From assembly GCA_030913385.1 (NCBI GenBank), contig CP133159.1, positions 3,556,584 to 3,620,583 of the forward strand: a DNA stretch of 64,000 bases, given 5' to 3'. The stretch comes from Cytophagaceae bacterium ABcell3. Its GTDB lineage: Bacteria > Bacteroidota > Bacteroidia > Cytophagales > Cytophagaceae. How positions within the stretch are numbered: the first letter of the stretch is position 1; every line of letters begins with the position of its first letter. Below the pieces are notes generated by a model. The model ran no database searches, was not told the DNA's origin, and worked only from the letters and a program-made list of their open reading frames with translations. Below, piece by piece: positions 1 to 64,000 of this stretch. A program made the translations under genes and the position numbers.

Positions 1-2782
1 GCTTGTACTTTTCAAGCTCATACTGGATTTTGGCGATCAAATACTGTGCTTCTACAGCAGAAGCATCTCTTGCCGTATTTACCGTAGATACAAAATGATC
101 TTTAGCTTCGGTGTACTCTTTCTTTGCATACGCCACTTTACCTAAATGTAACATGGCTTTAGTTTCTGAGTCAATAGTTCCACCGCCATGCCTAAGGACT
201 TGATTGGCAAAATGGGCTGAAGAATCCAGTTTATCCAGCTTATAATAAAGCTCCATAAGACCTGTCCAGGCATTGGCACGTTCTTTTTTGTTTTTGGCTA
301 CAGGAAGCAATAACTGAAGGTAGTTTTTAGCCTCTTTCAATTCTCCTGCAGAAAGAGCAATGGTATAAAGTCGGCTCAACGCACGGTTGTAATACATACC
401 GCCTCTTTGCTTTGCTACACTTTTATAATAGTCCTTTCCTTCTTCTTTTTCATTGTTATAATAGAAAGACTCCGCCAAGAAGAATTTAGCATCATACACA
501 TTGCCTCCTTCTGGATATGTTTCCAAGTATTTTCTGAAAGCCTCTATGGCTTTAGGGTACTTGTCATGAGAGTACAAGTTATAGGCAGCATCATACTCAA
601 TTCCCTCTGTATTTACATCAGGGTTAGATTCTTTGATTTGCTCTATATAGGCACTTACTTCTTCGCCCCTTCCCAAAGCAGCCAGTGGTTGTGGCAACCC
701 ACGCAAAGCTTCTTGCGCCACCTCATGTTTTGGGAATTTTTCAACGATAACTTCATAATCTTGCAGCGCCTTTTTATGCTCTTGAAGGTTTGAGTAAGCC
801 AAAGCCCTTCTTAAATAAGCGAACGGTACATATACGCTACCTACATGCTCTTCTACAATAGTAGTAAATCCGCTAATTGCGTCTTCGTAATTGTTCTCAC
901 GAAAATTCAGCTGCGCTCTTTGAAAAACAGCATCAGCAAGATACAATGAAGTAGGATGGTCGTCTATTACTGTAGAAAAACTCTTTTTAGCTTTTGTGGG
1001 CTTATCGTTCAATGAGTACACGAGCCCTTTTTGGTACCAAGCATAATCTGTGTCAGGGCTTTTTCTATCAATAGCTTCATCGTAGTACTTAAGGGCGTCT
1101 TCATAATTTTTAGACACATAATAAAGGTCCGCAAGACGTACCAAAGCGTCAATGTAGTTCAATTTGTTTTCCGCTTTCCTTAACCTAGACACATACTCAC
1201 GAAAATGAGGCAAGGCTTTTTCATATTGCTGTGTATTATAATATGCGTAGCCAATGCTATACCGGGCTTTAGTTCCAAAACCTGTTTTTTCATAGTCTGG
1301 ACTACGAAACACTGCCGCATAGCTATTAATTGCAGCTTCATATTCTCGCATGACAGAAAGGGCTTCTCCATGCCAGAAATAAGCCGCAATAACCAATTCG
1401 TTGTCTATCTTATGTTGTAAAGATTTCTCAAACGACTTTATAGCCTCACGGAACTTGCTTCTATTAAATTCATCTACCCCTTTATAAAATGCGATTCTTT
1501 GGTAAGCGGCATTCACTTTAGGCGTACGGCTTTTAAGCCCTTCTATATATTTGATAGCCTCGTCATAATTATTAGACTTCAACAAAGATTCACTCATCAG
1601 CTCGCTGGCTTCCCCAGCATGTTCACTGTCTGGATAAGTCTTGGTAAAAGACTTCAATACATGAATAGCATCACTGAATTTGCCTAGCTCGTAGTTGATT
1701 TTAGCATATTGAAAATAGGCTTCTTCTTGAATTTCTTTGTTATAACTTAACTTCCGCGCCTGGTCAAAGGCGGCAAGTGCAAAAGTCTTATTATCAGTTT
1801 TTACATAAGAAACCCCTAGGTAATAGCCAGCATTTTGACCAATGGAGTCCTTTTGTCCAGCAACCAGCTTAAAATTATCAATGGCCTCTTCATAGGACTC
1901 ATTTTTGAACGCAGAAAAAGCCATCCTATAAAGTACCTCTGGGGCAGGTTTTCCACGTACACTGTTGATGTGCTTGTTAAAGAATTCTGCTGCTTTCTGA
2001 TAATCTTTTTTCATAAACCAGGCCTCACCGGCGATCAAATAAATTTCACCGGCGTTTTGAAGGTCACCATCCTTCTTCTCGAGTTTGCTGATATAGGAAA
2101 GAAGCTGGTCGTAATCGCCTTGCTTATAGTAAATGTTTACCAGTAAAGAAGGGACTATGTTCTTATAAGAATCATTGCGCTCGGCCACTTTCAAATCTGT
2201 CAAAGCCTGCTCATAATCTTCGTTCCGGTAATTAATATACCCAGCATAATAGTTGGCCGCATACGTATACTTGTGGTTGGTAGACTTTATGCCATCAAAA
2301 GTTTCAAGGGCCTGGTCAAATTTCTTCTTCGTAAAAAAAGAATATCCCAGCATAAACTTTCCTTCAGAGCTTTTTTCCCTGTCCATTTGGGAGAAGTTGA
2401 CTTTTTCTAGGTACTCAATGGCTTTATCATAACTTTTATTATTATAATAAAAGGTACCTAAATCAAAATAAGCTTCCGAAGCCCTCGCATGCCAAGGATA
2501 CCTTTCAAGAAAAGCCTGAAAAAGTATTTCAGCATCAGGATGGAAGAGGTTCATCGCTGAATAAGCAATATAGTACTCTGCATCAGCAGCCATTAACCCA
2601 TGAGGGTTTTGGGCATAAAACCGCTCAAAAAACTCTCTGGCAGCCGCATACTTTTTATTGTCCAACAACTCAATTCCCCTTCGGAAATCTAGGTCGTCGG
2701 CGGTGCGTATCATAGTGTTTTGAGCTGAAAGTCCCTGTGCCAAAAGCAGGCACAGAAATATATAAATTATGTTTTTAGACAT
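1..2782 (-). CDS. Large secreted TPR-repeat protein, C-terminus beyond the window
   Basis: The reading frame is open from an ATG at 2782 to the left edge, so at least 927 residues are present and the C-terminus lies outside. Residues 1-20 form a signal peptide with cleavage expected after LSA before Q21. The rest is a run of tetratricopeptide repeats about 34-38 residues apart, with typical signatures such as AEYYIAYSAMN, AYFDLGTFYYN and AWYQKGLVYS. Proteins like this in Bacteroidota are periplasmic or outer-membrane-associated scaffolds, sometimes in gliding or secretion machinery; no partner is visible here, so the role is unassigned. A hairpin lies in its 5' leader. Confidence 0.88.
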   Translation of the reverse strand, partial: MSKNIIYIFLCLLLAQGLSAQNTMIRTADDLDFRRGIELLDNKKYAAAREFFERFYAQNPHGLMAADAEYYIAYSAMNLFHPDAEILFQAFLERYPWHARASEAYFDLGTFYYNNKSYDKAIEYLEKVNFSQMDREKSSEGKFMLGYSFFTKKKFDQALETFDGIKSTNHKYTYAANYYAGYINYRNEDYEQALTDLKVAERNDSYKNIVPSLLVNIYYKQGDYDQLLSYISKLEKKDGDLQNAGEIYLIAGEAWFMKKDYQKAAEFFNKHINSVRGKPAPEVLYRMAFSAFKNESYEEAIDNFKLVAGQKDSIGQNAGYYLGVSYVKTDNKTFALAAFDQARKLSYNKEIQEEAYFQYAKINYELGKFSDAIHVLKSFTKTYPDSEHAGEASELMSESLLKSNNYDEAIKYIEGLKSRTPKVNAAYQRIAFYKGVDEFNRSKFREAIKSFEKSLQHKIDNELVIAAYFWHGEALSVMREYEAAINSYAAVFRSPDYEKTGFGTKARYSIGYAYYNTQQYEKALPHFREYVSRLRKAENKLNYIDALVRLADLYYVSKNYEDALKYYDEAIDRKSPDTDYAWYQKGLVYSLNDKPTKAKKSFSTVIDDHPTSLYLADAVFQRAQLNFRENNYEDAISGFTTIVEEHVGSVYVPFAYLRRALAYSNLQEHKKALQDYEVIVEKFPKHEVAQEALRGLPQPLAALGRGEEVSAYIEQIKESNPDVNTEGIEYDAAYNLYSHDKYPKAIEAFRKYLETYPEGGNVYDAKFFLAESFYYNNEKEEGKDYYKSVAKQRGGMYYNRALSRLYTIALSAGELKEAKNYLQLLLPVAKNKKERANAWTGLMELYYKLDKLDSSAHFANQVLRHGGGTIDSETKAMLHLGKVAYAKKEYTEAKDHFVSTVNTARDASAVEAQYLIAKIQYELEKYK

Positions 2783-2801
2783 AGCTTTCCGGGAAAAAGC
2801 T

Positions 2802-2824
2802 CCGGTTTTTATAAACAAAACCGG
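2802..2824 (-). promoter_or_regulatory. Hairpin in the 5' leader of the TPR gene
   Basis: CCGGTTTT and AAAACCGG form an 8-bp stem around a 7-base loop, 20 bases before the ATG of the TPR gene. Upstream, on the minus strand, a weak promoter of the form TTG-N19-TAATTTTA can be read (about 2840-2872). The hairpin would be in the leader RNA; any role is inferred. Confidence 0.35.
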
Positions 2825-2968
2825 CCTATTTGGTGTATAGATAAAATTAGTTAAAGTAAAAGTCTGTCCAAATTAAAGAAATATTTAGCAATTAAATAAA
2901 ACTTTCCCGAAAGTTCGTGATTGTAGTACCCCAATCTTAAACACGAAATTCTGAACCCGAAATTATAT

Positions 2969-3991
2969 TTAATGCAATATTTTAAAAACCAATTCTCTTA
3001 AAATCTGTCCTTCTGAAGTACCTCCTCCTGTAATTCCTTTTACCTGAAGATCTGCTTCGCGGATGTAGTGTATAATGTTCCTGGCCTTTCCCGCGGGATA
3101 GCTTTTGGACGCAGCTAAATAATCCTTGACAAAGAAGGGGTTGACCTGTAAAAGCTTTGCCAGGTTGCTTTCTGATTTACTAGCAGCAGTATGCACCAAA
3201 AATGTTTTTGAAAAAAACGAGTACAAGACTGCTATAACCGGAATCAACGGGTTGTTTTTAGGATTAGCTTCAAAATAGTTGATGATGCGGTTAGCCTTTA
3301 ACACGTCTTTGTAAGCCAGTGCTTTCTGAAGCTCAAAAACGTTATACTCTTTGCTTATTCCAACATATTTTTCAACCAATTCTTCATTTACTTGTTGCCC
3401 CTCCTTTAGGTTAATCAGAAGTTTATCTATTTCATTGGCCAGCCTGTTGAGGTCATTGCCAATAAAGTCAGACAACATAACCGTCACCTTGGGGTTTACT
3501 TTATATCCTTTATTGGTAAAATAAGTGTTTACCCAATCTGGCAACTTATTGTCATATAGTTTTTTGGAGTCAATAAGAATGGCATGGTCTTTAATTTTTT
3601 TTGCTATACCTTTTCTTGCGTCAAGGGTTTTGTTTTTATGGCAAAAAACAAGAATAGTGCTGGGAAGCGGATTTTTAAGATAAGCCTCCAATAGTTTGTC
3701 ACCAGCTTCTTTTCCCAAGTCTGAGATATCCTGAGCCTCTTTTACGATCACCACCTGTCTCTCGGACATCATCGGAAATTTGCGGGCGTGCTGCATAATA
3801 ACGTTCATCTGAACGTCTTTACCATATAAAACCGTTTGGTTGAACCCCTTTTCAGACTCACTCAAACAATTTTTTTCTATATATCCAGAGATAAGGTCTA
3901 TATAGTATGATTCATCACCCTGAAGAAAGTAGACAGGAGCATATTTGCCTGCTTTCAGGTCTTTAAGTACAGCTTCTGCGTTATTTGCCAA
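2969..3991 (-). CDS. holA: DNA polymerase III subunit delta
   Basis: 340 residues, the usual length for HolA, the clamp-loader subunit that opens the beta sliding clamp. The N-terminal AAA+-like domain starts with the typical YFLQGDESYY at residues 21-30, followed by RKFPMMSERQVVIVKEA and ILVFCHKNKTLDARK. The stretch around ISKEYNVFELQKAL is the conserved HolA middle region, and the C-terminal helical collar domain ends with ILRELVFKIL. The gene stands alone, divergent from tyrS, with 122 bases between the two starts that must hold both promoters. Confidence 0.95.
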   Translation of the reverse strand: MANNAEAVLKDLKAGKYAPVYFLQGDESYYIDLISGYIEKNCLSESEKGFNQTVLYGKDVQMNVIMQHARKFPMMSERQVVIVKEAQDISDLGKEAGDKLLEAYLKNPLPSTILVFCHKNKTLDARKGIAKKIKDHAILIDSKKLYDNKLPDWVNTYFTNKGYKVNPKVTVMLSDFIGNDLNRLANEIDKLLINLKEGQQVNEELVEKYVGISKEYNVFELQKALAYKDVLKANRIINYFEANPKNNPLIPVIAVLYSFFSKTFLVHTAASKSESNLAKLLQVNPFFVKDYLAASKSYPAGKARNIIHYIREADLQVKGITGGGTSEGQILRELVFKILH

Positions 3992-4071
3992 TTTAGTAAT
4001 TATTTTAAAAGCGAAACGACAATCTTATTGATTATAGATTACGCAAATTAAAAAAAATCTGGTGGATTTTT

Positions 4072-4079
4072 TATCTTTG
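4072..4079 (+). promoter_or_regulatory. Bacteroidota -7 element for tyrS
   Basis: TATCTTTG fits the Bacteroidota -7 consensus TAnnTTTG and lies 34 bases before the tyrS ATG. No clear TTG -33 element is found at 19-20 bases, so the assignment is tentative. Confidence 0.45.
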
Positions 4080-4113
4080 CACCGTTTCAAATCTATATGA
4101 CCCTTCTTAGCTG

Positions 4114-5388
4114 ATGACAAATTTTGTTGAAGAACTGAAATGGCGCGGAATGCTCCATGATATTATGCCCGGTACAGAAGAGCAGTTATCTAAAGAAATG
4201 ACTACCGGCTATGTCGGTTTTGACCCTACTGCTTCTTCCTTGACCATTGGAAACCTTGTAACTATTATGCTACTGGTACACTACCAAAAAGCAGGGCATA
4301 AGCCCATTGCCCTAATAGGTGGCGCCACTGGTATGATAGGAGATCCATCCGGCAGGTCTGATGAAAGAAAATTCCTTTCTGAAGAAACCTTGGAACACAA
4401 TCAAAAATGCATTAAAGCACAGCTCGAAAAGTTTCTAGACTTTTCTGGAGAAAATGCGGCCGAGGTAGTCAATAACTATGACTGGTTCAAAAATATTGGC
4501 TTTATCGAATTCCTACGAGACGCAGGTAAACACCTGACCGTAAATTATATGATGGCCAAAGAATCTGTCAAAAAAAGATTGGAAAACGGCCTCACGTTTA
4601 CAGAATTCAGCTACCAGCTTCTGCAAGGCTACGACTTTCTACGCCTATACAAAGAAAAAAACATGAGGTTACAAATGGGCGGCTCAGATCAGTGGGGAAA
4701 TATTACCTCTGGTACAGAACTGATTAGGCGTGTGGAAGGAGGAGAGGCCTTTGCGCTAACCTGTCCTTTGTTGACCAAATCTGATGGCACAAAATTTGGA
4801 AAGTCAGAAGGCGGAAACATTTGGCTCTCGCCAGACATGACCTCTCCTTACAAGTTCTACCAGTTCTGGTTAAACTGTTCTGATGAAGACGCTTCCAGGT
4901 TTATTAAAATCTTCACCCTCAAATCTAAAGAGGAAATAGAAGCCCTTGAAAAAGAACACGCAGAAGCGCCCCATTTAAGGGTATTGCAAAAAGCACTAGC
5001 CAAAGATATTACCATTAGGGTTCACTCTGAAGAGGAGTTTGAAAATGCAGTAAAAGCATCTGAAATACTTTTCGGAAAATCAACTACTGAGAACCTGAAA
5101 AGCCTAAATGAGGCTACCCTGTTAGCTGTTTTTGAAGGCGTACCTCAAGTGGATATCAGCAAAGAAACGCTACAAAACACCAAAAATGTAACAGAACTCT
5201 TGTCAGAAGCAACCAACATATTTTCCTCGAAAGGCGAAGCCAGAAAAATGATTTCTGGTGGCGGTGTGAGCATTAACAAAGAAAAGCTCAATGCGCCTGA
5301 CCAAGGAACAGAGTTTGACCTATTGCAAGAAAAATACCTTTTGGTGCAAAAAGGAAAGAAAAACTACTTTTTGGTAAAAGTAAATTAA
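4114..5388 (+). CDS. tyrS: Tyrosyl-tRNA synthetase
   Basis: 424 residues, full length for bacterial TyrRS. It charges tRNA-Tyr with tyrosine in the cytoplasm. The class I HIGH-like signature is in [14 protein letters not shown] (residues 35-48) and the KMSKS-like signature is KFGKS (227-231). The tyrosine-binding loop NYDWF and the motif [10 protein letters not shown] are also present. The last 70 or so residues look like an S4 RNA-binding domain ([13 protein letters not shown]). The ATG at 4114 has no competing upstream start. A strong hairpin terminator follows the gene. Confidence 0.97.
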
Positions 5389-5409
5389 ACCCTTAAAAAT
5401 GCACTTATT

Positions 5410-5449
5410 TTAGCCATGGGTTGTTAGGCCTATGGCTAAAGCATTTTTT
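5410..5449 (+). terminator. Rho-independent terminator of tyrS
   Basis: TTAGCCAT (5410-5417) pairs with ATGGCTAA (5432-5439), and a run of six T follows at 5444-5449, 22 bases after the tyrS stop. Confidence 0.75.
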
Positions 5450-5587
5450 CAATTAAAAAAGATTTTTACTGCAATTCAACAAACAAGCAACCAGCATATA
5501 CATTTGTCGTATTGTAAAAAATTCAATGCTTTTTCGTATTTTCGGTGTTTCAGAAAAATATTTTACTTAAGTAATCGGTTTACTTAA

Positions 5588-7606
5588 ATGATTACAGATT
5601 TACTCAGTCAAATTCAAAAAGACCCGGCATCTGACCAAACTAAACTTCAGATGCTTATAGACCAGATACGGCCAGCGCGCGTTACTGATTGGAATAAATC
5701 TGAGAAAAAACTTGTATCACTAACCGAATTACTAAAACAAGACGAAGCCCTCAGACAGGCACTGCAAAAGTATATCCTAAACCTGTTTGCAGGGAAAAAA
5801 TATATTAGACTTCTGACGGAGTCTGGTATCCACTCAAACGATGGTTTTTTTAAGGAAACTTCCAGAAAGTTTTACCACATCTTTCTCCCCCCTATTTACC
5901 ATGAAATAGACTTGACCAAGCTGCTGAATGACATTTTCAGTAAAAGGACAGACTTTGAGTGGGTTGAGAAGGTAGACAATGCTGTTTGGATGGACTTGCT
6001 CCATACGATTTTCGAAGACAGTCCCTTGGGAGAGCAGACCAACTTTCAACAGCAGGTGTTAAACTCAGTGCTTATCCTGTCCCAACGGATCACCAGTATC
6101 GGGATAGAACCAGCCATAATAGACAAAATACCTGAACTGGAAGAGTTTGACTCACCATTTTTTACGCAAAACAAAGCTATTTTAAAATACCTGGAGCAGT
6201 ATGACCAGGAAGACTTTGACCGTACATCGAGCAATCCTCAATTAAACTATATCTTCAACCTACTCTATCAGTGTGAAAAGTATGTTGAAATTATTAGGAT
6301 CAATAGGAATAAGTTTGGGGCCAGCCTCAACCTGACCTATATGCTTCAAAGGCTGACGCAGAATATCAAAAGAATAAGGATGCTGCTAAAGCTCCTGTCC
6401 GACACTACTCCTCAGCCGGGAAATATAGCCATAGACATCTTTAAGGAGTTGGTAAAAGCCGAAAACAAAAAACATAGTTTTTCAGAGCACTTTTCCAGCA
6501 ATATTGACTTATTGGCTTTTCAGATTACAGAGCATGCAGGAAAAACAGGTGAGCACTATATTACCACCAACAGAAAAGACTACAGAAAAATGTTCCGTTC
6601 CTCTATGGGCGGAGGATTTATAGTAGGCTTTCTGACAATGATCAAAACTGCTGTTTATTATCTGCATTTGCCATTGTTTGGCGAGGCCTTTTTGTATAGC
6701 ATGAACTACTCCTTGGGTTTTATAGGAATTCATGTTACCCGCTCTACCTTGGCAACCAAGCAGCCAGCCATGACCGCTACGAAGATAGCAGGATCGCTGG
6801 ATCTGAAAGAATCTGCTGAAGAAGGCCTCAATAAATTGGCCGATATGATTGTACGCATCAGCCGCTCGCAGATTATAGCCCTGTTGGGCAATGTGATCAT
6901 AGCCTTTCCTGTTGCTTATGTTTTGGCTACCGCTTATTTCCACTTTCATGGAGAGCCTTTTGCAGACCCTCAAAAGGCTTGGCAAATGATCAAAGACTGT
7001 AGTCCCATCGAAAGCCCTGCAATTTTCCATGCAGCCATTGCAGGAGTATATCTTTTCCTTGCAGGTTTGATTTCAGGGTATTACGACAATAAAAATGTCT
7101 ATTACAAAATAGCACAAAGACTAAAAAGTCATAAAACACTGACTAAGGTCTTAGGAGCAAAAAGGCTTGAAAAGTTTGCTGGATACATTGACAAAAACCT
7201 TGGTAGCCTGGCTGGAAACTTCTTCCTCGGAATTTTCCTTGGTAGTACTGCTATGCTTGGGACTATATTTGGACTTCCATTGGATATAAGGCACATTACC
7301 TTCTCGTCCGGAACCTTTGGTATTGGTATGGCAACATTGCAAAACCATGTTCCTCTAAAAGATATCCTCATTTCCATAGGCGGTATCTTTAGCATTGGTT
7401 TTGTGAACCTGTTTGTCAGTTTTGGTCTAGCTATATTTGTAGCTATAAAATCCCGTAAAGTTAACTTTAAGCAAAGCAAGCAGCTTTTACGTATTCTCTT
7501 TTCCCGTTTCAGGAAAAAACCTCTAGAGTTTTTCTGGCCTCCAAAAGATCCAATAAAACCACAACCGGTACCACCACCAGAAAAACCAAAAGACGTAACG
7601 GTTTAG
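5588..7606 (+). CDS. Gcr-family ('site-specific recombinase') polytopic membrane protein
   Basis: 672 residues. The N-terminal half (1-330) is helical and soluble in character, including MLQRLTQNIKRIRMLLKLL. From about 335 there are at least five hydrophobic segments (near 340, 430, 475, 540 and 595), ending in a basic, proline-rich tail with PQPVPPPEKP. The size, layout and MYSLGFIGIH-like segment (here MNYSLGFIGIH) resemble the family annotated 'site-specific recombinase' (Gcr, SpecificRecomb). I see no recombinase catalytic motif, and the membrane segments make a recombinase role unlikely; an envelope function is more plausible. It stands alone, preceded by 199 bases with the tyrS terminator. 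Family assignment is from memory of its features. Confidence 0.65.
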   Translation: MITDLLSQIQKDPASDQTKLQMLIDQIRPARVTDWNKSEKKLVSLTELLKQDEALRQALQKYILNLFAGKKYIRLLTESGIHSNDGFFKETSRKFYHIFLPPIYHEIDLTKLLNDIFSKRTDFEWVEKVDNAVWMDLLHTIFEDSPLGEQTNFQQQVLNSVLILSQRITSIGIEPAIIDKIPELEEFDSPFFTQNKAILKYLEQYDQEDFDRTSSNPQLNYIFNLLYQCEKYVEIIRINRNKFGASLNLTYMLQRLTQNIKRIRMLLKLLSDTTPQPGNIAIDIFKELVKAENKKHSFSEHFSSNIDLLAFQITEHAGKTGEHYITTNRKDYRKMFRSSMGGGFIVGFLTMIKTAVYYLHLPLFGEAFLYSMNYSLGFIGIHVTRSTLATKQPAMTATKIAGSLDLKESAEEGLNKLADMIVRISRSQIIALLGNVIIAFPVAYVLATAYFHFHGEPFADPQKAWQMIKDCSPIESPAIFHAAIAGVYLFLAGLISGYYDNKNVYYKIAQRLKSHKTLTKVLGAKRLEKFAGYIDKNLGSLAGNFFLGIFLGSTAMLGTIFGLPLDIRHITFSSGTFGIGMATLQNHVPLKDILISIGGIFSIGFVNLFVSFGLAIFVAIKSRKVNFKQSKQLLRILFSRFRKKPLEFFWPPKDPIKPQPVPPPEKPKDVTV

Positions 7607-7734
7607 GAACCCTTAAGGCCTGTGTTGAGACGTTGAATGAAATAGCTCTATACAAAGGGAGATGTTTTTATGGTTTCCTAGGTCATTTTAGCAATAAGCC
7701 TAGATTCAATTTAAAATAGGGTATGTAAAAACTT

Positions 7735-7860
7735 CAGAGTTCCGCTCCTACGGAGCTATTTTCAAAAGATGCCATTAGCTACCTACCTTTCGTCCCTAGC
7801 GGGACTTTCGTGGGTTTTCCAGTCAGAAGAAAAAGCCCTGCTAAGGGCGTAAGGATTGGC
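7735..7860. repeat. Intergenic block of short hairpins
   Basis: Three short perfect hairpins occur in succession: GCTCC-tac-GGAGC (7744-7756), GTCCC-tagc-GGGAC (7792-7805) and GCCCT-gcta-AGGGC (7835-7848). Blocks like this are common dispersed intergenic repeats in Cytophagales. The rest of 7607-8204 holds no gene I can support. A 66-codon open frame at 7996-8196 has no recognisable product and may be a gene remnant. Confidence 0.5.
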
Positions 7861-8204
7861 TTTGAAATAATATTATTTTTAATCACTACCACAGGCCTTT
7901 ACCCATAAGGTGTTTTTTTCAGCATAACAATTTAAAATAATGAGAGCATAGTGCAATATCAACATTGTATAAAACAACATACATAGGAAGGTATATTGGA
8001 TTTTATGAAGTATAATTGTGTAAAGGGAGTTACAAATACCCTCCATTGTCAAATATGGAACATTGTAGCACCTAAAGTCAGTCTTTCTTGGGACAGCGCC
8101 CAATTGAATGAAATAGCTTATCACTTTTCTAAAGCAGGCATCGAGGAAAACAATCAACAAACCGTCCCTAGCTTATGGGAAAGTATTTTCGAATAACCTA
8201 AAGA

Positions 8205-9245
8205 ATGAAAAAACTATACCTTTTTAGTGGACTTGGCGCAGATAAGCGAGCTTTCCAGCAACTGGATCTATCAGCTTATGATACCACTTTTATTGAATGG
8301 GTACCTCCTGAAAAGAACGAAACCATAGAAGCTTATGCAAAAAAGGATCAGCAATCAAATACCTGTCCAAAACTCTGTTTTAATTGGTCTATCTTTTGGA
8401 GGAATAATGGCTGTTGAAGTTGCCAAGCACATTAAAGCTAAAAAATTAATAGGGTTACCCACTTAGGTATCTTATGTGTTATTAGCTTACTTAGGCTCGC
8501 TAAGTTACTTTTTGCCTCGCCGGCAGGGCCTTACTTTTTTTCTTAGACAAAAAAAGTAAGCAAAAAAGTCAAGGCCTGTGATGAAATTTGCTAAACTTTA
8601 TAACCATTACGCTATCCCGATAGCTATCGGGATGAAACTCACCCTCCTTGCGTCGGGCTCAAACAGCAAATTTTTTGGCCGCTTCATGCTTATAAAGTTC
8701 TTAACGCAATTTCATCAATGGCCGCTTTATTTTCTAACAATCGCACATATCGCTATTTAATAAAAGCAGTTTAAAGCATTTTATCGTACAAAAAAAACCT
8801 ATTACTTCCTAGAGATTTAAATGGGTAATCCTAAAAATTAATATTAATAGCTTCTGCCAAAACTTACAAAGAAATTCCCTTTTACTACCGTTGGGCTGGT
8901 ACTTTTAACATTCATAAGCTTATTCCTGCTCAACTCATGAAGAAGCCTAATATTTTCACAAACTGGTTGTTTGGAGCAGAAACTTTGCACGACAAAAAAA
9001 TTTTAGCACAAATTCTGAATGATACAGATCCAGCTTTTTTAACTTGGGCAATGGATCAAATAGTATCGTGGTCTCACACAAGTGTTTCCGGGAACATAAC
9101 ACACATACATGGTTCTAAAGACCGCTTACTACCCATTGTCTTTAACAACCCGGACATCATCATTGAAAATGGAGGGCACCTGATGACTATTAACCAAGCC
9201 CATAAAATCATGCAGATCCTTTGTAATATTATTATAGCCTCTTGA
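8205..9245 (+). pseudogene. Alpha/beta hydrolase, frameshifted and interrupted by an insertion
   Basis: The N-terminal part reads MKKLYLFSGLGADKRAF, a typical hydrolase start. An extra A in the A6 run at about 8339-8344 shifts the frame. Reading with one A fewer continues as VLIGLSFGGIMAVEVAK, which holds the nucleophile elbow GLSFGG. After KAKKLI the frame is broken by a 381-bp insert (8452-8832) with an 11-bp target duplication. Beyond it the gene resumes in the matching frame (LIASAKTYKEIPFYYRW) and ends with the acid and histidine regions, HIHGSKDRLLP and NGGHLMTIN. Removing the insert and one A would give one continuous hydrolase of about 215 residues. Confidence 0.85.
8452..8832. mobile_element. 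381-bp MITE-like non-coding insertion
   Basis: The insert is flanked by the direct repeat AAAAATTAATA (8441-8451 and 8833-8843). Its ends are imperfect inverted repeats: GGGTTACCCACTT on the left, and on the right a sequence whose complement reads AGGATTACCCATTT. Inside are further palindromes: TTACTTTTTTTC...AAAAAAAGTAA near 8530-8563, ATCCCGATAGCTATCGGGAT near 8612-8631, and long arms around TGATGAAATTTGC and GCAATTTCATCA. It encodes no transposase, so it would need one in trans. The interrupted gene reads through exactly when the element and one target copy are removed. Confidence 0.8.
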
Positions 9246-9312
9246 GGTCTAGTTGCTTTAAAAACTGATTCTAAAAAATGTTTGTTTTTGAATTATAAGA
9301 AGGAGGATTATT

Positions 9313-9992
9313 ATGAAAACAGGCACAGGAAAAATGTTTGAAATCAGCAAGGAGTTCCCTATAAGCAAAGAGCAACTGTATCAGGCATGGACTGATACAG
9401 ACGCGTTAAACCTGAAATATGCATTAGAACTTTCTATTGCGTGGCAAAACAACTTCAAATCAGACGCTTCGCTCGCATTTGGTTTTTAACCATAGAACCA
9501 CTATGCTTTGCAAACCAAATACGCTGATTTTTTGTTCTTTTGCCCCTCATAACGAAATCTAATGCATAATCCAGGTTAAAAGAATGGTGGGCGCCTATGG
9601 GAAGTTCCCTACAAGAAGCGAACAATGAACTTAAAGAAAATGGTAAAATCAAGTATGTGTTTAATGATTCTGGCAATGCTGCCTTAATTGTTATTCAGGG
9701 GCAATATCAGGAAGTACAAAAGGGCAATAAGCTCGTTTATACCTGGAACTGGAAAATGCCTGCAAAAGGCCTTGACCATGAAGAGCTCTTTAAGCTAACT
9801 GTTAAGTTTGAAGAATCCGAAAATGGAAGCCGCTTATCTGTCACGCAAGAAAGCTTGTCGGAGCATGAGCATATAAACCCAACACAAGAGGGTTGGGAAA
9901 AAGCTCTTAACGACCTTTACAAATATACAACACAGTCACAAAACGTCTCTGGCTGCAGAGAACTTGAGAAACAGCAGAACGTTGGCCAATAA
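9313..9992 (+). pseudogene. SRPBCC/AHSA1-domain protein split by a 166-bp insertion
   Basis: A good ribosome-binding site (AAGGAGGATTATT) precedes the ATG at 9313. The N-terminal frame reads EISKEFPISKEQLYQAWTD and runs into the insert, where it stops at 9489. Deleting 9410-9579 (insert plus one TTAA) restores the family signature DALKEWWAPMGSS and continues to GWEKALNDLYKY at the end. These small lipid-binding-fold proteins are often stress-linked or of unknown ligand. The downstream part alone (from 9597) could be translated only without its first strand and helix, so function is probably lost. Confidence 0.85.
9410..9575. mobile_element. 166-bp palindromic MITE-like element, family 2
   Basis: TTAA flanks it on both sides (9406-9409, 9576-9579). 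The left end CCTGAAATATGCATTAGAA matches the complement of the right end, CCTGGATTATGCATTAGAT, and the similarity continues inward for roughly 70 bases (both arms contain GGCAAAA, ATCAG and ATTTGGTTT), so the whole element can fold into one hairpin. It has no coding capacity. Related ends recur at 11115-11141, 13096-13126 and 13367-13400. Confidence 0.8.
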
Positions 9993-10203
9993 ACCCACTC
10001 CCCCTCTTCCTGAATCCTTGCTTGGAAAGAGGGGAAAAATAAACTTTGAGACAAATGAACTTTTGTAAATCTTTCGATTACTTTTTTTACTATAACCATT
10101 TTTACTGCATTCAACAAAGACATACCCATACTTTTATTACATAAAAACACATAATTAAAAAACAGCGCTGCCGTTGAAGTGAATATTTTTAACACCTACT
10201 TTT

Positions 10204-11088
10204 ATGAAAAACTTAATTTTAATTACAAGCTTTTTAATATTTTCTTTTCACACGTTTGCTCAAGAACAGCAAAGCAAGTTTATCAGAATAAGTGACTTTT
10301 ACCTTCAAGGAGGAACCTTTGGAGAAAGAGGACGTTTTAAAACGCTGGAAGAGACGCAAAGAGCCTTACCTGAGTCAGACTTGTTAAGGCAAGACTATGA
10401 CGGCTATCAAAGAACTCCTGAGTTCTACTACTTAAACACTGGCACTTTGTCCTTATTGGTAGGTTTTCAGTTTGCCAAAAGTAATGGAGAAGGATATAGA
10501 AGTAACCCACGCTTAAGGTTGGGGCTTATCTATTTATCAGGAACAGCTTTACATTCCTCCTATAGAAGACAGGACCGGTATCATGTTGACAATTTAACAT
10601 CTGAAAACACAGGTCAAGTTTACCCAGTCGATTCTGTTTCTCAGCGAACACTCCAAACAAGACTTCTTTCGGAACAAATTCACCTAGAAGGTTCTTTGAT
10701 CTTCAGCACAAACCCAGAAAAAAGGTTTACATTATTTAGTGGTTTGGGCATAACAGGAGGAGCTTCTTTCCAGTCAAATGCAGAAGTTAGGCATACACAA
10801 CAATCATATACTACACATCCACCAGAGAACGATCGCATGCACATATCCCCTTTTTATGAAGGTGAAGAATATCAACAAGAAGATATAAGAACTGGAACAC
10901 TGTTCGGCGCTTCTGCTTATGTCCCTTTGGGCGTCAATTTCCGCTTTGGAACCACCGACGATTTTTGGAAACTCTTGAACCTTTACTATGAAGCCAGACC
11001 TTCGTTACAGTTTACCTCTATTCCAAACTTAAGCATGCAAACAACAGCAGTCATACACCATAATATTGGCCTTAGAGTAAGCTGGTAG
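10204..11088 (+). CDS. Secreted protein, probable outer-membrane beta-barrel
   Basis: 294 residues with a signal peptide: K3 then a hydrophobic core, and cleavage expected after FAQ near residue 20. The mature protein alternates hydrophobic and polar residues as in beta strands, and it ends with an aromatic residue (GLRVSW), as outer-membrane barrels do. It has no cysteine and no enzymatic motif. A middle stretch rich in charged and histidine residues (HPPENDRMHISPFYEGEE) may be a loop. I do not recognise the family. It is monocistronic and is followed by a half-copy of the family 2 element. Confidence 0.6.
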   Translation: MKNLILITSFLIFSFHTFAQEQQSKFIRISDFYLQGGTFGERGRFKTLEETQRALPESDLLRQDYDGYQRTPEFYYLNTGTLSLLVGFQFAKSNGEGYRSNPRLRLGLIYLSGTALHSSYRRQDRYHVDNLTSENTGQVYPVDSVSQRTLQTRLLSEQIHLEGSLIFSTNPEKRFTLFSGLGITGGASFQSNAEVRHTQQSYTTHPPENDRMHISPFYEGEEYQQEDIRTGTLFGASAYVPLGVNFRFGTTDDFWKLLNLYYEARPSLQFTSIPNLSMQTTAVIHHNIGLRVSW

Positions 11089-11114
11089 GTATAGGAATAG
11101 ACTTGCTTGGCTAA

Positions 11115-11141
11115 CATAGAAGTTCTATCGCACATTTCAGG
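11115..11141 (-). repeat. Solo end of the family 2 element
   Basis: Read on the minus strand this is CCTGAAATGTGCGATAGAAC and onward, matching the left end of the element at 9410 with few changes. No matching right end is seen nearby, so it appears to be a remnant. Confidence 0.5.
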
Positions 11142-11187
11142 TTTAAGAAACGTTTTTCTACCTTCGCTATAAATTTCCTTTAGAGCC

Positions 11188-12174
11188 ATGAGCAAAAAGA
11201 TACAGGAACTTATAAAGAAGGTTACAGGCGCGGATGAAATAAAAAAAGCTGAAGTCGTTCAAAAACTTTGGAGCGACTATGGTCAAATCCTGAGGTTTGA
11301 GCTAAAGGGCAGTGCGCTTTCTTCTATCATAGTCAAGCAGGTTTTACTACACGAACCACCAAACCACCCAAAAGGCTGGAAATCTACTATAGGACACCAA
11401 AGAAAGCTAAAGTCTTACCAAGTAGAAACTGCCTGGTATCAGCATTACAGTGCTTCTTGTGATGAAAGCTGCCGAATACCTAAATGCTTGAGCATTGACT
11501 TTTTTGACGATGAAGTAGTCATGGTCTTAGAAGACCTAAATGCTGCTGGATATCCTGAAAGAAAATCCTTCTTACAATGGGATGAAATAAAAAGCTGTCT
11601 AAAATGGCTGGCAAATTTCCACGCAACCTTTCTACACCAAAAACCTGTTGGGCTATGGGAAATTGGTACCTATTGGCATTTGGAAACAAGACAGGAAGAG
11701 TTGGAAGCGCTAAGTGATCTATCACTTAAAGAAATGGCCTTTTCGATTGACAAAAAACTAAAGGCAAGTAAGTTTCAAACCCTTGTCCACGGTGATGCTA
11801 AAGTTGCCAATTTTTGCTTTTCTAAAGATGACCAAGAAGTAGCCGCTGTAGATTTTCAGTATGTGGGTGCCGGTTGTGGAATGAAAGATCTTGCCTACTT
11901 TATTGGAAGTTGTCTGGACGAGGAAAAAAGTGCAAAACTAGAGCTTCAAATCCTGGACTGTTATTTCGAAGAACTACACGCTGCCATTTTGAGAAAAAAC
12001 ATTAGTACAGACCCTGATAAGTTGGAAGAAGATTGGAGGTCTCTATTTCATGTAGCATGGGCTGATTTTCACCGTTTTTTGAAAGGATGGAGTCCAGGGC
12101 ACTGGAAAATAAACAGCTATAGTGAGCATGTCACCCAACAAGTTATTTCCCAACTCCAGAAAGAATTGTCATGA
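11188..12174 (+). CDS. APH/ecdysteroid-kinase-like phosphotransferase
   Basis: 328 residues with the fold signatures of small-molecule kinases. The catalytic loop is HGDAKVAN (starting at residue 201, Brenner-type HGDxxxxN), and the metal-binding Asp is in VDFQYVGAG (D222). The hinge-like MVLEDL lies near residue 112. The arrangement resembles the EcKinase/DUF1679 branch of the aminoglycoside phosphotransferase superfamily, whose bacterial substrates are mostly unknown; resistance should not be assumed. The stop overlaps the start of the phosphatase gene by 4 bases (ATGA), so the two are translationally coupled. A kinase paired with a phosphatase suggests a shared small phosphorylated metabolite. 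Confidence 0.8.
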
Positions 12175-13061
12175 TGCTGACTTCTCATAATTTAGAACAA
12201 CTAAGCCAACAGGCAATAAAAGCAGCACAAAAAGCAGCGAAAATAATTAATGAGTACGCAAACAAAGAGGTTAAGGTGGAAAGCAAAACAGGAGGAGAAA
12301 ACCTGGCTTCACAAATAGTAACTGTTGCTGACCGCTTAAGCCAAGAGGTTATCCTTGAGGAACTTCAATCAACCTTCCAAACCTATAACCTTGGACTACT
12401 GACAGAAGAAAGTGAAGACGACCATAGCAGGTTTACCAAAGAATACTTCTGGTGTATAGATCCTTTGGATGGCACCCTCCCTTTCACAGAAAAGAAAAAA
12501 GGCTATTCCGTTTCCATTGCACTCATCTCGAAAACCGGAATACCACAAATAGGTGTTGTCTTTAATCCGGTCAATAATAAAGTACTCCATGCAGTTAGAG
12601 GTGTCGGGGTTTACGAAAACGGCCAGCCTGTAAAAATGCAGGATTTAAAAAAAACAAACAGGAGTTTCACCTTAATTATTGATAAAAGTTTCCGTAAACA
12701 CCGTCTTTTTCAAAAGACAAAAGCATTTTTTGAGAACCTGTCCAGCGAACAAGAGTTGCGCATTATAGATACAGGTGGTGCTGTTTTAAATGCCTGTTGG
12801 GTACTGGAAAACAACCCAGCCTGTTATGTAAAGTTTCCCAAAAAAGCTACAGGAGGTGGTTCCTTATGGGACTTTGCGGCCACAACCTGTATTTTCAATG
12901 AGCTTGACGCTATTGTATGCAACTTGGACAACCAAGCATTAAACCTAAACCAAGCCTCCACCTTCATGAACAAACAAGGGGTTCTTTTCTGCACAAGCCC
13001 TTCCATTTCAAAAGCTGTTCAGGATTTCTATCATGAAAACAAAGATGGTTTCTTAATATAA
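12171..13061 (+). CDS. Inositol monophosphatase-family (CysQ-like) phosphatase
   Basis: 296 residues. The metal-binding motif DPLDGT is at residues 97-102, preceded by the glutamates of LLTEESEDD, and the second signature WDFAAT is at 233-238. Members dephosphorylate inositol phosphate, PAP (3',5'-bisphosphates) or related sugar phosphates using Mg2+. The sequence does not decide which, although the extra charged loop [13 protein letters not shown] is like CysQ/SuhB enzymes. It overlaps the upstream kinase by 4 bases and is clearly in the same operon. Confidence 0.85.
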
Positions 13062-13095
13062 ACGACCCAAAAGTGCTGAGTTATTGCTATTTTGC

Positions 13096-13126
13096 TCCTC
13101 ATGACGAAATCTATCGCATAATTCAG
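13096..13126 (+). repeat. Right-end remnant of the family 2 element
   Basis: ACGAAATCTATCGCATAATT followed by CAGG closely matches the right end of the element at 9546-9575 (ACGAAATCTAATGCATAATC then CAGG). It lies between the phosphatase gene and the small membrane gene, and gives that gene a spurious upstream open frame. Confidence 0.55.
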
Positions 13127-13144
13127 GATAAACACACGTGTTTC

Positions 13145-13366
13145 ATGAGGAAAGTATTATTACTTGGACTAGGGTGGCTGTTTTTAGTGTTAAAATACAG
13201 AAGCAACAAAAAAGCATCAACCATTAAAGACAAGGAGTTTGCTGGTTCATATTCCTTAGCAGGGCAATTTATACTCCTTAGGATTTTTTTAATCCTTTTA
13301 TCCGTAACTCTTCTGGGGCTTATAGGAACTGCCGTATATAGTGCAATAGTGCATGGACTTACTTAA
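13145..13366 (+). CDS. Small membrane protein of unknown function
   Basis: 73 residues. There are two hydrophobic segments, residues 4-17 (VLLLGLGWLFLVL) and about 46-68 (LRIFLILLSVTLLGLIGTAV), with a basic loop KYRSNKKAS between them. The open frame extends upstream to 13073, but that part is family 2 repeat sequence, so I chose the ATG at 13145. It is flanked on both sides by ends of the family 2 element. I do not recognise the family. Confidence 0.55.
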   Translation: MRKVLLLGLGWLFLVLKYRSNKKASTIKDKEFAGSYSLAGQFILLRIFLILLSVTLLGLIGTAVYSAIVHGLT

Positions 13367-13400
13367 CCTGAAATACCTAATAGAGCTTTCTACTGCACAA
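13367..13400 (+). repeat. Left-end copy of the family 2 element
   Basis: CCTGAAATACCTAATAGAGC resembles the left terminus at 9411 and directly follows the TTAA that also supplies the stop codon of the small membrane gene. No complete partner end is seen before the MFS gene. Confidence 0.45.
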
Positions 13401-13555
13401 TTCAAGCATAAAAACATGCAAACAAAAACACTTAGTACAACCTCCGTTGTTCCCATTTATTAAGTAATAACCTGATAATACATAGGAAATATTAACCAAG
13501 TTTCTTTACTTCATGTTATGTTAAGCAAAAACCTGTTTTTAAGAGCGAGTTAAGA

Positions 13556-14863
13556 ATGTCAGATCAGTCTAGGGACAAGTGGTTGAACCCTCAAACAGGG
13601 ACTGCAGATGTGAAATGGGTAAGAAAGATTGCTGAAGCTTTCCCAGCATTTAAAAGCAGCAACTATGTAAAATACTTTTGGGGGCAGCTTATTTCACTTA
13701 TAGGAACCTGGCTTCAAATAGTGGCACAAGGGTGGCTGGTATTAAAGTTGACCAATTCTGCTTTTCTTATAGGGCTGGTAACAGCTATGAGTACATTGCC
13801 CACCTTATTTTTCACACTTTTTGGAGGTGTTATCGTAGATAGGCTTTCAAAGAAGAAAATACTGATTTACACACAGTTTTCCGCCATGATATTGGCTTTT
13901 GCCTTAGGCCTACTCTCCATTTTTGACCTTATTACTGTTTGGCTGATCGCTCTACTGGCCTTTATGCTAGGCATGGTCAACGCATTGGACGCTCCTGCAA
14001 GACAGGCATTTGTATCAGAAATTGTATCTAAAGACCAGTTGACATCAGCCATAGCCATTAACTCTTCAGTGTTTAACGGGGCTCGGGTCATTGGCCCCGG
14101 ACTGGCAGGATTACTGATAGCTTGGATAGGCACTGGTGGGGCTTTCATTGTGAACGGGGTATCTTATATAGCCGTATTGCTTGCGCTTACCAGCATGAAG
14201 TTACCTAAAAAGCTGGCCAAAACGCAACAACCAAAGGCCTTTCGTGCAATCAAAGACGGCCTAAAGTACACCTTTACCCACCCGGTTATTTCAACACTCA
14301 TCTTGCTTGCGGGCATTATATCCATATTTGGCTGGTCATACACTACCTTACTGCCATTTATTGCTCAAAACACATTCCACTTAGACGCTACTGGTTTAGG
14401 TTACCTATATGCAGCATCTGGACTAGGGAGTTTGCTAGGGGCGCTGATAGTTGGTGGTTTTTCGAGAAGACTCTCTCCCCTACCTTTTATCTTTGTTGGA
14501 AACTTAATGTTCGTCATCAGTATCTCACTGTTTACTTTTACCACCAATTTACCGTTCGCTTTACTTTTGATGTTTCTTTCGGGAATGGGTTTATTGTTCC
14601 AGGCTGCCATGATCAATACCTCAATCCAACGTATCGTTAAAGACGAATTTCGTGGACGGGTAATGAGCATTTATATTTTAATGTTCCTTGGCATGACGCC
14701 TATTGGAAACTTACAGATAGGTTATGTCTCAGAAACTATTAATGTAGACTTTGCTATCAGACTAGGCGCTGCCGTGGTTTTTCTTGGAGGTCTGATTATT
14801 TTTGTCTTCCGAAATAAGATTTTAAGCAAATATAAGAGGTACAAAAGAACTTCAGAGGGTTAA
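13556..14863 (+). CDS. MFS transporter, EntS-like (MFS_3) exporter
   Basis: 435 residues with about 12 hydrophobic segments starting near residue 38 (YFWGQLISLIGTWLQIVAQG). The loop 2-3 motif reads GGVIVDRLSKKKIL, and the motif DAPARQAFVSEIV near residue 140 is typical of the EntS/MFS_3 subfamily, which exports siderophores or other small molecules. The substrate cannot be told from the sequence. The gene has its own upstream region (189 bases) and no co-directional partner immediately after it; the next gene is convergent and decayed. Confidence 0.88.
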   Translation: MSDQSRDKWLNPQTGTADVKWVRKIAEAFPAFKSSNYVKYFWGQLISLIGTWLQIVAQGWLVLKLTNSAFLIGLVTAMSTLPTLFFTLFGGVIVDRLSKKKILIYTQFSAMILAFALGLLSIFDLITVWLIALLAFMLGMVNALDAPARQAFVSEIVSKDQLTSAIAINSSVFNGARVIGPGLAGLLIAWIGTGGAFIVNGVSYIAVLLALTSMKLPKKLAKTQQPKAFRAIKDGLKYTFTHPVISTLILLAGIISIFGWSYTTLLPFIAQNTFHLDATGLGYLYAASGLGSLLGALIVGGFSRRLSPLPFIFVGNLMFVISISLFTFTTNLPFALLLMFLSGMGLLFQAAMINTSIQRIVKDEFRGRVMSIYILMFLGMTPIGNLQIGYVSETINVDFAIRLGAAVVFLGGLIIFVFRNKILSKYKRYKRTSEG

Positions 14864-14887
14864 CGAAGTAAATTGCTTTCCACTCCC

Positions 14888-15561
14888 CTATAGCGCATTA
14901 ATAAATTTATTCAAAATTTCTGCCACTTCTTCCGGCCTGCTCAGTATAGGCAAATGGCCACTTTTAAGCGTTTTAACTTTTTCAGCTTTAAGGTTTTGTG
15001 CCATTTTGTTTTGCACACCTACAGAAAACTCCCGGTCGTTTTCTAGCTTTATGTACATAGAAGAAATACCAGTAGGCTTGGCCATACAATTTTCAGTAAA
15101 CAACAAAACTGATTCAGGAGTAAAGTTTTGGACAACCCACGCTGTTTGTTCGTCTGACAAATCGTTGCAAAGCCATTTTTTATAGCACTTTCAGGTGGCA
15201 TGGTGCCTGAAAGCTTCAGAACTAATGGCATTATATAGCGCTGAGGAAAAGGAAGACAAGAAATAAAAGATTTACCGTTGGCGGGTATAGCAGCGCCCAT
15301 CCCAACAATACCTACCGCTCTCTCTTTAAACAAATCTGCCACTTTGAGACCTAATTTACTTATACCCCATTGATTGATAGGTTTTGCAACAGAAGAAGCA
15401 TAATCAACAAACTTCAAGTTTTTTTTACCTTTATTATTCCTTTTAGGGAAGTCAACAGCCAGCGATGGCATCTCAAGTTTTTCCTGTACCTTTTTCCAAA
15501 TCATGCTGTTTAATCCAGCACCATGAAGAAGAACTACACCAATGTTGTTATCAGCTTTCAT
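14888..15561 (-). pseudogene. Alpha/beta hydrolase remnant, frameshifted and lacking the nucleophile elbow
   Basis: The start reads IGVVLLHGAGLNSMIWKKV, the usual first strand and oxyanion loop. At about 15177 the A6 run needs one more A to continue from PPESAIK into WLCNDLSDEQTAWVV, after which the C-terminal half (ENDREFSVGVQNKM, LKSGHLPILSRPEEV) supplies the acid and the histidine GH. The region where GxSxG should be reads ISKLGLKVADLF, so about eight residues holding the catalytic serine are missing. With two independent lesions I call it a pseudogene. It converges on the MFS gene with a 24-base gap. Confidence 0.8.
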
Positions 15562-15803
15562 AAAAAAATACTATAAAAAATCTGCATAAAAAAGATGGTT
15601 AATTTTATAGAAAACAAATATACTATCCTAACAATCAGAACAAAATACCACAGAGGTATATTTTAGCAGAAAACCAGGCATTAATCCACATCACAAGAAA
15701 ATAGTCATATGTGGTTAATTGGAGCACCAACCTAGAAAGACTAAATAGCCCCATTAGGAGCGTACGACCTATATATATAAAATACATCCGCCAACTCTCA
15801 ATA

Positions 15804-16037
15804 GATGCCGGACCGGGTCCGGCAAGGGCTGTTATTTTTTTTCAGATATAAGCACCCAAACAGTTTTGCATAAGGTAAAATAAAGCAAAAAATAAATCCT
15901 TTTGATCTCCCCCCGCACCTGTTGCGGGGTCTGTTGGTAAGTAGCAGTATCCGTAAAATACGTCTATTAAAAAAACTACTTTCCTGCTAACTACTAACAG
16001 ATGCCGGAACGGATCCGGCAAGGGCTGTTATTTTTGT
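15804..16037. repeat. Pair of palindrome-bearing direct repeats
   Basis: Two copies of GATGCCGG-(A/n)-CCGGCAAGGGCTGTTATTTTT-like sequence start at 15804 and 15999. Each has a GC palindrome (TGCCGGACCGGGTCCGGCA at 15806-15824; TGCCGGAACGGATCCGGCA at 16002-16020) followed by a T run and then TCAG(A/G)TATA(A/G)GCAC. Between them is another hairpin, CCCCGC...GCGGGG (about 15909-15925). The T runs make them terminator-like. The rest of 15562-16129 contains nothing else that I can identify. Confidence 0.55.
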
Positions 16038-16129
16038 TTTTCAGGTATAGGCACATCGTATTTCCTATCATTGTATTATCAATCGCCAAAACTTGTTACC
16101 TTTAGTGCTTTAAAACACCACCAAAGCTA

Positions 16130-16573
16130 ATGACCAGCGTATTAGATTTTTTAAAACTCCATGTCGGAAAAGAAAACATAAACGCCCCTTCTCCTATGAT
16201 GAAATGGTTAAATCCTGTAATTCTCTCAGCAGAGAAAGGAGCGCTTTCACTGAGGTACAAAATCAGGAAAGAATGGACAAACCCTATGGGCATTCTACAT
16301 GGAGGGGCTACGGCAGCCATAGTAGATGATACTATAGGGGTAACTTCCTTTACTTATGGAGAAGATCACTATTATGCGACTATAAACCTAAACATCGACT
16401 ACCTATCTTCCGCCAAAGAAAACGATATCATCATAGCAGAGGCTACAGTAATTAAAAAAGGACGTCAGTTTATAAATGCCCAATGTGACATTTGGAACGA
16501 AAGTAAAAGTAGGCTTATCGCCAAGGGGTATTCCAACATGTTTAAAACCGAAGTAAAAATCCCAACCCTTTAA
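16130..16573 (+). CDS. PaaI-like hotdog-fold thioesterase
   Basis: 147 residues, the normal length for a single hotdog domain. The active-site helix reads GILHGGATAAIVDDTIG (near residues 55-71), where HGG and the following Asp are the catalytic signature of the PaaI/YdiI group that hydrolyses acyl-CoA thioesters. The substrate is unknown. It is followed 3 bases later by a RidA-family gene in the same direction, so the two probably form an operon. Confidence 0.85.
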   Translation: MTSVLDFLKLHVGKENINAPSPMMKWLNPVILSAEKGALSLRYKIRKEWTNPMGILHGGATAAIVDDTIGVTSFTYGEDHYYATINLNIDYLSSAKENDIIIAEATVIKKGRQFINAQCDIWNESKSRLIAKGYSNMFKTEVKIPTL

Positions 16574-16576
16574 GAT

Positions 16577-17035
16577 ATGAACATTAGAGAAAAACTAAGC
16601 GTCTTAGGACTTCAACTACCAGAGCCTCCGCCTCCTGGAGGAAATTACGTGTCAGTAAACATCCGAGGGAATATAGCTTATCTTGCCATACAGTTTCCAA
16701 AACAAAACGGAAAGGTTTATTATACAGGAAAACTAGGGGAAGTCCTTACCACCCAAGATGGATATAAAGCCATGCAGATGTGCGCTTTAAATGTGCTGGC
16801 GCATATAGACAAAAATCCAGGGTTTGACCGTATAGAGGGCTTGAACCACTTAGACGCATACTATGTATCCTCCGATTCGTGGACAAACCAAGCTCCTAAA
16901 GTAGTTGATGGCGCTTCTGACCTTTTTGTAAATGTTTTAGGGGAAAAAGGTGTCCACTCAAGAGCTATTTTCGGGGTAGACCGTCTACCGAGAAACTTTT
17001 GCGTAGGGCTTACAGCTACTTTTACTCTTTGCTGA
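16577..17035 (+). CDS. RidA/YjgF-family protein
   Basis: 152 residues. The family pattern is clear: GNIAYLAIQFPKQNGKVYYTGKLG (split here as GNIAYLAIQ and GKVYYTGKLG), MCALNVLAHI, and the C-terminal SRAIFGVDRLPRNFCVGL. The Arg in SRAIFGV occupies the position of the RidA carboxylate-binding arginine. It belongs to the longer TdcF/YoaB-like branch. RidA proper deaminates reactive enamine/imine intermediates; whether this branch does so is not established. It is co-directional with the thioesterase. A repeat array begins 8 bases after its stop. Confidence 0.82.
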   Translation: MNIREKLSVLGLQLPEPPPPGGNYVSVNIRGNIAYLAIQFPKQNGKVYYTGKLGEVLTTQDGYKAMQMCALNVLAHIDKNPGFDRIEGLNHLDAYYVSSDSWTNQAPKVVDGASDLFVNVLGEKGVHSRAIFGVDRLPRNFCVGLTATFTLC

Positions 17036-17043
17036 GCTACTAA

Positions 17044-18343
17044 TTCAGAAGCAGAATTCTCAGGATTAGAGAATGAACAGAATTGCTTATTGTCAGAAGC
17101 AGAATTCTCAGAATTAGAGAAAGAACAGAATTTTTCAGTGGAAAGAGAGGCGAAAGAATGCTTTTAAAGCCTAAGGGTACTTATAGGCTCCTTCCCTTTA
17201 ATTCTGAAAATTCTAAAATTCTGGAAATCCTGATTCAGACGAATATTTTCAGAAGCAGTATTCGCAGGATTAGAGAATGAACAGAATTTTTTCAGTAGAG
17301 AGAAAGTCGGAGAAATTTTTTAAAAGCCTAAGAGTACTGATAAGCTCCTACCTCTCAATTCTGGAAATTCTAACATTCTGGAAATCCTGATTCAGACAAA
17401 TAATGTCAGAAGCAGAATTCTCAAAATTAGAGAATGAACAGAATTTATCTGGTGCAAAGAGAGTCGGAAGAATGCTTTTAAAGCCTAAGGGTATTTATAA
17501 GCTCCTCCTCTTTAATTCTGGAAATTCTAACATTCTGAAAATCCTGATTCAGACGGATAATGTCAGAAGCAGAATTCTCGAAATTAAAGAATGAACAGAA
17601 TTTTTTCAGTGGAGAAAAGGAACCGAAAGAATGCTCTTAAAGCCTAAGGGTACTTATAGGCTCCTCCCCCTTTAATTCTGGAAATTCTAACATTCTGGAA
17701 ATCCTGATTCAGACGGATAATTTCAGAAGCAGAATTCTCAGGATTAGAGAATGAACAGAATTTTTCGGTAGAGAGAGAGTCGGAAGAATGCTTTTAAAGC
17801 CTAAGGGTATTTATAAGCTCCTCCTCTTTAATTCTGGAAATTCTAACATTCTGAAAATCCTGATTCAGACGGATAATGTCAGAAGCAGAATTCTCGAAAT
17901 TAAAGAATGAACAGAATTTTTTCAGTGGAGAAAAGGAACCGAAAGAATGCTCTTAAAGCCTAAGGGTACTTATAGGCTCCTCCCCCTTTAATTCTGGAAA
18001 TTCTAACATTCTGGAAATCCTGATTCAGACGGATAATTTCAGAAGCAGAATTCTCAGGATTAGAGAATGAACAGAATTTTTCGGTAGAGAGAGAGTCGGA
18101 AGAATGCTTTTAAACCCTAAAGGTACTGATAAGCTCCTCCTTTTTAATTCTGGAAATTCTAACATTCTGAAAATTCTGATTCAGACAAATAATGTCAGAA
18201 GCAGAATTCTCAAAAATTAGAGAATAAACAGAACTTTTCAGTGGAGAGAAAGCCGAAAGAATGCTTTTAAAGCCTAAAGGCACTTGTAGACTCCTCCTTT
18301 TTTATTCTGAGAATTCTAAAGTTTTGGAAATCCTGATCCTGAC
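17044..18343 (+). repeat. Array of ~158-bp structured repeats, block 1
   Basis: At least eight units occur in the same direction. Each has a left arm (TCAGAAGCAGAATTCTC then a GGATTAGAGAATGAACAGAATT-like half), a middle with a hairpin AGCCTA...TAGGCT inside GAATGCTTTTAAAGCC, and a right arm (AATTCTGGAAATTCTAACAT then TCTGGAAATCCTGATTCAGAC). The left arm matches the complement of the right arm at roughly 28 of 40 positions, so each unit can fold on itself. Units at 17561-17876 recur almost unchanged from 17877 as a 316-bp (two-unit) tandem duplication. Short open frames inside are by-products. Confidence 0.85.
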
Positions 18344-18456
18344 AGAAGAGATGCATTGTCTTATAAGTACACTTTGCATTAATCAACTTTGAAGGTTAGA
18401 TTACATTGTATTTTTTGTAATAACCATTTTTTGCAGGCTTTGCATATTCTCTAATT

Positions 18457-18855
18457 ATGGAAAAAGACGCATTAACCTATCAAATCATCGGATGTGCTAT
18501 AAACGTTCATAACAAAATGGGACCTGGCTGGCAGGAAGTAATTTATCAAAGATGCCTTGCCATTGAGTTGGAAAGGGCTAATCTGTCGTTTGTACGTGAA
18601 CAAGAACACGTGGTATATTATGACAATATTGAGGTTGGCACAAGGCGAGCTGATTTTGTTGTTGAAAATAATGTTGTTGTAGAACTGAAAGCCCTGACTG
18701 CTCTTCAGAATGTACACCTCGTACAGGCAAAAAATTATGTTGCGGCCTATCAATTTCCAAAAGGTTTACTCATAAACTTTGGGAGCAAAAGCCTTGAATA
18801 CAAACTAATCTTTAACAACAGAACCACTTGTCAGAAGCAGAATTCTCAAAATTAG
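18457..18855 (+). CDS. GxxExxY protein (PD-(D/E)XK-like family)
   Basis: 132 residues. The defining motif is GWQEVIY (residues 24-30), and the pattern RRADFVVENNVVVELKA (about 69-85) gives the D...ExK core of a PD-(D/E)XK nuclease-like fold. The biological role of the family is not known to me; members are widely found among repeats. Here the gene sits between two arrays of the same repeat, and its last codons (CQKQNSQN, from 18831 on) are encoded by the first arm of block 2, so gene and repeat are physically one unit. The open frame from the ATG at 18457 is intact. Confidence 0.85.
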   Translation: MEKDALTYQIIGCAINVHNKMGPGWQEVIYQRCLAIELERANLSFVREQEHVVYYDNIEVGTRRADFVVENNVVVELKALTALQNVHLVQAKNYVAAYQFPKGLLINFGSKSLEYKLIFNNRTTCQKQNSQN

Positions 18856-19950
18856 AGAATGAACAGAATTGCTTATTGTCAGAAGCAGAATTCTCGGAAT
18901 TAGGGAATGAGCAGAATTTTTTATTGTCTGAAGCAGAATTCTCAAAATTAGAGAATGAACAGAATTTATCTGGTGCAAAGAGAGTCGGAAGAATGCTTTT
19001 AAAGCCTAAGGGTATTTATAAGCTCCTCCTCTTTAATTCTGGAAATTCTAACATTCTGAAAATCCTGATTCAGACGGATAATGTCAGAAGCAGAATTCTC
19101 GAAATTAAAGAATGAACAGAATTTTTTCAGTGGAGAAAGGGAACCGAAAGAATGCTCTTAAAGCCTAAGGGTACTTATAGGCCCTCCCCCTTAAATTCTG
19201 GAAATTCTAACATTCTGGAAATCCTGATTCAGACGAATAATGTCAGAAGCAGAATTCTCGGAATTAAAGAATGAACAGAATTTTTTCAGTAGAGAGAAAG
19301 TCGGAGAAATTTTTTAAAAGCCTAAGAGTACTGATAAGCTCCTACCTCTCAATTCTGGAAATTCTAAAATTCTGGAAATCCTGATTCAGACAAATAATGT
19401 CAGAAGCAGAATTCTCAGGATTAGAGAATGAACAGAATTGCTTATTGTCAGAAGCAGAATTCTCGGAATTAGGGAATGAGCAGAATTTTTTATTGTCTGA
19501 AGCAGAATTCTCAAAATTAGAGAATGAACAGAATTTATCTGGTGCAAAGAGAGTCGGAAGAATGCTTTTAAAGCCTAAGGGTATTTATAAGCTCCTCCTC
19601 TTTAATTCTGGAAATTCTAACATTCTGGAAATCCTGATTCAGACGGATAATGTCAGAAGCAGAATTCTCGAAATTAAAGAATGAACAGAATTTTTTCAGT
19701 GGAGAAAGGGAACCGAAAGAATGCTCTTAAAGCCTAAGGGTACTTATAGGCTCCTCCCCCTTTAATTCTGGAAATTCTAACATTCTGGAAATCCTGATTC
19801 AGACGGATAATTTCAGAAGCAGAATTCTCGGAATTAAGGAATGAGCAGAATTTTTTATTGTCTGAAGCAGAGTTCGCAGGATTAAAGAATGAGCAGATTT
19901 TTTTTCAATGGAGAGAAAGTCGGAAGATGTTTAATGAAGCCTAAGGGTAA
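18831..19950 (+). repeat. Array of ~158-bp structured repeats, block 2
   Basis: This is the same family as block 1, again in plus orientation, with five complete right arms and several extra left arms in a row (18831, 18880, 18928 and again 19400, 19447, 19497). The segment 18831-19399 is repeated from 19400 with a 569-bp period and very few changes, which indicates a recent duplication. It ends in a degenerate unit near 19950. Confidence 0.85.
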
Positions 19951-20203
19951 TTAGTGCGCACTGAAAAACGTACAAAACATTGACCTGTTTATTTTAGCAT
20001 ATTTCTTATTTTTTCGTGTACAGTAAATGGAGAAATTTTTAATCAACACGTTTTTTTGGACTAGCCACAAGGGTACATCTACTTTATGGTCTTACATTCG
20101 AAGTATTCCAATACATCTTCATGCAAGGCCATAAGTATCTTGTACACTGTATTTTTCAGCCGCCCCTAACCTACCCTTCGACACCTCCTTTTCTCCTTGA
20201 CTC
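19951..20203. other. Intergenic stretch without recognisable genes
   Basis: No open frame longer than a few dozen codons and no strong hairpin or repeat could be supported here. It separates the repeat array from the promoter of the lipoprotein/TonB receptor operon. Confidence 0.5.
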
Positions 20204-20249
20204 TTGGTTTAATTGCTATTTTTATTTAATTTTATCGCAACATTGTTGC
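20204..20249 (+). promoter_or_regulatory. Promoter with Fur/Zur-like operator, copy 1
   Basis: A promoter reads TTG (20204-20206), 20 bases, TAATTTTA (20227-20234; the last base deviates from TAnnTTTG). Directly after it is GCAACATTGTTGC (20237-20249), a 6-1-6 palindrome matching 14 of 15 positions of TGCAACANTGTTGCA, with C in place of the first T. It lies 41 bases before the lipoprotein ATG. The same palindrome occurs at the other two promoters of this locus. Confidence 0.7.
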
Positions 20250-20289
20250 AGTTAAAACTGTAGCTATAATTCTTTAAAGCAACCAGAGC

Positions 20290-21102
20290 ATGAAACATAT
20301 AAAAACGCTTTTTTATATACCGATACTTTTATTATTATCCTATTGCTGCAAACCTAAAGAGAAACCTGAAAAGCCTGATACTGAAAGACCAAAGGTTGAG
20401 CTACTTTATTCAGTCCCTGAAGGTGTAGATGCTCAGATTTGCGGGGCAACGGAGCCTGAAGTATTCATGCTTATGTCATCAGACACACTAGTACTTGACC
20501 TTCGATTTTCGGACAATCAAGAACTTTCTCAGTACAAAATTGACATTCACCACAATTTTGACTGTCACGGCCACCGAACCGCCCAAAGGCTCGGAGAGCC
20601 ATGGTTTGTCGTACAAATCAAAGAGCTACATGGCAAAATAAGTAATGTCACAGAGAAGCTAAAAGTACCTGAAAATGTCGCTGCTGGAGACTATCATATT
20701 ATGATCTTTTGTACTGACAAGGAAGGTAATGAGGCAGACCCTCTGGTACATAGCATTAAGATAGAAAACATAGCAGACCGAGAGCCACCTGCTTTCACTT
20801 TATCATCTCCTCTTAATAACCATTCTGCCGAAAGAGGAAGCACTATAACTTTTGAAGGGACAGCAACAGACAATCACAGCCTGAACAATGGCAGGGTTGA
20901 AATATATTACTACAATTCTTCAGGAGTGGAATTTACGGCAGCAGAAGAATATTTTAGCGCTGACGCTGGAACCTCGGAAGATTTTTCGGTCAACTTCACA
21001 GTCCCCCTTTCATCGGAACAAGGGCCACATAATTTCAAAGTAAGAGTTTTCGATGAGCTGAACAATTTTTTGGAAGAAAACATAACCATCAACTTCATTT
21101 AA
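20290..21102 (+). CDS. Lipoprotein with DUF4625-like domain, partner of the TonB receptor
   Basis: 270 residues. The signal peptide ends in LLSYCC, a lipobox with Cys19 or Cys20 as the lipidation site, followed by a charged KPKEKPEKPD linker. Two Ig-like beta domains follow: residues ~35-160, with the histidine/cysteine-rich motif IHHNFDCHGHR (about 95-105), and ~165-270. This resembles DUF4625, found in Bacteroidota beside TonB-dependent receptors. The His/Cys motif would suit metal binding, which is my inference. It is 9 bases upstream of the receptor gene and shares its promoter with operator copy 1. Confidence 0.75.
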   Translation: MKHIKTLFYIPILLLLSYCCKPKEKPEKPDTERPKVELLYSVPEGVDAQICGATEPEVFMLMSSDTLVLDLRFSDNQELSQYKIDIHHNFDCHGHRTAQRLGEPWFVVQIKELHGKISNVTEKLKVPENVAAGDYHIMIFCTDKEGNEADPLVHSIKIENIADREPPAFTLSSPLNNHSAERGSTITFEGTATDNHSLNNGRVEIYYYNSSGVEFTAAEEYFSADAGTSEDFSVNFTVPLSSEQGPHNFKVRVFDELNNFLEENITINFI

Positions 21103-21111
21103 CCAAGGCAA

Positions 21112-23490
21112 GTGCAGCTGTCAGGAACCCTTTTTGGTGTTGTCTTTACTTTCTGGTGCTTTGTATCAAATGGCCAAAATGGCACTTTTGACCTTAGAGG
21201 TACAATCATTAACCCGGAAGGAGAAAAACTGGAAGGGGCTTTTGTGAGAAACCCGGACAGTAAGAAGACTCAGATAACAGATAAAAATGGAAACTTTCAT
21301 TTTACAGAGGTAAATGAAGGAGTGAATCACCTGCATGTGACACATTCAGATTACCAAGACAAACTCCTTCACCTGGACCTGACATCTGACACTGTGCTTG
21401 AAATAGTATTGGACTATAAAGTTCACGAACTTGATGAAGTGATCATTACTTCTGACCCACTGAAACAAACCCGATTGCAAAGCTCTGTTTTATCAGAAAG
21501 CATAAGTCAGCAGTATATTGACAGAAATGCGGGAACAACTTTAATGAACACCTTGGAAAAACGTCCGGGTATCAGCTCTATCAATATGGGTGTAGGTATT
21601 TCCAAACCTGTTATCAGAGGGCTGAGCTTTAACAGGGTGGTTGTAGCTGATAATGGTATTAAACAAGAAGGACAGCAATGGGGAGCAGATCATGGCCTGG
21701 AAATAGACCAATATGACGTAGAAAACCTCGAAATAATACGAGGACCTGCTTCGCTGGTTTATGGTAGTGATGCCTTAGGTGGGGTAATCAATATCAAGCA
21801 CGACAAACTTCTTCCTGAAAACACCCATACCGGACAAGTAAGGACACTATATCGTTCTTTTAATGACACCTATGGTCTGTCGGCCATGGCAAAAGGCAAT
21901 ATCAACAATTGGGGTTACAGAATTAACCTGACCGGGCTGGATTATGGAGACTACAGGGTTCCTGCAAAAGAGTTTACCTATAACCGTTTTGTACTGCCTG
22001 TATATAACGAAAGATTAAAAAATACAGCAGGAAGAGAACGGCATTTTTCTTTGAAAGTAGCCCGAAAGCACAAAAAAAGTGTTTCTTCAGTTACTTTTTC
22101 AGGATTTAATCAGGTGGCAGGGATTTTCAGTGGAGCCATGGGCATTCCTACTGCATATCAACTGGTTCATGATGGGGATTTTCGTAACATTGAACTACCT
22201 AAGCAGGATGTCAGGCATTACAAAATCATATCTAACCACATTCTAAGCTTTCAAAATTTTAAATGGGAAACAGACCTTGGTTTTCAGCACAATAACCGCA
22301 AAGAACACTCTTTCCCACACGCCCACGGCCAAGATACCACCGATGGTTCGGACCTTGCACTGCACCTGATCCTTAATACCTTTACTTTAAATACAAGACT
22401 GGTAAAAGAAGGTGAAAAACTGAGCAGTGTTTATGGGCTCCAGGCAAGTTTTCAGGATAACCGTACCGGAGGTTTTGAGTTTCTGATTCCTGATTATTAT
22501 GCTTTTCAAAAAGGTCTTTATACGGTACAGAAATACAAGTTCAGCCCCCGCTTATATGTGAATGGAGGGATCCGATTTGAATATGGCCATATCAGCGCTG
22601 AAGAAACCTGGTTTCCTTTTTATTTTATGGGCGAGCGCATAGATACTACCTTGCGCAGCCCTTTATTGAAAAGAGACTTTTTTAATTATTCAGCAGCGTT
22701 GGGAGCTTCTTACATACTTACTGAGGACTTAAACCTGAAATTAAATTTCGGAAAAACTTTCAGGCTGCCTGCCGCCCCAGAGCTTACTGCCAATGGAATG
22801 CACCACGGTACTTTCCGCTATGAACGGGGCAGACCGGATCTAAACCCGGAGCAGGGCTATCAATTTGACTTAGTTCTAGCATATAATGCCCCACGTCTGA
22901 AACTTACATTCAGCCCTTACTATAATTATTTTACTAATTACATTTACCTTAGCCCTTCCGGAGTTTTTCCAACCATTAACATTGATGGCACATTATATCC
23001 CATACCTGAAGCGGGGCAAGAATACAGCTTCCGTCAAACCCCTGCCCTTCACAGGGGGGCTGAAGCTGAGCTTGTCTGGAGAATAAACAAAAAGTGGAAT
23101 TACAACCTTACTGGAGACCTAGTATATGCCGACAATCTTATTACCGGTCTCCCGCTACCCTTCACTCCTCCTCCATCTGTTAAAAATGAAATTGTATTCG
23201 AATTAGCCAAGCTTAAAGGGAACTGGCGCAACTTCTTTGTTTCAGGAGAGTATCAGCTTTATGCTCCCCAAAAAAGGGTTGAAAGAAATGAACTGGAAAC
23301 ACCTGGTTTTCAGCTATTCAATATAGCTTCCGGTGTCAGCTTTAATATAAAAGACGTATCTGCTTCTTTGTATTTTCAGGTACATAACCTAACAGATGAA
23401 AAGTACTTTAACCACTTAAGCCGCTACCGCCTCCTTAATCTCCCAGAACCAGGAAGGACTTTTAATGTAACTTTAAAAGTCCAACTGTAA
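21112..23490 (+). CDS. TonB-dependent receptor, ZnuD-like (probable zinc uptake)
   Basis: 792 residues from a GTG start at 21112. The order is signal peptide (to about 21), a carboxypeptidase-like regulatory domain (about 25-100), a plug with GISKPVIRGLSFNRVVVADN and EIIRGPASLVYGSDALGG, and a 22-strand type barrel ending in VTLKVQL. Features typical of the ZnuD-like branch are QEGQQWGADHGLEIDQY in the plug, the loop SFPHAHGQD, and PELTANGMHHGTFRYERG near residue 555. These receptors import metal ions or metal complexes across the outer membrane. The operator and the lipoprotein partner fit zinc, but heme or another metal complex is not excluded by sequence. Confidence 0.85.
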   Translation: MQLSGTLFGVVFTFWCFVSNGQNGTFDLRGTIINPEGEKLEGAFVRNPDSKKTQITDKNGNFHFTEVNEGVNHLHVTHSDYQDKLLHLDLTSDTVLEIVLDYKVHELDEVIITSDPLKQTRLQSSVLSESISQQYIDRNAGTTLMNTLEKRPGISSINMGVGISKPVIRGLSFNRVVVADNGIKQEGQQWGADHGLEIDQYDVENLEIIRGPASLVYGSDALGGVINIKHDKLLPENTHTGQVRTLYRSFNDTYGLSAMAKGNINNWGYRINLTGLDYGDYRVPAKEFTYNRFVLPVYNERLKNTAGRERHFSLKVARKHKKSVSSVTFSGFNQVAGIFSGAMGIPTAYQLVHDGDFRNIELPKQDVRHYKIISNHILSFQNFKWETDLGFQHNNRKEHSFPHAHGQDTTDGSDLALHLILNTFTLNTRLVKEGEKLSSVYGLQASFQDNRTGGFEFLIPDYYAFQKGLYTVQKYKFSPRLYVNGGIRFEYGHISAEETWFPFYFMGERIDTTLRSPLLKRDFFNYSAALGASYILTEDLNLKLNFGKTFRLPAAPELTANGMHHGTFRYERGRPDLNPEQGYQFDLVLAYNAPRLKLTFSPYYNYFTNYIYLSPSGVFPTINIDGTLYPIPEAGQEYSFRQTPALHRGAEAELVWRINKKWNYNLTGDLVYADNLITGLPLPFTPPPSVKNEIVFELAKLKGNWRNFFVSGEYQLYAPQKRVERNELETPGFQLFNIASGVSFNIKDVSASLYFQVHNLTDEKYFNHLSRYRLLNLPEPGRTFNVTLKVQL

Positions 23491-23562
23491 TTTTTCTATT
23501 AACAAACAAGCGATAAAAACTAGGTATGCAATAAAATAAACATGCATTTCATTCTAATTTTT

Positions 23563-23601
23563 GATAAAAAAAGCCCTGTGGGAAAACACTCCCACAAGGC
23601 T
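23563..23601 (-). terminator. Rho-independent terminator of the lanthipeptide precursor gene
   Basis: AGCCCTGTGGGA (23572-23583) pairs with TCCCACAAGGCT (23590-23601) around a 6-base loop with one mismatch. On the minus strand the stem is followed by a T tract (complement of 23563-23571). It lies 7 bases after the precursor stop and gives the short gene a defined end. Confidence 0.8.
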
Positions 23602-23608
23602 ATGCCAA

Positions 23609-23800
23609 CTACTGTATTTGTGCACCGCAACAATCTGCATTGGTAGCATAGTGCGTTTCACTGTGCTTACGGCAGTGTGCATCATCTTCAGTATCACATA
23701 ATAAACCTCCTTTTAATTTATTCGAAACTTCTGAGTCAAGAGAAGTTACAAAGCTTTTAAACTTAAGGTCAGATAGTTTTACTTTCTTTTCATTTTTCAT
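23609..23800 (-). CDS. Lanthipeptide precursor peptide (double-glycine leader)
   Basis: 63 residues from the ATG at 23800; an upstream in-frame extension to 23848 runs into the operator and is not credible. The leader (1-32) has the Bacteroidota pattern LSDLKFKSFVTSLD and ends in KLKGG, the C39 peptidase site. The 31-residue core (33-63) has Cys at 35, 43, 57 and 58, Thr/Ser at 37, 47, 49 and 53, and His at 42, 46 and 50, with several Asp/Glu. Four Cys and four hydroxy residues could give up to four (methyl)lanthionine bridges. It follows lanC on the same strand but has its own promoter, operator copy 2 and terminator, so it can be transcribed in excess. Confidence 0.85.
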   Translation of the reverse strand: MKNEKKVKLSDLKFKSFVTSLDSEVSNKLKGGLLCDTEDDAHCRKHSETHYATNADCCGAQIQ

Positions 23801-23839
23801 GATTGTAAAAGTTTTAAGATTAAAAATTAATTTATACTG

Positions 23840-23883
23840 TTGCAACAATGTTGCAAATATAAAATGTAATATTTACCATACAA
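23840..23883 (-). promoter_or_regulatory. Promoter of the precursor gene with Fur/Zur-like operator, copy 2
   Basis: On the minus strand: TTG (complement of 23881-23883), 19 bases, TATATTTG (complement of 23854-23861), a full match to the Bacteroidota consensus. The perfect 8-1-8 palindrome TTGCAACAATGTTGCAA occupies 23840-23856, overlapping the end of the -7 element and the start site. A bound protein would block transcription. The leader RNA would be about 45-50 bases long. Confidence 0.8.
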
Positions 23884-23895
23884 ATTAATATGAAA

Positions 23896-25815
23896 TTAAT
23901 TTTCAAAATCTATAAGAATGGTTGACAAATACATATCATGAAGTATCTCGTGTATAAGCCCCTGCACCGTACCACGACTTTCTCCGAAACTTTCAGCCAT
24001 TTCCGTAACCACATTTTCTAAAATATTACTTGGCTTTTTTGCTTCGATAAAAAGCAGCATGACTATAGCCTGTACGACATTTACTTGTAGTTCTTTTATA
24101 CCTTCACAAGTCTTGCGCAAAAGAAGAAAAGTGTTTTCAGCCAAACAATTGGGCATTTTAGTAACAGGGTCATAGTCCTGATCGACCAGTTCATTACCTC
24201 CGTTAAGAATAAGCTGTTTGTGCAGGAGGCTTTCAGGCTTCAAACAGGTTTTAGCTATTTTCTGCTCTACATCCTCCTTAATCAGATACCAGCAGTCTGA
24301 AATCCTATCACAATCCATGGCGTGGATTAAATCATCTTTTTTCTTTGCATTCAATAACTTATGATTGCTTATCTTGTCAAACCAAATTTTAAAGGAATCA
24401 GGGAAATTTTTGTAATGGTTATTTCCTAAATATTTCTGAAGCGAAAAAATGTCGTCGTTTTTTAAAACTTTAAAAGTGGCAGGATACCTGTTGCGCAAAG
24501 CCTCTATAGGAAGGATTTTCTGAAGCTTTTTATTAGTATTATTGCTACTAAACCTAGGTATATCTGCATCGGGCTTCATCAAAGAAGGAACTTCTCCCGG
24601 ATTAAGGCATTGCAGAAAATAATACCCAATTCCGGCAGCACCTAAAAACAAGGAAGGAGATTCCTTTTCATTGCCTCCGGGGTACCCACCAAGATATATG
24701 CCGTTTTCTTTCTTCTCCTGAATTGCCTTCAAAGCAATTTTTCTAGCATAACCTAGATATGCTTTGTTGCCAAAGGCCTTATGGTACTCAAGAAAAAGTA
24801 AGGCATTTCCGCATTCCCCATGGCATAAAGTAAATGACTTATTATGAAAAGAATAACTATCCGGGTCAATTTCTGATGTCTTCAGGCAGGACTGCAGGTC
24901 TTTGTTATACGTACCGTAAAGCTTTGACGCATAAATCCTGCTCATTCCGATACCGGCAGCCCCATGGCACCAGGCATTCATAAATGAAGGCGTAGTAAAA
25001 ATCTTGGTTTCTTTATTCAAAAAAGCTGTTTTAAACTGCTCATAGTTCTGCTCATTGATACCTTTTCTGAAATCCGGCCAGTTGCACCTTTCCTGATCGA
25101 AGAACGAGTTTTCATATTCAAAACCTTCTTCAGCCAGTGCAACAAAAGCGCTATTTCCTGTTAATCGGGCTAACATAAAAAGTACATAGGAAATACCGCT
25201 TACCCCATGCGAAAACCCGCACAGTCCCCGGATATTCATTGGGAAACGATCCCAATAAATGCCTTTCCGTCCCCACTTGGTTTCCCTTAGCAGATCTATG
25301 ACTTGTTTGTTGATTATCTCAATGATATAATTACGGGGCATTAACTCATATACCTTCAACAGCCCGAGAATGACGCCAGCTTTGCCAAGCAGAAGGTCAT
25401 TTTTTTGAACATCTGCACTTTGAACAAATTTCAGCTGTGCTGCTACTGTCTTCCGCAGACCGGGCAATGTTACATAGGCAGAAGCTTTGAGCAAAACATA
25501 CAGCACACCCGTCCGTCCGGTATAAAAAGAAAAAGAAGCAGGCGAATTCTTTCTGACATGTGCAAGCAGGAAAGACGCTGATTTACGGATTACCCTAAGA
25601 AAAACAGGGTCAGGATTTAAATTATAAAGTTCCAGATAGAAAAGCAAAATGCCCGCATTCCCGTTATAAATGCTTTCCTCAAATTCACGCTTATACCCCC
25701 CTGAAAAAATCACAGTTTCCCAGAACCCCGGGTTATCATCACCCAGAATGAAATACGCATGTTCATAACCAATATCTGCAACACCTTTTGCTATTGTTAA
25801 TTCTTCTTGAGTCAT
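23896..25815 (-). CDS. LanC-like lanthionine cyclase with a ~210-residue C-terminal extension
   Basis: 639 residues from ATG at 25815, which overlaps the upstream stop by 4 bases (ATGA). The first ~420 residues are a LanC alpha-barrel: GFSHGVSGISYVL, the zinc ligand region WCHGAAGIG (W282, C283, H284) and LCHGECGN (C331, H332), and GAAGIGYYFLQCL at the end of the domain. LanC binds zinc and adds precursor Cys thiols to dehydrated Ser/Thr. Typical LanC proteins are about 400 residues; the remainder here (about 430-639) is helical, unrecognised and has no obvious domain. It is the last enzyme gene of the minus-strand operon. The zinc dependence is notable in a locus that seems zinc-regulated. 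Confidence 0.88.
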   Translation of the reverse strand: MTQEELTIAKGVADIGYEHAYFILGDDNPGFWETVIFSGGYKREFEESIYNGNAGILLFYLELYNLNPDPVFLRVIRKSASFLLAHVRKNSPASFSFYTGRTGVLYVLLKASAYVTLPGLRKTVAAQLKFVQSADVQKNDLLLGKAGVILGLLKVYELMPRNYIIEIINKQVIDLLRETKWGRKGIYWDRFPMNIRGLCGFSHGVSGISYVLFMLARLTGNSAFVALAEEGFEYENSFFDQERCNWPDFRKGINEQNYEQFKTAFLNKETKIFTTPSFMNAWCHGAAGIGMSRIYASKLYGTYNKDLQSCLKTSEIDPDSYSFHNKSFTLCHGECGNALLFLEYHKAFGNKAYLGYARKIALKAIQEKKENGIYLGGYPGGNEKESPSLFLGAAGIGYYFLQCLNPGEVPSLMKPDADIPRFSSNNTNKKLQKILPIEALRNRYPATFKVLKNDDIFSLQKYLGNNHYKNFPDSFKIWFDKISNHKLLNAKKKDDLIHAMDCDRISDCWYLIKEDVEQKIAKTCLKPESLLHKQLILNGGNELVDQDYDPVTKMPNCLAENTFLLLRKTCEGIKELQVNVVQAIVMLLFIEAKKPSNILENVVTEMAESFGESRGTVQGLIHEILHDMYLSTILIDFEN

Positions 25816-26669
25816 AGTTCTGATAATGATTTCCAAAGGGCATATGCTATCCAGGCCTCATCCCTGTTTACGACACCCAATCTGTTGTTTGACATATGTA
25901 TTAAGCTGAAATATGTGAGCCACAAATCTTCCCTTGAACCAGATTTCCCGCTTTGCCCGTAAAAAGCACCTTTTTTCAACAAGTCATCATAAAAACAAAA
26001 GATTTGTTTATTTTCATCTATCCAGTACTGCATCCACTCTTCATCTGTTTCTTTATCAACCATGGCCTGCCATAAGGCAGACACATAAGGTACCAAGTGA
26101 CTCTTCTGGTCGGCAAAGGCTTTTTCAAACGTAAATTTCACATCGATCTGAGCTGCTTCTGCGGGCAGGAATGCATTAAGAGACAAATAGCACTTCCTAA
26201 AAAATTCTGCAGTACTTTTCAGGTCTGCTCCCAAAGCAAACGCAAAGCTCAGTTGTACAGGGATAGCAGCTTCAAGTGCATGTCCGTATTTCCAATTTTC
26301 CTGAGATGAAATAAGCTGAAGTGCTGTGGCAGAAGATAAGTTGAATTGCTGCTCGGCAAGGGCCAATGGTTCACCCCCTCCATACCTGAAAATTTCCGGA
26401 ACATACTCCTGCTCCCGGACATCAACAGGGAAATCAGTTTTTGAAAAGCGCTTACAGGCTTCTGAAATAATTTTTGGGTGCAGTTCAGCAAAAGAGAGTA
26501 ACCTGAGACGGATGTGTGCCCCGCCCTCATGATACCGTATAAAAAACCATGAGCTGCAAAATGCTTCTTGTTCCATATTCCTAACGAAAGGGAGCGTATA
26601 TTCCTTTAGCAACTGGTTTTGGTATTCGGAAGGGCAGAATAAATGGAGAGAAAGATACTTTTCCATCAT
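25812..26669 (-). CDS. Lantibiotic dehydratase elimination domain (SpaB_C / thiopeptide-type)
   Basis: 285 residues. WFFIRYHEGGAHIRLRL (about 41-57) is the hallmark of the SpaB C-terminal domain, which removes glutamate from glutamylated Ser/Thr to form dehydroalanine/dehydrobutyrine. In Firmicutes this is fused to LanB; in Bacteroidota it is commonly a separate gene as here. It starts 3 bases after the dehydratase stop and overlaps lanC by 4 bases, so all three are translated together. The ATG at 26669 is followed directly by a second ATG; either may be used. Confidence 0.88.
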   Translation of the reverse strand: MMEKYLSLHLFCPSEYQNQLLKEYTLPFVRNMEQEAFCSSWFFIRYHEGGAHIRLRLLSFAELHPKIISEACKRFSKTDFPVDVREQEYVPEIFRYGGGEPLALAEQQFNLSSATALQLISSQENWKYGHALEAAIPVQLSFAFALGADLKSTAEFFRKCYLSLNAFLPAEAAQIDVKFTFEKAFADQKSHLVPYVSALWQAMVDKETDEEWMQYWIDENKQIFCFYDDLLKKGAFYGQSGKSGSREDLWLTYFSLIHMSNNRLGVVNRDEAWIAYALWKSLSEL

Positions 26670-26672
26670 TAT

Positions 26673-29369
26673 TTAATTATAGTTATACCACTGAACCAGC
26701 AGCTCTGATACATGCTTACCATCTTCTATTTCCTGCACCTGATGGCTTGCAGGAAGCATTTCTTCCACTATAAGCGCTTTAAACTGCCTGGAAAGCACCC
26801 TTTCAAGAAGGCCTGTTAACAATGGATTTCTAAAATCAAAGTAAAAGGGCTTATAGTCATCCAAACGAGGCTTTTTACCTTTCGGAACCCTTTCCTTCAA
26901 AGGTTTTAATCGTATAAATACTTCATCGGGCAGCTCAAGCGAACTTTTCCAGCGGAGTATCTCCATCCAGGTCTCAAATGGATCTGAGACATGAGCCTGA
27001 GGAAGCTCTTCAAAAGGTATGTACCATCGTTTTCTCTGCAGAACAATATCCTCATCATAAACAAGCCGCGGAACAACGGTGATATTGCCGGACTGTCTTG
27101 CGTATTTTTCTTCCAGAAGGTCAATAACCGGCTGAATATACACCAGGGGTGAAAAATTGAAAAAAGAAAGCATGTTGTACAATCCAGACCTTCCCCTGGC
27201 AGACTGAAAGTCTAGATCAAAAACCTCTACCTGCTTTCCTGAAGGCTTATGCCATAGCATGAGATCGTTTCTCCGTGGGTTTGTTTTTACCACAATATCC
27301 TCAACCTCCAAAAATTCATAGTTTTCCCTGTCCTTCACTGCCCCCGGCATAGAAATTTTATAAGGGAGCATAGGAGGATGCATGTTGGCATTGAAAACAG
27401 AGGCATCATTGTTTTCGGAGAGGATTTTCTTCCCTGAAAACTTATTGTTATGATGCAAGACATTGTTGTGGAACTCCTTTGGCAGGCAATGCAAAAATCT
27501 TCCGGCCATTCTCCCAAAACCAGTAAAACCGGCATTCAAAATAGTTTTAAAGCGTCCCGAATCTTCAAAAAACTGTAAAAAAGCTCCATATGAACCAGGC
27601 TCAGGGCTTGATAATGAACAAGTAGTACCTGCAATATTTACCTGGTCATGATCACCGGTTGCGATCTCAGAAAGACGCTCCTTCAGCTCAGACAAACATG
27701 CCTTTCTTGTTTTTCTTATGCTCAAAACTTCTTCACACTCCTCCTTTTCCTCCACTTCCTGCATCACCACCTCTTTTTTATAGCGTCTGTAGCTTTCGTA
27801 AAAATCAGTAAGGGGAATTTCAAGCTCCTTGTCATAGTATTTATTGAAAATGGCTTTCATTTTGGCTTTTTCTTCAAAAGAAGGATCAGTGAAACGTATT
27901 AAAGAAAAAAGCTGGTCAAGCTTTCGGATCAGATCATTGGCATAACAATCAGCCTCTGCCAAATTGACTGTAGCATCCTCATAAAAAACATTTTCCTCTT
28001 TCAGATAAAAAAAAGTATGTGGCTTATGGAAAAAAGAGCCGGCATCATATTCGGGAAGTTTATTTTTAAGATACTTCTCATAGAACAGTTTTCCATTTTC
28101 AAATGAAAGCCGCTCTTCTTCCGGCAAGCCGGCTACAGTATGTACATCAAAACATGCCTTTTTTAGAAGGGCGAATGATTCAGAAAGTATCCTGCTTCTA
28201 CCTCCACTGTTTTCCTTTATAAAGCATCGCCCCATAAAAGACAATTGATCAAGTGCATGGGCCAGACCTGAAACAGCAGGCAGAGAAGAAAATTCAAGGC
28301 GCGACAATATACTCCTTAACTTTAGCTCCCATTCAGGGTCAGTTCCTGACACTCCAAATTCAAAATCCCAGAGACCATATTTACGAAGGTTCAAAAGGTA
28401 CTCTTCCAGTTCAGATACCTCACATTCAATTTTGCTGCTCAGCTGTTTCGTTAGTTCAGAAAAGGTGTACTCTTTTTTTCTTAAAAGCCCTAAAAGCATT
28501 TCAAGAACCTTGTTCATCTCTACTTCCTGAAAAACATCTATATTTTCCATGTTACAGAGAAACCTCATTTTTCCCTCATTTACAGTAAGGCAGCTATTTA
28601 GCTGAACCTTCAAGTGACGGTAAAAAGCTGGGTAAAAGGAAAGCAAATCTCTGATATACTTAAAAATTTGATTGTTAAGCCGGACATGACTTGTAATTCT
28701 GTCCCCACCTTTAACTTTCATCTGCAGGGGTTTCTCTCCATTTTTTCTTTCCTGCATTTTTACAGGAGCAAGTGCTGTGTAAATACTGAAGGGGGAGGTT
28801 TTAGTATGCATCCGTATGTAATAGCGCAGTAAACCCCGTTCTGTCTGGTAGTCCTTTTTCTTCATTCTGTCAGGCTGGCCTAACCGGTAATCTTTCAACT
28901 GCTGAGACAAGGAACTACTGCTAAGCACCAAGCCCTTTTTAAAAAGCTCATCGTCTACAAGTCCTTTAAAGTGCCCACGTATGTCTCCTGAATGCAAACA
29001 GAATTCACTGCAGGCTTTACTTCTGGCCTTTTCATATGCAGCATGCTTTTCTGCAAGATTTTGCACCTTTTCATATAAGTCTGGGTAAAAAGTTCTGATC
29101 TTCAGCAAGTCCTTGCCAAGCTTGTGAAACCTGCTGTTAAAAACATCTCTTTTCAGGTTTATTAAAGCTTTCTGAAGCTCAGGATTAGACGCTTTTTTTA
29201 CCAAAGGGAAAACAGCATCAGAAATTTCCGTTCTCTCAGCGGCTAATATATCTTCCGTTCGCAAAAGGTCATTTACTGTTTTCAGAAATACATCAGGCAA
29301 TTGCAGCCCTACTAAGTTCTCGAGCCTTCCGGTGGCCTGTCTTACAAGAGCATAGGGGAAAATATCCAT
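26673..29369 (-). CDS. Lantibiotic dehydratase, glutamylation part (LanB N-terminal)
   Basis: 898 residues from the ATG at 29369 (MDIFPYALVRQATGRLENLV); the frame is open further upstream, but that would overlap the HlyD gene. Signatures of the LanB glutamyl transfer domain are RGLLRYYIRMHTKTSPFS (about 183-200 of the protein) and, near the C-terminus, NFSPLVYIQPVIDLLEE and DPFETWMEILRWK. The enzyme uses glutamyl-tRNA to activate Ser/Thr of the precursor. It is encoded between the HlyD adaptor and the elimination-domain protein, all closely spaced on the minus strand. Confidence 0.88.
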   Translation of the reverse strand: MDIFPYALVRQATGRLENLVGLQLPDVFLKTVNDLLRTEDILAAERTEISDAVFPLVKKASNPELQKALINLKRDVFNSRFHKLGKDLLKIRTFYPDLYEKVQNLAEKHAAYEKARSKACSEFCLHSGDIRGHFKGLVDDELFKKGLVLSSSSLSQQLKDYRLGQPDRMKKKDYQTERGLLRYYIRMHTKTSPFSIYTALAPVKMQERKNGEKPLQMKVKGGDRITSHVRLNNQIFKYIRDLLSFYPAFYRHLKVQLNSCLTVNEGKMRFLCNMENIDVFQEVEMNKVLEMLLGLLRKKEYTFSELTKQLSSKIECEVSELEEYLLNLRKYGLWDFEFGVSGTDPEWELKLRSILSRLEFSSLPAVSGLAHALDQLSFMGRCFIKENSGGRSRILSESFALLKKACFDVHTVAGLPEEERLSFENGKLFYEKYLKNKLPEYDAGSFFHKPHTFFYLKEENVFYEDATVNLAEADCYANDLIRKLDQLFSLIRFTDPSFEEKAKMKAIFNKYYDKELEIPLTDFYESYRRYKKEVVMQEVEEKEECEEVLSIRKTRKACLSELKERLSEIATGDHDQVNIAGTTCSLSSPEPGSYGAFLQFFEDSGRFKTILNAGFTGFGRMAGRFLHCLPKEFHNNVLHHNNKFSGKKILSENNDASVFNANMHPPMLPYKISMPGAVKDRENYEFLEVEDIVVKTNPRRNDLMLWHKPSGKQVEVFDLDFQSARGRSGLYNMLSFFNFSPLVYIQPVIDLLEEKYARQSGNITVVPRLVYDEDIVLQRKRWYIPFEELPQAHVSDPFETWMEILRWKSSLELPDEVFIRLKPLKERVPKGKKPRLDDYKPFYFDFRNPLLTGLLERVLSRQFKALIVEEMLPASHQVQEIEDGKHVSELLVQWYNYN

Positions 29370-29376
29370 ATTTTTA

Positions 29377-30672
29377 TTACTGATTGTTAAATAATGATCT
29401 AAACCGGGAAAAAAAGCGTTCAATAATCCTTCTATCGTCGGTAATAATTTCAGCCACCCCTGTCATATCCTGCTGAAATTCTATTTCCTTATGATAGCTG
29501 GTGATAAGTCCTTCGGTAAGTTTTACTTTAATAAAGTAGTTGCCATTTCGGGGGACAAGTGATATGGCAGCCACCTCTCCTTTAAGGATTCCGAACTGCT
29601 GGTACGGAAAGCCGTCTAGCTTTATGTTTACCTTCTGCCCGGTTCTGACTTTACCGGAACCCTGTACAGGCATTAAAGCATTTCCAAAAATTTCTGACTG
29701 TGCAGGAACAACCACCATTACCTCTCCCCCTTCGTTTACATATTGGTTATTGCTCCAGAAAGAAAAGAAAGATACCCTGCCGGCCACAGGAGACTTCAGC
29801 ACATAATTCTGCTCCCAGAGGCTTATTTTACCTGACAGATTTTTATATGCCTGTTCTATACTGTTTTTTAAACTGTAGGCTGTTTCTTTGTTTTCCAGCA
29901 TGAGATCGGTAATCTGCGCATTGAGTTCAGCAATCCTGACTTCATTTTCAAGAATGGAAGACTGGATATTTTCAACGTTTCTTGCATTTTTAATAGAGGT
30001 ATATTCGGACTCATTCTTTTCTATTCCTGTAATGGCACCTTTTAGAAAAAGTGAAGAGTCTGTCCTGAACCTGGCCAAGCTAATTTCTAGCTCTCTGGAA
30101 GCAAGTTTGAGTTCCTGCTCCAGCTGTTTCCTCAGCTCCAGATATTTTTGCACCCTCAGGTGCAGGTGCTTTACTTTCTCCTCCCTCAAGTTCATTTGCA
30201 GAAACTGCCGGTACTCCCTGACACTTTTTAAAAGGCTAATATAATCCGGCTGCATTTCGGCTAGGTTAGCATGCTCAGGCAGGGGCACTTCGGGTATAAT
30301 AAGGTCATCAGTGATAAGAAACTTATTGAGCAGCGTTAAATGCTCCTTAACCTCCAGTACCACTTTATGATCAACAGGGTTAACGATTACCCCCATATAG
30401 TCGCCGGTTTCTACAGGTTGATTATCATTTACCAGCAAATGGAGTCTCCCGGCAGTTCTTGAAATAATCTCAGCCGGTGGGTTATAAGTTGTGATTTTCA
30501 CCCGTGCAGGCACAATGTCAGGGTATTTTATCAGGTAACTTAACAGCAATAGTACAGAAACGACTCCCGCTATAAGACTTATACCCCACCGGATCAGCCA
30601 GGAAGGCATAGCCGATAAAATCTCCTGCACCTCTTCGCTCCTTAGCGCTATTTGTTCTTCAGTTTGCTCCAT
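29377..30672 (-). CDS. HlyD-family membrane fusion protein of the peptide exporter
   Basis: 431 residues from the ATG at 30672, 7 bases after the ABC stop; upstream in-frame starts would overlap the ABC gene. There is one N-terminal transmembrane helix (about 26-48, WLIRWGISLIAGVVSVLLLL), a biotinyl-lipoyl-like segment (SRTAGRLHLLVNDNQPV), a long coiled coil (about 130-260), then the second lipoyl half (VLKSPVAGRVSFFSFW) and a beta-barrel. Such adaptors bridge an inner-membrane ABC exporter and a TolC-type channel; both are encoded nearby. Confidence 0.9.
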   Translation of the reverse strand: MEQTEEQIALRSEEVQEILSAMPSWLIRWGISLIAGVVSVLLLLSYLIKYPDIVPARVKITTYNPPAEIISRTAGRLHLLVNDNQPVETGDYMGVIVNPVDHKVVLEVKEHLTLLNKFLITDDLIIPEVPLPEHANLAEMQPDYISLLKSVREYRQFLQMNLREEKVKHLHLRVQKYLELRKQLEQELKLASRELEISLARFRTDSSLFLKGAITGIEKNESEYTSIKNARNVENIQSSILENEVRIAELNAQITDLMLENKETAYSLKNSIEQAYKNLSGKISLWEQNYVLKSPVAGRVSFFSFWSNNQYVNEGGEVMVVVPAQSEIFGNALMPVQGSGKVRTGQKVNIKLDGFPYQQFGILKGEVAAISLVPRNGNYFIKVKLTEGLITSYHKEIEFQQDMTGVAEIITDDRRIIERFFSRFRSLFNNQ

Positions 30673-30679
30673 AGGTTCA

Positions 30680-32869
30680 CTAATTTCCAAGCTCCAACTG
30701 ATTTTTAACGAGGTGGTAATAAGCCCCTTTACCATCGATCAGCTCCTGATGGCTTCCGCATTCAATAAGCTTGCCCTTGTCAAGAGTAATTACCTGATGG
30801 GCATTACGGACAGTACTTAACCTGTGCGCCACCACAATGACAGTCCGCCCTTTAAAAAATTCCTCAAGGTTGTTCATAATAATTTTTTCATTATTGGCAT
30901 CCAGCGCATTCGTAGCTTCATCAAGAAAAATATAGGCAGGATCCTTATATACCGCCCGGGCAATTAGGATTCTTTGTTTTTGGCCCTGGCTCAGCCCGGT
31001 TCCCTCTGCCCCGATCTTGGTATTGTACCCCAAGGGCAATGACTCAACAAAGCCCCTGATATTTGCCACAGTAACTGCATGGAACAACTTTTCCCTGTCC
31101 GGTATCTCGTCACCGGGGGCAATATTAGCAGCAATAGTATCTGAAAAAATAAAACCATCCTGCATAACGACTCCACACTGTGACCGCCAGAACCTGCTAC
31201 TAAAGTTGTTCAGGTCAATATTTCCTGCACGGACAGTACCCGGAGAAAGCTTATAGAATTTCAGGAGCAACTTCAGGAGCGTGGTCTTTCCGCTTCCGCT
31301 GGTCCCTACGATGGCCGTAATTTTTCCTTCAGGAATTTCCAGGTTTATGTCTTTCAATACAGCTTCGGAATGAGGCCCTCCGTAACGGAAAGTTAATCCA
31401 GAAACCGTTAGGCTTTTGTCTGCTGGCAGCCGGGTCACATATTCCAGTCCTTTTGCATCTTCATCCTCCCGGTCATGAACCTCCCCCAGCCTGAGAAGAC
31501 TGAGCTTAGCATCCTGTGCAGAGCGAATGAAATCAATCATCTGGTTTACCGGAGAATTTAACTGCCCTATGATGTACTGAACAGCGAGCATAGCCCCTAG
31601 AGATATTTGTCCGTCTATTACTGCTTTAGCTGTAAGGAAGGTGATCAGTATGTTTTTTATTTCATTGATAAAAACAGAGCCGATTTCCTGATGCTGTTCC
31701 AGTGCCATGCTTTTAATATTAAGCCTAAACAAGCGTGCCTGGATATATTCCCACTCCCATCTTTTCTTCTTTTCACAGTTGTTAAGTTTAATTTCCTGCA
31801 TTCCGGTAATAAACTGGATCAGGTTTGACTGACCGGAAGAAAGCTGACTGAAACGCTTGTTGTCCAATACTCGGCGCTGCTTCAGAAAAATAAATATCCA
31901 CAGCGCATACAAGAGGCTTCCGCCTAAAAAGAGCAAAAAAACAGGCAGGTGATAAAAAGCCAGTACCAGCCCGAACACTAGGATGTTGATGCCCGAAAAA
32001 ACAACATTAAGGGTTGAAGAAGTAAGGAAACTTTCTATTCGCTTATGATCTCCTATCCGCTGTAGCAGGTCTCCGGTCATCTTGCTGTCAAACCAGGAAA
32101 CAGGCAACCTTGTAAGCTTCAGAAGAAAATCGGAAATAATCGTGATGTTGATACGGGCACTGATATGCAAGAGTATCCATCGCCTGAAATATTCAACTGC
32201 CGCTTTACTGAAATATAACATCAGCTGACCTGAAAGTATCAGATATATGAAATTAATGTCCTGATTGACTATACCGGAATCAACCATTACCTGTGTCAAG
32301 AAAGGAAAAATGAGCTGAATTATGCTACCTGTAAAAAGCCCAAGCAGCAGTTGAAAGAGGTACTTTTTATAAGTCAGGAAGTAAGAGAACACATACCGGA
32401 AACCGGTTTTGCTTTTCTGCTCATCCTCTGCATTAAAAAACTCAGGGGTAGGTTCCAGAAGCAGAACTACACCTTCACTGGTGTGCCCTCCAGTCCATGC
32501 ATTTACAAATTCTTTTTCTGAAAACTTTACTAAGCCATAGGCCGGATCTGCAACATATACTTTCCCCTTGGCACATTTATACACTACCACAAAGTGTTCC
32601 TGTTTCCAGTGCGCAATAAGGGGAAAAGGCGCCTCCTCTTTAAGTTTGTCAAATGGTATTCTTGCTGCAAGGGTTTTAAATCCCACAGATTCGGCTGCAT
32701 CACTTATACCCAGCAGCGACACCCCTTCCCTGTTGATGTGGCACTTTTCCCGCAATGCCTGAACCCTAAAATTTCTGCCATGAAATTTTGAGATCATTTT
32801 TAAGCAGGTGGGCCCGCAGTCAACAGCTTCAAGCTGCCTATAGAAAGGAAATTCCTTAAATACCATCAT
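30680..32869 (-). CDS. C39 peptidase-containing ABC transporter (leader cleavage and export)
   Basis: 729 residues. The N-terminal C39 peptidase has Cys18 in DCGPTC, His92 in EHFVVVY and Asp108 in DPAYG, and would cut the precursor after its GG. Six membrane segments follow (about 165-450), then the nucleotide-binding domain with GTSGSGKTT (about 520), signature LSQGQKQR, and YIFLDEAT. It is the first gene of the minus-strand operon. The first ATG directly touches the operator palindrome (32869-32903), leaving almost no leader; two ATG codons are adjacent (32869, 32866). Confidence 0.93.
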   Translation of the reverse strand: MMVFKEFPFYRQLEAVDCGPTCLKMISKFHGRNFRVQALREKCHINREGVSLLGISDAAESVGFKTLAARIPFDKLKEEAPFPLIAHWKQEHFVVVYKCAKGKVYVADPAYGLVKFSEKEFVNAWTGGHTSEGVVLLLEPTPEFFNAEDEQKSKTGFRYVFSYFLTYKKYLFQLLLGLFTGSIIQLIFPFLTQVMVDSGIVNQDINFIYLILSGQLMLYFSKAAVEYFRRWILLHISARINITIISDFLLKLTRLPVSWFDSKMTGDLLQRIGDHKRIESFLTSSTLNVVFSGINILVFGLVLAFYHLPVFLLFLGGSLLYALWIFIFLKQRRVLDNKRFSQLSSGQSNLIQFITGMQEIKLNNCEKKKRWEWEYIQARLFRLNIKSMALEQHQEIGSVFINEIKNILITFLTAKAVIDGQISLGAMLAVQYIIGQLNSPVNQMIDFIRSAQDAKLSLLRLGEVHDREDEDAKGLEYVTRLPADKSLTVSGLTFRYGGPHSEAVLKDINLEIPEGKITAIVGTSGSGKTTLLKLLLKFYKLSPGTVRAGNIDLNNFSSRFWRSQCGVVMQDGFIFSDTIAANIAPGDEIPDREKLFHAVTVANIRGFVESLPLGYNTKIGAEGTGLSQGQKQRILIARAVYKDPAYIFLDEATNALDANNEKIIMNNLEEFFKGRTVIVVAHRLSTVRNAHQVITLDKGKLIECGSHQELIDGKGAYYHLVKNQLELGN

Positions 32870-32919
32870 TTTAATATTTGCAACAATGTTGCAAATATTA
32901 AAACATTAATTTACTTTTG
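32869..32919. promoter_or_regulatory. Divergent control region with perfect Fur/Zur-like palindrome, copy 3
   Basis: A perfect 35-bp palindrome (17-1-17) spans 32869-32903, centred at 32886, with TTGCAACAATGTTGCAA as its core. For the plus-strand genes a promoter reads TTG (32889-32891), 20 bases, TACTTTTG (32912-32919); its -33 element lies inside the palindrome. For the minus-strand operon AATATTTG (complement of 32873-32880 and its mirror) is one base off the -7 consensus. One operator therefore sits between the exporter/biosynthesis operon and the T9SS/TolC operon and could control both. Confidence 0.8.
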
Positions 32920-32951
32920 CCACATGTTCAACAAAAAAATAATTTTTATTG

Positions 32952-35141
32952 ATGAAAAACTTACATCGTTTGCGCGGATGTTATTTATTAATTCTGTGCT
33001 TTCTGGCCATAGGCCTGAATAAAGCAAATGCACAGGATGACTGGAAATGGGTAAAGCCACTTCCCCAAGGGAACTCTTTGTTCAATACACATGCCATTAA
33101 CGAAAACCTTGTTTATGTATGCGGAGCCAACGGGGTAGTGTTAAAAACTTCCGACGCGGGTGATAGCTGGGAGATATTAAATACAGGAGCACCTTCTACT
33201 TTATATTCAATTCATTTTGTTAACCCCGACACAGGCTATGTAGCAGGAACCGGAGGCTATGTACTAAGAACAAAAGACGGTGGTCAAAGCTGGTCATTGA
33301 TCAATGATGGAATTAGTGACTTTACCGGTGTGCACAATGGATTATATTTTATAGATAAGAACACAGGGTTCCTCAGTTCAGGTGTAGGCGGTGAGAAATA
33401 TCTCTTTAAAACAGAAGACGGTGGTGATAACTGGACAGAGCTTCACAAAAGTCCAGGGGTTACGTTCCGTAAATTCTCTTTCATTGACAACAACACTGGT
33501 TATGTTTTTGCACAAGAGCCCGTAGGGCTGACGCCTTCTATTTTTAAAACTACTGATGGTGGCACAACTTGGGACTCTTTATCGACCATAACCGACACAA
33601 GACACGTTTATGATATTCATTTTGTATCTGAGAATACTGGTTTTGCCACAGGTTTTAACGGAGAATTCACCGGAAATATCATGAAAACCACTGACGGTGG
33701 TGTCTCTTGGGAGGAAATAGCTACCAAGCCAGCGTTTGTCCAAAGTCTATATTTTACTGATGCAGATAATGGATATGTGGTCGCTGATGATATATATGTA
33801 ACAGCAGATGGAGGGGACAACTGGGAAGCACTTTCTGTGGAGGGGTCCAGTACATCCGGCGGGGCATTGAGAGGAGCTGAAGGCAATATTTGGCTAGTCG
33901 GCCCTTCAAACTCTGCCATATTTAAAGGTACCGCCTCTAATAATAATTTTGAAAGAATTTCTTCAGGCCATATTCCAGGAGAACTGCTCTCTATTGACGG
34001 CCACCAAGATGAAATGGTTGCAGTAGGCCGAAGAGGACATATCTACCATTCTAATGACCATGGCAAAGAGTGGCAAAGAGTGGCAAAAGACCTAACAGAA
34101 AACCACCTGATGGATGTATCATTTCCTGACCAAGAAATCGCAGTAGCCGTAGGCCGGAATGGAACAATTGTGATCAAAGAGAAAAACAAAGATTGGGAAG
34201 GTATAGATACGGAAATCGATTTTAACCTGAACGCAGTGTGTATTAAAGATGGCCATCATGGTTTTATTGCTGCTGACAGTGGACGCATTTTATATACACA
34301 TGACAATTTCAAAAACTGGAACTTAAAGTTAATAGATCAAGAAAAAAGAAATTTCCATAGCATTCATTTCCTCAATGGGCATCATGGATTTGCCGCTGGC
34401 GAAATGGGAGTACTTATGGCTACTAAAGATGGGCAAGATTGGGATATTTTGGATGCAGGCGTCATCAATGACTTGTTTAGCATGTATTTCATGGACGATG
34501 ACAATGGTATCATTACAGGTTCCAATGGTATGATCCTTCGAACTGAAGATGGTGGAGAGACTTGGGGAACGGTAACGTCCGGCACAGAACAAGACCTTCG
34601 TTCGGTATATTTTGCAGATGAAAGCCACGGATGGATTTCAGGCATTGGTGGTACACTTCTAAAAACTACCGATGGCGGTAGAACTTGGGAAGATGACGAA
34701 AAATTAACCTCCAACGCCATAACAGCTCTATACTTTAAAGACAAATCCCAAGGGTGGGCAGTAGGTGCAGGAAGCGGAGCAAACCCATATAGAACAATGC
34801 CACCGGCGGGCTTTGGTTCTATTTTACAATATAAAACCACTTCTCAGGATAATGGTACTTTGTCAGTACTACAGGAGGCTGAAGAGCAAAAAATTAATGT
34901 ATATCCAATACCGGCTGAAGAATATTTGACATTTTCTTTTGAAGGGCAACCTGGTCAACAAGTGACAATTGAGATATTTGAAGCTTCAGGCAAAAAAGTT
35001 GAGGTGGCATACCAAGGGGAAACAAAAAACAACCAAAACTTGGTCACTTGGAATTTAAACGGAAAGCTTAAGCCAGGCATATATCTTTATAATATCAGAA
35101 CAGGCCAAGACACTCAAACGGGTAGGTTTATAGTAAAGTAA
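32952..35141 (+). CDS. T9SS-secreted YCF48-like beta-propeller protein
   Basis: 729 residues from the ATG at 32952 (a TTG just before it is less likely). The signal peptide ends in ANAQ (about 28). The body is a string of ~45-residue repeats, each with a TxDGGxxW turn (KDGGQSW, EDGGDNW, TDGGTTW, TDGGVSW, EDGGETW, TDGGRTW), the YCF48/BNR-like propeller fold. The last ~75 residues (NVYPIPAEEYLTFSF to the end, with LKPGIYLYNI) are a type A sorting domain for the type IX secretion system. It is the first gene of the plus operon under the shared operator; the link with the lanthipeptide is unknown. Confidence 0.85.
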   Translation: MKNLHRLRGCYLLILCFLAIGLNKANAQDDWKWVKPLPQGNSLFNTHAINENLVYVCGANGVVLKTSDAGDSWEILNTGAPSTLYSIHFVNPDTGYVAGTGGYVLRTKDGGQSWSLINDGISDFTGVHNGLYFIDKNTGFLSSGVGGEKYLFKTEDGGDNWTELHKSPGVTFRKFSFIDNNTGYVFAQEPVGLTPSIFKTTDGGTTWDSLSTITDTRHVYDIHFVSENTGFATGFNGEFTGNIMKTTDGGVSWEEIATKPAFVQSLYFTDADNGYVVADDIYVTADGGDNWEALSVEGSSTSGGALRGAEGNIWLVGPSNSAIFKGTASNNNFERISSGHIPGELLSIDGHQDEMVAVGRRGHIYHSNDHGKEWQRVAKDLTENHLMDVSFPDQEIAVAVGRNGTIVIKEKNKDWEGIDTEIDFNLNAVCIKDGHHGFIAADSGRILYTHDNFKNWNLKLIDQEKRNFHSIHFLNGHHGFAAGEMGVLMATKDGQDWDILDAGVINDLFSMYFMDDDNGIITGSNGMILRTEDGGETWGTVTSGTEQDLRSVYFADESHGWISGIGGTLLKTTDGGRTWEDDEKLTSNAITALYFKDKSQGWAVGAGSGANPYRTMPPAGFGSILQYKTTSQDNGTLSVLQEAEEQKINVYPIPAEEYLTFSFEGQPGQQVTIEIFEASGKKVEVAYQGETKNNQNLVTWNLNGKLKPGIYLYNIRTGQDTQTGRFIVK

Positions 35142-35154
35142 GTTCTCAATACAT

Positions 35155-35179
35155 AGCTGCCGGTTTATTGCCGGCAGCT
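35155..35179 (+). terminator. Strong intergenic hairpin between the two T9SS genes
   Basis: AGCTGCCGG (35155-35163) pairs exactly with CCGGCAGCT (35171-35179) around a 7-base loop. The following sequence (TATTATTTAT) is only moderately T-rich, so it may weaken rather than end transcription, or protect the mRNA end of the first gene. Confidence 0.55.
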
Positions 35180-35193
35180 TATTATTTATCTAT

Positions 35194-36120
35194 ATGAAAA
35201 GAATACTACTGATACTCTCCATTATTTCCTGTCTGTGCAGCACTACCTTAGCACAAACAATAGACACATTAAGCAATCACAACTCAGATGCAACATTATA
35301 TGCTCCACAATACCTTGAAGCAAACCGCTGGGGGTACTATTTTGGACATAACAGTCGTTACAGACAACAGTTTGCCGAGAAGTACTACATCAACGGAAAA
35401 GCAAACGTTACAGGTATAGTATCAAGACATGCCGGGGTATATACTAACGCTAAAAACATAGCCGAATATAGTGTTTTTGATGTTGCTGACTCTCGACTTC
35501 CTGGAAGGAAACTGACCGGAAGGCAGGTTTTTTACGAAAACATTGACCTTAGCGGCACACCTATGATCACCAATTTCAATAGTGCTGTTTCTGTTGCAGA
35601 TTCTTTTTTTGTATCTTTTAATTTATACGACTACGCCCACGGAGGGTATGAAGGTGATACATTGGCTATACTTTGTTCTGAAGATGGCAGTAGGGCACCA
35701 GATGATCATTGGGGACGAAATGCTATCCAGTTTCATAATCATGCCATTACGGACTGGCGTGATATTTATACCCAAAACGCCACCCCGGTTTTAGTACATT
35801 TGGCTATCTATCCCATTGTGGAGTTTGACGTAACTTCTGCCAACGCTTACGTCGAAGACAGAGGGTTCAAGCTTTACGCCGGTTATCCCAACCCTATGAC
35901 CGACAATACCTTTAACCTGAGCTTATCTGTACCGGAACCAGACCAGGTAAAAGTTTATTTTTACAATACAGAAGGCCAAATAGTTTACAGAACAGAACTA
36001 CAGGGACTGCCAGAAGTCCAAAATTACCCAGTGCTATTGGATGAATTAACAGCAGGTGTCTATGTCTGCTTGGTTGAATATAAAACCACAGTACTTTCTC
36101 AAAGAATTGTAAAACAGTAA
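35194..36120 (+). CDS. T9SS-secreted protein of unknown function
   Basis: 308 residues. The signal peptide is cleaved after TLAQ (about 21). The middle has no recognised domain; it contains histidine-rich stretches such as YYFGHNSRY and DDHWGRNAIQFHNHAITDW. The C-terminal ~80 residues (FKLYAGYPNPMTDNTF to IVKQ, with LTAGVYVCLV) are a type A T9SS sorting domain, so the protein should reach the cell surface or medium. It lies in line with the YCF48-like gene and the TolC gene under operator copy 3. Confidence 0.75.
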   Translation: MKRILLILSIISCLCSTTLAQTIDTLSNHNSDATLYAPQYLEANRWGYYFGHNSRYRQQFAEKYYINGKANVTGIVSRHAGVYTNAKNIAEYSVFDVADSRLPGRKLTGRQVFYENIDLSGTPMITNFNSAVSVADSFFVSFNLYDYAHGGYEGDTLAILCSEDGSRAPDDHWGRNAIQFHNHAITDWRDIYTQNATPVLVHLAIYPIVEFDVTSANAYVEDRGFKLYAGYPNPMTDNTFNLSLSVPEPDQVKVYFYNTEGQIVYRTELQGLPEVQNYPVLLDELTAGVYVCLVEYKTTVLSQRIVKQ

Positions 36121-36144
36121 ACCGGATACAAACTCTGAACCGGA

Positions 36145-37635
36145 ATGTCTGATATTTTTTGCTTTAGTTTACTATATAAAAAGAAGATTTTTCCCCGGAC
36201 AATCCGCCCAATGAGCGGTACCGGGCTTCTTTTGCTCTTATTGCTTTTGTTAACTTCTCAGGCAGCCACAGGTCAGAAAAAAATGACACTTGAGGAATGT
36301 ATTTCATACGCCTTAACCCATAACCTAAACATTGAACTGGCCGCACTGGATATAGAACAAGCGGGAGAAGACCTCCACTTGTACAAAAGACAAAGATCGC
36401 CCATGCTTACCGGCAATATAGGCCAGGGTGTAAATTTTGGCCGTTCCATCGACCCTTTTACCAACCAGTTCATAGAACAGCGCATTTTTACCAATAATAT
36501 GTCACTTTCCGGCTCGCTAGTACTATACGAAGGAAGACGCAGAACCAATCAGGTCAAGTCTGGCCGTATATCTTATAAAATAAGGGAAGAAGAAAAAAAA
36601 CTAGCAGAAAGAACCCTGGTATTGGAGGTAATGGAAAACTATTTTTCAGCTTTACTTTACCGTGAACTTATAGAAACCTATAGGCACCAGAAGGAACAAA
36701 ACATTAAAACCACCAAAATAAATGAGGCACTTCTGCAGTCTGGGTATATTTTGGCTGCCAGACTAAAAGAGCTTTATGCTACAGAAGCGGCAGATGAACT
36801 CAACATATCCCAGGCCGAGAACCAGCTTAACAGTGCTTTGCTCAACCTCAAACGCCTCCTTAACCTTCCGCAGGAAGAAATGCCAGAACTCGCTGACATA
36901 CCAATTGATACTGAAAACTTGGTTTTGCTGGCAGAAACAAAGTTGATTGATGAAGCATTGACAACTCAGCCTGACTTAAAAGTCAGCAAACTCTTGAAAG
37001 AAAAGTCTGCGCTTAACCTCAAAATGGCCAGAGGAATGATGCTCCCCTCCCTGTCTTTAAATACTGTTGCTTTTACAGGTTACTCCAGTGCCAGGCGTCT
37101 ATTCGCATACAATACGTTTTACCAGCAAGAAACTATAGGCTATTTATCAGGCGACCCTTCGCAAACCATTTCTGCCAATGTGCAGAGAAGAGAGCAGGTG
37201 CCCCTCCGGTACCCATTTCTGAGGCAGCTAAATGACAACTTCAGCCAAATGATAAGCCTGAACCTGACCATCCCGATCCTTCAGAACGGCATGAACCTAT
37301 ATGCGGTAAAATCAGCTAAAATTGAAGAAAAACGTGCCAGAGTAAATGCTGAACTCCAAGCGGCTAACCTAAAGACTATGTTGGAACAGCTATATGCAGA
37401 ATGCAGAACATCTTATAAAAACCTGCAAAATGCAACTGAGCAGTACGAAGCCCTGAAAGAAGCCTTAAGGGTAGCAAGGGAAAAGCATGAAAATGGCTAT
37501 GTCAGCTCTGCTGATTTTTACCAGGCCAATAACAACTTCAGAAATGTCACTTTTGAGCTGGTAAAAAGTAGGTATAGCCTGCTTTTCCAGTTAAAAACCC
37601 TAGAATATTATCAGTCAGGCAAATTGGGACTATGA
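36145..37635 (+). CDS. TolC-family outer-membrane channel
   Basis: 496 residues from ATG at 36145; a second start at 36211 begins just before the hydrophobic signal core (nine leucines in a row). The mature part opens with MTLEECISYALTHNLNI, the usual OEP start, and carries two long coiled-coil repeats with TolC-like sequences around LLQSGYILAARLKELYATEA and EKHENGYVSSADFYQ. It would form the outer-membrane exit for the C39 ABC/HlyD exporter encoded divergently at 29-33 kb; no other ABC or RND pump is nearby. Third gene of the plus operon. Confidence 0.88.
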   Translation: MSDIFCFSLLYKKKIFPRTIRPMSGTGLLLLLLLLLTSQAATGQKKMTLEECISYALTHNLNIELAALDIEQAGEDLHLYKRQRSPMLTGNIGQGVNFGRSIDPFTNQFIEQRIFTNNMSLSGSLVLYEGRRRTNQVKSGRISYKIREEEKKLAERTLVLEVMENYFSALLYRELIETYRHQKEQNIKTTKINEALLQSGYILAARLKELYATEAADELNISQAENQLNSALLNLKRLLNLPQEEMPELADIPIDTENLVLLAETKLIDEALTTQPDLKVSKLLKEKSALNLKMARGMMLPSLSLNTVAFTGYSSARRLFAYNTFYQQETIGYLSGDPSQTISANVQRREQVPLRYPFLRQLNDNFSQMISLNLTIPILQNGMNLYAVKSAKIEEKRARVNAELQAANLKTMLEQLYAECRTSYKNLQNATEQYEALKEALRVAREKHENGYVSSADFYQANNNFRNVTFELVKSRYSLLFQLKTLEYYQSGKLGL

Positions 37636-37657
37636 ACTGAATCTAGAAATTTTAATG

Positions 37658-37908
37658 TCTGAAGCAGAATTCGCAGAATTAGAGAATGAACAGAATTTTT
37701 TATTGTCAGAAGCAGAATTCGCAGGATTAGAGAATGAGCAGAATTGCTTATTGTCTGAAGCAGAATTCTCGGAATTAGGGAATGAACAGAATTTTTTTGG
37801 TAGAGAGAGCCGAAAGAATGCTTTTAAAGCCTAAAGGCACTGATAAGCTCCTCCTTTTTAATTCTGAAAATTCTAAAATTCCGGAAATCCTGATTCAGAC
37901 GGATAATG
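37658..37908 (+). repeat. Dispersed structured repeat, locus B
   Basis: Three left arms in a row (TCTGAAGCAGAATTCGC type) are followed by one middle with GAATGCTTTTAAAGCC and one right arm ending GAAATCCTGATTCAGAC. It is the same family and orientation as the arrays at 17-20 kb. It starts 23 bases after the TolC gene and runs into the stop codon of the next, convergent gene, so it marks the edge between two gene blocks. Confidence 0.85.
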
Positions 37909-38370
37909 TCACCGCTCCTCCGGCAAAAAAGACCTGAAATCTTTCTCATCCAGACCATAGTCTTTGCAGACAATGCCGCCTGATAGTGAATTATTGCTTA
38001 AGGTTGCTAAACCATCCATGATAAGAACTCCCAGCGCTTTTTCTCCACAAACCATGCTTTGATCTGCCCCAAAATACGCTTTTCTTTCTTCGTCCAACAG
38101 GTTTCCAACAATAATGATCACTTCTGCATCAGGTTCTTTGTAAGAATAGCTTTGAACGCTGCTGTCTTTTCTCAAAAAATAGCAAGGCGGATCAAGCTTC
38201 AGCTCTTCCGAAGAAAGTTGGCCGTTTTGCTCAGTAACTAGATAAGCTTTGTCATTTTTTGTTATCAGCTCGAAACGTATATCGTTGAACGTGCAGGTGT
38301 CTGTAACTGTAGCGTCGTTGACTACGCAAGCTGAGAGAGTGAGCAAGAAACATAGGGCTGTCTTCATCAT
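37909..38370 (-). CDS. Small putative lipoprotein
   Basis: 153 residues. The signal sequence ends in LTLSAC, a lipobox with the cysteine at about residue 15, followed by VVNDATVTD. The mature part has four further cysteines (DTCTF, PPCYF, MVCGE, IVCKD) that could form disulfides. No domain is recognised. The stop codon is shared with the edge of the locus B repeat. It may form a unit with the membrane gene upstream (36 bases away). Confidence 0.6.
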   Translation of the reverse strand: MMKTALCFLLTLSACVVNDATVTDTCTFNDIRFELITKNDKAYLVTEQNGQLSSEELKLDPPCYFLRKDSSVQSYSYKEPDAEVIIIVGNLLDEERKAYFGADQSMVCGEKALGVLIMDGLATLSNNSLSGGIVCKDYGLDEKDFRSFLPEER

Positions 38371-38406
38371 GATTCATTTAAGCATAACTATACACCAATC
38401 GTAAAT

Positions 38407-38949
38407 TTAAACCATTGGACTTAAAGAACGTTTCTTTATGCTAAAGATAATGCCTGCAAGCAACCCTAAAACCCCACCTAAATAACTAAAGTTGTGCATG
38501 GAACCAACAGAGACAAAGCTTTTATAGTCTATAAGGTTTTCAGGAAGCCACCAGTTCACTTCAGTTTCCGCCAGAAAAAAACTTCCATATGCCAAACCAG
38601 CAAGACCTGTTATAAAAGCCACTGCAATCACAACCAGGTATGCCTTCAGTGTGACTTTAACCATTTGCCCTGATTTCTTATGAACAAGACCAGTTAGCGC
38701 CAACACCAGACCAACAGGCAAGCCCATCCACCAGGTGGCCATAAAGCCAACTGCCGCAACAGCAACCCTTGGTTCAGGCAGAATGGCTTCATTGCCTATA
38801 TCCCAAAGACCAAATTGATAAAACTTAAACTTTGTATAGTACTCCGGAGAGATGGTGTAGGTCAGCTGGTCATGCAGGATTCCATAGGTGCCTGCTATGA
38901 AAATAGCAGTAATTATCAGGAGGAGGATTTCAAAGGACGATTTACAAAT
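38407..38949 (-). CDS. Four-helix membrane protein, normal start codon not found
   Basis: Stop-to-stop the frame spans about 180 codons, 38949 to 38407. The first ATG is at 38742, but the sequence before it is plainly coding: ILLLIITAIFIAGTYGILHD, then YTISPEYYTKFKFYQFGLWD, which is typical of a family of small Bacteroidota membrane proteins. With no ATG, GTG or TTG at the expected start (the frame opens with ATT TGT AAA), either an ATT start is used or the true N-terminus was lost when the neighbouring genes (38942-40031) arrived. About four transmembrane segments are predicted by eye. Confidence 0.6.
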   Translation of the reverse strand: MCKSSFEILLLIITAIFIAGTYGILHDQLTYTISPEYYTKFKFYQFGLWDIGNEAILPEPRVAVAAVGFMATWWMGLPVGLVLALTGLVHKKSGQMVKVTLKAYLVVIAVAFITGLAGLAYGSFFLAETEVNWWLPENLIDYKSFVSVGSMHNFSYLGGVLGLLAGIIFSIKKRSLSPMV

Positions 38950-39388
38950 TTAAATACTTTGCAATAAAGGCTGCTAATACAGCTGTAAGAACACCAACTG
39001 CGACTTTCATAAACAGTCCCTCTTGTTTACCAGCTTCTTTAGTAGTTCCAGTCTGACTATAATTACCGTAATTGTCCCCAACAACATGGACATTGGTTCC
39101 ACTTATATGTTTTTCCCTCTTTTCTTGTTCTTCTTTATCTAGAAAATCTTCTATTCCATATCTGGCAGCTTTTCCACCTCTTAATGTCAGTGCTATGAAA
39201 TAATTATCACTACCCCGGTATTCTATAAAACCTGATGATATTAAGGCATCTCGGAGAAAAATTATATCTGGTATCGAGTAACCTGCTTTTTCCATATATG
39301 CCGAATACTCATCGATATTAGCCCTTCCGTTTTTATCCAGAAGGAATGTTAAAAGTGTATCAGCTATTTTATACTGGGTTTCTATCAT
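38942..39388 (-). CDS. Small protein with C-terminal membrane anchor, partner of the metallopeptidase
   Basis: 148 residues from the ATG at 39388, which overlaps the upstream metallopeptidase gene by 20 bases; the open frame extends further upstream only inside that gene. The N-terminal part (1-85) looks like a winged-helix domain (DTLLTFLLDKNGRANIDEY, LRDALISSGFIEYRG). A polar linker carries HVVGDNYGNYSQTG, and one C-terminal transmembrane helix (about 126-146, VAVGVLTAVLAAFIAKYL) ends the protein. The layout resembles effectors that act at the membrane in small defence or toxin systems. No family recognised. Confidence 0.6.
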   Translation of the reverse strand: MIETQYKIADTLLTFLLDKNGRANIDEYSAYMEKAGYSIPDIIFLRDALISSGFIEYRGSDNYFIALTLRGGKAARYGIEDFLDKEEQEKREKHISGTNVHVVGDNYGNYSQTGTTKEAGKQEGLFMKVAVGVLTAVLAAFIAKYLNL

Positions 39389-40031
39389 AGCTAGATAAGC
39401 ATTTTTTTTTATAATTTTGATAACTGTCACTGTATTTTGCAAGGCTCCCATAGCGCTGAAAAGTTCTGTCAGCAAGTTTCCATGCTTCATTTTCCCGACG
39501 GTACACTTTGACTTCATCCTTTTGTTCTTCTTTGCTTATTTTCATCGGATCCAGGTGGTGGCCAAGTTCATGTAATAAGTCCCATAATAACCAAAGCTTT
39601 TCTTCTTTTCTTGCATCAAGACAAATGAAGCAATAGCCGTTTCCTCGCCTGTATTCAGAAGGCTTGCTGGTACAAAGCATTATGTCGCAGCCTTCTGAAA
39701 AAGTAATATATATAACAGAATCTATAATGTAGTTTAATTCTGGCATGTCAATACAACTTTTGACTTCATTTGAAATATTCTCTATATATTGATATGAAAA
39801 CCTTTGATGTTTTGCAGGTTTTAAAGTATTGATTTTATTATGGTTGAAGTTAATTTCCTTCAGATACTTTTCTAATTTTTTGTATGCTTCAAGTTCATCA
39901 TCTCTGCCAGGATTATTTAAGCCGGCGATTTCTTTTTTATTTCTAAAAACATGATAAAACAGCAGGTCATTTCGTCTCTCCAGACTTTGTATTTCGCATA
40001 ACTTTCTCATAAGATAATTTTTAAATTTCAT
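39369..40031 (-). CDS. Minimal zinc metallopeptidase (HExxH)
   Basis: 220 residues. LLHELGHHLD holds the HExxH zinc site near residue 155, and RRENEAWKLADR about 25 residues later supplies a likely third ligand (Glu), an arrangement like ImmA/IrrE-type peptidases. Unlike those it lacks an N-terminal DNA-binding domain; residues 1-120 are helical and unrecognised. It overlaps the downstream membrane-anchored gene, so the two products are probably made in fixed proportion and act together. The base composition is lower in GC than the genes left of it. Confidence 0.65.
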   Translation of the reverse strand: MKFKNYLMRKLCEIQSLERRNDLLFYHVFRNKKEIAGLNNPGRDDELEAYKKLEKYLKEINFNHNKINTLKPAKHQRFSYQYIENISNEVKSCIDMPELNYIIDSVIYITFSEGCDIMLCTSKPSEYRRGNGYCFICLDARKEEKLWLLWDLLHELGHHLDPMKISKEEQKDEVKVYRRENEAWKLADRTFQRYGSLAKYSDSYQNYKKKCLSSYDRNPV

Positions 40032-40280
40032 TAACAGAAAATGCTGTCCATTGGAAAACGAAAATTACTCCTTATCTGTTGATACATATCCGATAAAACA
40101 TTCCATCAAAAATATTTTAAGGCAAAACTTCTCCTTTTTTCTCTTAAATTCGTATTCTTATTTTTGGGGGAATAAATAGTGAGAACACAAGTAACTTAAA
40201 AAAATATATTTTTTCTTGCACGAAGTGATGTGCCACTATTGCATGTTTCTGTTTCCTAAAAAAATACTATTATAATTAAT

Positions 40281-40865
40281 ATGGATATTTTTGAATTTGA
40301 TAAATTAGCCCTCTTTTTATTATTTTTTATACCAGGGTTCATATCAATGAAGGTATATCATTTATTAATTGCATCAGACAAAGTTAACTTTTCTGAGTCT
40401 TTGGGGGAAGCAATGGCATTTAGTGCAATAAATTATGCATCTTTATTCTGGCTTATTCTCTTGATGTATAAAAAAAACCTTTATGAGAATAGTTTTTTTT
40501 GGTTTGTTATCTTATGGTCGTTTATTATTCTTATTGCACCTATTTTATGGACAATTTTTTATGTGTGGCTAACAAGATCTAGTTTTTTTAAAAAACGTAT
40601 TATAAGCCCCTTTAAGAGTCCATGGGATTACTTTTTTGAAAAAAGAGAAAGTTGCTGGATATTAGTCCATTTAAAAAATGGTGAAAGAATTGGAGGAATT
40701 TATAGTAGCAATTCATTTGCGTCAGCATACCCACATGTCAAAGAAATATATTTAGAACAAGTTTGGGAGGTAGATTGTGACGGCAAATTCATAAAACAAA
40801 AAACTAGGAGCAAAGGCATTATAATATGTGGAAATGAAATATCATCATTTGAATTTTTCAACTAA
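40281..40865 (+). CDS. DUF6338-like membrane protein
   Basis: 194 residues. There are three hydrophobic segments: LALFLLFFIPGFISM (8-22), AINYASLFWLILLMY (about 49-63) and FWFVILWSFIILIAPILWTI (about 73-92). The cytoplasmic part has PWDYFFEKRESCWILVHL, GGIYSSNSFAS and IYLEQVWEVD, a pattern I associate with DUF6338. Function unknown. The AT-rich codon use is like the neighbouring accessory genes. It is followed 12 bases later by a small hydrophilic protein, probably in the same operon. Confidence 0.65.
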   Translation: MDIFEFDKLALFLLFFIPGFISMKVYHLLIASDKVNFSESLGEAMAFSAINYASLFWLILLMYKKNLYENSFFWFVILWSFIILIAPILWTIFYVWLTRSSFFKKRIISPFKSPWDYFFEKRESCWILVHLKNGERIGGIYSSNSFASAYPHVKEIYLEQVWEVDCDGKFIKQKTRSKGIIICGNEISSFEFFN

Positions 40866-40877
40866 AACTATATAAAT

Positions 40878-41051
40878 ATGAGCAAGTACAGGAACGAAAA
40901 GAATTATCCTAATCATGAAAAGTCTAAAGAAGACCTAATTAAAGGACAGGTTAATGAAAAGCTGTATAGTGAGAAGCCATTACAGGAAGGCTATCAACCC
41001 AAAGATAAGCTTGACACTTCCAATCCTCCGGGTTCTGACAAAGATAAATAA
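40878..41051 (+). CDS. Small hydrophilic protein following the DUF6338 gene
   Basis: 57 residues, mostly Lys, Glu, Asp, Asn and Pro; it begins MSKYRNEKNYPN and ends TSNPPGSDKDK. It has no hydrophobic segment and is likely unstructured. The close spacing to the DUF6338 gene (12 bases) and a clean start and stop support it as a gene. Function unknown. Confidence 0.55.
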   Translation: MSKYRNEKNYPNHEKSKEDLIKGQVNEKLYSEKPLQEGYQPKDKLDTSNPPGSDKDK

Positions 41052-41206
41052 TAATAAAGTTCATTTAGTCCTTTAGAAAAACCTATAGGACTAAATGACT
41101 CTATAGTTTCATTAGAAACAGCAATTACTTTTAATCCTTCCCATTAATTCCCCATTTTTCTTCTTAAATTCGTACCTACACTTTCAGGATCCGCTTAAGA
41201 AATACC

Positions 41207-43311
41207 ATGACCAACGAACAACTCAAAAAACTGGAAAACGACTTGTGGGCATCTGCCAATGCCTTAAGGGCTTATGGGGGCATCAAGGCTTCTGACTATG
41301 CCGTGCCTGTGCTGGGGCTTATTTTCCTGCGTTTTGCTGACAATAAATACAGACAGTTTGAACCTGAAATCCTGAAGGAGTACGAAGCGGACAAAGGGAC
41401 GCGTATGGAAAGGCCGGTGGAGTCGGTGGCACTGGAAAAGTGTGGATTTTACCTGCCTGACTATGCACGCTATGACAAGCTGCTCGCGCTGCCGGATGAC
41501 CAGAGTATGGCCAAAGCGCTTCGCAAAGCTATGGAGGGTATAGAGGAATACCAGGACGAGAAATTTAAGGATGTACTGCCCAAAGAGGCATATTTTGACA
41601 TAGAAAAGCGGAAGGCCGATATTCTTCCTCAGTTACTGAAAACCTTTTCAGATATTCCGGCAGATGCCTCCGGTGATGTGTTTGGAAAAATATATGAATA
41701 CTTCCTTGGCGAATTTGCCATGAGCGAAGGACAGAAAGGTGGGGAGTTCTTCACCCCTACTTCAGTGGTGCGGTTTATCGTGGAAGTCATAGAACCTTAT
41801 TCCGGAAAAATCTATGACCCGGCCTGTGGTTCGGGTGGTATGTTTGTACAAAGTGCCAAGTTTATACAGGAGGCCAGCCATGACCTGAACGATATATATG
41901 TATGCGGACAGGAGTTTATGGGAGAAACGGCCCGTCTTGCTAAAATGAACCTCCTGGTAAACAACATTCGCGGAGAGATAAGGGAAGTGAACTCTTATGA
42001 GGCAGACCCTTATGAGAGCCTCGGACAGTTTGACTATGTCATGGCCAATCCGCCCTTCAATGTTAAGTCTGTGAAGGAAAGCACAGTAAAGAATGACGAG
42101 CGCTTTTACAGGTACGGACTTCCGAAAAGCAAGGGCAAGAAAACCGACGACAGCATTACCGATGCCAATTACCTGTGGGTTTCGCTGTTTGCCACTTCGC
42201 TGAACGAAAAAGGGCGGGCAGGTTTTGTTATGCCAAATTCCGCTTCCGATGCCGGAAATTCTGAATATGAATCCGTAAAAAGATTGTGGACAGCGGCATT
42301 GTGGACTGTATGGTATCTATGCCCTCCAACATGTTCTTTACCGTAACCCTGCCTGCCACCCTCTGGTTTTTTGACAAGCAGAAAGCCCATACGGAGCGCA
42401 AGGACAAGATACTGTTTATTGATGCGCGGAACATTTACCACCAGATAGACCGCGCACACCGCGAGTGGAAGGAAGAACATATCCAGAACATGACAGCCAT
42501 TGTGCGCTTGTACCGTGGCGAAAACCACCGTTACCTGGAACTGGTGAGCCATTACATAAACAAGGCTAATGAAGCCATTAAGGAAGTTCCTTCAGCTTTC
42601 AGTGCTTTTCAGGAAAAGCTGAATACCAGCCTTGAAAACCTCAGAAAATACGCCTCAGACAGCAAAGAGAAGCGTAAAGCCGAAGACCAGAAAAAACTGG
42701 AAAAAAGCGGACTATTGCAAAAACTTGCCAGTCTGGTGCTGACAGAATGTTCCCTGCAGGAAATTAAGGCGGATAAAGAACTTCCGGCAGAGAACACGGC
42801 GCAACTGGCCTATGCTGAAAAGCTGAAGGCCTACACCAATGCCCTGAAACAACTGGATGAAATTCTGAAAGCCAACAAAGATGTCGTTTCTGAAATCTGG
42901 ACTGAGGCAGACAAACTTTTGAAAGTTAAGAACGACAAAAACTGGACGGATCTGGAACTGAATGCTCTGGCCAAAGCTCTGGACGAACTACAGCAAAACT
43001 GGAAAACCGCCAAAGAACAGGTAAGCTACTGGCATGACAATTTGCACTGGCTGCAAAGCCGTTTCCCGGATGCAGAATATACCGATGTTACCGGACTGTG
43101 TAAAGTAGCGGATAAGACTGAATATGCAGATGAGCAGGATTACTCTTTAAATGCAGGAAGGTATGTTGGGGTCGTAATAGAAGATGATGATTTAACAGAG
43201 GCTGATTTTAAACAGCTTCTTTCAGATAAACTTTCTTTACTTAATAAATTGTCTGAAAAGTCAGTACAGTTAGAATCTTCTATTCAGCAGAATGTTAAAG
43301 CTCTATTATGA
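41207..43311 (+). pseudogene. hsdM: Type I restriction-modification methyltransferase HsdM, frameshifted
   Basis: Two frames make one HsdM of about 700 residues. The first carries the N-terminal helical domain, the SAM site DPACGSGGMF (204-213) and the adenine methylase motif NPPF (281-284), then goes out of frame after GNSEYE. One missing A at about 42271 explains it: with GAAATC restored, the sequence continues [20 protein letters not shown] and WFFDKQK, then a long coiled-coil C-terminal part. As written, the product would end at 42346. Since hsdS overlaps its end by 4 bases and hsdR is intact, this may be a sequencing or assembly error, or a genuine inactivating mutation. Confidence 0.88.
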
Positions 43312-44654
43312 TGTTTAACAAAATCAAATTAGGTGAATTACTAAACCAAAAGAAGGCTCACTCTCAAACCGGTCCTTTTGGAACTCAATTGAAAGCTTCT
43401 AATTATGTACACTCGGGAATACCAGTAATAAATGTTAAAAATATTGGTTTTGGGGATATTCGTTCAGAAGGTCTGGAATTTGTTACAGAAGAATTTTCAA
43501 ATGTACTTAAACAGCACCAGCTTAAAGAAAATGATATAGTTTTTGGTAGAAAAGGAGCTGTTGAAAGACATGCTCTTATTAGCAAAAATGAGGCAGGTTG
43601 GGTACAGGGTTCTGACTGTATAAGGCTTAGGTTGCTAACTAAGGATTATGACCCTAAGTTTCTTTCCTATTTTTTTAGAACCGAATACCACAAGCAGTGG
43701 ATGATAAATCTTGGTTCTTTTGGAGCTACTATGGGCTCTTTAAATCAAGAGATTATTTCTAAAATAGAAATTCCCGATATTCCCCTCCCCATCCAAGCCA
43801 AAATCGCCTCTATCCTTTCCGCTTATGACGAGCTGATAGAAAACAACAAGCAGCGCATAAAACTGCTGGAAGAAATGGCGGAGGAAATATACAAGGAATG
43901 GTTTGTGCGGATGCGCTTCCCCGGCTATGAATCCACCAAATTTTATAATGAAGAAGGCAAAGAAGTACCTCATGGAACAAAAGATGCTTTGCCGGAGGGT
44001 TGGGAATACATTAAAGTTAGAGATGCTTTTAGTATTCAAGGAGGAGGAACACCTAAGACCGAAATAAACGAGTATTGGGAAGAAGGGAAAATTAACTGGT
44101 TTTCTCCAACTGATATTACAGGCTCCGATAGCATTTTTCTGGAAAAATCAGCCAAACAGATATCACAATTAGGCTTAGCCAAATCTTCTGCAAAAATTTT
44201 CCCAAAAAAGTCAGTTATGATGACTAGTAGAGCAACAATAGGAGCAGTAGGAATTAATATAACTGAAGCCTGCACTAATCAAGGCTTTATAACATGTATA
44301 CCTAACTCTAATTTTTCATATCCTTATATTTACGAATGGATAAAAAGCAATAAAATACTGATGGAGAATTATTCGTGCGGAGCAACGTTTAAAGAAATTT
44401 CCAGAGGTGTTTTTAAAAATCTAAACATCTTAAAGCCAAGTACTCCTATAATGAAAAAATTTACAGAAGTGATGGTTTGTTTATTTGATGAATTACATAT
44501 TCTTGGAGCAAAAAACGAACTCCTCCAACAAACCCGCGACTTGTTACTCCCAAGGCTCATCAGTGGAAAGCTAAGTGTGGAGCACCTGATAAAAGAGGAG
44601 GAAGAAAAACTATCTATGGCCGCTGAACCAGTTTCCGGATATGGTGAGAAGTAA
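43308..44654 (+). CDS. hsdS: Type I restriction-modification specificity subunit HsdS
   Basis: 448 residues with two target-recognition domains. The first has [13 protein letters not shown] and ends in the spacer helix [29 protein letters not shown] (given in parts: [28 protein letters not shown], about 162-190). The second has [16 protein letters not shown] and ends in the second helix [20 protein letters not shown]. It determines the DNA sequence recognised by the complex. Overlaps hsdM by ATGA. The two TRDs have a lower GC content than the spacer helices, as is usual for exchanged TRDs. Confidence 0.92.
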
Positions 44655-44730
44655 AAACAATGGTACTTTTTTTATGATTCTATGCATTTTTAATTGCAAA
44701 ATTTTTCAAAGTATCGTACTTTATTTTTAA

Positions 44731-45756
44731 ATGAAAGATATTGAGCAACATAGTAAAACTTTTGTCAGCGGCATACGCCGGATTATAGAAAAAGCACGTC
44801 AGAAAGCGGCGGTTTATGTCAATGCTGAGACTACTTTCCTTTATTGGGAAATAGGAACCTACATCAATCAGGAAATCCTGGCAGGAGAAAGGGCTGAATA
44901 TGGTCAAAAGATTCTTGCGACAGTGTCGCAACAATTGCAACAGCATGTGGGCAAAGGATTTACCTACACTTCCCTGACCAGAATGAGCAAGGTAGCCTAT
45001 AAGTTCACAAGAGAAAATATTGCGACAGTGTCGCAACAATTAAGCTGGAGCCACCTCATAGAACTATCTGGAATAGAAGATGAACTGAAGCGAAGCTTTT
45101 TTATCCAGCTATGCGCTTATGAGAAGTGGAGCGTAAGGCAACTGAGGGACAAAATAGATTCCATGCTTTTTGAACGTACAGCCATCGCTGCCCGGCCGGA
45201 AGAGAAAATAAAACAAGAGCTCCAAAAGCTGAATTCCAATACAGAGGTTGACCCGGACCTTATTTTTAAAAACACCTACATATTAAATTTTCTGAACCTT
45301 CCGCACCAGTATTCTGAAAAGGATTTGGAAAATGCCTTGGTCGCCAATTTGGAAGCATTCATTCTTGAATTAGGCAATGGTTTTGCCTTTATCGAACGTC
45401 AGAAACGTATCAGCATTGACACCATTGATTACCACCTGGACCTGCTTTTTTACCACAGAAAGTTAAGGCGGCTTATAGCCATTGATTTAAAACTGGGTAA
45501 ATTTAAACCGGAACATAAAGCACAGATGGAGCTTTACCTTCGCTGGCTGCAAAAACATGAAATGCAGCCCGGGGAGGAAAAACCCATAGGCTTGTTGCTT
45601 TGCAGCGAAGGTAATACGGAGCATATTGAGCTGTTAATGCTTGATGAAAAAGATATAAAAGTGGCGCAGTACCTGACAGAACTTCCCAGTAAGGAATGGT
45701 TCGCCGAAAAGCTGCATAAAGCCATTGAAATTGCCAAAATGAAGACAGAACAATAA
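44731..45756 (+). CDS. DUF1016 (YhcG-type) PDDEXK nuclease-domain protein
   Basis: 341 residues. The N-terminal DUF1016 domain includes FLYWEIGTYINQEILAG and SQQLSWSHLIEL; the C-terminal half (about 190-341) has FIERQKRISID, YHLDLLFYHRKLRRLIAID and LKLGKFKPEHKAQM, the D...DxK pattern of a PDDEXK nuclease fold. Such genes are often lodged inside type I R-M operons, as here between hsdS and hsdR (4 bases before hsdR); a role in the restriction complex or in separate defence is inferred. Two identical 22-base tracts with the palindrome TTGCGACAGTGTCGCAA lie inside the gene (44915 and 45020). Confidence 0.88.
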   Translation: MKDIEQHSKTFVSGIRRIIEKARQKAAVYVNAETTFLYWEIGTYINQEILAGERAEYGQKILATVSQQLQQHVGKGFTYTSLTRMSKVAYKFTRENIATVSQQLSWSHLIELSGIEDELKRSFFIQLCAYEKWSVRQLRDKIDSMLFERTAIAARPEEKIKQELQKLNSNTEVDPDLIFKNTYILNFLNLPHQYSEKDLENALVANLEAFILELGNGFAFIERQKRISIDTIDYHLDLLFYHRKLRRLIAIDLKLGKFKPEHKAQMELYLRWLQKHEMQPGEEKPIGLLLCSEGNTEHIELLMLDEKDIKVAQYLTELPSKEWFAEKLHKAIEIAKMKTEQ

Positions 45757-45759
45757 GCT

Positions 45760-48700
45760 ATGGCCTACCTGAATGAATCAGATATAGAAGAAGCCGACAT
45801 CAGATTTTTTGTAGAACAGTTAGGCTATACCCATATCAATGCCTGGGAAAAACAACTTATCGGCAGAAGCAGCCTCAAGGAAGTTGTACTAAAAGACAGG
45901 TTAAAAAGCAGCCTTCAGAAACTGAACACGCACCTGCCGGAAGAAACCATTGATTATGCCATCAGTGAAATTACCAAAAGCAGGGCCACGCTCACCCCTG
46001 TCATAGCCAACCAGGAGGTGTATGATTTGCTGAAAAAAGGTGTTCCGGTAAAATACAAAGATGCCCATGGACGTGAAGAAGATGATTATGTGCAGGTAAT
46101 TGATTTCAGCCCTGAAAACCGGAACGAGTTTCTGGTCGTTTCCCAGCTCAGCATAGAATATCAGCAAGCAGAAAACATCACCCGCAGACCAGACCTGCTT
46201 CTTTATGTCAACGGCCTGCCGCTGGTCATGATAGAGCTGAAAAATGCCACCGAAAAAGTCAGGGTTGGCTATGACAAAAACCTGAGAGTTTACAAACAGG
46301 ATATCCCGCAACTGTTCTGGTACAATTTGTTTGTCTGCATATCCAACGGCATAGAAACAAAAGTGGGAAGCTTCAACGCACCCTGGGGACACTTTTTCAA
46401 CTGGCTGAAACTTAAAGATACCGCTGTTTCTCATGAACAGCCCACCAAGGATGAGATAGAAGAAGAAAGCCGGAAAACAGGAAAACGCCTTAGTCTGAAG
46501 CTCTTTGGAGAAGGGCTTTGCAACAAGGACAACCTTATTGATTATTTTGAAAACTTTGTCCTTTACTCTAACAAAAAGGTAAAAATCATTGCTAAAAACC
46601 ATCAGTATCTGGGGGTAAACAATGCCATAACCTCCCTTCAGAACATAGATAAGAACAAAGGGAAACTCGGGGTTTTCTGGCATACGCAAGGTTCAGGAAA
46701 GTCCTATTCCATGATTTTCTTTGCCCGCAAAATCCGCCGTAAAGTTACCGGAAACTGGTCATTTCTGATACTCACCGACCGCCGCGACCTGGACAGCCAG
46801 ATTTACAAAAATTTTCTCCAGACCGAAACCATTGCGGAAACCTCAGACCAGAAGGAAAACTACTTCAGGCCATCCGGACGGGAGCAACTGAAAGAATACC
46901 TTCAGTCTAACCGTACATTTGTATTTACACTCATTCACAAGTTTGGCATTCCAAGTGGTAAAACATTTCCCAAACTTACCGACCGCAAAGACTGGATAGT
47001 CATTGTAGATGAAGCACACAGAACCCAGTATAAAGGCCTTGCCGAAAACATGCGTATCGGTTTGCCCAATGCACAGTATATTGCCTTTACGGGTACTCCC
47101 CTGCTGCGGAGCGAACTTACCAAAGACTGGTTTGGGCCTTATGTTTCCGAATATAATTTTGCACAAAGCATAGAAGATGGAGCCACCGTACCGCTGTACT
47201 ATAAAAAGAGCGTCCCTCGTGTGGAACAGATAAATCCTGACCTGGTAGGCGATGCAGCAGACATACTCGAAGAAGAGGATTTATCCGAGGAGCAAAGAAC
47301 AAAGCTTGACAAAGAGTACTCCACCCTGATGACCATCGTAAGGCGCGACGACCGTCTGGAAGAAATCGCCAGACACATCGTGCAGCACTTCCCCTACCGT
47401 CTGGACGTGAGAGATGATGAAGGTAACCGAAAGCCAATGAAAGCTATGGTTATCAGCATAGACAAATTTACGGCGGTGAGAATGTATGAAAAGGTTCAGT
47501 ACCACCTGAAGGAAGAAATTAAAAACCTGCGCTCTAAACTCCTTACAGAGAAAGACCCCGAAATAAAAGACCGGTATAAACGTGCCATAGATTTCATGCT
47601 GGAGACCAGAATGGCCGTAGTCATCAGTCAGGAAGGCAGTGATAAAGATGAAGAAAAAACTTTCAGCGATGCAGGCTTAAACATCCGTCCACACAGGGAG
47701 CTCATGAATACACCGGATGAAGATGGCCGTGATATTGAAGATTATTTCAAAGACCCCAATAACACCTACCGTATTGTTTTTGTGACCGCCATGTGGATGA
47801 CGGGCTTTGATGCCCCATCGGTCTCCACATTATACCTTGATAAGCCTTTGCAGAACCACACCCTCATGCAGACCATTGCACGGGCAAACAGGGTATTGCA
47901 AGGCAAAAAGAATGGTCTGGTGGTGGATTACTTCGGCGTTTTCAGAAATCTTCGAAAAGCCCTTTCTGTATATGCCGAAGGCTCCAAAGGCAAAAAGGAT
48001 GAAAAAGAAGGAGAAGAAGAATTTCCGGTAAAGGAATTTGAAGAGCTGTTGCTTTTACTGGAACAGGCCATAAAAGAAGCAAAAGCTTATTGTAAAGACC
48101 TCGGGGCAGACATTGACGAGATTCTCAACCTTGGCGACATGGGCTTTAAAGATGTGGAGCGCTTTCAGGAATACGCCAACATCATCCTTGAAAAAGATGA
48201 ATATAAAAAGCAGCTCGGGCTGTACGTAAACACCATCACCTCACTGTATGACTCTGCCAAACCTGAAATTTACGACCACCCGGAGATAAAAAGAAACAGG
48301 GATGTTTTGCAATACCTGCGAAATGTGGTAGACCGGAACACAGACCAGGACGAGGCCATAGAACGAGCCAAAAAGAAAATAGAAGTTCTTCTTGATACCA
48401 GTATTCAGGGTAAAAAAGACCTTGAAGATGCTGGCGATGAAAAGTACGTCATAGATGCTTCAAAACAAATAGATCTGAGCAAACTGGACTTTGAGCGCTT
48501 AAGGGCTGAATTCCCTGAAAAGAAACACAAAAACATTCAGTTTGCCGACCTTCGGGAACTTCTGGAGAAAAAACTCACCCAGATGATGGCACAAAACAAA
48601 ACCAGAGGAGGTTTTTTAGCCAATTTCCAGAAGGTTATAGATGATTATAATTCAGGCAGCCTTGCCTTAGAAGATGCTTATGAAGCACTGGTAAAGCAAA

Positions 48701-49056
48701 CCGAAGCCCTGAGCAAAGAGGAAAAACGTGCCGCCGAGAATGACATGTCCGAAGCAGAACTGGAGTTGTTTGATTTGCTCAAAAAAGACAAGCTTACAAA
48801 AGGGGAAGAGAAAAGTGTAAGACTGGCCGCCAAAACACTCCTTCAGAAACTCTTTGACGCTAAAAACAAAATCCTGATTCAGGAATGGCACAAAGAAAAA
48901 GCCACACAGGAAAAAGTAAGAAGAGAAATACAAAAAGTCCTTGGTCAGCATTTACCTGAGCCCACTTATGACAGAATGGTATTTTCAGAAAAGGTTGGGG
49001 TTGCTTTCCAGCACTTCTATGAACTGGCTCAGATGGGAAGAGGGATAGCGGCGTAG
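45760..49056 (+). CDS. hsdR: Type I restriction endonuclease subunit HsdR
   Basis: 1098 residues, full length. The N-terminal nuclease domain has RPDLLLYVNG and MIELKN (D144, E159, K161). The translocase has Walker A HTQGSGKSYS (around 308-317), the Walker B box DEAHRTQ (417-423), FTGTPL and QTIARANRVLQGK. The C-terminal helical region ends with a segment that contacts HsdS/HsdM. It cleaves unmethylated DNA after ATP-driven translocation. It is intact, although the partner methylase gene is frameshifted as written. Confidence 0.95.
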   Translation: MAYLNESDIEEADIRFFVEQLGYTHINAWEKQLIGRSSLKEVVLKDRLKSSLQKLNTHLPEETIDYAISEITKSRATLTPVIANQEVYDLLKKGVPVKYKDAHGREEDDYVQVIDFSPENRNEFLVVSQLSIEYQQAENITRRPDLLLYVNGLPLVMIELKNATEKVRVGYDKNLRVYKQDIPQLFWYNLFVCISNGIETKVGSFNAPWGHFFNWLKLKDTAVSHEQPTKDEIEEESRKTGKRLSLKLFGEGLCNKDNLIDYFENFVLYSNKKVKIIAKNHQYLGVNNAITSLQNIDKNKGKLGVFWHTQGSGKSYSMIFFARKIRRKVTGNWSFLILTDRRDLDSQIYKNFLQTETIAETSDQKENYFRPSGREQLKEYLQSNRTFVFTLIHKFGIPSGKTFPKLTDRKDWIVIVDEAHRTQYKGLAENMRIGLPNAQYIAFTGTPLLRSELTKDWFGPYVSEYNFAQSIEDGATVPLYYKKSVPRVEQINPDLVGDAADILEEEDLSEEQRTKLDKEYSTLMTIVRRDDRLEEIARHIVQHFPYRLDVRDDEGNRKPMKAMVISIDKFTAVRMYEKVQYHLKEEIKNLRSKLLTEKDPEIKDRYKRAIDFMLETRMAVVISQEGSDKDEEKTFSDAGLNIRPHRELMNTPDEDGRDIEDYFKDPNNTYRIVFVTAMWMTGFDAPSVSTLYLDKPLQNHTLMQTIARANRVLQGKKNGLVVDYFGVFRNLRKALSVYAEGSKGKKDEKEGEEEFPVKEFEELLLLLEQAIKEAKAYCKDLGADIDEILNLGDMGFKDVERFQEYANIILEKDEYKKQLGLYVNTITSLYDSAKPEIYDHPEIKRNRDVLQYLRNVVDRNTDQDEAIERAKKKIEVLLDTSIQGKKDLEDAGDEKYVIDASKQIDLSKLDFERLRAEFPEKKHKNIQFADLRELLEKKLTQMMAQNKTRGGFLANFQKVIDDYNSGSLALEDAYEALVKQTEALSKEEKRAAENDMSEAELELFDLLKKDKLTKGEEKSVRLAAKTLLQKLFDAKNKILIQEWHKEKATQEKVRREIQKVLGQHLPEPTYDRMVFSEKVGVAFQHFYELAQMGRGIAA

Positions 49057-49083
49057 AATGACTATTCTAAGAAAATATAAAGC

Positions 49084-50526
49084 ATGGAGGAGAACAAGAA
49101 CACCAAATTTGAAATACCCATAGAAGGGTTAATTGAAGGTTTCCAGGCACATCTGAATCTGGAAAATAACAAAAGGATTATATTCTCCGGCCCCTTTGGG
49201 ACGGGTAAAACGTACTTTTTGAAAAAGTTTTTCGAAAAAGAAGAACGCTCTACATTTCACCTTTACCCTGTAAACTACTCTGTAAGCAGAAATGAAGATA
49301 TTTTTGAACTGATAAAATACGATTTGTTATACCAGCTTCTGGATGATAAACGTGAAATTGATTTTGAAAAGGTTGATTATACATTATCAGAAAGGACTTA
49401 TCTGACACTGAATAATCCATCTAATGACACCATCGTTTCAGGATTTCTTAAATATGTACCTAAGATAGGTAAAGTGGTTAGCGAGGTATATGATAACGTC
49501 CCAAAACTTGTTGATCAGATAGCTCCTAAAGAGTTAAAAAATGAAAAGAAAAAAGCAGAAGAAGTAGTAAGAAAAACAGAAAACACTACAGGTTCAGCTT
49601 ATGAATTTGATGATATCTCCGGGTTAATATACAAGTTGATTTTACAAGTCAAAGAAAAGCACGGAAAGGCAACTTTAATTATAGATGACCTCGACCGTAT
49701 CGACCCCGAGCATATCTTCAGGCTCCTGAATGTCTTTGCAGCTCACTTTGATATTGATGAAGAAGAAAATAAGTTTGGTTTTGACCAGGTAATTTTTGTT
49801 TGTGACATAGAAAACATACGAAACATTTTTTCAGCAAAATATGGACAAGATACTGATTTTAGTGGGTACATTGATAAATTCTTTTCCAGAGAGGTTTATG
49901 TTTTTGATAATTCTAAAATTATTGAAAATTTAGTAGAAGAGTTAATAAGAAAATACAAGTATTCAGATACGATTAACGATGTTTATGTTTTTGATAAAGA
50001 ACATATTATTGCAACAAAAGTTTTAAATAATGTACTTAAGATTTTAAGTAAAAAAAATGCAATAAATTTACGCTCATTACTCAAGTTTAGCACTTTCACT
50101 TATAGTTATAACCCTTATGAACAAGTTAGCTTTGGTTCCAGAAAATTTTATATGCACCAAATACATTTTGTAAATATATTTACAATTTTGACTTCAATGT
50201 TTGGGACTTATGCTGGCCTAGACAAGGCTTTCTCTAAAGTGCAAAATATGCATTGGGAGGTTGATAATGACAAAATCATAGGTTCCTTAATAATGATTAT
50301 AGATTGGAAACATCATCAATTCAACATATCCAGTAACATTTGCATATTTAGATACAACAATAAATATTATGAGTATCAAGTGTATGAGGAGCGAGATTTC
50401 TACTATGGCAGACTTTTTAGAAGCAAAAAAGATGACGAAAGCGATAGCCTAGTTTTCCCTGATGGTTTTATGGAGCTCTTTAGAATGGCCGCTATAGAAC
50501 TAAAAAATTTGAACATAATCAAATAA
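49084..50526 (+). CDS. KAP-family P-loop NTPase
   Basis: 480 residues. Walker A is GPFGTGKT (36-43) and Walker B is ATLIIDDLDRI (about 196-206), the DDxDR form typical of KAP NTPases; RLLNVFAAHFD and KFGFDQVIFVCDIENI follow. Unlike classic KAP proteins I see no membrane insertion. KAP genes occur in several defence loci, where they are thought to power or sense assembly at the membrane. It starts 27 bases after hsdR, so it may belong to the same transcript. The C-terminal third (about 330-480) is AT-rich and unrecognised. Confidence 0.75.
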   Translation: MEENKNTKFEIPIEGLIEGFQAHLNLENNKRIIFSGPFGTGKTYFLKKFFEKEERSTFHLYPVNYSVSRNEDIFELIKYDLLYQLLDDKREIDFEKVDYTLSERTYLTLNNPSNDTIVSGFLKYVPKIGKVVSEVYDNVPKLVDQIAPKELKNEKKKAEEVVRKTENTTGSAYEFDDISGLIYKLILQVKEKHGKATLIIDDLDRIDPEHIFRLLNVFAAHFDIDEEENKFGFDQVIFVCDIENIRNIFSAKYGQDTDFSGYIDKFFSREVYVFDNSKIIENLVEELIRKYKYSDTINDVYVFDKEHIIATKVLNNVLKILSKKNAINLRSLLKFSTFTYSYNPYEQVSFGSRKFYMHQIHFVNIFTILTSMFGTYAGLDKAFSKVQNMHWEVDNDKIIGSLIMIIDWKHHQFNISSNICIFRYNNKYYEYQVYEERDFYYGRLFRSKKDDESDSLVFPDGFMELFRMAAIELKNLNIIK

Positions 50527-50691
50527 GGGTATTCAAACTCCTTGCTCTTACTTGCGAAGGATTTTGGCCTATTTATAAACAGCTATATGCTATCTCCGAT
50601 TTAATAACCTAAATCGTCTTCCGATCAACGATATTGAAGAATATGAAAAGAATCTGTTATATTGGCCTGTTGATAAACAGAGACAAAGAAA

Positions 50692-51567
50692 ATGAACAAA
50701 CAACTTGATATCCTGAAGCTGCAACTTGAAGATTTTTTTGAAAGGTCAAAAAGTGAAACAGTTTCAGTTACAGAAAGAAACACAAGGAGTTCTTATGATA
50801 TAAACAAAAGCATCTATGAACTTGAAATGCATATTCTGAAACTGAAAAAGCAGTACCGGGTAAACAGAAGCCTGAACTCTTCCATCGAATCTCCTGAAAT
50901 ATCTAAAAGCTTTAATCAGAATCAGGTTGAATTTTTTCGCTCTCATGACTACCTGTTAAGTTTTTTGGTTTATCTGTGCCAGTCAAGTGAAGATGATGCG
51001 GAGCAGTTAAGAAACATTCTTTTCAAATATACCGAATCTATTTCCAGCCGTCTTACATACAAAGATTTAATTGTTACAGCAACCGGTGCCACAAGATGCT
51101 TCACCAATCAACGCTTTGCATTAAAAGAGTTAAGAGAATTAGGGCTGGTTTTCAAAAAAGATAAAGAAAATAATAAAAGAACCATCCTCCCAACACCGGT
51201 GGGAATGCTCATTGTTGCTTATCATTTAAAAGATTTGAATGAAAGCGCTGGTAATTTTTTGAACGAAATGAGAAATGGGGCAGCATATTTTGACAATAGT
51301 CTTTATAACACACTTGATAAATTAAAACGCAATCCTGAATCATTTTTAAAGAATGTTCAAAATAAATTTCCATGCACAAATTTTGAAATAAATATTGAAG
51401 AAATTTTATCAGATTATAGCGAATATATCTTGAAATATATCACTGTAATAGATACAGGACTTAAAATTGAAGAAGGGTTTGAAGAAGCTTCTCAGAAATA
51501 CTATGATGTTTTAAAGCAAAATTATGACCTATCATACAAATTAAAACTGGATTTGTGGCAAGGGTGA
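50692..51567 (+). CDS. Unknown protein next to the KAP NTPase, possible winged-helix
   Basis: 291 residues. The N-terminus is a coiled coil (ELEMHILKLKKQYRVNR). The centre (about 118-180) looks like a winged helix: YKDLIVTATGATRCFTNQR, ALKELRELGLVFKKDKENN, LPTPVGMLIVAYHL. The C-terminal ~110 residues are helical. It follows the KAP gene by 165 bases in the same direction and has similar composition, so a functional pair is possible. I do not recognise the family. Confidence 0.55.
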   Translation: MNKQLDILKLQLEDFFERSKSETVSVTERNTRSSYDINKSIYELEMHILKLKKQYRVNRSLNSSIESPEISKSFNQNQVEFFRSHDYLLSFLVYLCQSSEDDAEQLRNILFKYTESISSRLTYKDLIVTATGATRCFTNQRFALKELRELGLVFKKDKENNKRTILPTPVGMLIVAYHLKDLNESAGNFLNEMRNGAAYFDNSLYNTLDKLKRNPESFLKNVQNKFPCTNFEINIEEILSDYSEYILKYITVIDTGLKIEEGFEEASQKYYDVLKQNYDLSYKLKLDLWQG

Positions 51568-51768
51568 AAATAGTGTAAAACCACTAACTAACTTTGATTA
51601 TTCAAAGATTAATTTAACCGCTACATAGCACTTAAAACATGTAAAAATGATAAGGCCAATAATTTCAATAGTACCATTTATACTATTTTTCTTATGTAAA
51701 TAGATTTCAAGAATTTAATTAAGCTTTTAAAATTGTAATTTTTTATCATAGGGTTTGGTTAGGTGAAT

Positions 51769-52005
51769 TTAAACAAAATAAGAAGGCCTTTCATAACGAG
51801 GCTTATTAATTGATACATATGAGCACAATCCCTTCTGTTCTAAAGCCATTTTCTTCATTTTTTCTACAGCGTGTCTTCCGGCACTTTTATATGTATAAGT
51901 ATACTCTTTAAAATTCCGGAATCGGAGAACAATAAAATCATCCCCTATACAATAAGCCGTTACACCGGATTTTTTTCCACTTCTGCTTGAGTATGGTGTC
52001 ATCAT
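51769..52005 (-). CDS. Small KTSC-like protein
   Basis: 78 residues. The pattern FIVLRFRNFKEYTYTYKSAG followed by HAVEKMKKMALEQKGLCSYVS resembles KTSC domains, which are short and of unknown role, sometimes fused to or near RNA-modifying or phage proteins. The match is partial. Same direction as the 44-residue membrane peptide 70 bases upstream. Confidence 0.45.
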   Translation of the reverse strand: MMTPYSSRSGKKSGVTAYCIGDDFIVLRFRNFKEYTYTYKSAGRHAVEKMKKMALEQKGLCSYVSINKPRYERPSYFV

Positions 52006-52045
52006 AATGTTTTCCGTTTTATATTTTAATTATCACAAATAATAA

Positions 52046-52073
52046 TAATCAGGGAGCAAAAGCTCCCTGATTA
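52046..52073 (-). terminator. Terminator of the small membrane peptide gene
   Basis: A perfect 12-bp stem, TAATCAGGGAGC with GCTCCCTGATTA, and a 4-base loop lie directly after the stop codon at 52076; T-rich sequence follows on the minus strand. Confidence 0.7.
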
Positions 52074-52075
52074 TG

Positions 52076-52210
52076 CTACCTTCCAAATGCTTTAGCCAAA
52101 AGATATACTGCAAGAGCAAAGCCAACAAGCACAGCTATTGGGCCTGCTGTTCTAACACATACATCTTTATAGCAAGCGGCAACTTCATTTTTATGTAAAT
52201 CTATCTTCAT
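52076..52210 (-). CDS. 44-residue single-pass membrane peptide
   Basis: The sequence begins MKIDLHKNEVAACYKDVC and has one hydrophobic helix (about 22-41, TAGPIAVLVGFALAVYLLAK), ending KAFGR. It has two cysteines before the helix. A strong terminator right after it supports it as a real transcription unit. It could be a small toxin, a holin-like peptide or a regulator; nothing in the sequence decides. Confidence 0.5.
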   Translation of the reverse strand: MKIDLHKNEVAACYKDVCVRTAGPIAVLVGFALAVYLLAKAFGR

Positions 52211-52270
52211 AAAAAACTTTTTTGTTCAACATCGGAAGTTCCGCCGAATCCGTAGTTCTGAAAATTATGT

Positions 52271-52370
52271 TATATTTGAGTGCGAATCAGAATAACATCA
52301 CCGGATCGCCTTCGGATCACCCGGACATTTACAACAAGGCATGTTCAAAATATTTGGACATGCCTTTTAG
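52271..52370 (+). ncRNA. Candidate small RNA between a -7 element and a terminator
   Basis: TATATTTG (52271-52278) is a perfect -7 element, although a -33 TTG is not seen. About 55 bases after the expected start, AAGGCATGT (52336-52344) pairs exactly with ACATGCCTT (52358-52366), followed by TTTTAGTTT. The ~85-base transcript would also contain CCGGATC...GGATC...CCGG pairing. No convincing reading frame lies within. Role unknown. Confidence 0.3.
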
Positions 52371-52477
52371 TTTGGCGTAGACCTGTAGTGAGTCGGAACC
52401 TTTACGGTTTTACCTCCCACTTTTTTAGTATGTGCAGGCACATACACTTTCTTTTTACCTTCGGAAGTTTTTCCCAT
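52367..52477 (-). CDS. Very small basic protein, doubtful
   Basis: 36 residues from the ATG at 52477: MGKTSEGKKKVYVPAHTKKV and onward to HYRSTPN. Basic, with a VPxH...KTV...HYRS pattern that looks protein-like. The frame stays open upstream for another 20 or so codons without a normal start. It ends at the hairpin of the candidate small RNA on the other strand. Confidence 0.35.
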   Translation of the reverse strand: MGKTSEGKKKVYVPAHTKKVGGKTVKVPTHYRSTPN

Positions 52478-52572
52478 TTTAGCAAAAGCATTATTGTTCC
52501 TGGTTCGTCCAGTACCGGAAATACTTACGGGTGTATCTCAACCAATAATGACATAAATATACTATCAAAAAC

Positions 52573-52603
52573 TTGTCAAGACAAATTTAATATGTAAATT
52601 TGT
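52573..52603 (+). promoter_or_regulatory. Self-overlapping promoter and operator of the XRE/ImmA gene
   Basis: The promoter is TTG (52573-52575), 19 bases, TAAATTTG (52595-52602), a full match to the Bacteroidota consensus. The palindrome ACAAATTT-(7)-AAATTTGT (52581-52603) overlaps the -7 element, and TTGTC/GACAA-type sequence lies at its outer edges. This is the layout expected for autorepression by the XRE protein encoded 53 bases downstream. Confidence 0.7.
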
Positions 52604-52655
52604 CAACAAACTATTCACATTTTCGTTATAAAAAGAAGCAATCTTCGGTAAGAAA

Positions 52656-53705
52656 ATGAAAACCTACGGTCAACGTCTTAAGTCAGCACGAATAATGAAT
52701 GGATTATCCCTTCAGAATCTGTCAGATAAGCTAAAAAACAGCGTGAGCAAGCAAGCTTTATCTAAATATGAAAAAGATGTAATGAAGCCTTCAGGTGAGC
52801 TTTTTCTGGAGATATGCAATATACTGAATGTTCGTCCTGATTATTTTACCAGAGAAATATCTGTAGAACTGGAAAACATAGAATTCAGAAAATATCAGCG
52901 AACCCATGAGAAGCAAATAGATGCTGTTAAGGAGAAAACCAAAGACTACCTTGAAAGGTATCTTGAACTAGAGACCTTGTCTGGCGTAACTTGTAATTTT
53001 GTCAACCCTGTCAAAGTTTCATCAATCAACTCTAAAGAAGATGCGGAAGAGGCCGCTGAACAATTGCGCATAGCGTGGAACTTTGGGGAGAACCCAATTC
53101 CCAACGTAATTGAAATGCTGGAAGATAATTGCATCAAAGTTTATGAAACTGCCGCACCGGATGAATTTGATGGCTTATCAGGGTTTGTAAAAGAGAATAC
53201 CCCACTAGTCGTATTAAACACCTACAACAGGGATGTGAAGCCCGACAGAAAGCGATTTACCGCACTTCACGAGCTTGCGCATTTGGTATTAAACATTCCT
53301 GCCAATACCGAACACAAAACCAAAGAGAAGCTTTGCCATGCATTTGCAGGGGCAGTATTGTTTCCTAAAAAAGCTTTTATGAGAGAGTTTGGCAGCCACC
53401 GCTCCGGCATTAACTACAAGGAGCTTCTCATTCTGAAAGAAAAATGGGGCATGTCTGTTCAGGGCATGGTAGTCAGAGCACGGGACTTAGGCTTAATTAC
53501 TTCCCACACCTATCAAAAATTCTGGAAGGATTATGCACATTACAAGAAAAATGAACCTGATGTGTTTAAAGGTGAAGAAAAAAGCAAAAGATTTGAGCAG
53601 TTACTGTTGAGGGCTGTTGCAGAAGAAAAGATGACACTGACCAAAGCTGCTGTGCTAAACAACATGAAACTGGCGGAATTTCGTGATTTTTTAGAAAAAA
53701 TATAA
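52656..53705 (+). CDS. XRE-family regulator with ImmA/IrrE metallopeptidase domain
   Basis: 349 residues. A helix-turn-helix (about 4-60: YGQRLKSARIMNGLSLQNLS, SKQALSKYEKDVMKPSGEL) is fused to a zinc peptidase domain with HELAHLVLN (HExxH at 205-209) and CHAFAGAVLFP. Such proteins repress a toxin gene and can be inactivated by or carry out proteolysis. It is followed 30 bases later by a PIN-domain gene, and a palindrome lies over its promoter, so it is likely the antitoxin/regulator of the pair. Confidence 0.88.
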   Translation: MKTYGQRLKSARIMNGLSLQNLSDKLKNSVSKQALSKYEKDVMKPSGELFLEICNILNVRPDYFTREISVELENIEFRKYQRTHEKQIDAVKEKTKDYLERYLELETLSGVTCNFVNPVKVSSINSKEDAEEAAEQLRIAWNFGENPIPNVIEMLEDNCIKVYETAAPDEFDGLSGFVKENTPLVVLNTYNRDVKPDRKRFTALHELAHLVLNIPANTEHKTKEKLCHAFAGAVLFPKKAFMREFGSHRSGINYKELLILKEKWGMSVQGMVVRARDLGLITSHTYQKFWKDYAHYKKNEPDVFKGEEKSKRFEQLLLRAVAEEKMTLTKAAVLNNMKLAEFRDFLEKI

Positions 53706-53735
53706 TAAGTTTAGCCTGACAACCAGCAATGAATA

Positions 53736-54224
53736 ATGAAGTTAGCCGTTACAGACGCTAATATTTTTATAGATTTAATCAGGATCGACTGCTTACACTA
53801 CCTTTTTGAATTAAAGATCGAGCTTCATACAACCACTGAGGTTTTAAATGAACTACATTCTTACCAGGAAGAGGAAGTAAGAAAATATCACGCAAAAGAA
53901 CTGCTAATTATAGCTCATGGCGCGGCCTTAGAAAAATCACTTTCCCGAAACATCAGCAAAAAACTGGCAGAAGCAGATAAGTCCGTTATTTATTATGCCA
54001 AGCATCTTGGTGCGGGGATTTTAACCGGTGATTACAACTTAAAGAAGTTCATAGAAAAAGAAATTGAAGTACATGGCATTTTATGGGTGGTTGACCAATT
54101 TGTAGAGCAAAAACTTATCTCAGAAAATCATGCTCATTTATCCCTTTCCTCACTGATGAAGTTAAACAAAAGACTCCCAAAGAAAGAGTGTGAGAAACTA
54201 TTAAAGAAGTGGAAAGTTCCGTAA
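53736..54224 (+). CDS. PIN-domain protein, probable toxin of the XRE/ImmA pair
   Basis: 162 residues. The PIN fold acidic residues are visible: D7 in VTDANIFIDL, E in TTEVLNELHSY (about 40), D in KLAEADKSVIYYAK (about 86) and D in AGILTGDYNLKKF (about 101). PIN domains are RNases, and many are toxins. The partner upstream is an XRE/ImmA protein rather than a classic small antitoxin, which is less common but known. Its stop lies about 30 bases before the locus C repeat. Confidence 0.8.
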   Translation: MKLAVTDANIFIDLIRIDCLHYLFELKIELHTTTEVLNELHSYQEEEVRKYHAKELLIIAHGAALEKSLSRNISKKLAEADKSVIYYAKHLGAGILTGDYNLKKFIEKEIEVHGILWVVDQFVEQKLISENHAHLSLSSLMKLNKRLPKKECEKLLKKWKVP

Positions 54225-54252
54225 CAAATCTCCTTTCAATCCAGCGAGCAGT

Positions 54253-54523
54253 CACAGAAGCAGGATTCTCAGGATTAGGGAATGAACAGAATTGTTTATT
54301 GTCTGAAGCAGAATGCTCGGAATTAAAGAATGAGCAGAATTGCTTATTGTCAGAATCAGAATTCTCAGGATTAAAGAATGAACAGAATTTTTTCAGTGGA
54401 GAGAGTCAGTCAGGAAGAATGCTTTTATACCCTAAAGGTACTTATAGGCTCCTCCCCTTTAATTCTGGAAATTCTAACATTCTGGGAATCCTGATTCAGA
54501 CGAATAGTGTCAGAAGCAGAATC
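54253..54523 (+). repeat. Dispersed structured repeat, locus C
   Basis: Three left arms (CAGAAGCAGGATTCTCAGG, CTGAAGCAGAATGCTCGG, CAGAATCAGAATTCTCAGG) are followed by the GAATGCTTTTA...CCTAAAGG...CTTATAGG middle and a right arm ending GGAATCCTGATTCAGACG, then the start of another left arm. Same family and orientation as the 17-20 kb arrays and locus B. It closes the accessory region on the right. Confidence 0.85.
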
Positions 54524-54586
54524 TTTATAGTGGAGAGGCACAGGTTTAGGCTTTTTAACCTTAAAAATTCCATCCTAACACTACAC

Positions 54587-55951
54587 CTACCCTCCCAACT
54601 CGAACTCGCTTGAGTAGGCATCAACTTTGTTCTTCTTCATTGCCTTTACAGGCTGAATTGATACGCTCATGGTGACATCTTCTTTAAAAATTCCTGTCAG
54701 AGCTTTTACTATATCAGCTTCAATATCCTCATCGCTCCAACCGGTAAATGTTAAGTGGTGAAGCTTGTTTTGATGGAGGGTAAAACCTGCCAGGGGAAAG
54801 AAGGTCATCCCCCTTGATATCTCAACGTTATTTACTAATATGCCGCTTTTCGTATAAAAAGGAACTGGGGAGCGGGCTTCTAGATCTACTAAGTACGGGA
54901 CTCCATTCTCGACTTCCATACTACAGAAATCACCTGTCCGGTAACGTATAAGTGGGAGAAATGGATTTATCCCGCCCGTTATTACCAATTCTCCTCTTTC
55001 GCCGTAAGGCAGCAAAATGTCTTTGCCCTTATCAAAAACCTCCAAATACAGTTCAGGCCTGATGGCCCTATACCTACTGCCTTCTGCATAGGCAATCATT
55101 CTACATTCAGTGAGCGAGTAAAGATCTATTACCGGACAATTAAAGTAATCTTCAAGCCGCTTTCTGATGCCTTTAGTCAACTTCATGGCAGAAGAAACCA
55201 AGGCTTTAGGGGTGATAGATGGTTTTAAGTTCAGTAAATCATAAAACGCAAACGGGTCTCCGGTAAGAATTTGGGGATTATACTTTTCAAGATACCGCAG
55301 CCTATGGGAAGACTCCCTCCAATCATCAGCATTAAGGTTTATTTTTAAAACCCCTGCACCAGACAAGTAGGTAGACAAAGAAGCGTATGTAAGGGTTTCT
55401 CTTTGGGAACAAATCAATGCTATAGCTACTTGCTCAGGGCTGCCGTTGAGTTTTATACCGTAATTGTGCAAAATGGACTCCAACTGAGGTATCCAACATG
55501 CCTGAGTAGCGGGATCAAATAAAACATCCATTGCAGGATCTGTTGACCCTGAGGTTTGGTGTACCAGAAGATCACCTATATTGGCTTCTGTGGATACAAA
55601 ATCCCATGGAAAAGTTGCGACTTCTTTTCTCTTGATTGTTGGCTGGTCTTTGAGACTGCCACTTCTATTTTTATAGTAAGGAACTGTTTTAATACACCAT
55701 GAAAGGTAATCGTTAATCCACTCAGGTTGGGTACCTATTTCCCAAAACTTCTTTTCTCCTACTATTTTCTTAGCATATTTTTTTACCTGCTCAAGATGCT
55801 TAGTATTTAGCCTGTCTCCGCTCAAAAAATTAAAGGCCGGTGCATATTCATCTTGCCTGAGCTTGTTCAAGAATGCCAGATCTTTTATAAGAGGGAAACG
55901 CTCATTATCGGTAAGCCCTATAACTGGTTTTTTACTCACGACTGTAAACAT
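54587..55951 (-). CDS. PaaK/F390-synthetase-like adenylate-forming enzyme
   Basis: 454 residues from the ATG at 55951 (overlap of 20 bases with the upstream gene); a frame extension to 56020 lies wholly inside that gene. Phosphate-binding loop HQTSGSTDPAMD, then DLYSLTECRMIAY, GERGELVITGG and RYRTGDF, which are the A3, A5 and A7-like motifs of the phenylacetate-CoA ligase group. The C-terminal lysine region reads VKAMKKNKVDAY. It would activate a carboxylic acid as an acyl-AMP; with a chorismatase-like enzyme in the same operon, an aromatic acid is a reasonable guess. Last gene of the eight-gene operon. Confidence 0.8.
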   Translation of the reverse strand: MFTVVSKKPVIGLTDNERFPLIKDLAFLNKLRQDEYAPAFNFLSGDRLNTKHLEQVKKYAKKIVGEKKFWEIGTQPEWINDYLSWCIKTVPYYKNRSGSLKDQPTIKRKEVATFPWDFVSTEANIGDLLVHQTSGSTDPAMDVLFDPATQACWIPQLESILHNYGIKLNGSPEQVAIALICSQRETLTYASLSTYLSGAGVLKINLNADDWRESSHRLRYLEKYNPQILTGDPFAFYDLLNLKPSITPKALVSSAMKLTKGIRKRLEDYFNCPVIDLYSLTECRMIAYAEGSRYRAIRPELYLEVFDKGKDILLPYGERGELVITGGINPFLPLIRYRTGDFCSMEVENGVPYLVDLEARSPVPFYTKSGILVNNVEISRGMTFFPLAGFTLHQNKLHHLTFTGWSDEDIEADIVKALTGIFKEDVTMSVSIQPVKAMKKNKVDAYSSEFELGG

Positions 55952-56507
55952 TTGCTGATTCACGTGCTTTTTTCTCTGCCATTTGTCTCCTAATCTCCCG
56001 TATCCTTTCCATAGATTCATTGGTCTCCTTTAATACAGCTTGCCTTTTAACCGTATCTAAAGCTTCTAACCTATCGGCTGCCTCTATCGTTGATTCCCCA
56101 GAGGGAGTAATTTCACACCTTGCCAATGCAAGTCGTATGAACTCTTCTGCCCTGTCTTCGTCTTCTACCCATTCTCTGGATTTAACATATGCGCAGACCT
56201 GCTTTAGATCTTCAAAAAGAAACTGATGAATCTTTGGCACTAAATGAGGTTGTCCCTTAAAAAAATCAAACGAGAAAAACCAACATGCCAGTTGCATGGA
56301 GGTAAGGTGGTTTACATCATCTTCCAAATCAGCAGTAACGGAAGGCAACTCAGAATCATCAACGCTGAAGTCTCCATAAACCCTTCTGAAGATATCCAAT
56401 AACAAAACGCTGGTCTGTAAATCTTCTTCTGGATGTGTTTCCTGATTGTAAAAAAACACTTCAGGGCATTTTTTAAGGTGATGTATTAAATCGCTAATAT
56501 ATATCAT
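55932..56507 (-). CDS. Unknown acidic helical protein of the rSAM/MoxR operon
   Basis: 191 residues, acidic and apparently all-helical. The C-terminal third (about 145-188) is a charged, coiled-coil-like segment (LEALDTVKRQAVLKETNESM, IREIRRQMAEKKARE). It sits 3 bases after the VWA gene and overlaps the ligase gene, so it belongs to the operon. I do not recognise the family. Confidence 0.65.
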   Translation of the reverse strand: MIYISDLIHHLKKCPEVFFYNQETHPEEDLQTSVLLLDIFRRVYGDFSVDDSELPSVTADLEDDVNHLTSMQLACWFFSFDFFKGQPHLVPKIHQFLFEDLKQVCAYVKSREWVEDEDRAEEFIRLALARCEITPSGESTIEAADRLEALDTVKRQAVLKETNESMERIREIRRQMAEKKARESANVYSRE

Positions 56508-56510
56508 AGT

Positions 56511-58277
56511 TTATGTTCTAGCATGATAATGATTATGAGAAAATTCCGCCGCAAAATCCAGAAGTTGCTGTTCATTTGTAACGTAGTGAACATGCCAGCC
56601 CATGTCTTTTAACCGTTTGACTTCTTCCTCATGCCAATTTCGGCTTGAGTGTAGAACCAAAGTACCCACACCACCTGCATTTTCAAGCGCTTGTTCAATA
56701 ATTGTCCAGTTCGTCTTGCCGTTGGTTTTATCTTCACTTTTTAACATCCTAAAAATGTCATCGTCGGTAACAACTATAACATGCGATTTTTCTTTTCTAG
56801 GTTTACCAAAAGGAGACTCTAAGCGAGGTACTCCATACGCATACCCTGTTCCCAAGTAAGAGGTCAAAACGGATAAAACTTCCTTTTCCGAAGACCTAAA
56901 CCCTTCTGTTTCCATAAAGCTCCCTGGTTCTCCCGATAAACAACCCATCACTTTAGCACCAGCCCGAAGTGCAGATAGGCCGATAACAGTTGCCGCCAGG
57001 ATTGGCCATGAAAAACGTTTGCTGGGATTTCCCATAGAGCCAGAACAGTCTATACCGATATAAACATCCAGAGGTTTTTTATTTTCAGCATCATTATCTT
57101 CTTCACCATAAACCCTCTTAACGGTATTATATCCTGGAAAAATCTCAGGCGCACCAATAGCGGTTTCTACCCAATCTATTTCGTCCATAGGGTCACTCAC
57201 ATCCCAGCTTTCAGTACCTTCGGGCAGGTTAAATGATTTAGGGTTTGTGGATTCCAGGGGAAAAGAGATTAGGTGAGGTAAAGCTATTTCTTTATAATAG
57301 TTGTTAATCAGTTCTTGTTTATCAATTTTGGGGTTTACTTGCCTAAACAAGTCTACATACTTACCGGGATCCAAATAACGTTGCTGCGGTCCTTCGCCAC
57401 TGTCTTTTAATTTATCCAAACCTAAGTCGGCAGCCTTTGATGTGGCAGCTTTTGATTCGCCATGGACAGATACAGCTTCCTCTCTGGGGTCAATAGCACC
57501 TGCTATGCCATCTAAGTCCATTTCTGCCAATCCTGCAACTACTCCCCCTCCTTCTCCGGCATGCTCTGAATCTAGATATACCACAAAAACTTTTCTTGCA
57601 TCCTCATACTCTTTATCCTCCATAAGGTAAGGGTACATTAAAGCTGCGAACCGTCCTGCACCATCTAACCAATTTTTGGAATAACTCCGTATGAGAGAAG
57701 CTGCAAGTGAAGCATCGGCATCAATTGCGGCAGATAAACCTCCGTTTATGGAAACCAAACTTCCACGTTCCAGTTTCCACAGATACTCGTAGGTTCGCAT
57801 ATAGAACATCCATGTTTTTGAAGTAAGCTCTTCAACTTTTAGCTTCCGGTAAACTTCAGCCATGTTTAAGTTTTTCTTCCGCTGAAGGGTATCGTTGATC
57901 AATAGGTCGGTATACAAATTGGCCACAAAAGGTGCCCGGTCTTCAATGTCTGCCAGTCCCCACCTTATCCTAGAAAGGAGTATGGCATTATCGTACAAGT
58001 TGGCCGGAGAATAAATGTGGTGACCAATCTCATGCGCCAATACTTCCACAGAAAAATCTACAATTCCCTCTTTATGAATTTTCTCAAGATCGATAACAAT
58101 CCTGTGATCGCTCAGCCTAATCATAGCGAAACTTCCGGTAAGACCTTCATAAGATGCCTCTTCTGAACTGAGACACCATACCGGCTCCCTTAGCTTCACA
58201 TAGGGACTCCAATTAAGCTTAGCGATAGGCCAGTCTTCCTTCCATTTCAACAGAATATTTTCCAGTGAGTCCTCCAT
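56511..58277 (-). CDS. VWA-domain protein with N-terminal zinc peptidase-like domain
   Basis: 588 residues. The N-terminal part holds HEIGHH (82-87, HExxH type) with NLYTDLLIND about 40 residues later as a likely third-ligand region. The C-terminal von Willebrand A domain begins at VYIGIDCSGSMGNP (MIDAS DxSGS from D410), with the T in YLGTGYAYG and the D in VTDDDIF completing the metal site. VWA proteins work with MoxR ATPases as chaperone pairs that insert metals or remodel complexes; the MoxR partner is two genes upstream. The combination with a peptidase-like domain is unusual. It starts 2 bases after the preceding gene. Confidence 0.8.
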   Translation of the reverse strand: MEDSLENILLKWKEDWPIAKLNWSPYVKLREPVWCLSSEEASYEGLTGSFAMIRLSDHRIVIDLEKIHKEGIVDFSVEVLAHEIGHHIYSPANLYDNAILLSRIRWGLADIEDRAPFVANLYTDLLINDTLQRKKNLNMAEVYRKLKVEELTSKTWMFYMRTYEYLWKLERGSLVSINGGLSAAIDADASLAASLIRSYSKNWLDGAGRFAALMYPYLMEDKEYEDARKVFVVYLDSEHAGEGGGVVAGLAEMDLDGIAGAIDPREEAVSVHGESKAATSKAADLGLDKLKDSGEGPQQRYLDPGKYVDLFRQVNPKIDKQELINNYYKEIALPHLISFPLESTNPKSFNLPEGTESWDVSDPMDEIDWVETAIGAPEIFPGYNTVKRVYGEEDNDAENKKPLDVYIGIDCSGSMGNPSKRFSWPILAATVIGLSALRAGAKVMGCLSGEPGSFMETEGFRSSEKEVLSVLTSYLGTGYAYGVPRLESPFGKPRKEKSHVIVVTDDDIFRMLKSEDKTNGKTNWTIIEQALENAGGVGTLVLHSSRNWHEEEVKRLKDMGWHVHYVTNEQQLLDFAAEFSHNHYHART

Positions 58278-58279
58278 TT

Positions 58280-59233
58280 TTACAATTTGTATAAGTATAA
58301 ATAGTGGGAACTTTTTCTGGTAAAAACCAAGGTGTTGTTTTTGACTACACTTGAAGTAACATCCTCAAATCTTGCATGTTGCTTCCCATACTGTGATAAA
58401 AAGTTTTTGAATGCCTCCGTTTGCCCAACAATGTCCTCGTACAAAACAGGAACACCAGAGAGAAAAATTTTTCCAAAATTATCTGCAAAAAAGGCGTAAC
58501 TATTGCTCTTGTCGCTTGCCACTATTTCGTTCGCATATAACGTTACCAAAGGAGGTGTATAAAAAAAGCCACCATACCCAACAAAGCCTCCAGCCTCACC
58601 AATAAAGCTGCCGTTGTCCACATTTGCCCACTCCTGTTTAGAGGTTTTCCCTATGGCCGCAACCCCTTTGCAGGCTTTTTGTAGTACCTTCTTCAGCTCT
58701 TTTCTAAGACTTTGATAAGCTTCCTTAGCCCTGCCTTTCAAATGTGCCATACCGCAAAACCATGCGCAAATTCTACCTACAGAAAGAAATTCATCAATTG
58801 ATTGACAATGTGGCACCACTTTTTCCATCTGAGAGACCCAACGCAAAGCGCTTTCCGGCTGATGAAAGAGTATAGACTCGACCGCAGTATTGATAGCCCT
58901 TAAGGCTCTTAAAGGAGATTCTAAAAAAACCATTGGATTTTTTTCACACAAACTCCAAGCTGCCCGATACTCCTTTTCGTAAACAACTCCAGCTTTGCTC
59001 CCTAGCAGCCTTAGTAGCTCAGTATAAAAAGCCTTTGTTATTTGGGGCAGAGCATTTGCATCTACTGCAAGCAGTTCCTTCACAGCAGGCTCAACAACCC
59101 CAACCATCCAATGAGCAATGCAGCTTCCATCTATGGTTCCATGCCTGATTTCACTTTCCAGGTAGAGTTGATTGTAAACAGTGGCATTTTCCCTTAAATG
59201 GTCGACTAAAGGGGAGTAACTTACTTTTTCCAT
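58280..59233 (-). CDS. Unknown protein between MoxR and VWA genes
   Basis: 317 residues from the ATG at 59233 (another at 59242); both overlap the end of the MoxR gene. Largely helical, with a few notable stretches: HGTIDGSCIAHWMVGVVEPA, and the glycine-rich NGSFIGEAGGFVGYGGFFYT (about 213-232). It has no hydrophobic transmembrane segment. Conserved position between a MoxR ATPase and its VWA partner suggests an adaptor or substrate of that chaperone; this is inference. Family not recognised. Confidence 0.65.
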   Translation of the reverse strand: MEKVSYSPLVDHLRENATVYNQLYLESEIRHGTIDGSCIAHWMVGVVEPAVKELLAVDANALPQITKAFYTELLRLLGSKAGVVYEKEYRAAWSLCEKNPMVFLESPLRALRAINTAVESILFHQPESALRWVSQMEKVVPHCQSIDEFLSVGRICAWFCGMAHLKGRAKEAYQSLRKELKKVLQKACKGVAAIGKTSKQEWANVDNGSFIGEAGGFVGYGGFFYTPPLVTLYANEIVASDKSNSYAFFADNFGKIFLSGVPVLYEDIVGQTEAFKNFLSQYGKQHARFEDVTSSVVKNNTLVFTRKSSHYLYLYKL

Positions 59234-60813
59234 TGCAGCCACCGTTTATAGTTCATATACCTTTGGTGAAAATACTTTAATTTGAGAATATCATCATGCC
59301 GGTAACCATAAAGCTTCTTCTCCTGCGACCAATTGTACAGCTGCTTTTCAATATCCAGCAATCTTTTATCAATTTCTTTCATTGACACATTTTCCAGACC
59401 TTGCTTGAACTGTTCATCAAAGGCGTCCATTGGGTCGTCCGCATCCAAGCCCTGACTCATGTACTCATCGCACGATAGGTCAAAAAGCTTCCGCAACCAA
59501 ACAATTCTATCGACTCTGTAACTTTCATTTCCTGCTTGGTCAAAAAAGGGCGATTCAAGATGAGGCACCAAAGAATCATGAAGGATAAAAGGGAGAATCT
59601 GGCGGATATCTTCCAGTTCTACCTGCTTATTCCCTCTAAAAAAAGCCAATGCCTTGGAGTAAATTATTAGGGTCATAATCTTTCTTACCGAAACCCCATT
59701 CAGGGTTTGAGAACCCAGGTCTTTTACATGATCCTTGCCTGTCTCCTTTCTGAAAAGAGTTCTAAAGTCCAAGCCGGAAAGCTTTGCAGTATCTTTGGTC
59801 ATATACTCGATCTTATCGGAAGAAGACTCAAAAAACTCAAACTGCCTGCAAAAGAACTCCAACCTCTTTCTTAAAGGGGCAGAAATCGCTATTCCCCTAA
59901 TTTGCTCATGTACGATATCCATTTCTTCTTCCGTGAAAACAATTTCATCTGGAATCATGGACTCAGGCTTAAAGTTAAGCTCTATTCTTCTCTGCAAGTC
60001 CTCTATAAATCTGGTATTGAAATGGAAAGCACGAATAACTACATCTATTCTGTCTTTTAGTGCTTCAATCACCTGATAGGTTCCCCCACCCGCATCATCA
60101 TTGGCGGTAAGGTACCAAGCTGCTTGTGGACATTCATAGATCTGGTCAAATATCTCCGCATAATTGTCAGACAAAACAGTAAGCAAAGCAGATTGTGTAC
60201 GGGTAGGAATACGGTTGTATTCATCAATAATTTTCACCTTCATCCCCAACCATTTACGCCAAGCTATTCTTATATCGGATGTTTTTTCTGCTTTTACCAT
60301 ATCAGCAGGCAAAGGGTGACCTAGCAAGTCAGATATAGTCATCTGAGGCTGACCATGCTGAATAGCCCTCATAACATCTATTTTAGAGTACCCGGCCAAT
60401 AAGCCCATTAATAGCGAAGTAGCAGTCTTGCCCCGCCCTGGCCCTCCAACAATTAGACATTTACCCCTAACAGCTAAGGTTAAAAGCGGTATCAGAACAA
60501 AACTTGAATAACTCTGCCCTTTCGGCAAAGTCACTTCCACTTTTCTATCGCCAAAAGTGAACCTTCTGGAATCCCCATCTTCATATTCTATATCATAAAA
60601 AGGACTTATAATAGCTGTGTTAGTAATCCAGAAATAAGCCTGTCGGAGTTTCTCATCCAGCCCCATTTGTTCTTTTGAGGCATCAGATACTTCTTCACTG
60701 GAATACAAATCTTTTATATCGAAAGTAGAAGGCTCGGCTCTTTCCTGTGGGTTAGTGGGCGCAGAGGGCACTTTTTGATACCCCCCAAAAGTTTTATTTG
60801 AAAAATCATTCAT
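59221..60813 (-). CDS. MoxR-type AAA+ ATPase
   Basis: 530 residues from the ATG at 60813; the frame opens earlier with a TTG that overlaps the upstream stop, but the ATG start (MNDFSNKTFGGYQKV) is more likely. Walker A GGPGRGKT (123-130), Walker B KIIDEYNRIPTRTQSALL, sensor 1 WYLTANDDAGGGTYQV with ALKDRIDVV. The C-terminal lid is extended (about 350-530). MoxR ATPases work with VWA proteins to activate or assemble client enzymes. In this operon likely clients are the radical SAM enzyme or the unknown proteins. Confidence 0.88.
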   Translation of the reverse strand: MNDFSNKTFGGYQKVPSAPTNPQERAEPSTFDIKDLYSSEEVSDASKEQMGLDEKLRQAYFWITNTAIISPFYDIEYEDGDSRRFTFGDRKVEVTLPKGQSYSSFVLIPLLTLAVRGKCLIVGGPGRGKTATSLLMGLLAGYSKIDVMRAIQHGQPQMTISDLLGHPLPADMVKAEKTSDIRIAWRKWLGMKVKIIDEYNRIPTRTQSALLTVLSDNYAEIFDQIYECPQAAWYLTANDDAGGGTYQVIEALKDRIDVVIRAFHFNTRFIEDLQRRIELNFKPESMIPDEIVFTEEEMDIVHEQIRGIAISAPLRKRLEFFCRQFEFFESSSDKIEYMTKDTAKLSGLDFRTLFRKETGKDHVKDLGSQTLNGVSVRKIMTLIIYSKALAFFRGNKQVELEDIRQILPFILHDSLVPHLESPFFDQAGNESYRVDRIVWLRKLFDLSCDEYMSQGLDADDPMDAFDEQFKQGLENVSMKEIDKRLLDIEKQLYNWSQEKKLYGYRHDDILKLKYFHQRYMNYKRWLQWKK

Positions 60814-60857
60814 TTGAAACACTTTAATAAAAAATATCAGATTGCAATATACAGAAT

Positions 60858-62618
60858 TCAAGCAAATTGACTACTGACTTCTTTTTTACTGAGCTGTACA
60901 TTTTCTCTTAAGCCACCAGACACACCCAAACAATACCTACAAGAATTCAGGGGTTTGTTATCGTTTAAAAAAGCCAGCACTTTTTCCTTAAAATTAGGAG
61001 TATCGATTGGTATCCCATCAAGTTGGGAGTAAGTGCCAGAACTAAGTTTCTGATCTTTTTTTAGCATACCCAGATATTCGTCCATGTAAGCTGCCCGGGT
61101 ACACTTATAAAAATAACCGTTTCTGATAATATGACAGCGGTGACGCATCCAGCAATCATCATATATTACCTGAACCTGACTTTTATCAGTAAAAGGTTCA
61201 TCAATAAAAATTTCATTGAACTGGTCTACCTTTTTAATATTTACCACAATACCATATTGTCTTGCTTTGTTTTTTATCAATTCCAGTGTTTTGGGCTTGA
61301 CTGGAGCACTTACATAATTAGAAATGGTTAACTGGTCTATTTGCTGCCAAAAGGCTTCGCTCATCTTATGTATCAACAAACCATTCGAAACTACCCTAAC
61401 CTGCTCCGTAACACCATGCGATTTAACAACCCTGATAATTTCATCTAATTCGGGATGCAAGGTAGGCTCCCCTCCTGCTATCTTAAATACATCAGGGCGC
61501 AGGTTATTTTTTATAAACTTACAAATCTCATCCACTTCCGAAACACGCATAAATTTCTGAGGGTTAAATGGAGAAATGTTACAACAGTCACGACAGCGTA
61601 GATTGCAATGTTCGGCAATATGAAGTTCAAAAGACTCTGTTCTTATCTTTCCGTCTTCCAGGAAATACTTAGGTTTACCAATTTCCTCAAACTCCCCTTT
61701 TTTAACAAAAACCGCTTCCATTTCAACCAATAGCTCATCCCTGCATACATCGGCTTTCATAAAAGAGAGTTTACAACTTGGGGACACTACTTTTTTAAGG
61801 TATTGGCGTAAGAAAGCTGCATCCTCTTCATTCTTGTAATAAGTCCTCAAAAGCACGATATCCTCTAATGCAAAACCATACTGAACGCCATATTTTTTCA
61901 AATTAAACTGACTGCCCAGAACCCTGAGGTTATGAATCGTTTGGTTTACCTGGTCGTAAAGATTTGTATGCAGAGAATTTTCCCCTACCACACTGGCGGT
62001 GCCAGCGGAAATTAAAACGGTCTGGTTTAAGTTTTTATAAATCGCCCCCCTACTGAAAAGAGGTGGGCACTCGCCATACTTTTTTGAATAATGTCTGGCA
62101 GCTACCTGATCTTTATTTTCCAGAAAAACTGGTTGGTTTTCAACGGCCAGAAATTCCAACCTTATCTTATCAGAAGTATAACCTACTGCACTTGCTACAG
62201 GAACAGCAATACTATGTAACTGTTGGCTATAGTACTCAACAAAAGCACTATGTCTCCCCCTGTTAAACTGCTGATAAATATTGGCATCCGGAGAATTTGA
62301 AACTGGCTTTAAAATATTCGGCACATAATGCCAAACCCTCAAAAGGTAATGATTAGGGTGATTTTCTAAATAGGAGAAAACCTGTCTGTACAATCCACTG
62401 GTAATCTCTTCAACTTCCCCTTCTTTATATGGAAGCTCTATTAAACCAAAAACCCCATTTTCAGATATGGTAATTTCAAGGTCTCCATGGGTTTCCTGTT
62501 TGGAAATATTTTCGCCAGCCCATGCATCTACAAAGTAATCCTCTACTGAAGTCCTGCGAAGAAATTGACCATGCGCAGGCGTCTGAAGACTAGGGTCTGA
62601 GTTGACAATAAACTGCAT
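60858..62618 (-). CDS. Fusion of a chorismatase-like (FkbO/Hyg5) domain with a radical SAM domain
   Basis: 586 residues. Residues ~1-310 match the chorismatase family: LRVWHYVP (93-100), YQQFNRGRH (115-123), CPPLFSRGAI (184-193), LISAGTASVVG (202-212) and VCRDELLVEMEAV (291-303). Chorismatases remove pyruvate from chorismate to give hydroxybenzoate or dihydroxycyclohexadiene acids. Residues ~330-560 are a radical SAM domain with C338, C342 and C345 in CNLRCRDC and the GGEPTLHPEL motif; near the end, CRYCLG may bind another cluster. I know of no characterised enzyme with this pair of domains. It lies 7 bases after the PIG-L gene. Confidence 0.82.
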   Translation of the reverse strand: MQFIVNSDPSLQTPAHGQFLRRTSVEDYFVDAWAGENISKQETHGDLEITISENGVFGLIELPYKEGEVEEITSGLYRQVFSYLENHPNHYLLRVWHYVPNILKPVSNSPDANIYQQFNRGRHSAFVEYYSQQLHSIAVPVASAVGYTSDKIRLEFLAVENQPVFLENKDQVAARHYSKKYGECPPLFSRGAIYKNLNQTVLISAGTASVVGENSLHTNLYDQVNQTIHNLRVLGSQFNLKKYGVQYGFALEDIVLLRTYYKNEEDAAFLRQYLKKVVSPSCKLSFMKADVCRDELLVEMEAVFVKKGEFEEIGKPKYFLEDGKIRTESFELHIAEHCNLRCRDCCNISPFNPQKFMRVSEVDEICKFIKNNLRPDVFKIAGGEPTLHPELDEIIRVVKSHGVTEQVRVVSNGLLIHKMSEAFWQQIDQLTISNYVSAPVKPKTLELIKNKARQYGIVVNIKKVDQFNEIFIDEPFTDKSQVQVIYDDCWMRHRCHIIRNGYFYKCTRAAYMDEYLGMLKKDQKLSSGTYSQLDGIPIDTPNFKEKVLAFLNDNKPLNSCRYCLGVSGGLRENVQLSKKEVSSQFA

Positions 62619-62625
62619 TTTTTTA

Positions 62626-63510
62626 CTATCTGATTTTCCAGAAGCGCTCTACAAAAGCATCACTGGAATTATATAATACTTCTCGAATACTGGCCATATT
62701 TTCACCAAATAAAACAGGCCATTCTGTTTCATAAAAAGAGATGGCCTCCATTTTTGTATTAAATTGTTCTTCTGTATGCCCTATCTGAAATGGCACTAAA
62801 TTTACCCACGGCAGGTTGTTTTCAGTTTTACGCTCACATCTCAAATTGCGGATCTCCTGTTTATACTTTTCATTACTAAGGCCTTGGTCATTTTTATCAC
62901 CCATATAATTTTTAACGAAAGCAATCTCACAGTCAGAAAGTTGCTCAGGTATCATTTGGGAAGATATCATTTCTTTATCTTTTTCAGAAAATAAATATCC
63001 TAAATTTTGCAACCTAACATTTGACCAGCAAGGCACCAAAGCATAGGGTAAGTCCTCGTAATAGCAAATGGCTTCCCCAAAATGGGAGCAGTCTAAACTG
63101 GAAAGGAACAACTGATGGTGGTCAATATGGCCACCTACACCGAGAGGAAAATAAATTTGAGAAGGTTTGTATATTTCTATACAAGAAAGCACTGAATCCA
63201 ATAAACCTGCTACCTTTCCACATTTCAAATCATGATGGAATAAAATACTGGAAAAGCTGTTGTTTTGGGCATCCCGAAAAGGGGCATCAACAAAGTCTAA
63301 ATGAGCAAATTTACAACCTAAAAACTGTAGTGCTTTTATATCGTCTTTCTTTCTTTTTTCATAAAGCTCAGCCTGAGAATGCCTTCCGCAAGAAGTAAAA
63401 ATAGAAATTACTATCACCTCATTCCCTTCTGTAACCCAATGATTGATTGAGGAGCCACAGCTTAGTATGGCATCGTCCAGATGGGGCGAGAATATGAGGA
63501 TTGTCTGCAT
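62626..63510 (-). CDS. PIG-L family deacetylase
   Basis: 294 residues. The zinc-binding motif SPHLDDA (H10, D12, D13) at the very start and GGHIDHH (H128, H131) are the metal ligands of the PIG-L/LmbE family, which deacetylate N-acetylglucosamine-containing substrates (GlcNAc-PI, mycothiol and bacillithiol precursors, some antibiotics). It starts 3 bases after the glycosyltransferase stop. A glycosyltransferase followed by a deacetylase is the usual order for making a glucosaminyl conjugate, which supports a sugar-decorated product. Confidence 0.9.
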   Translation of the reverse strand: MQTILIFSPHLDDAILSCGSSINHWVTEGNEVIVISIFTSCGRHSQAELYEKRKKDDIKALQFLGCKFAHLDFVDAPFRDAQNNSFSSILFHHDLKCGKVAGLLDSVLSCIEIYKPSQIYFPLGVGGHIDHHQLFLSSLDCSHFGEAICYYEDLPYALVPCWSNVRLQNLGYLFSEKDKEMISSQMIPEQLSDCEIAFVKNYMGDKNDQGLSNEKYKQEIRNLRCERKTENNLPWVNLVPFQIGHTEEQFNTKMEAISFYETEWPVLFGENMASIREVLYNSSDAFVERFWKIR

Positions 63511-63513
63511 GTG

Positions 63514-64000
63514 TTAAACTAATGGCATCAAAGGTGTTCTGGAACAAAACAGCTTTTCAATTAATACTGCAGCTTCAAAAGGCCCTTGATGTCTGGCAAA
63601 AGAATCGGCTATCTTTAATGCGTTTTTTCTTTCTTCTGCATCATCCTCAAGAAGCATATGAAGACCCGCTCGAATGTCTTCTACAGTAGCTTTATATGTG
63701 TCAAAAATCTTTCCCGCTTTATTGTAGGCAACAAACTTAGCCTGTAAAAACTGGTCGTTACAAATGGGCAGGAGCGCTATGGGTTTACCATGAGCTAAAC
63801 ATTCCATAACAGAGTTGGCTCCACCATGACTAATCATTAGGTCGATATGAGGTAACAAACGTAACTGAGGAGCATATTCAACTGCAATGACATTTTCATT
63901 TAATGTTTTCACAAAAGGAGTATGCACTAACTCATTCATGGAAAATATTAATTGGACATCAGAACCCTGCATTGCCTGCTGCACCATTGCAAATAATTTG
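63514..64000 (-). CDS. MGT/UGT-type glycosyltransferase, N-terminus beyond the window
   Basis: The C-terminal ~160 residues are present and the frame stays open to the right edge. The nucleotide-sugar site is typical of the GT-B MGT/UGT group: YAPQLRLLPHIDLMISHGG and NSVMECLAHGKPIALLPICN with D and Q following. It would transfer a sugar from an NDP-sugar to a small acceptor. It is the first visible gene of the minus operon; more genes may lie to the right. Confidence 0.85.
   Translation of the reverse strand, partial: KLFAMVQQAMQGSDVQLIFSMNELVHTPFVKTLNENVIAVEYAPQLRLLPHIDLMISHGGANSVMECLAHGKPIALLPICNDQFLQAKFVAYNKAGKIFDTYKATVEDIRAGLHMLLEDDAEERKNALKIADSFARHQGPFEAAVLIEKLFCSRTPLMPLV

Follow-up and report, generated by a model that had tools for sequence, protein, structure and literature searches.

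A gene of Cytophagaceae bacterium ABcell3 that joins a chorismatase to a radical SAM enzyme raises the question of what such a two-domain protein makes, and on which molecule its second half acts. The gene lies in a stretch of 64,000 nucleotides (hereafter the window), which corresponds to positions 3,556,584-3,620,583 on a single 5.115-Mb contig. A first-pass annotation had placed it at 60858-62618, with the strand left unstated, and this interval is indeed one exact ORF: it runs unbroken from 62618 to 60858 on the minus strand, begins with ATG, encodes 586 aa and includes its stop codon, and plus-strand frame 1 over the same coordinates carries stops throughout. The fusion itself, as that annotation proposed, is borne out by Pfam, NCBIfam and PDB sequence searches, which concur in placing a chorismatase at residues ~23-304 and a radical SAM domain at ~320-578 (Table 1). 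Start-type codons in residues 296-340 occur at 297 and 300 only; as both lie within the chorismatase core, translation of the radical SAM half as a separate polypeptide appears unlikely. The AlphaFold model of the fusion has intermediate confidence (pLDDT 72.5, pTM 0.57), and pLDDT falls under 50 in the cluster loop (residues 338-353) and in the region around the linker.

Table 1. Features of the fusion gene and its neighbours (window positions)
Feature	Position	Strand	Basis
Fusion gene, chorismatase + twitch radical SAM, 586 aa	60858..62618	-	single ORF
Chorismatase domain, residues 23-304	61707..62552	-	TIGR04444 stretch 23-303; Hyg5 match 29-304; structure matches
C292-R-x5-E299 motif	61722..61745	-	alignment with Hyg5
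Linker, residues 305-319	61662..61706	-	residues 276-314 at pLDDT under 50 in AlphaFold model
Twitch radical SAM domain, residues 320-578, SpeY/HygY-like	60885..61661	-	sequence and structure matches
CxxxCxxC cluster site, Cys338/342/345	61584..61607	-	alignment
Twitch cluster Cys489, 506, 560, 563 and putative HygY-type Cys495	60930..61154	-	alignment
PIG-L family deacetylase, directly upstream of the fusion (7-bp gap)	62626..63510	-	PF02585 3.4e-15
MGT-family glycosyltransferase, 410 aa	63514..64000, on past the window end to genome position 3621329	-	family matches
MoxR ATPase, unknown, VWA-like, unknown, DVU_1553/PaaK-like AMP-ligase	54587-60861	-	VWA from our own reading

On sequence grounds, the N-terminal half is best described as a chorismatase in the wider sense, and is not assigned to the TIGR04444 subfamily. 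The four motifs from which it had been recognised were all located between residues 93 and 301 (LRVWHYVP, 93-100; YQQFNRGRH, 115-123; LISAGTASVVG, 202-212; CRDELLVEME, 292-301). A profile search, which the first-pass annotation had recommended as a check, gave a significant score for PF21168 (FkbO_Hyg5-like_N; residues 31-158, E=4e-21, 75.8 bits against a gathering cut-off of 27), while the NCBIfam FkbO/Hyg5 subfamily model TIGR04444 matched at E=1e-44 but, with 153.1 bits, lies below its cut-off of 325, as does a free-standing chorismatase from the same family (L006; 159.3 bits). The PDB sequence search returned Hyg5 and FkbO at 2e-26 to 7e-24 over residues 25-304, and the AlphaFold model superimposes on Hyg5 with a Z of 19.7 (rmsd 4.2, 248 residues, over 18-287) and on 5ag3, 5a3k and 4bps with a Z of 19.1-19.7.

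We aligned the domain with other chorismatases in a set of 87 rows, comprising the fusion, Hyg5 and FkbO as PDB fragments, and 84 loci that include one identical pair. E299, R94, R122, R190, R293 and E301 are invariant in all 87, and the loss of the glutamate and arginine positions that would have spoken against a chorismatase is thus not seen; Cys292 is common to 86 rows. This cysteine aligns with that of the Hyg5 VCRSDLLVE motif, and Glu299 with the glutamate (Hyg5 Glu334) to which the available text of PMC7170507 assigns a catalytic role. The same text gives Gly164, Gly231 and Cys318 of Nat-Hyg5 as marks of the CH-II/Hyg5 subfamily, a Gly-Gly-Cys signature that is not found in the fusion, which has Ala144, Gly206 and Cys292 (Nat-Hyg5 Gly164 corresponds to Hyg5 Gly173 and fusion Ala144, as mapped by numbering offset and alignment). 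Together with Glu299, these residues form an Ala-Gly-Cys-Glu (AGCE) pattern that is present in 76 of the 87 rows, mostly proteobacterial, including the fusion and the Azoarcus row (L017). Gly-Gly-Cys-Glu occurs in eight (Hyg5 and seven others), Gly-Ala-Ala-Glu in FkbO alone, and two further rows have other combinations. According to the portion of PMC3949708 available, the ArcB enzyme of Azoarcus gives both 3-HBA and 4-HBA; the 87-row set contains neither XanB2 nor ArcB of Azoarcus BH72, its Azoarcus row being L017. From the AGCE pattern we infer a hydroxybenzoate product (3-HBA, perhaps with 4-HBA) rather than the diene-diol of FkbO.

In a tree of 86 of the 87 rows (L021 omitted), the fusion domain joins the free-standing chorismatases L006 and L007, identical proteins from two genomes of the same family, with a support of 100/99, and stands outside the group containing FkbO, Hyg5 and the actinomycete rows. 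Its branch is long (1.33), and its deep placement is at best tentative in view of long branches and composition warnings. Both L006 and L007 adjoin an apparent fatty-acyl-AMP-ligase-like gene. A 688-aa chorismatase ORF in L021, considered as a second fusion, was judged to be a start-choice artefact in GC-rich DNA. Elsewhere in the phylum, another genome encodes a very divergent free-standing chorismatase (L005:1057-2226; branch 3.7-4.6) with Gly-Gly-Cys-Glu, next to an apparent methyltransferase gene.

The C-terminal half belongs with the twitch enzymes SpeY and HygY. Both of its previously noted cysteine sites were located, the CxxxCxxC as CNLRCRDC at residues 338-345 and the later CxxC as CRYC at 560-563. 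PF04055 (Radical_SAM) matches at 9e-10, with 39.4 bits against a gathering cut-off of 29.5; SpeY (7wzv) is retrieved from the PDB at 4.6e-40 over residues 320-578; and the AlphaFold model matches SpeY 7x0b over 316-576 with a Z of 25.3 (rmsd 2.4, 244 residues). SpeY (PDB 7wzx, 7wzv and 7x0b) and HygY act on aminocyclitol or sugar carbinols, the former as a dehydrogenase of spectinomycin and the latter as an epimerase of hygromycin B. Within the plasmid collection, the top-ranking relative was a radical SAM protein from Streptomyces sp. SAT1, which we call HygY-like because its gene lies ~9 kb from a predicted gene for APH(7'')-Ia, the hygromycin kinase. The identity of the fusion half to SpeY and to this HygY-like protein is ~30%.

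The twitch cysteines were aligned among the fusion, the HygY-like protein, the SpeY fragment and one more relative, and the alignment was widened by 15 further relatives from the 83 matching loci, one of which (L123) contributed almost no aligned letters. At the position of Cys183 in the HygY-like protein, which is Ser in SpeY, the fusion has Cys495; this residue adjoins a two-residue deletion relative to HygY, so that its equivalence depends on the distance to Cys506. Of 14 of the further relatives, seven (L109, L111, L113-L116, L121) carry Cys here, and the other seven (L110, L112, L118, L122, L124, L190, L191) carry Ser, Thr, Val or Ile. The cysteine mutated in HygY is reportedly Cys183, its hydrogen donor. 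A title in the reference list of PMC10991966 describes HygY as a twitch epimerase whose dehydrogenase activity is unmasked by mutating one cysteine. Cys495 would accordingly favour an epimerase over a dehydrogenase in the fusion. A SpeY/HygY-like twitch gene with the cysteine spacing of the fusion, Cys included, was also seen on an IMG/VR contig (L109:2965-3852), where it adjoins what appear to be another radical SAM gene and an aminotransferase/glycosyltransferase gene.

The fusion is the last of six operon genes on one strand, with computed gaps of -26, +2, -8, +3 and +7 bp. In the order of transcription, these encode an APH-like kinase, an NMN-adenylyltransferase-like protein, an AsnB-like amidotransferase, the MGT glycosyltransferase, the PIG-L deacetylase and the fusion; the first three lie upstream of the MGT gene, beyond the window. 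Sequence strings that match active-site motifs occur in all five partners. The PIG-L protein carries HLDD and HIDHH, and its nearest solved structures include the teicoplanin pseudoaglycone deacetylase (Orf2) and Dbv21; pseudoaglycone deacetylases act on aryl-linked GlcNAc. The amidotransferase scores 366 bits with TIGR01536 (cut-off 267), below two of its paralogues in the genome (500 and 453), which is compatible with a specialised amidation.

With the fusion, its intact motifs, the family placements and the operon layout as fixed points, a route can be proposed whose products, substrates and order of steps are inferred. The N-terminal domain would convert chorismate to pyruvate and hydroxybenzoate (3-HBA, perhaps with 4-HBA). 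The amidotransferase would probably convert the acid, or a derivative, to an amide, a role that is a guess, and the MGT glycosyltransferase would add an N-acetyl amino sugar to the phenol, the acceptor again being a guess, after which the PIG-L enzyme would take off the acetyl group. Using SAM and its [4Fe-4S] cluster, the C-terminal domain would then remove hydrogen from a carbinol carbon of the sugar; return of hydrogen by Cys495 on the opposite face would amount to epimerisation, and without such return the enzyme would be a dehydrogenase. Kinase and nucleotidyltransferase would afterwards phosphorylate and nucleotidylate the product. The fusion would thus be a two-step biosynthetic enzyme that closes an operon for a glycosylated, hydroxybenzoate-derived metabolite, probably an amino-sugar hydroxybenzoate or -benzamide that is phosphorylated and nucleotidylated. 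We consider the chances of this frame as a whole, including hydroxybenzoate formation, the sugar, its epimerisation or oxidation, and the kinase and nucleotidyl steps, to be evenly balanced, and those of each detail to be lower.

The first-pass annotation had suggested counting the genomes that carry the same fusion, and no second one was found among the matches listed in genome, plasmid and viral searches, which overlap in genomes and score limited candidates; this suggests that the fusion is rare. Against 395 genomes of the phylum, the fusion protein retrieved its own genome and one free-standing chorismatase at 1e-20, and against 59 relatives, of which none but the source genome belongs to its genus, its own genome and two free-standing chorismatases. 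Genome contigs searched with the chorismatase alignment yielded at least 597 stretches with at least 485 relatives, and among the best 80 no alignment extended past residue 346. No match to the radical SAM half or to any other operon gene was found at 1e-6 in 83 chorismatase loci (L005-L087). Thirteen plasmid records matched, none with more than 47% cover, and viral contigs searched with the fusion protein gave two stretches and no relative. The radical SAM half alone was found in 2 of 395 class genomes at 1e-15 and in 3 of 395 phylum genomes at 1e-20, the own genome being included in both; in the viral search, the best 80 of at least 339 relatives showed no chorismatase or other operon-gene match at 1e-4. 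The nucleotidyltransferase was found in its own genome only among the 59 searched, being absent from the 58 other relatives, and on plasmids it matched four records, all haloarchaeal, at no more than 53% cover. In the literature searched, in so far as the texts were available, no chorismatase-radical SAM fusion was encountered, the sole co-mention being in unrelated passages, and the matches listed held nothing on the operon. The domain combination thus appears to be new and to stand in an undescribed small operon, both of its halves being of known enzyme kinds.

How does this proposal compare with the one originally made for the gene, namely that a single protein forms a ring from chorismate and then modifies it by radical chemistry? 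As written, that claim is unlikely, because the inferred hydroxybenzoate lacks an sp3 carbinol. Since a glycosyltransferase and a PIG-L deacetylase are encoded in the operon, the radical step would probably come later than the work of other enzymes and target a sugar that is already in place. The claim could be upheld if the chorismatase made a cyclohexadiene-diol or another non-aromatic acid, on whose ring carbinol the radical SAM domain would act within the same protein. The direct fusion is suggestive of channelling, a diene-diol has two carbinols, and the relatives SpeY and HygY act on ring carbinols. Moreover, the available text of PMC3949708 states that alignment alone is insufficient for an accurate prediction of the chorismatase reaction, so that the product is not fixable in this way. 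However, Gly206 and Cys292 are shared with Hyg5 and 84 other rows, whereas FkbO has Ala at both positions, and the operon glycosyltransferase and deacetylase would be left without a clear role before the radical step. We regard this reading as improbable.

The nucleotidyltransferase (CTP_transf_like) invites a more specific version of the sugar-based route, in which the product is an NAD mimic: a hydroxybenzamide on an epimerised amino sugar would be phosphorylated and then adenylylated by the NMN-adenylyltransferase-like enzyme. Such a look-alike would have the hydroxybenzamide in place of nicotinamide, the epimerised amino sugar in place of ribose, and a pyrophosphate link to a nucleoside; if real, it could poison the NAD-using enzymes of competitors or act as a cofactor. 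This scheme assigns a task to each operon gene. The nucleotidyltransferase has archaeal NMN adenylyltransferases as its closest matches (1f9a, 4.9e-25; 1ej2, 6.4e-22) and keeps the HNGH and SATEVR strings, and dinucleotide cofactors are commonly made by a kinase and then a HIGH-fold adenylyltransferase. Nevertheless, the protein scores below the NadM-type cut-offs (TIGR01527, 101.9 against 181.2 bits; NF002243, 120.0 against 127). It is encoded (L003:13107-14036) as a tandem of a diverged N-terminal copy and an intact copy of one domain (BLASTP 8e-8, in a single comparison), and Asn replaces a Trp that is present in both archaeal enzymes in the printed alignments and that stacks nicotinamide in archaeal NMN adenylyltransferases. 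Because of the diverged second copy and the Trp-to-Asn change, the enzyme looks remodelled, and its substrate may be quite different. A hexosaminide also differs from a riboside. Furthermore, PF01467 enzymes include cytidylyltransferases (PhpF and Fom1, according to the accessible text of PMC6697681). An NAD look-alike is thus an unlikely form of the product.

A third possibility is that the chorismatase domain has become catalytically inactive and acts as a binding or docking module for its radical SAM partner, or is joined to it merely for co-expression. At position 205, Ser is found in 84 of the 87 rows and Gly in two, Ala being unique to the fusion, and the long branch and the sub-threshold TIGR04444 score would agree with a loss of function. 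Yet the fusion departs from the commonest residue at only 3 of 35 tabulated positions (145, 205 and 240), among which 205 alone is well conserved, and E299, C292, R293 and R122 are kept. We consider an inactive domain decidedly improbable.

The glycosylated hydroxybenzoate route, as proposed, stops at the fusion, and it may be asked whether the genes downstream of it (Table 1) belong to the same pathway, with the AMP-ligase (54587-56020) activating the hydroxybenzoate. The block is on the same strand and would begin 44 bp beyond the stop codon of the fusion if MoxR is translated from its ATG, and a chorismatase and an AMP-ligase occur together in the arcuflavin pathway, as given in the part of PMC3949708 available. 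However, all five genes are also clustered in another genome (G202, locus L100) at 35-78% identity, with no chorismatase or radical SAM match in 19.9 kb, and we rejected the block as a part of the pathway, its membership being very unlikely. The L100 block lies just downstream of a NadR-like gene (180.6 bits, cut-off 341) and a PnuC gene (105.7, cut-off 42.45), a single case of adjacency that may be due to chance. In three further genomes, the VWA-like gene, which has no Pfam match, alone matches in the 11-20 kb read, besides a weak radical SAM match in L103. A search of 395 class genomes with the ligase gave the own genome only at 1e-60, yet G202, of the same class, has the ligase at 55% identity, and such a search is hence not exhaustive.

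Finally, partial matches (PADLOC pVip, 1e-14, residues 331-433; NCBIfam viperin, 5e-12, 330-433), along with restriction and other defence-type genes at 41-54 kb, prompted the idea of a defence island in which the radical SAM half would be an antiviral enzyme resembling viperin. It was rejected as scarcely credible, since the score with viperin NF038283 (45.6 bits) lies below the cut-off of 180, and over its whole length the domain matches SpeY (Z 25, against 9.7-11.1 for the listed viperins). The region at 41207-54224 does have the look of a defence island: type I restriction genes and a YhcG-type nuclease gene are found there together with a KAP ATPase that matches PADLOC PDC-S20, an RmrA-like HTH/ImmA gene and a gene whose DUF3368 match lies below cut-off. 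Within it, HsdM is represented at 41207-43311 by a pair of overlapping ORFs that lie in different frames and match consecutive portions of the N6_Mtase profile, and the methylase gene looks split.

If the glycosylated hydroxybenzoate proposal is correct, the operon would tie shikimate-derived aromatics to radical sugar chemistry of the aminoglycoside type, probably outside the actinomycetes. It is compact and expressible whole, and its product can be sought directly. Cys495 would also offer a test case, in a distant relative of HygY, for a single cysteine that sets an epimerase or a dehydrogenase outcome.

Compared with known systems, the N-terminal half resembles chorismatases of the XanB2 and Hyg5 types, which form 3-HBA, alone or together with 4-HBA, from chorismate, in its fold, motif order and catalytic Glu, and in the Gly and Cys that are present in Hyg5 but absent from FkbO. 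It differs from them in bearing a C-terminal radical SAM domain, in Ala205, which is unique in the set, and in neighbouring genes that are not polyketide or pigment genes; furthermore, Hyg5 has Gly where the fusion and the Azoarcus row have Ala (position 144). The C-terminal half shares with SpeY and HygY the CxxxCxxC site and the four twitch cysteines, and Cys495 may correspond to the HygY cysteine, but it is attached to a chorismatase, has two residues fewer before Cys495 and comes from a Bacteroidota host, and no aminocyclitol genes were recognised in its operon. BtrN, described in the available text of PMC10991966 as the dehydrogenase of butirosin biosynthesis, is likewise a radical SAM dehydrogenase of an aminoglycoside pathway, and is more distant from the fusion (2-DOIA-bound 4m7t, Z 13.1) than is SpeY. 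With regard to the operon, neighbouring genes for sugar transfer and N-deacetylation are also seen with teicoplanin Orf2 and Dbv21 and with BshA/BshB, the glycosyltransferase and deacetylase pair of bacillithiol biosynthesis; set against these pairs, the glycosyltransferase that accompanies the PIG-L enzyme here is MGT-like.
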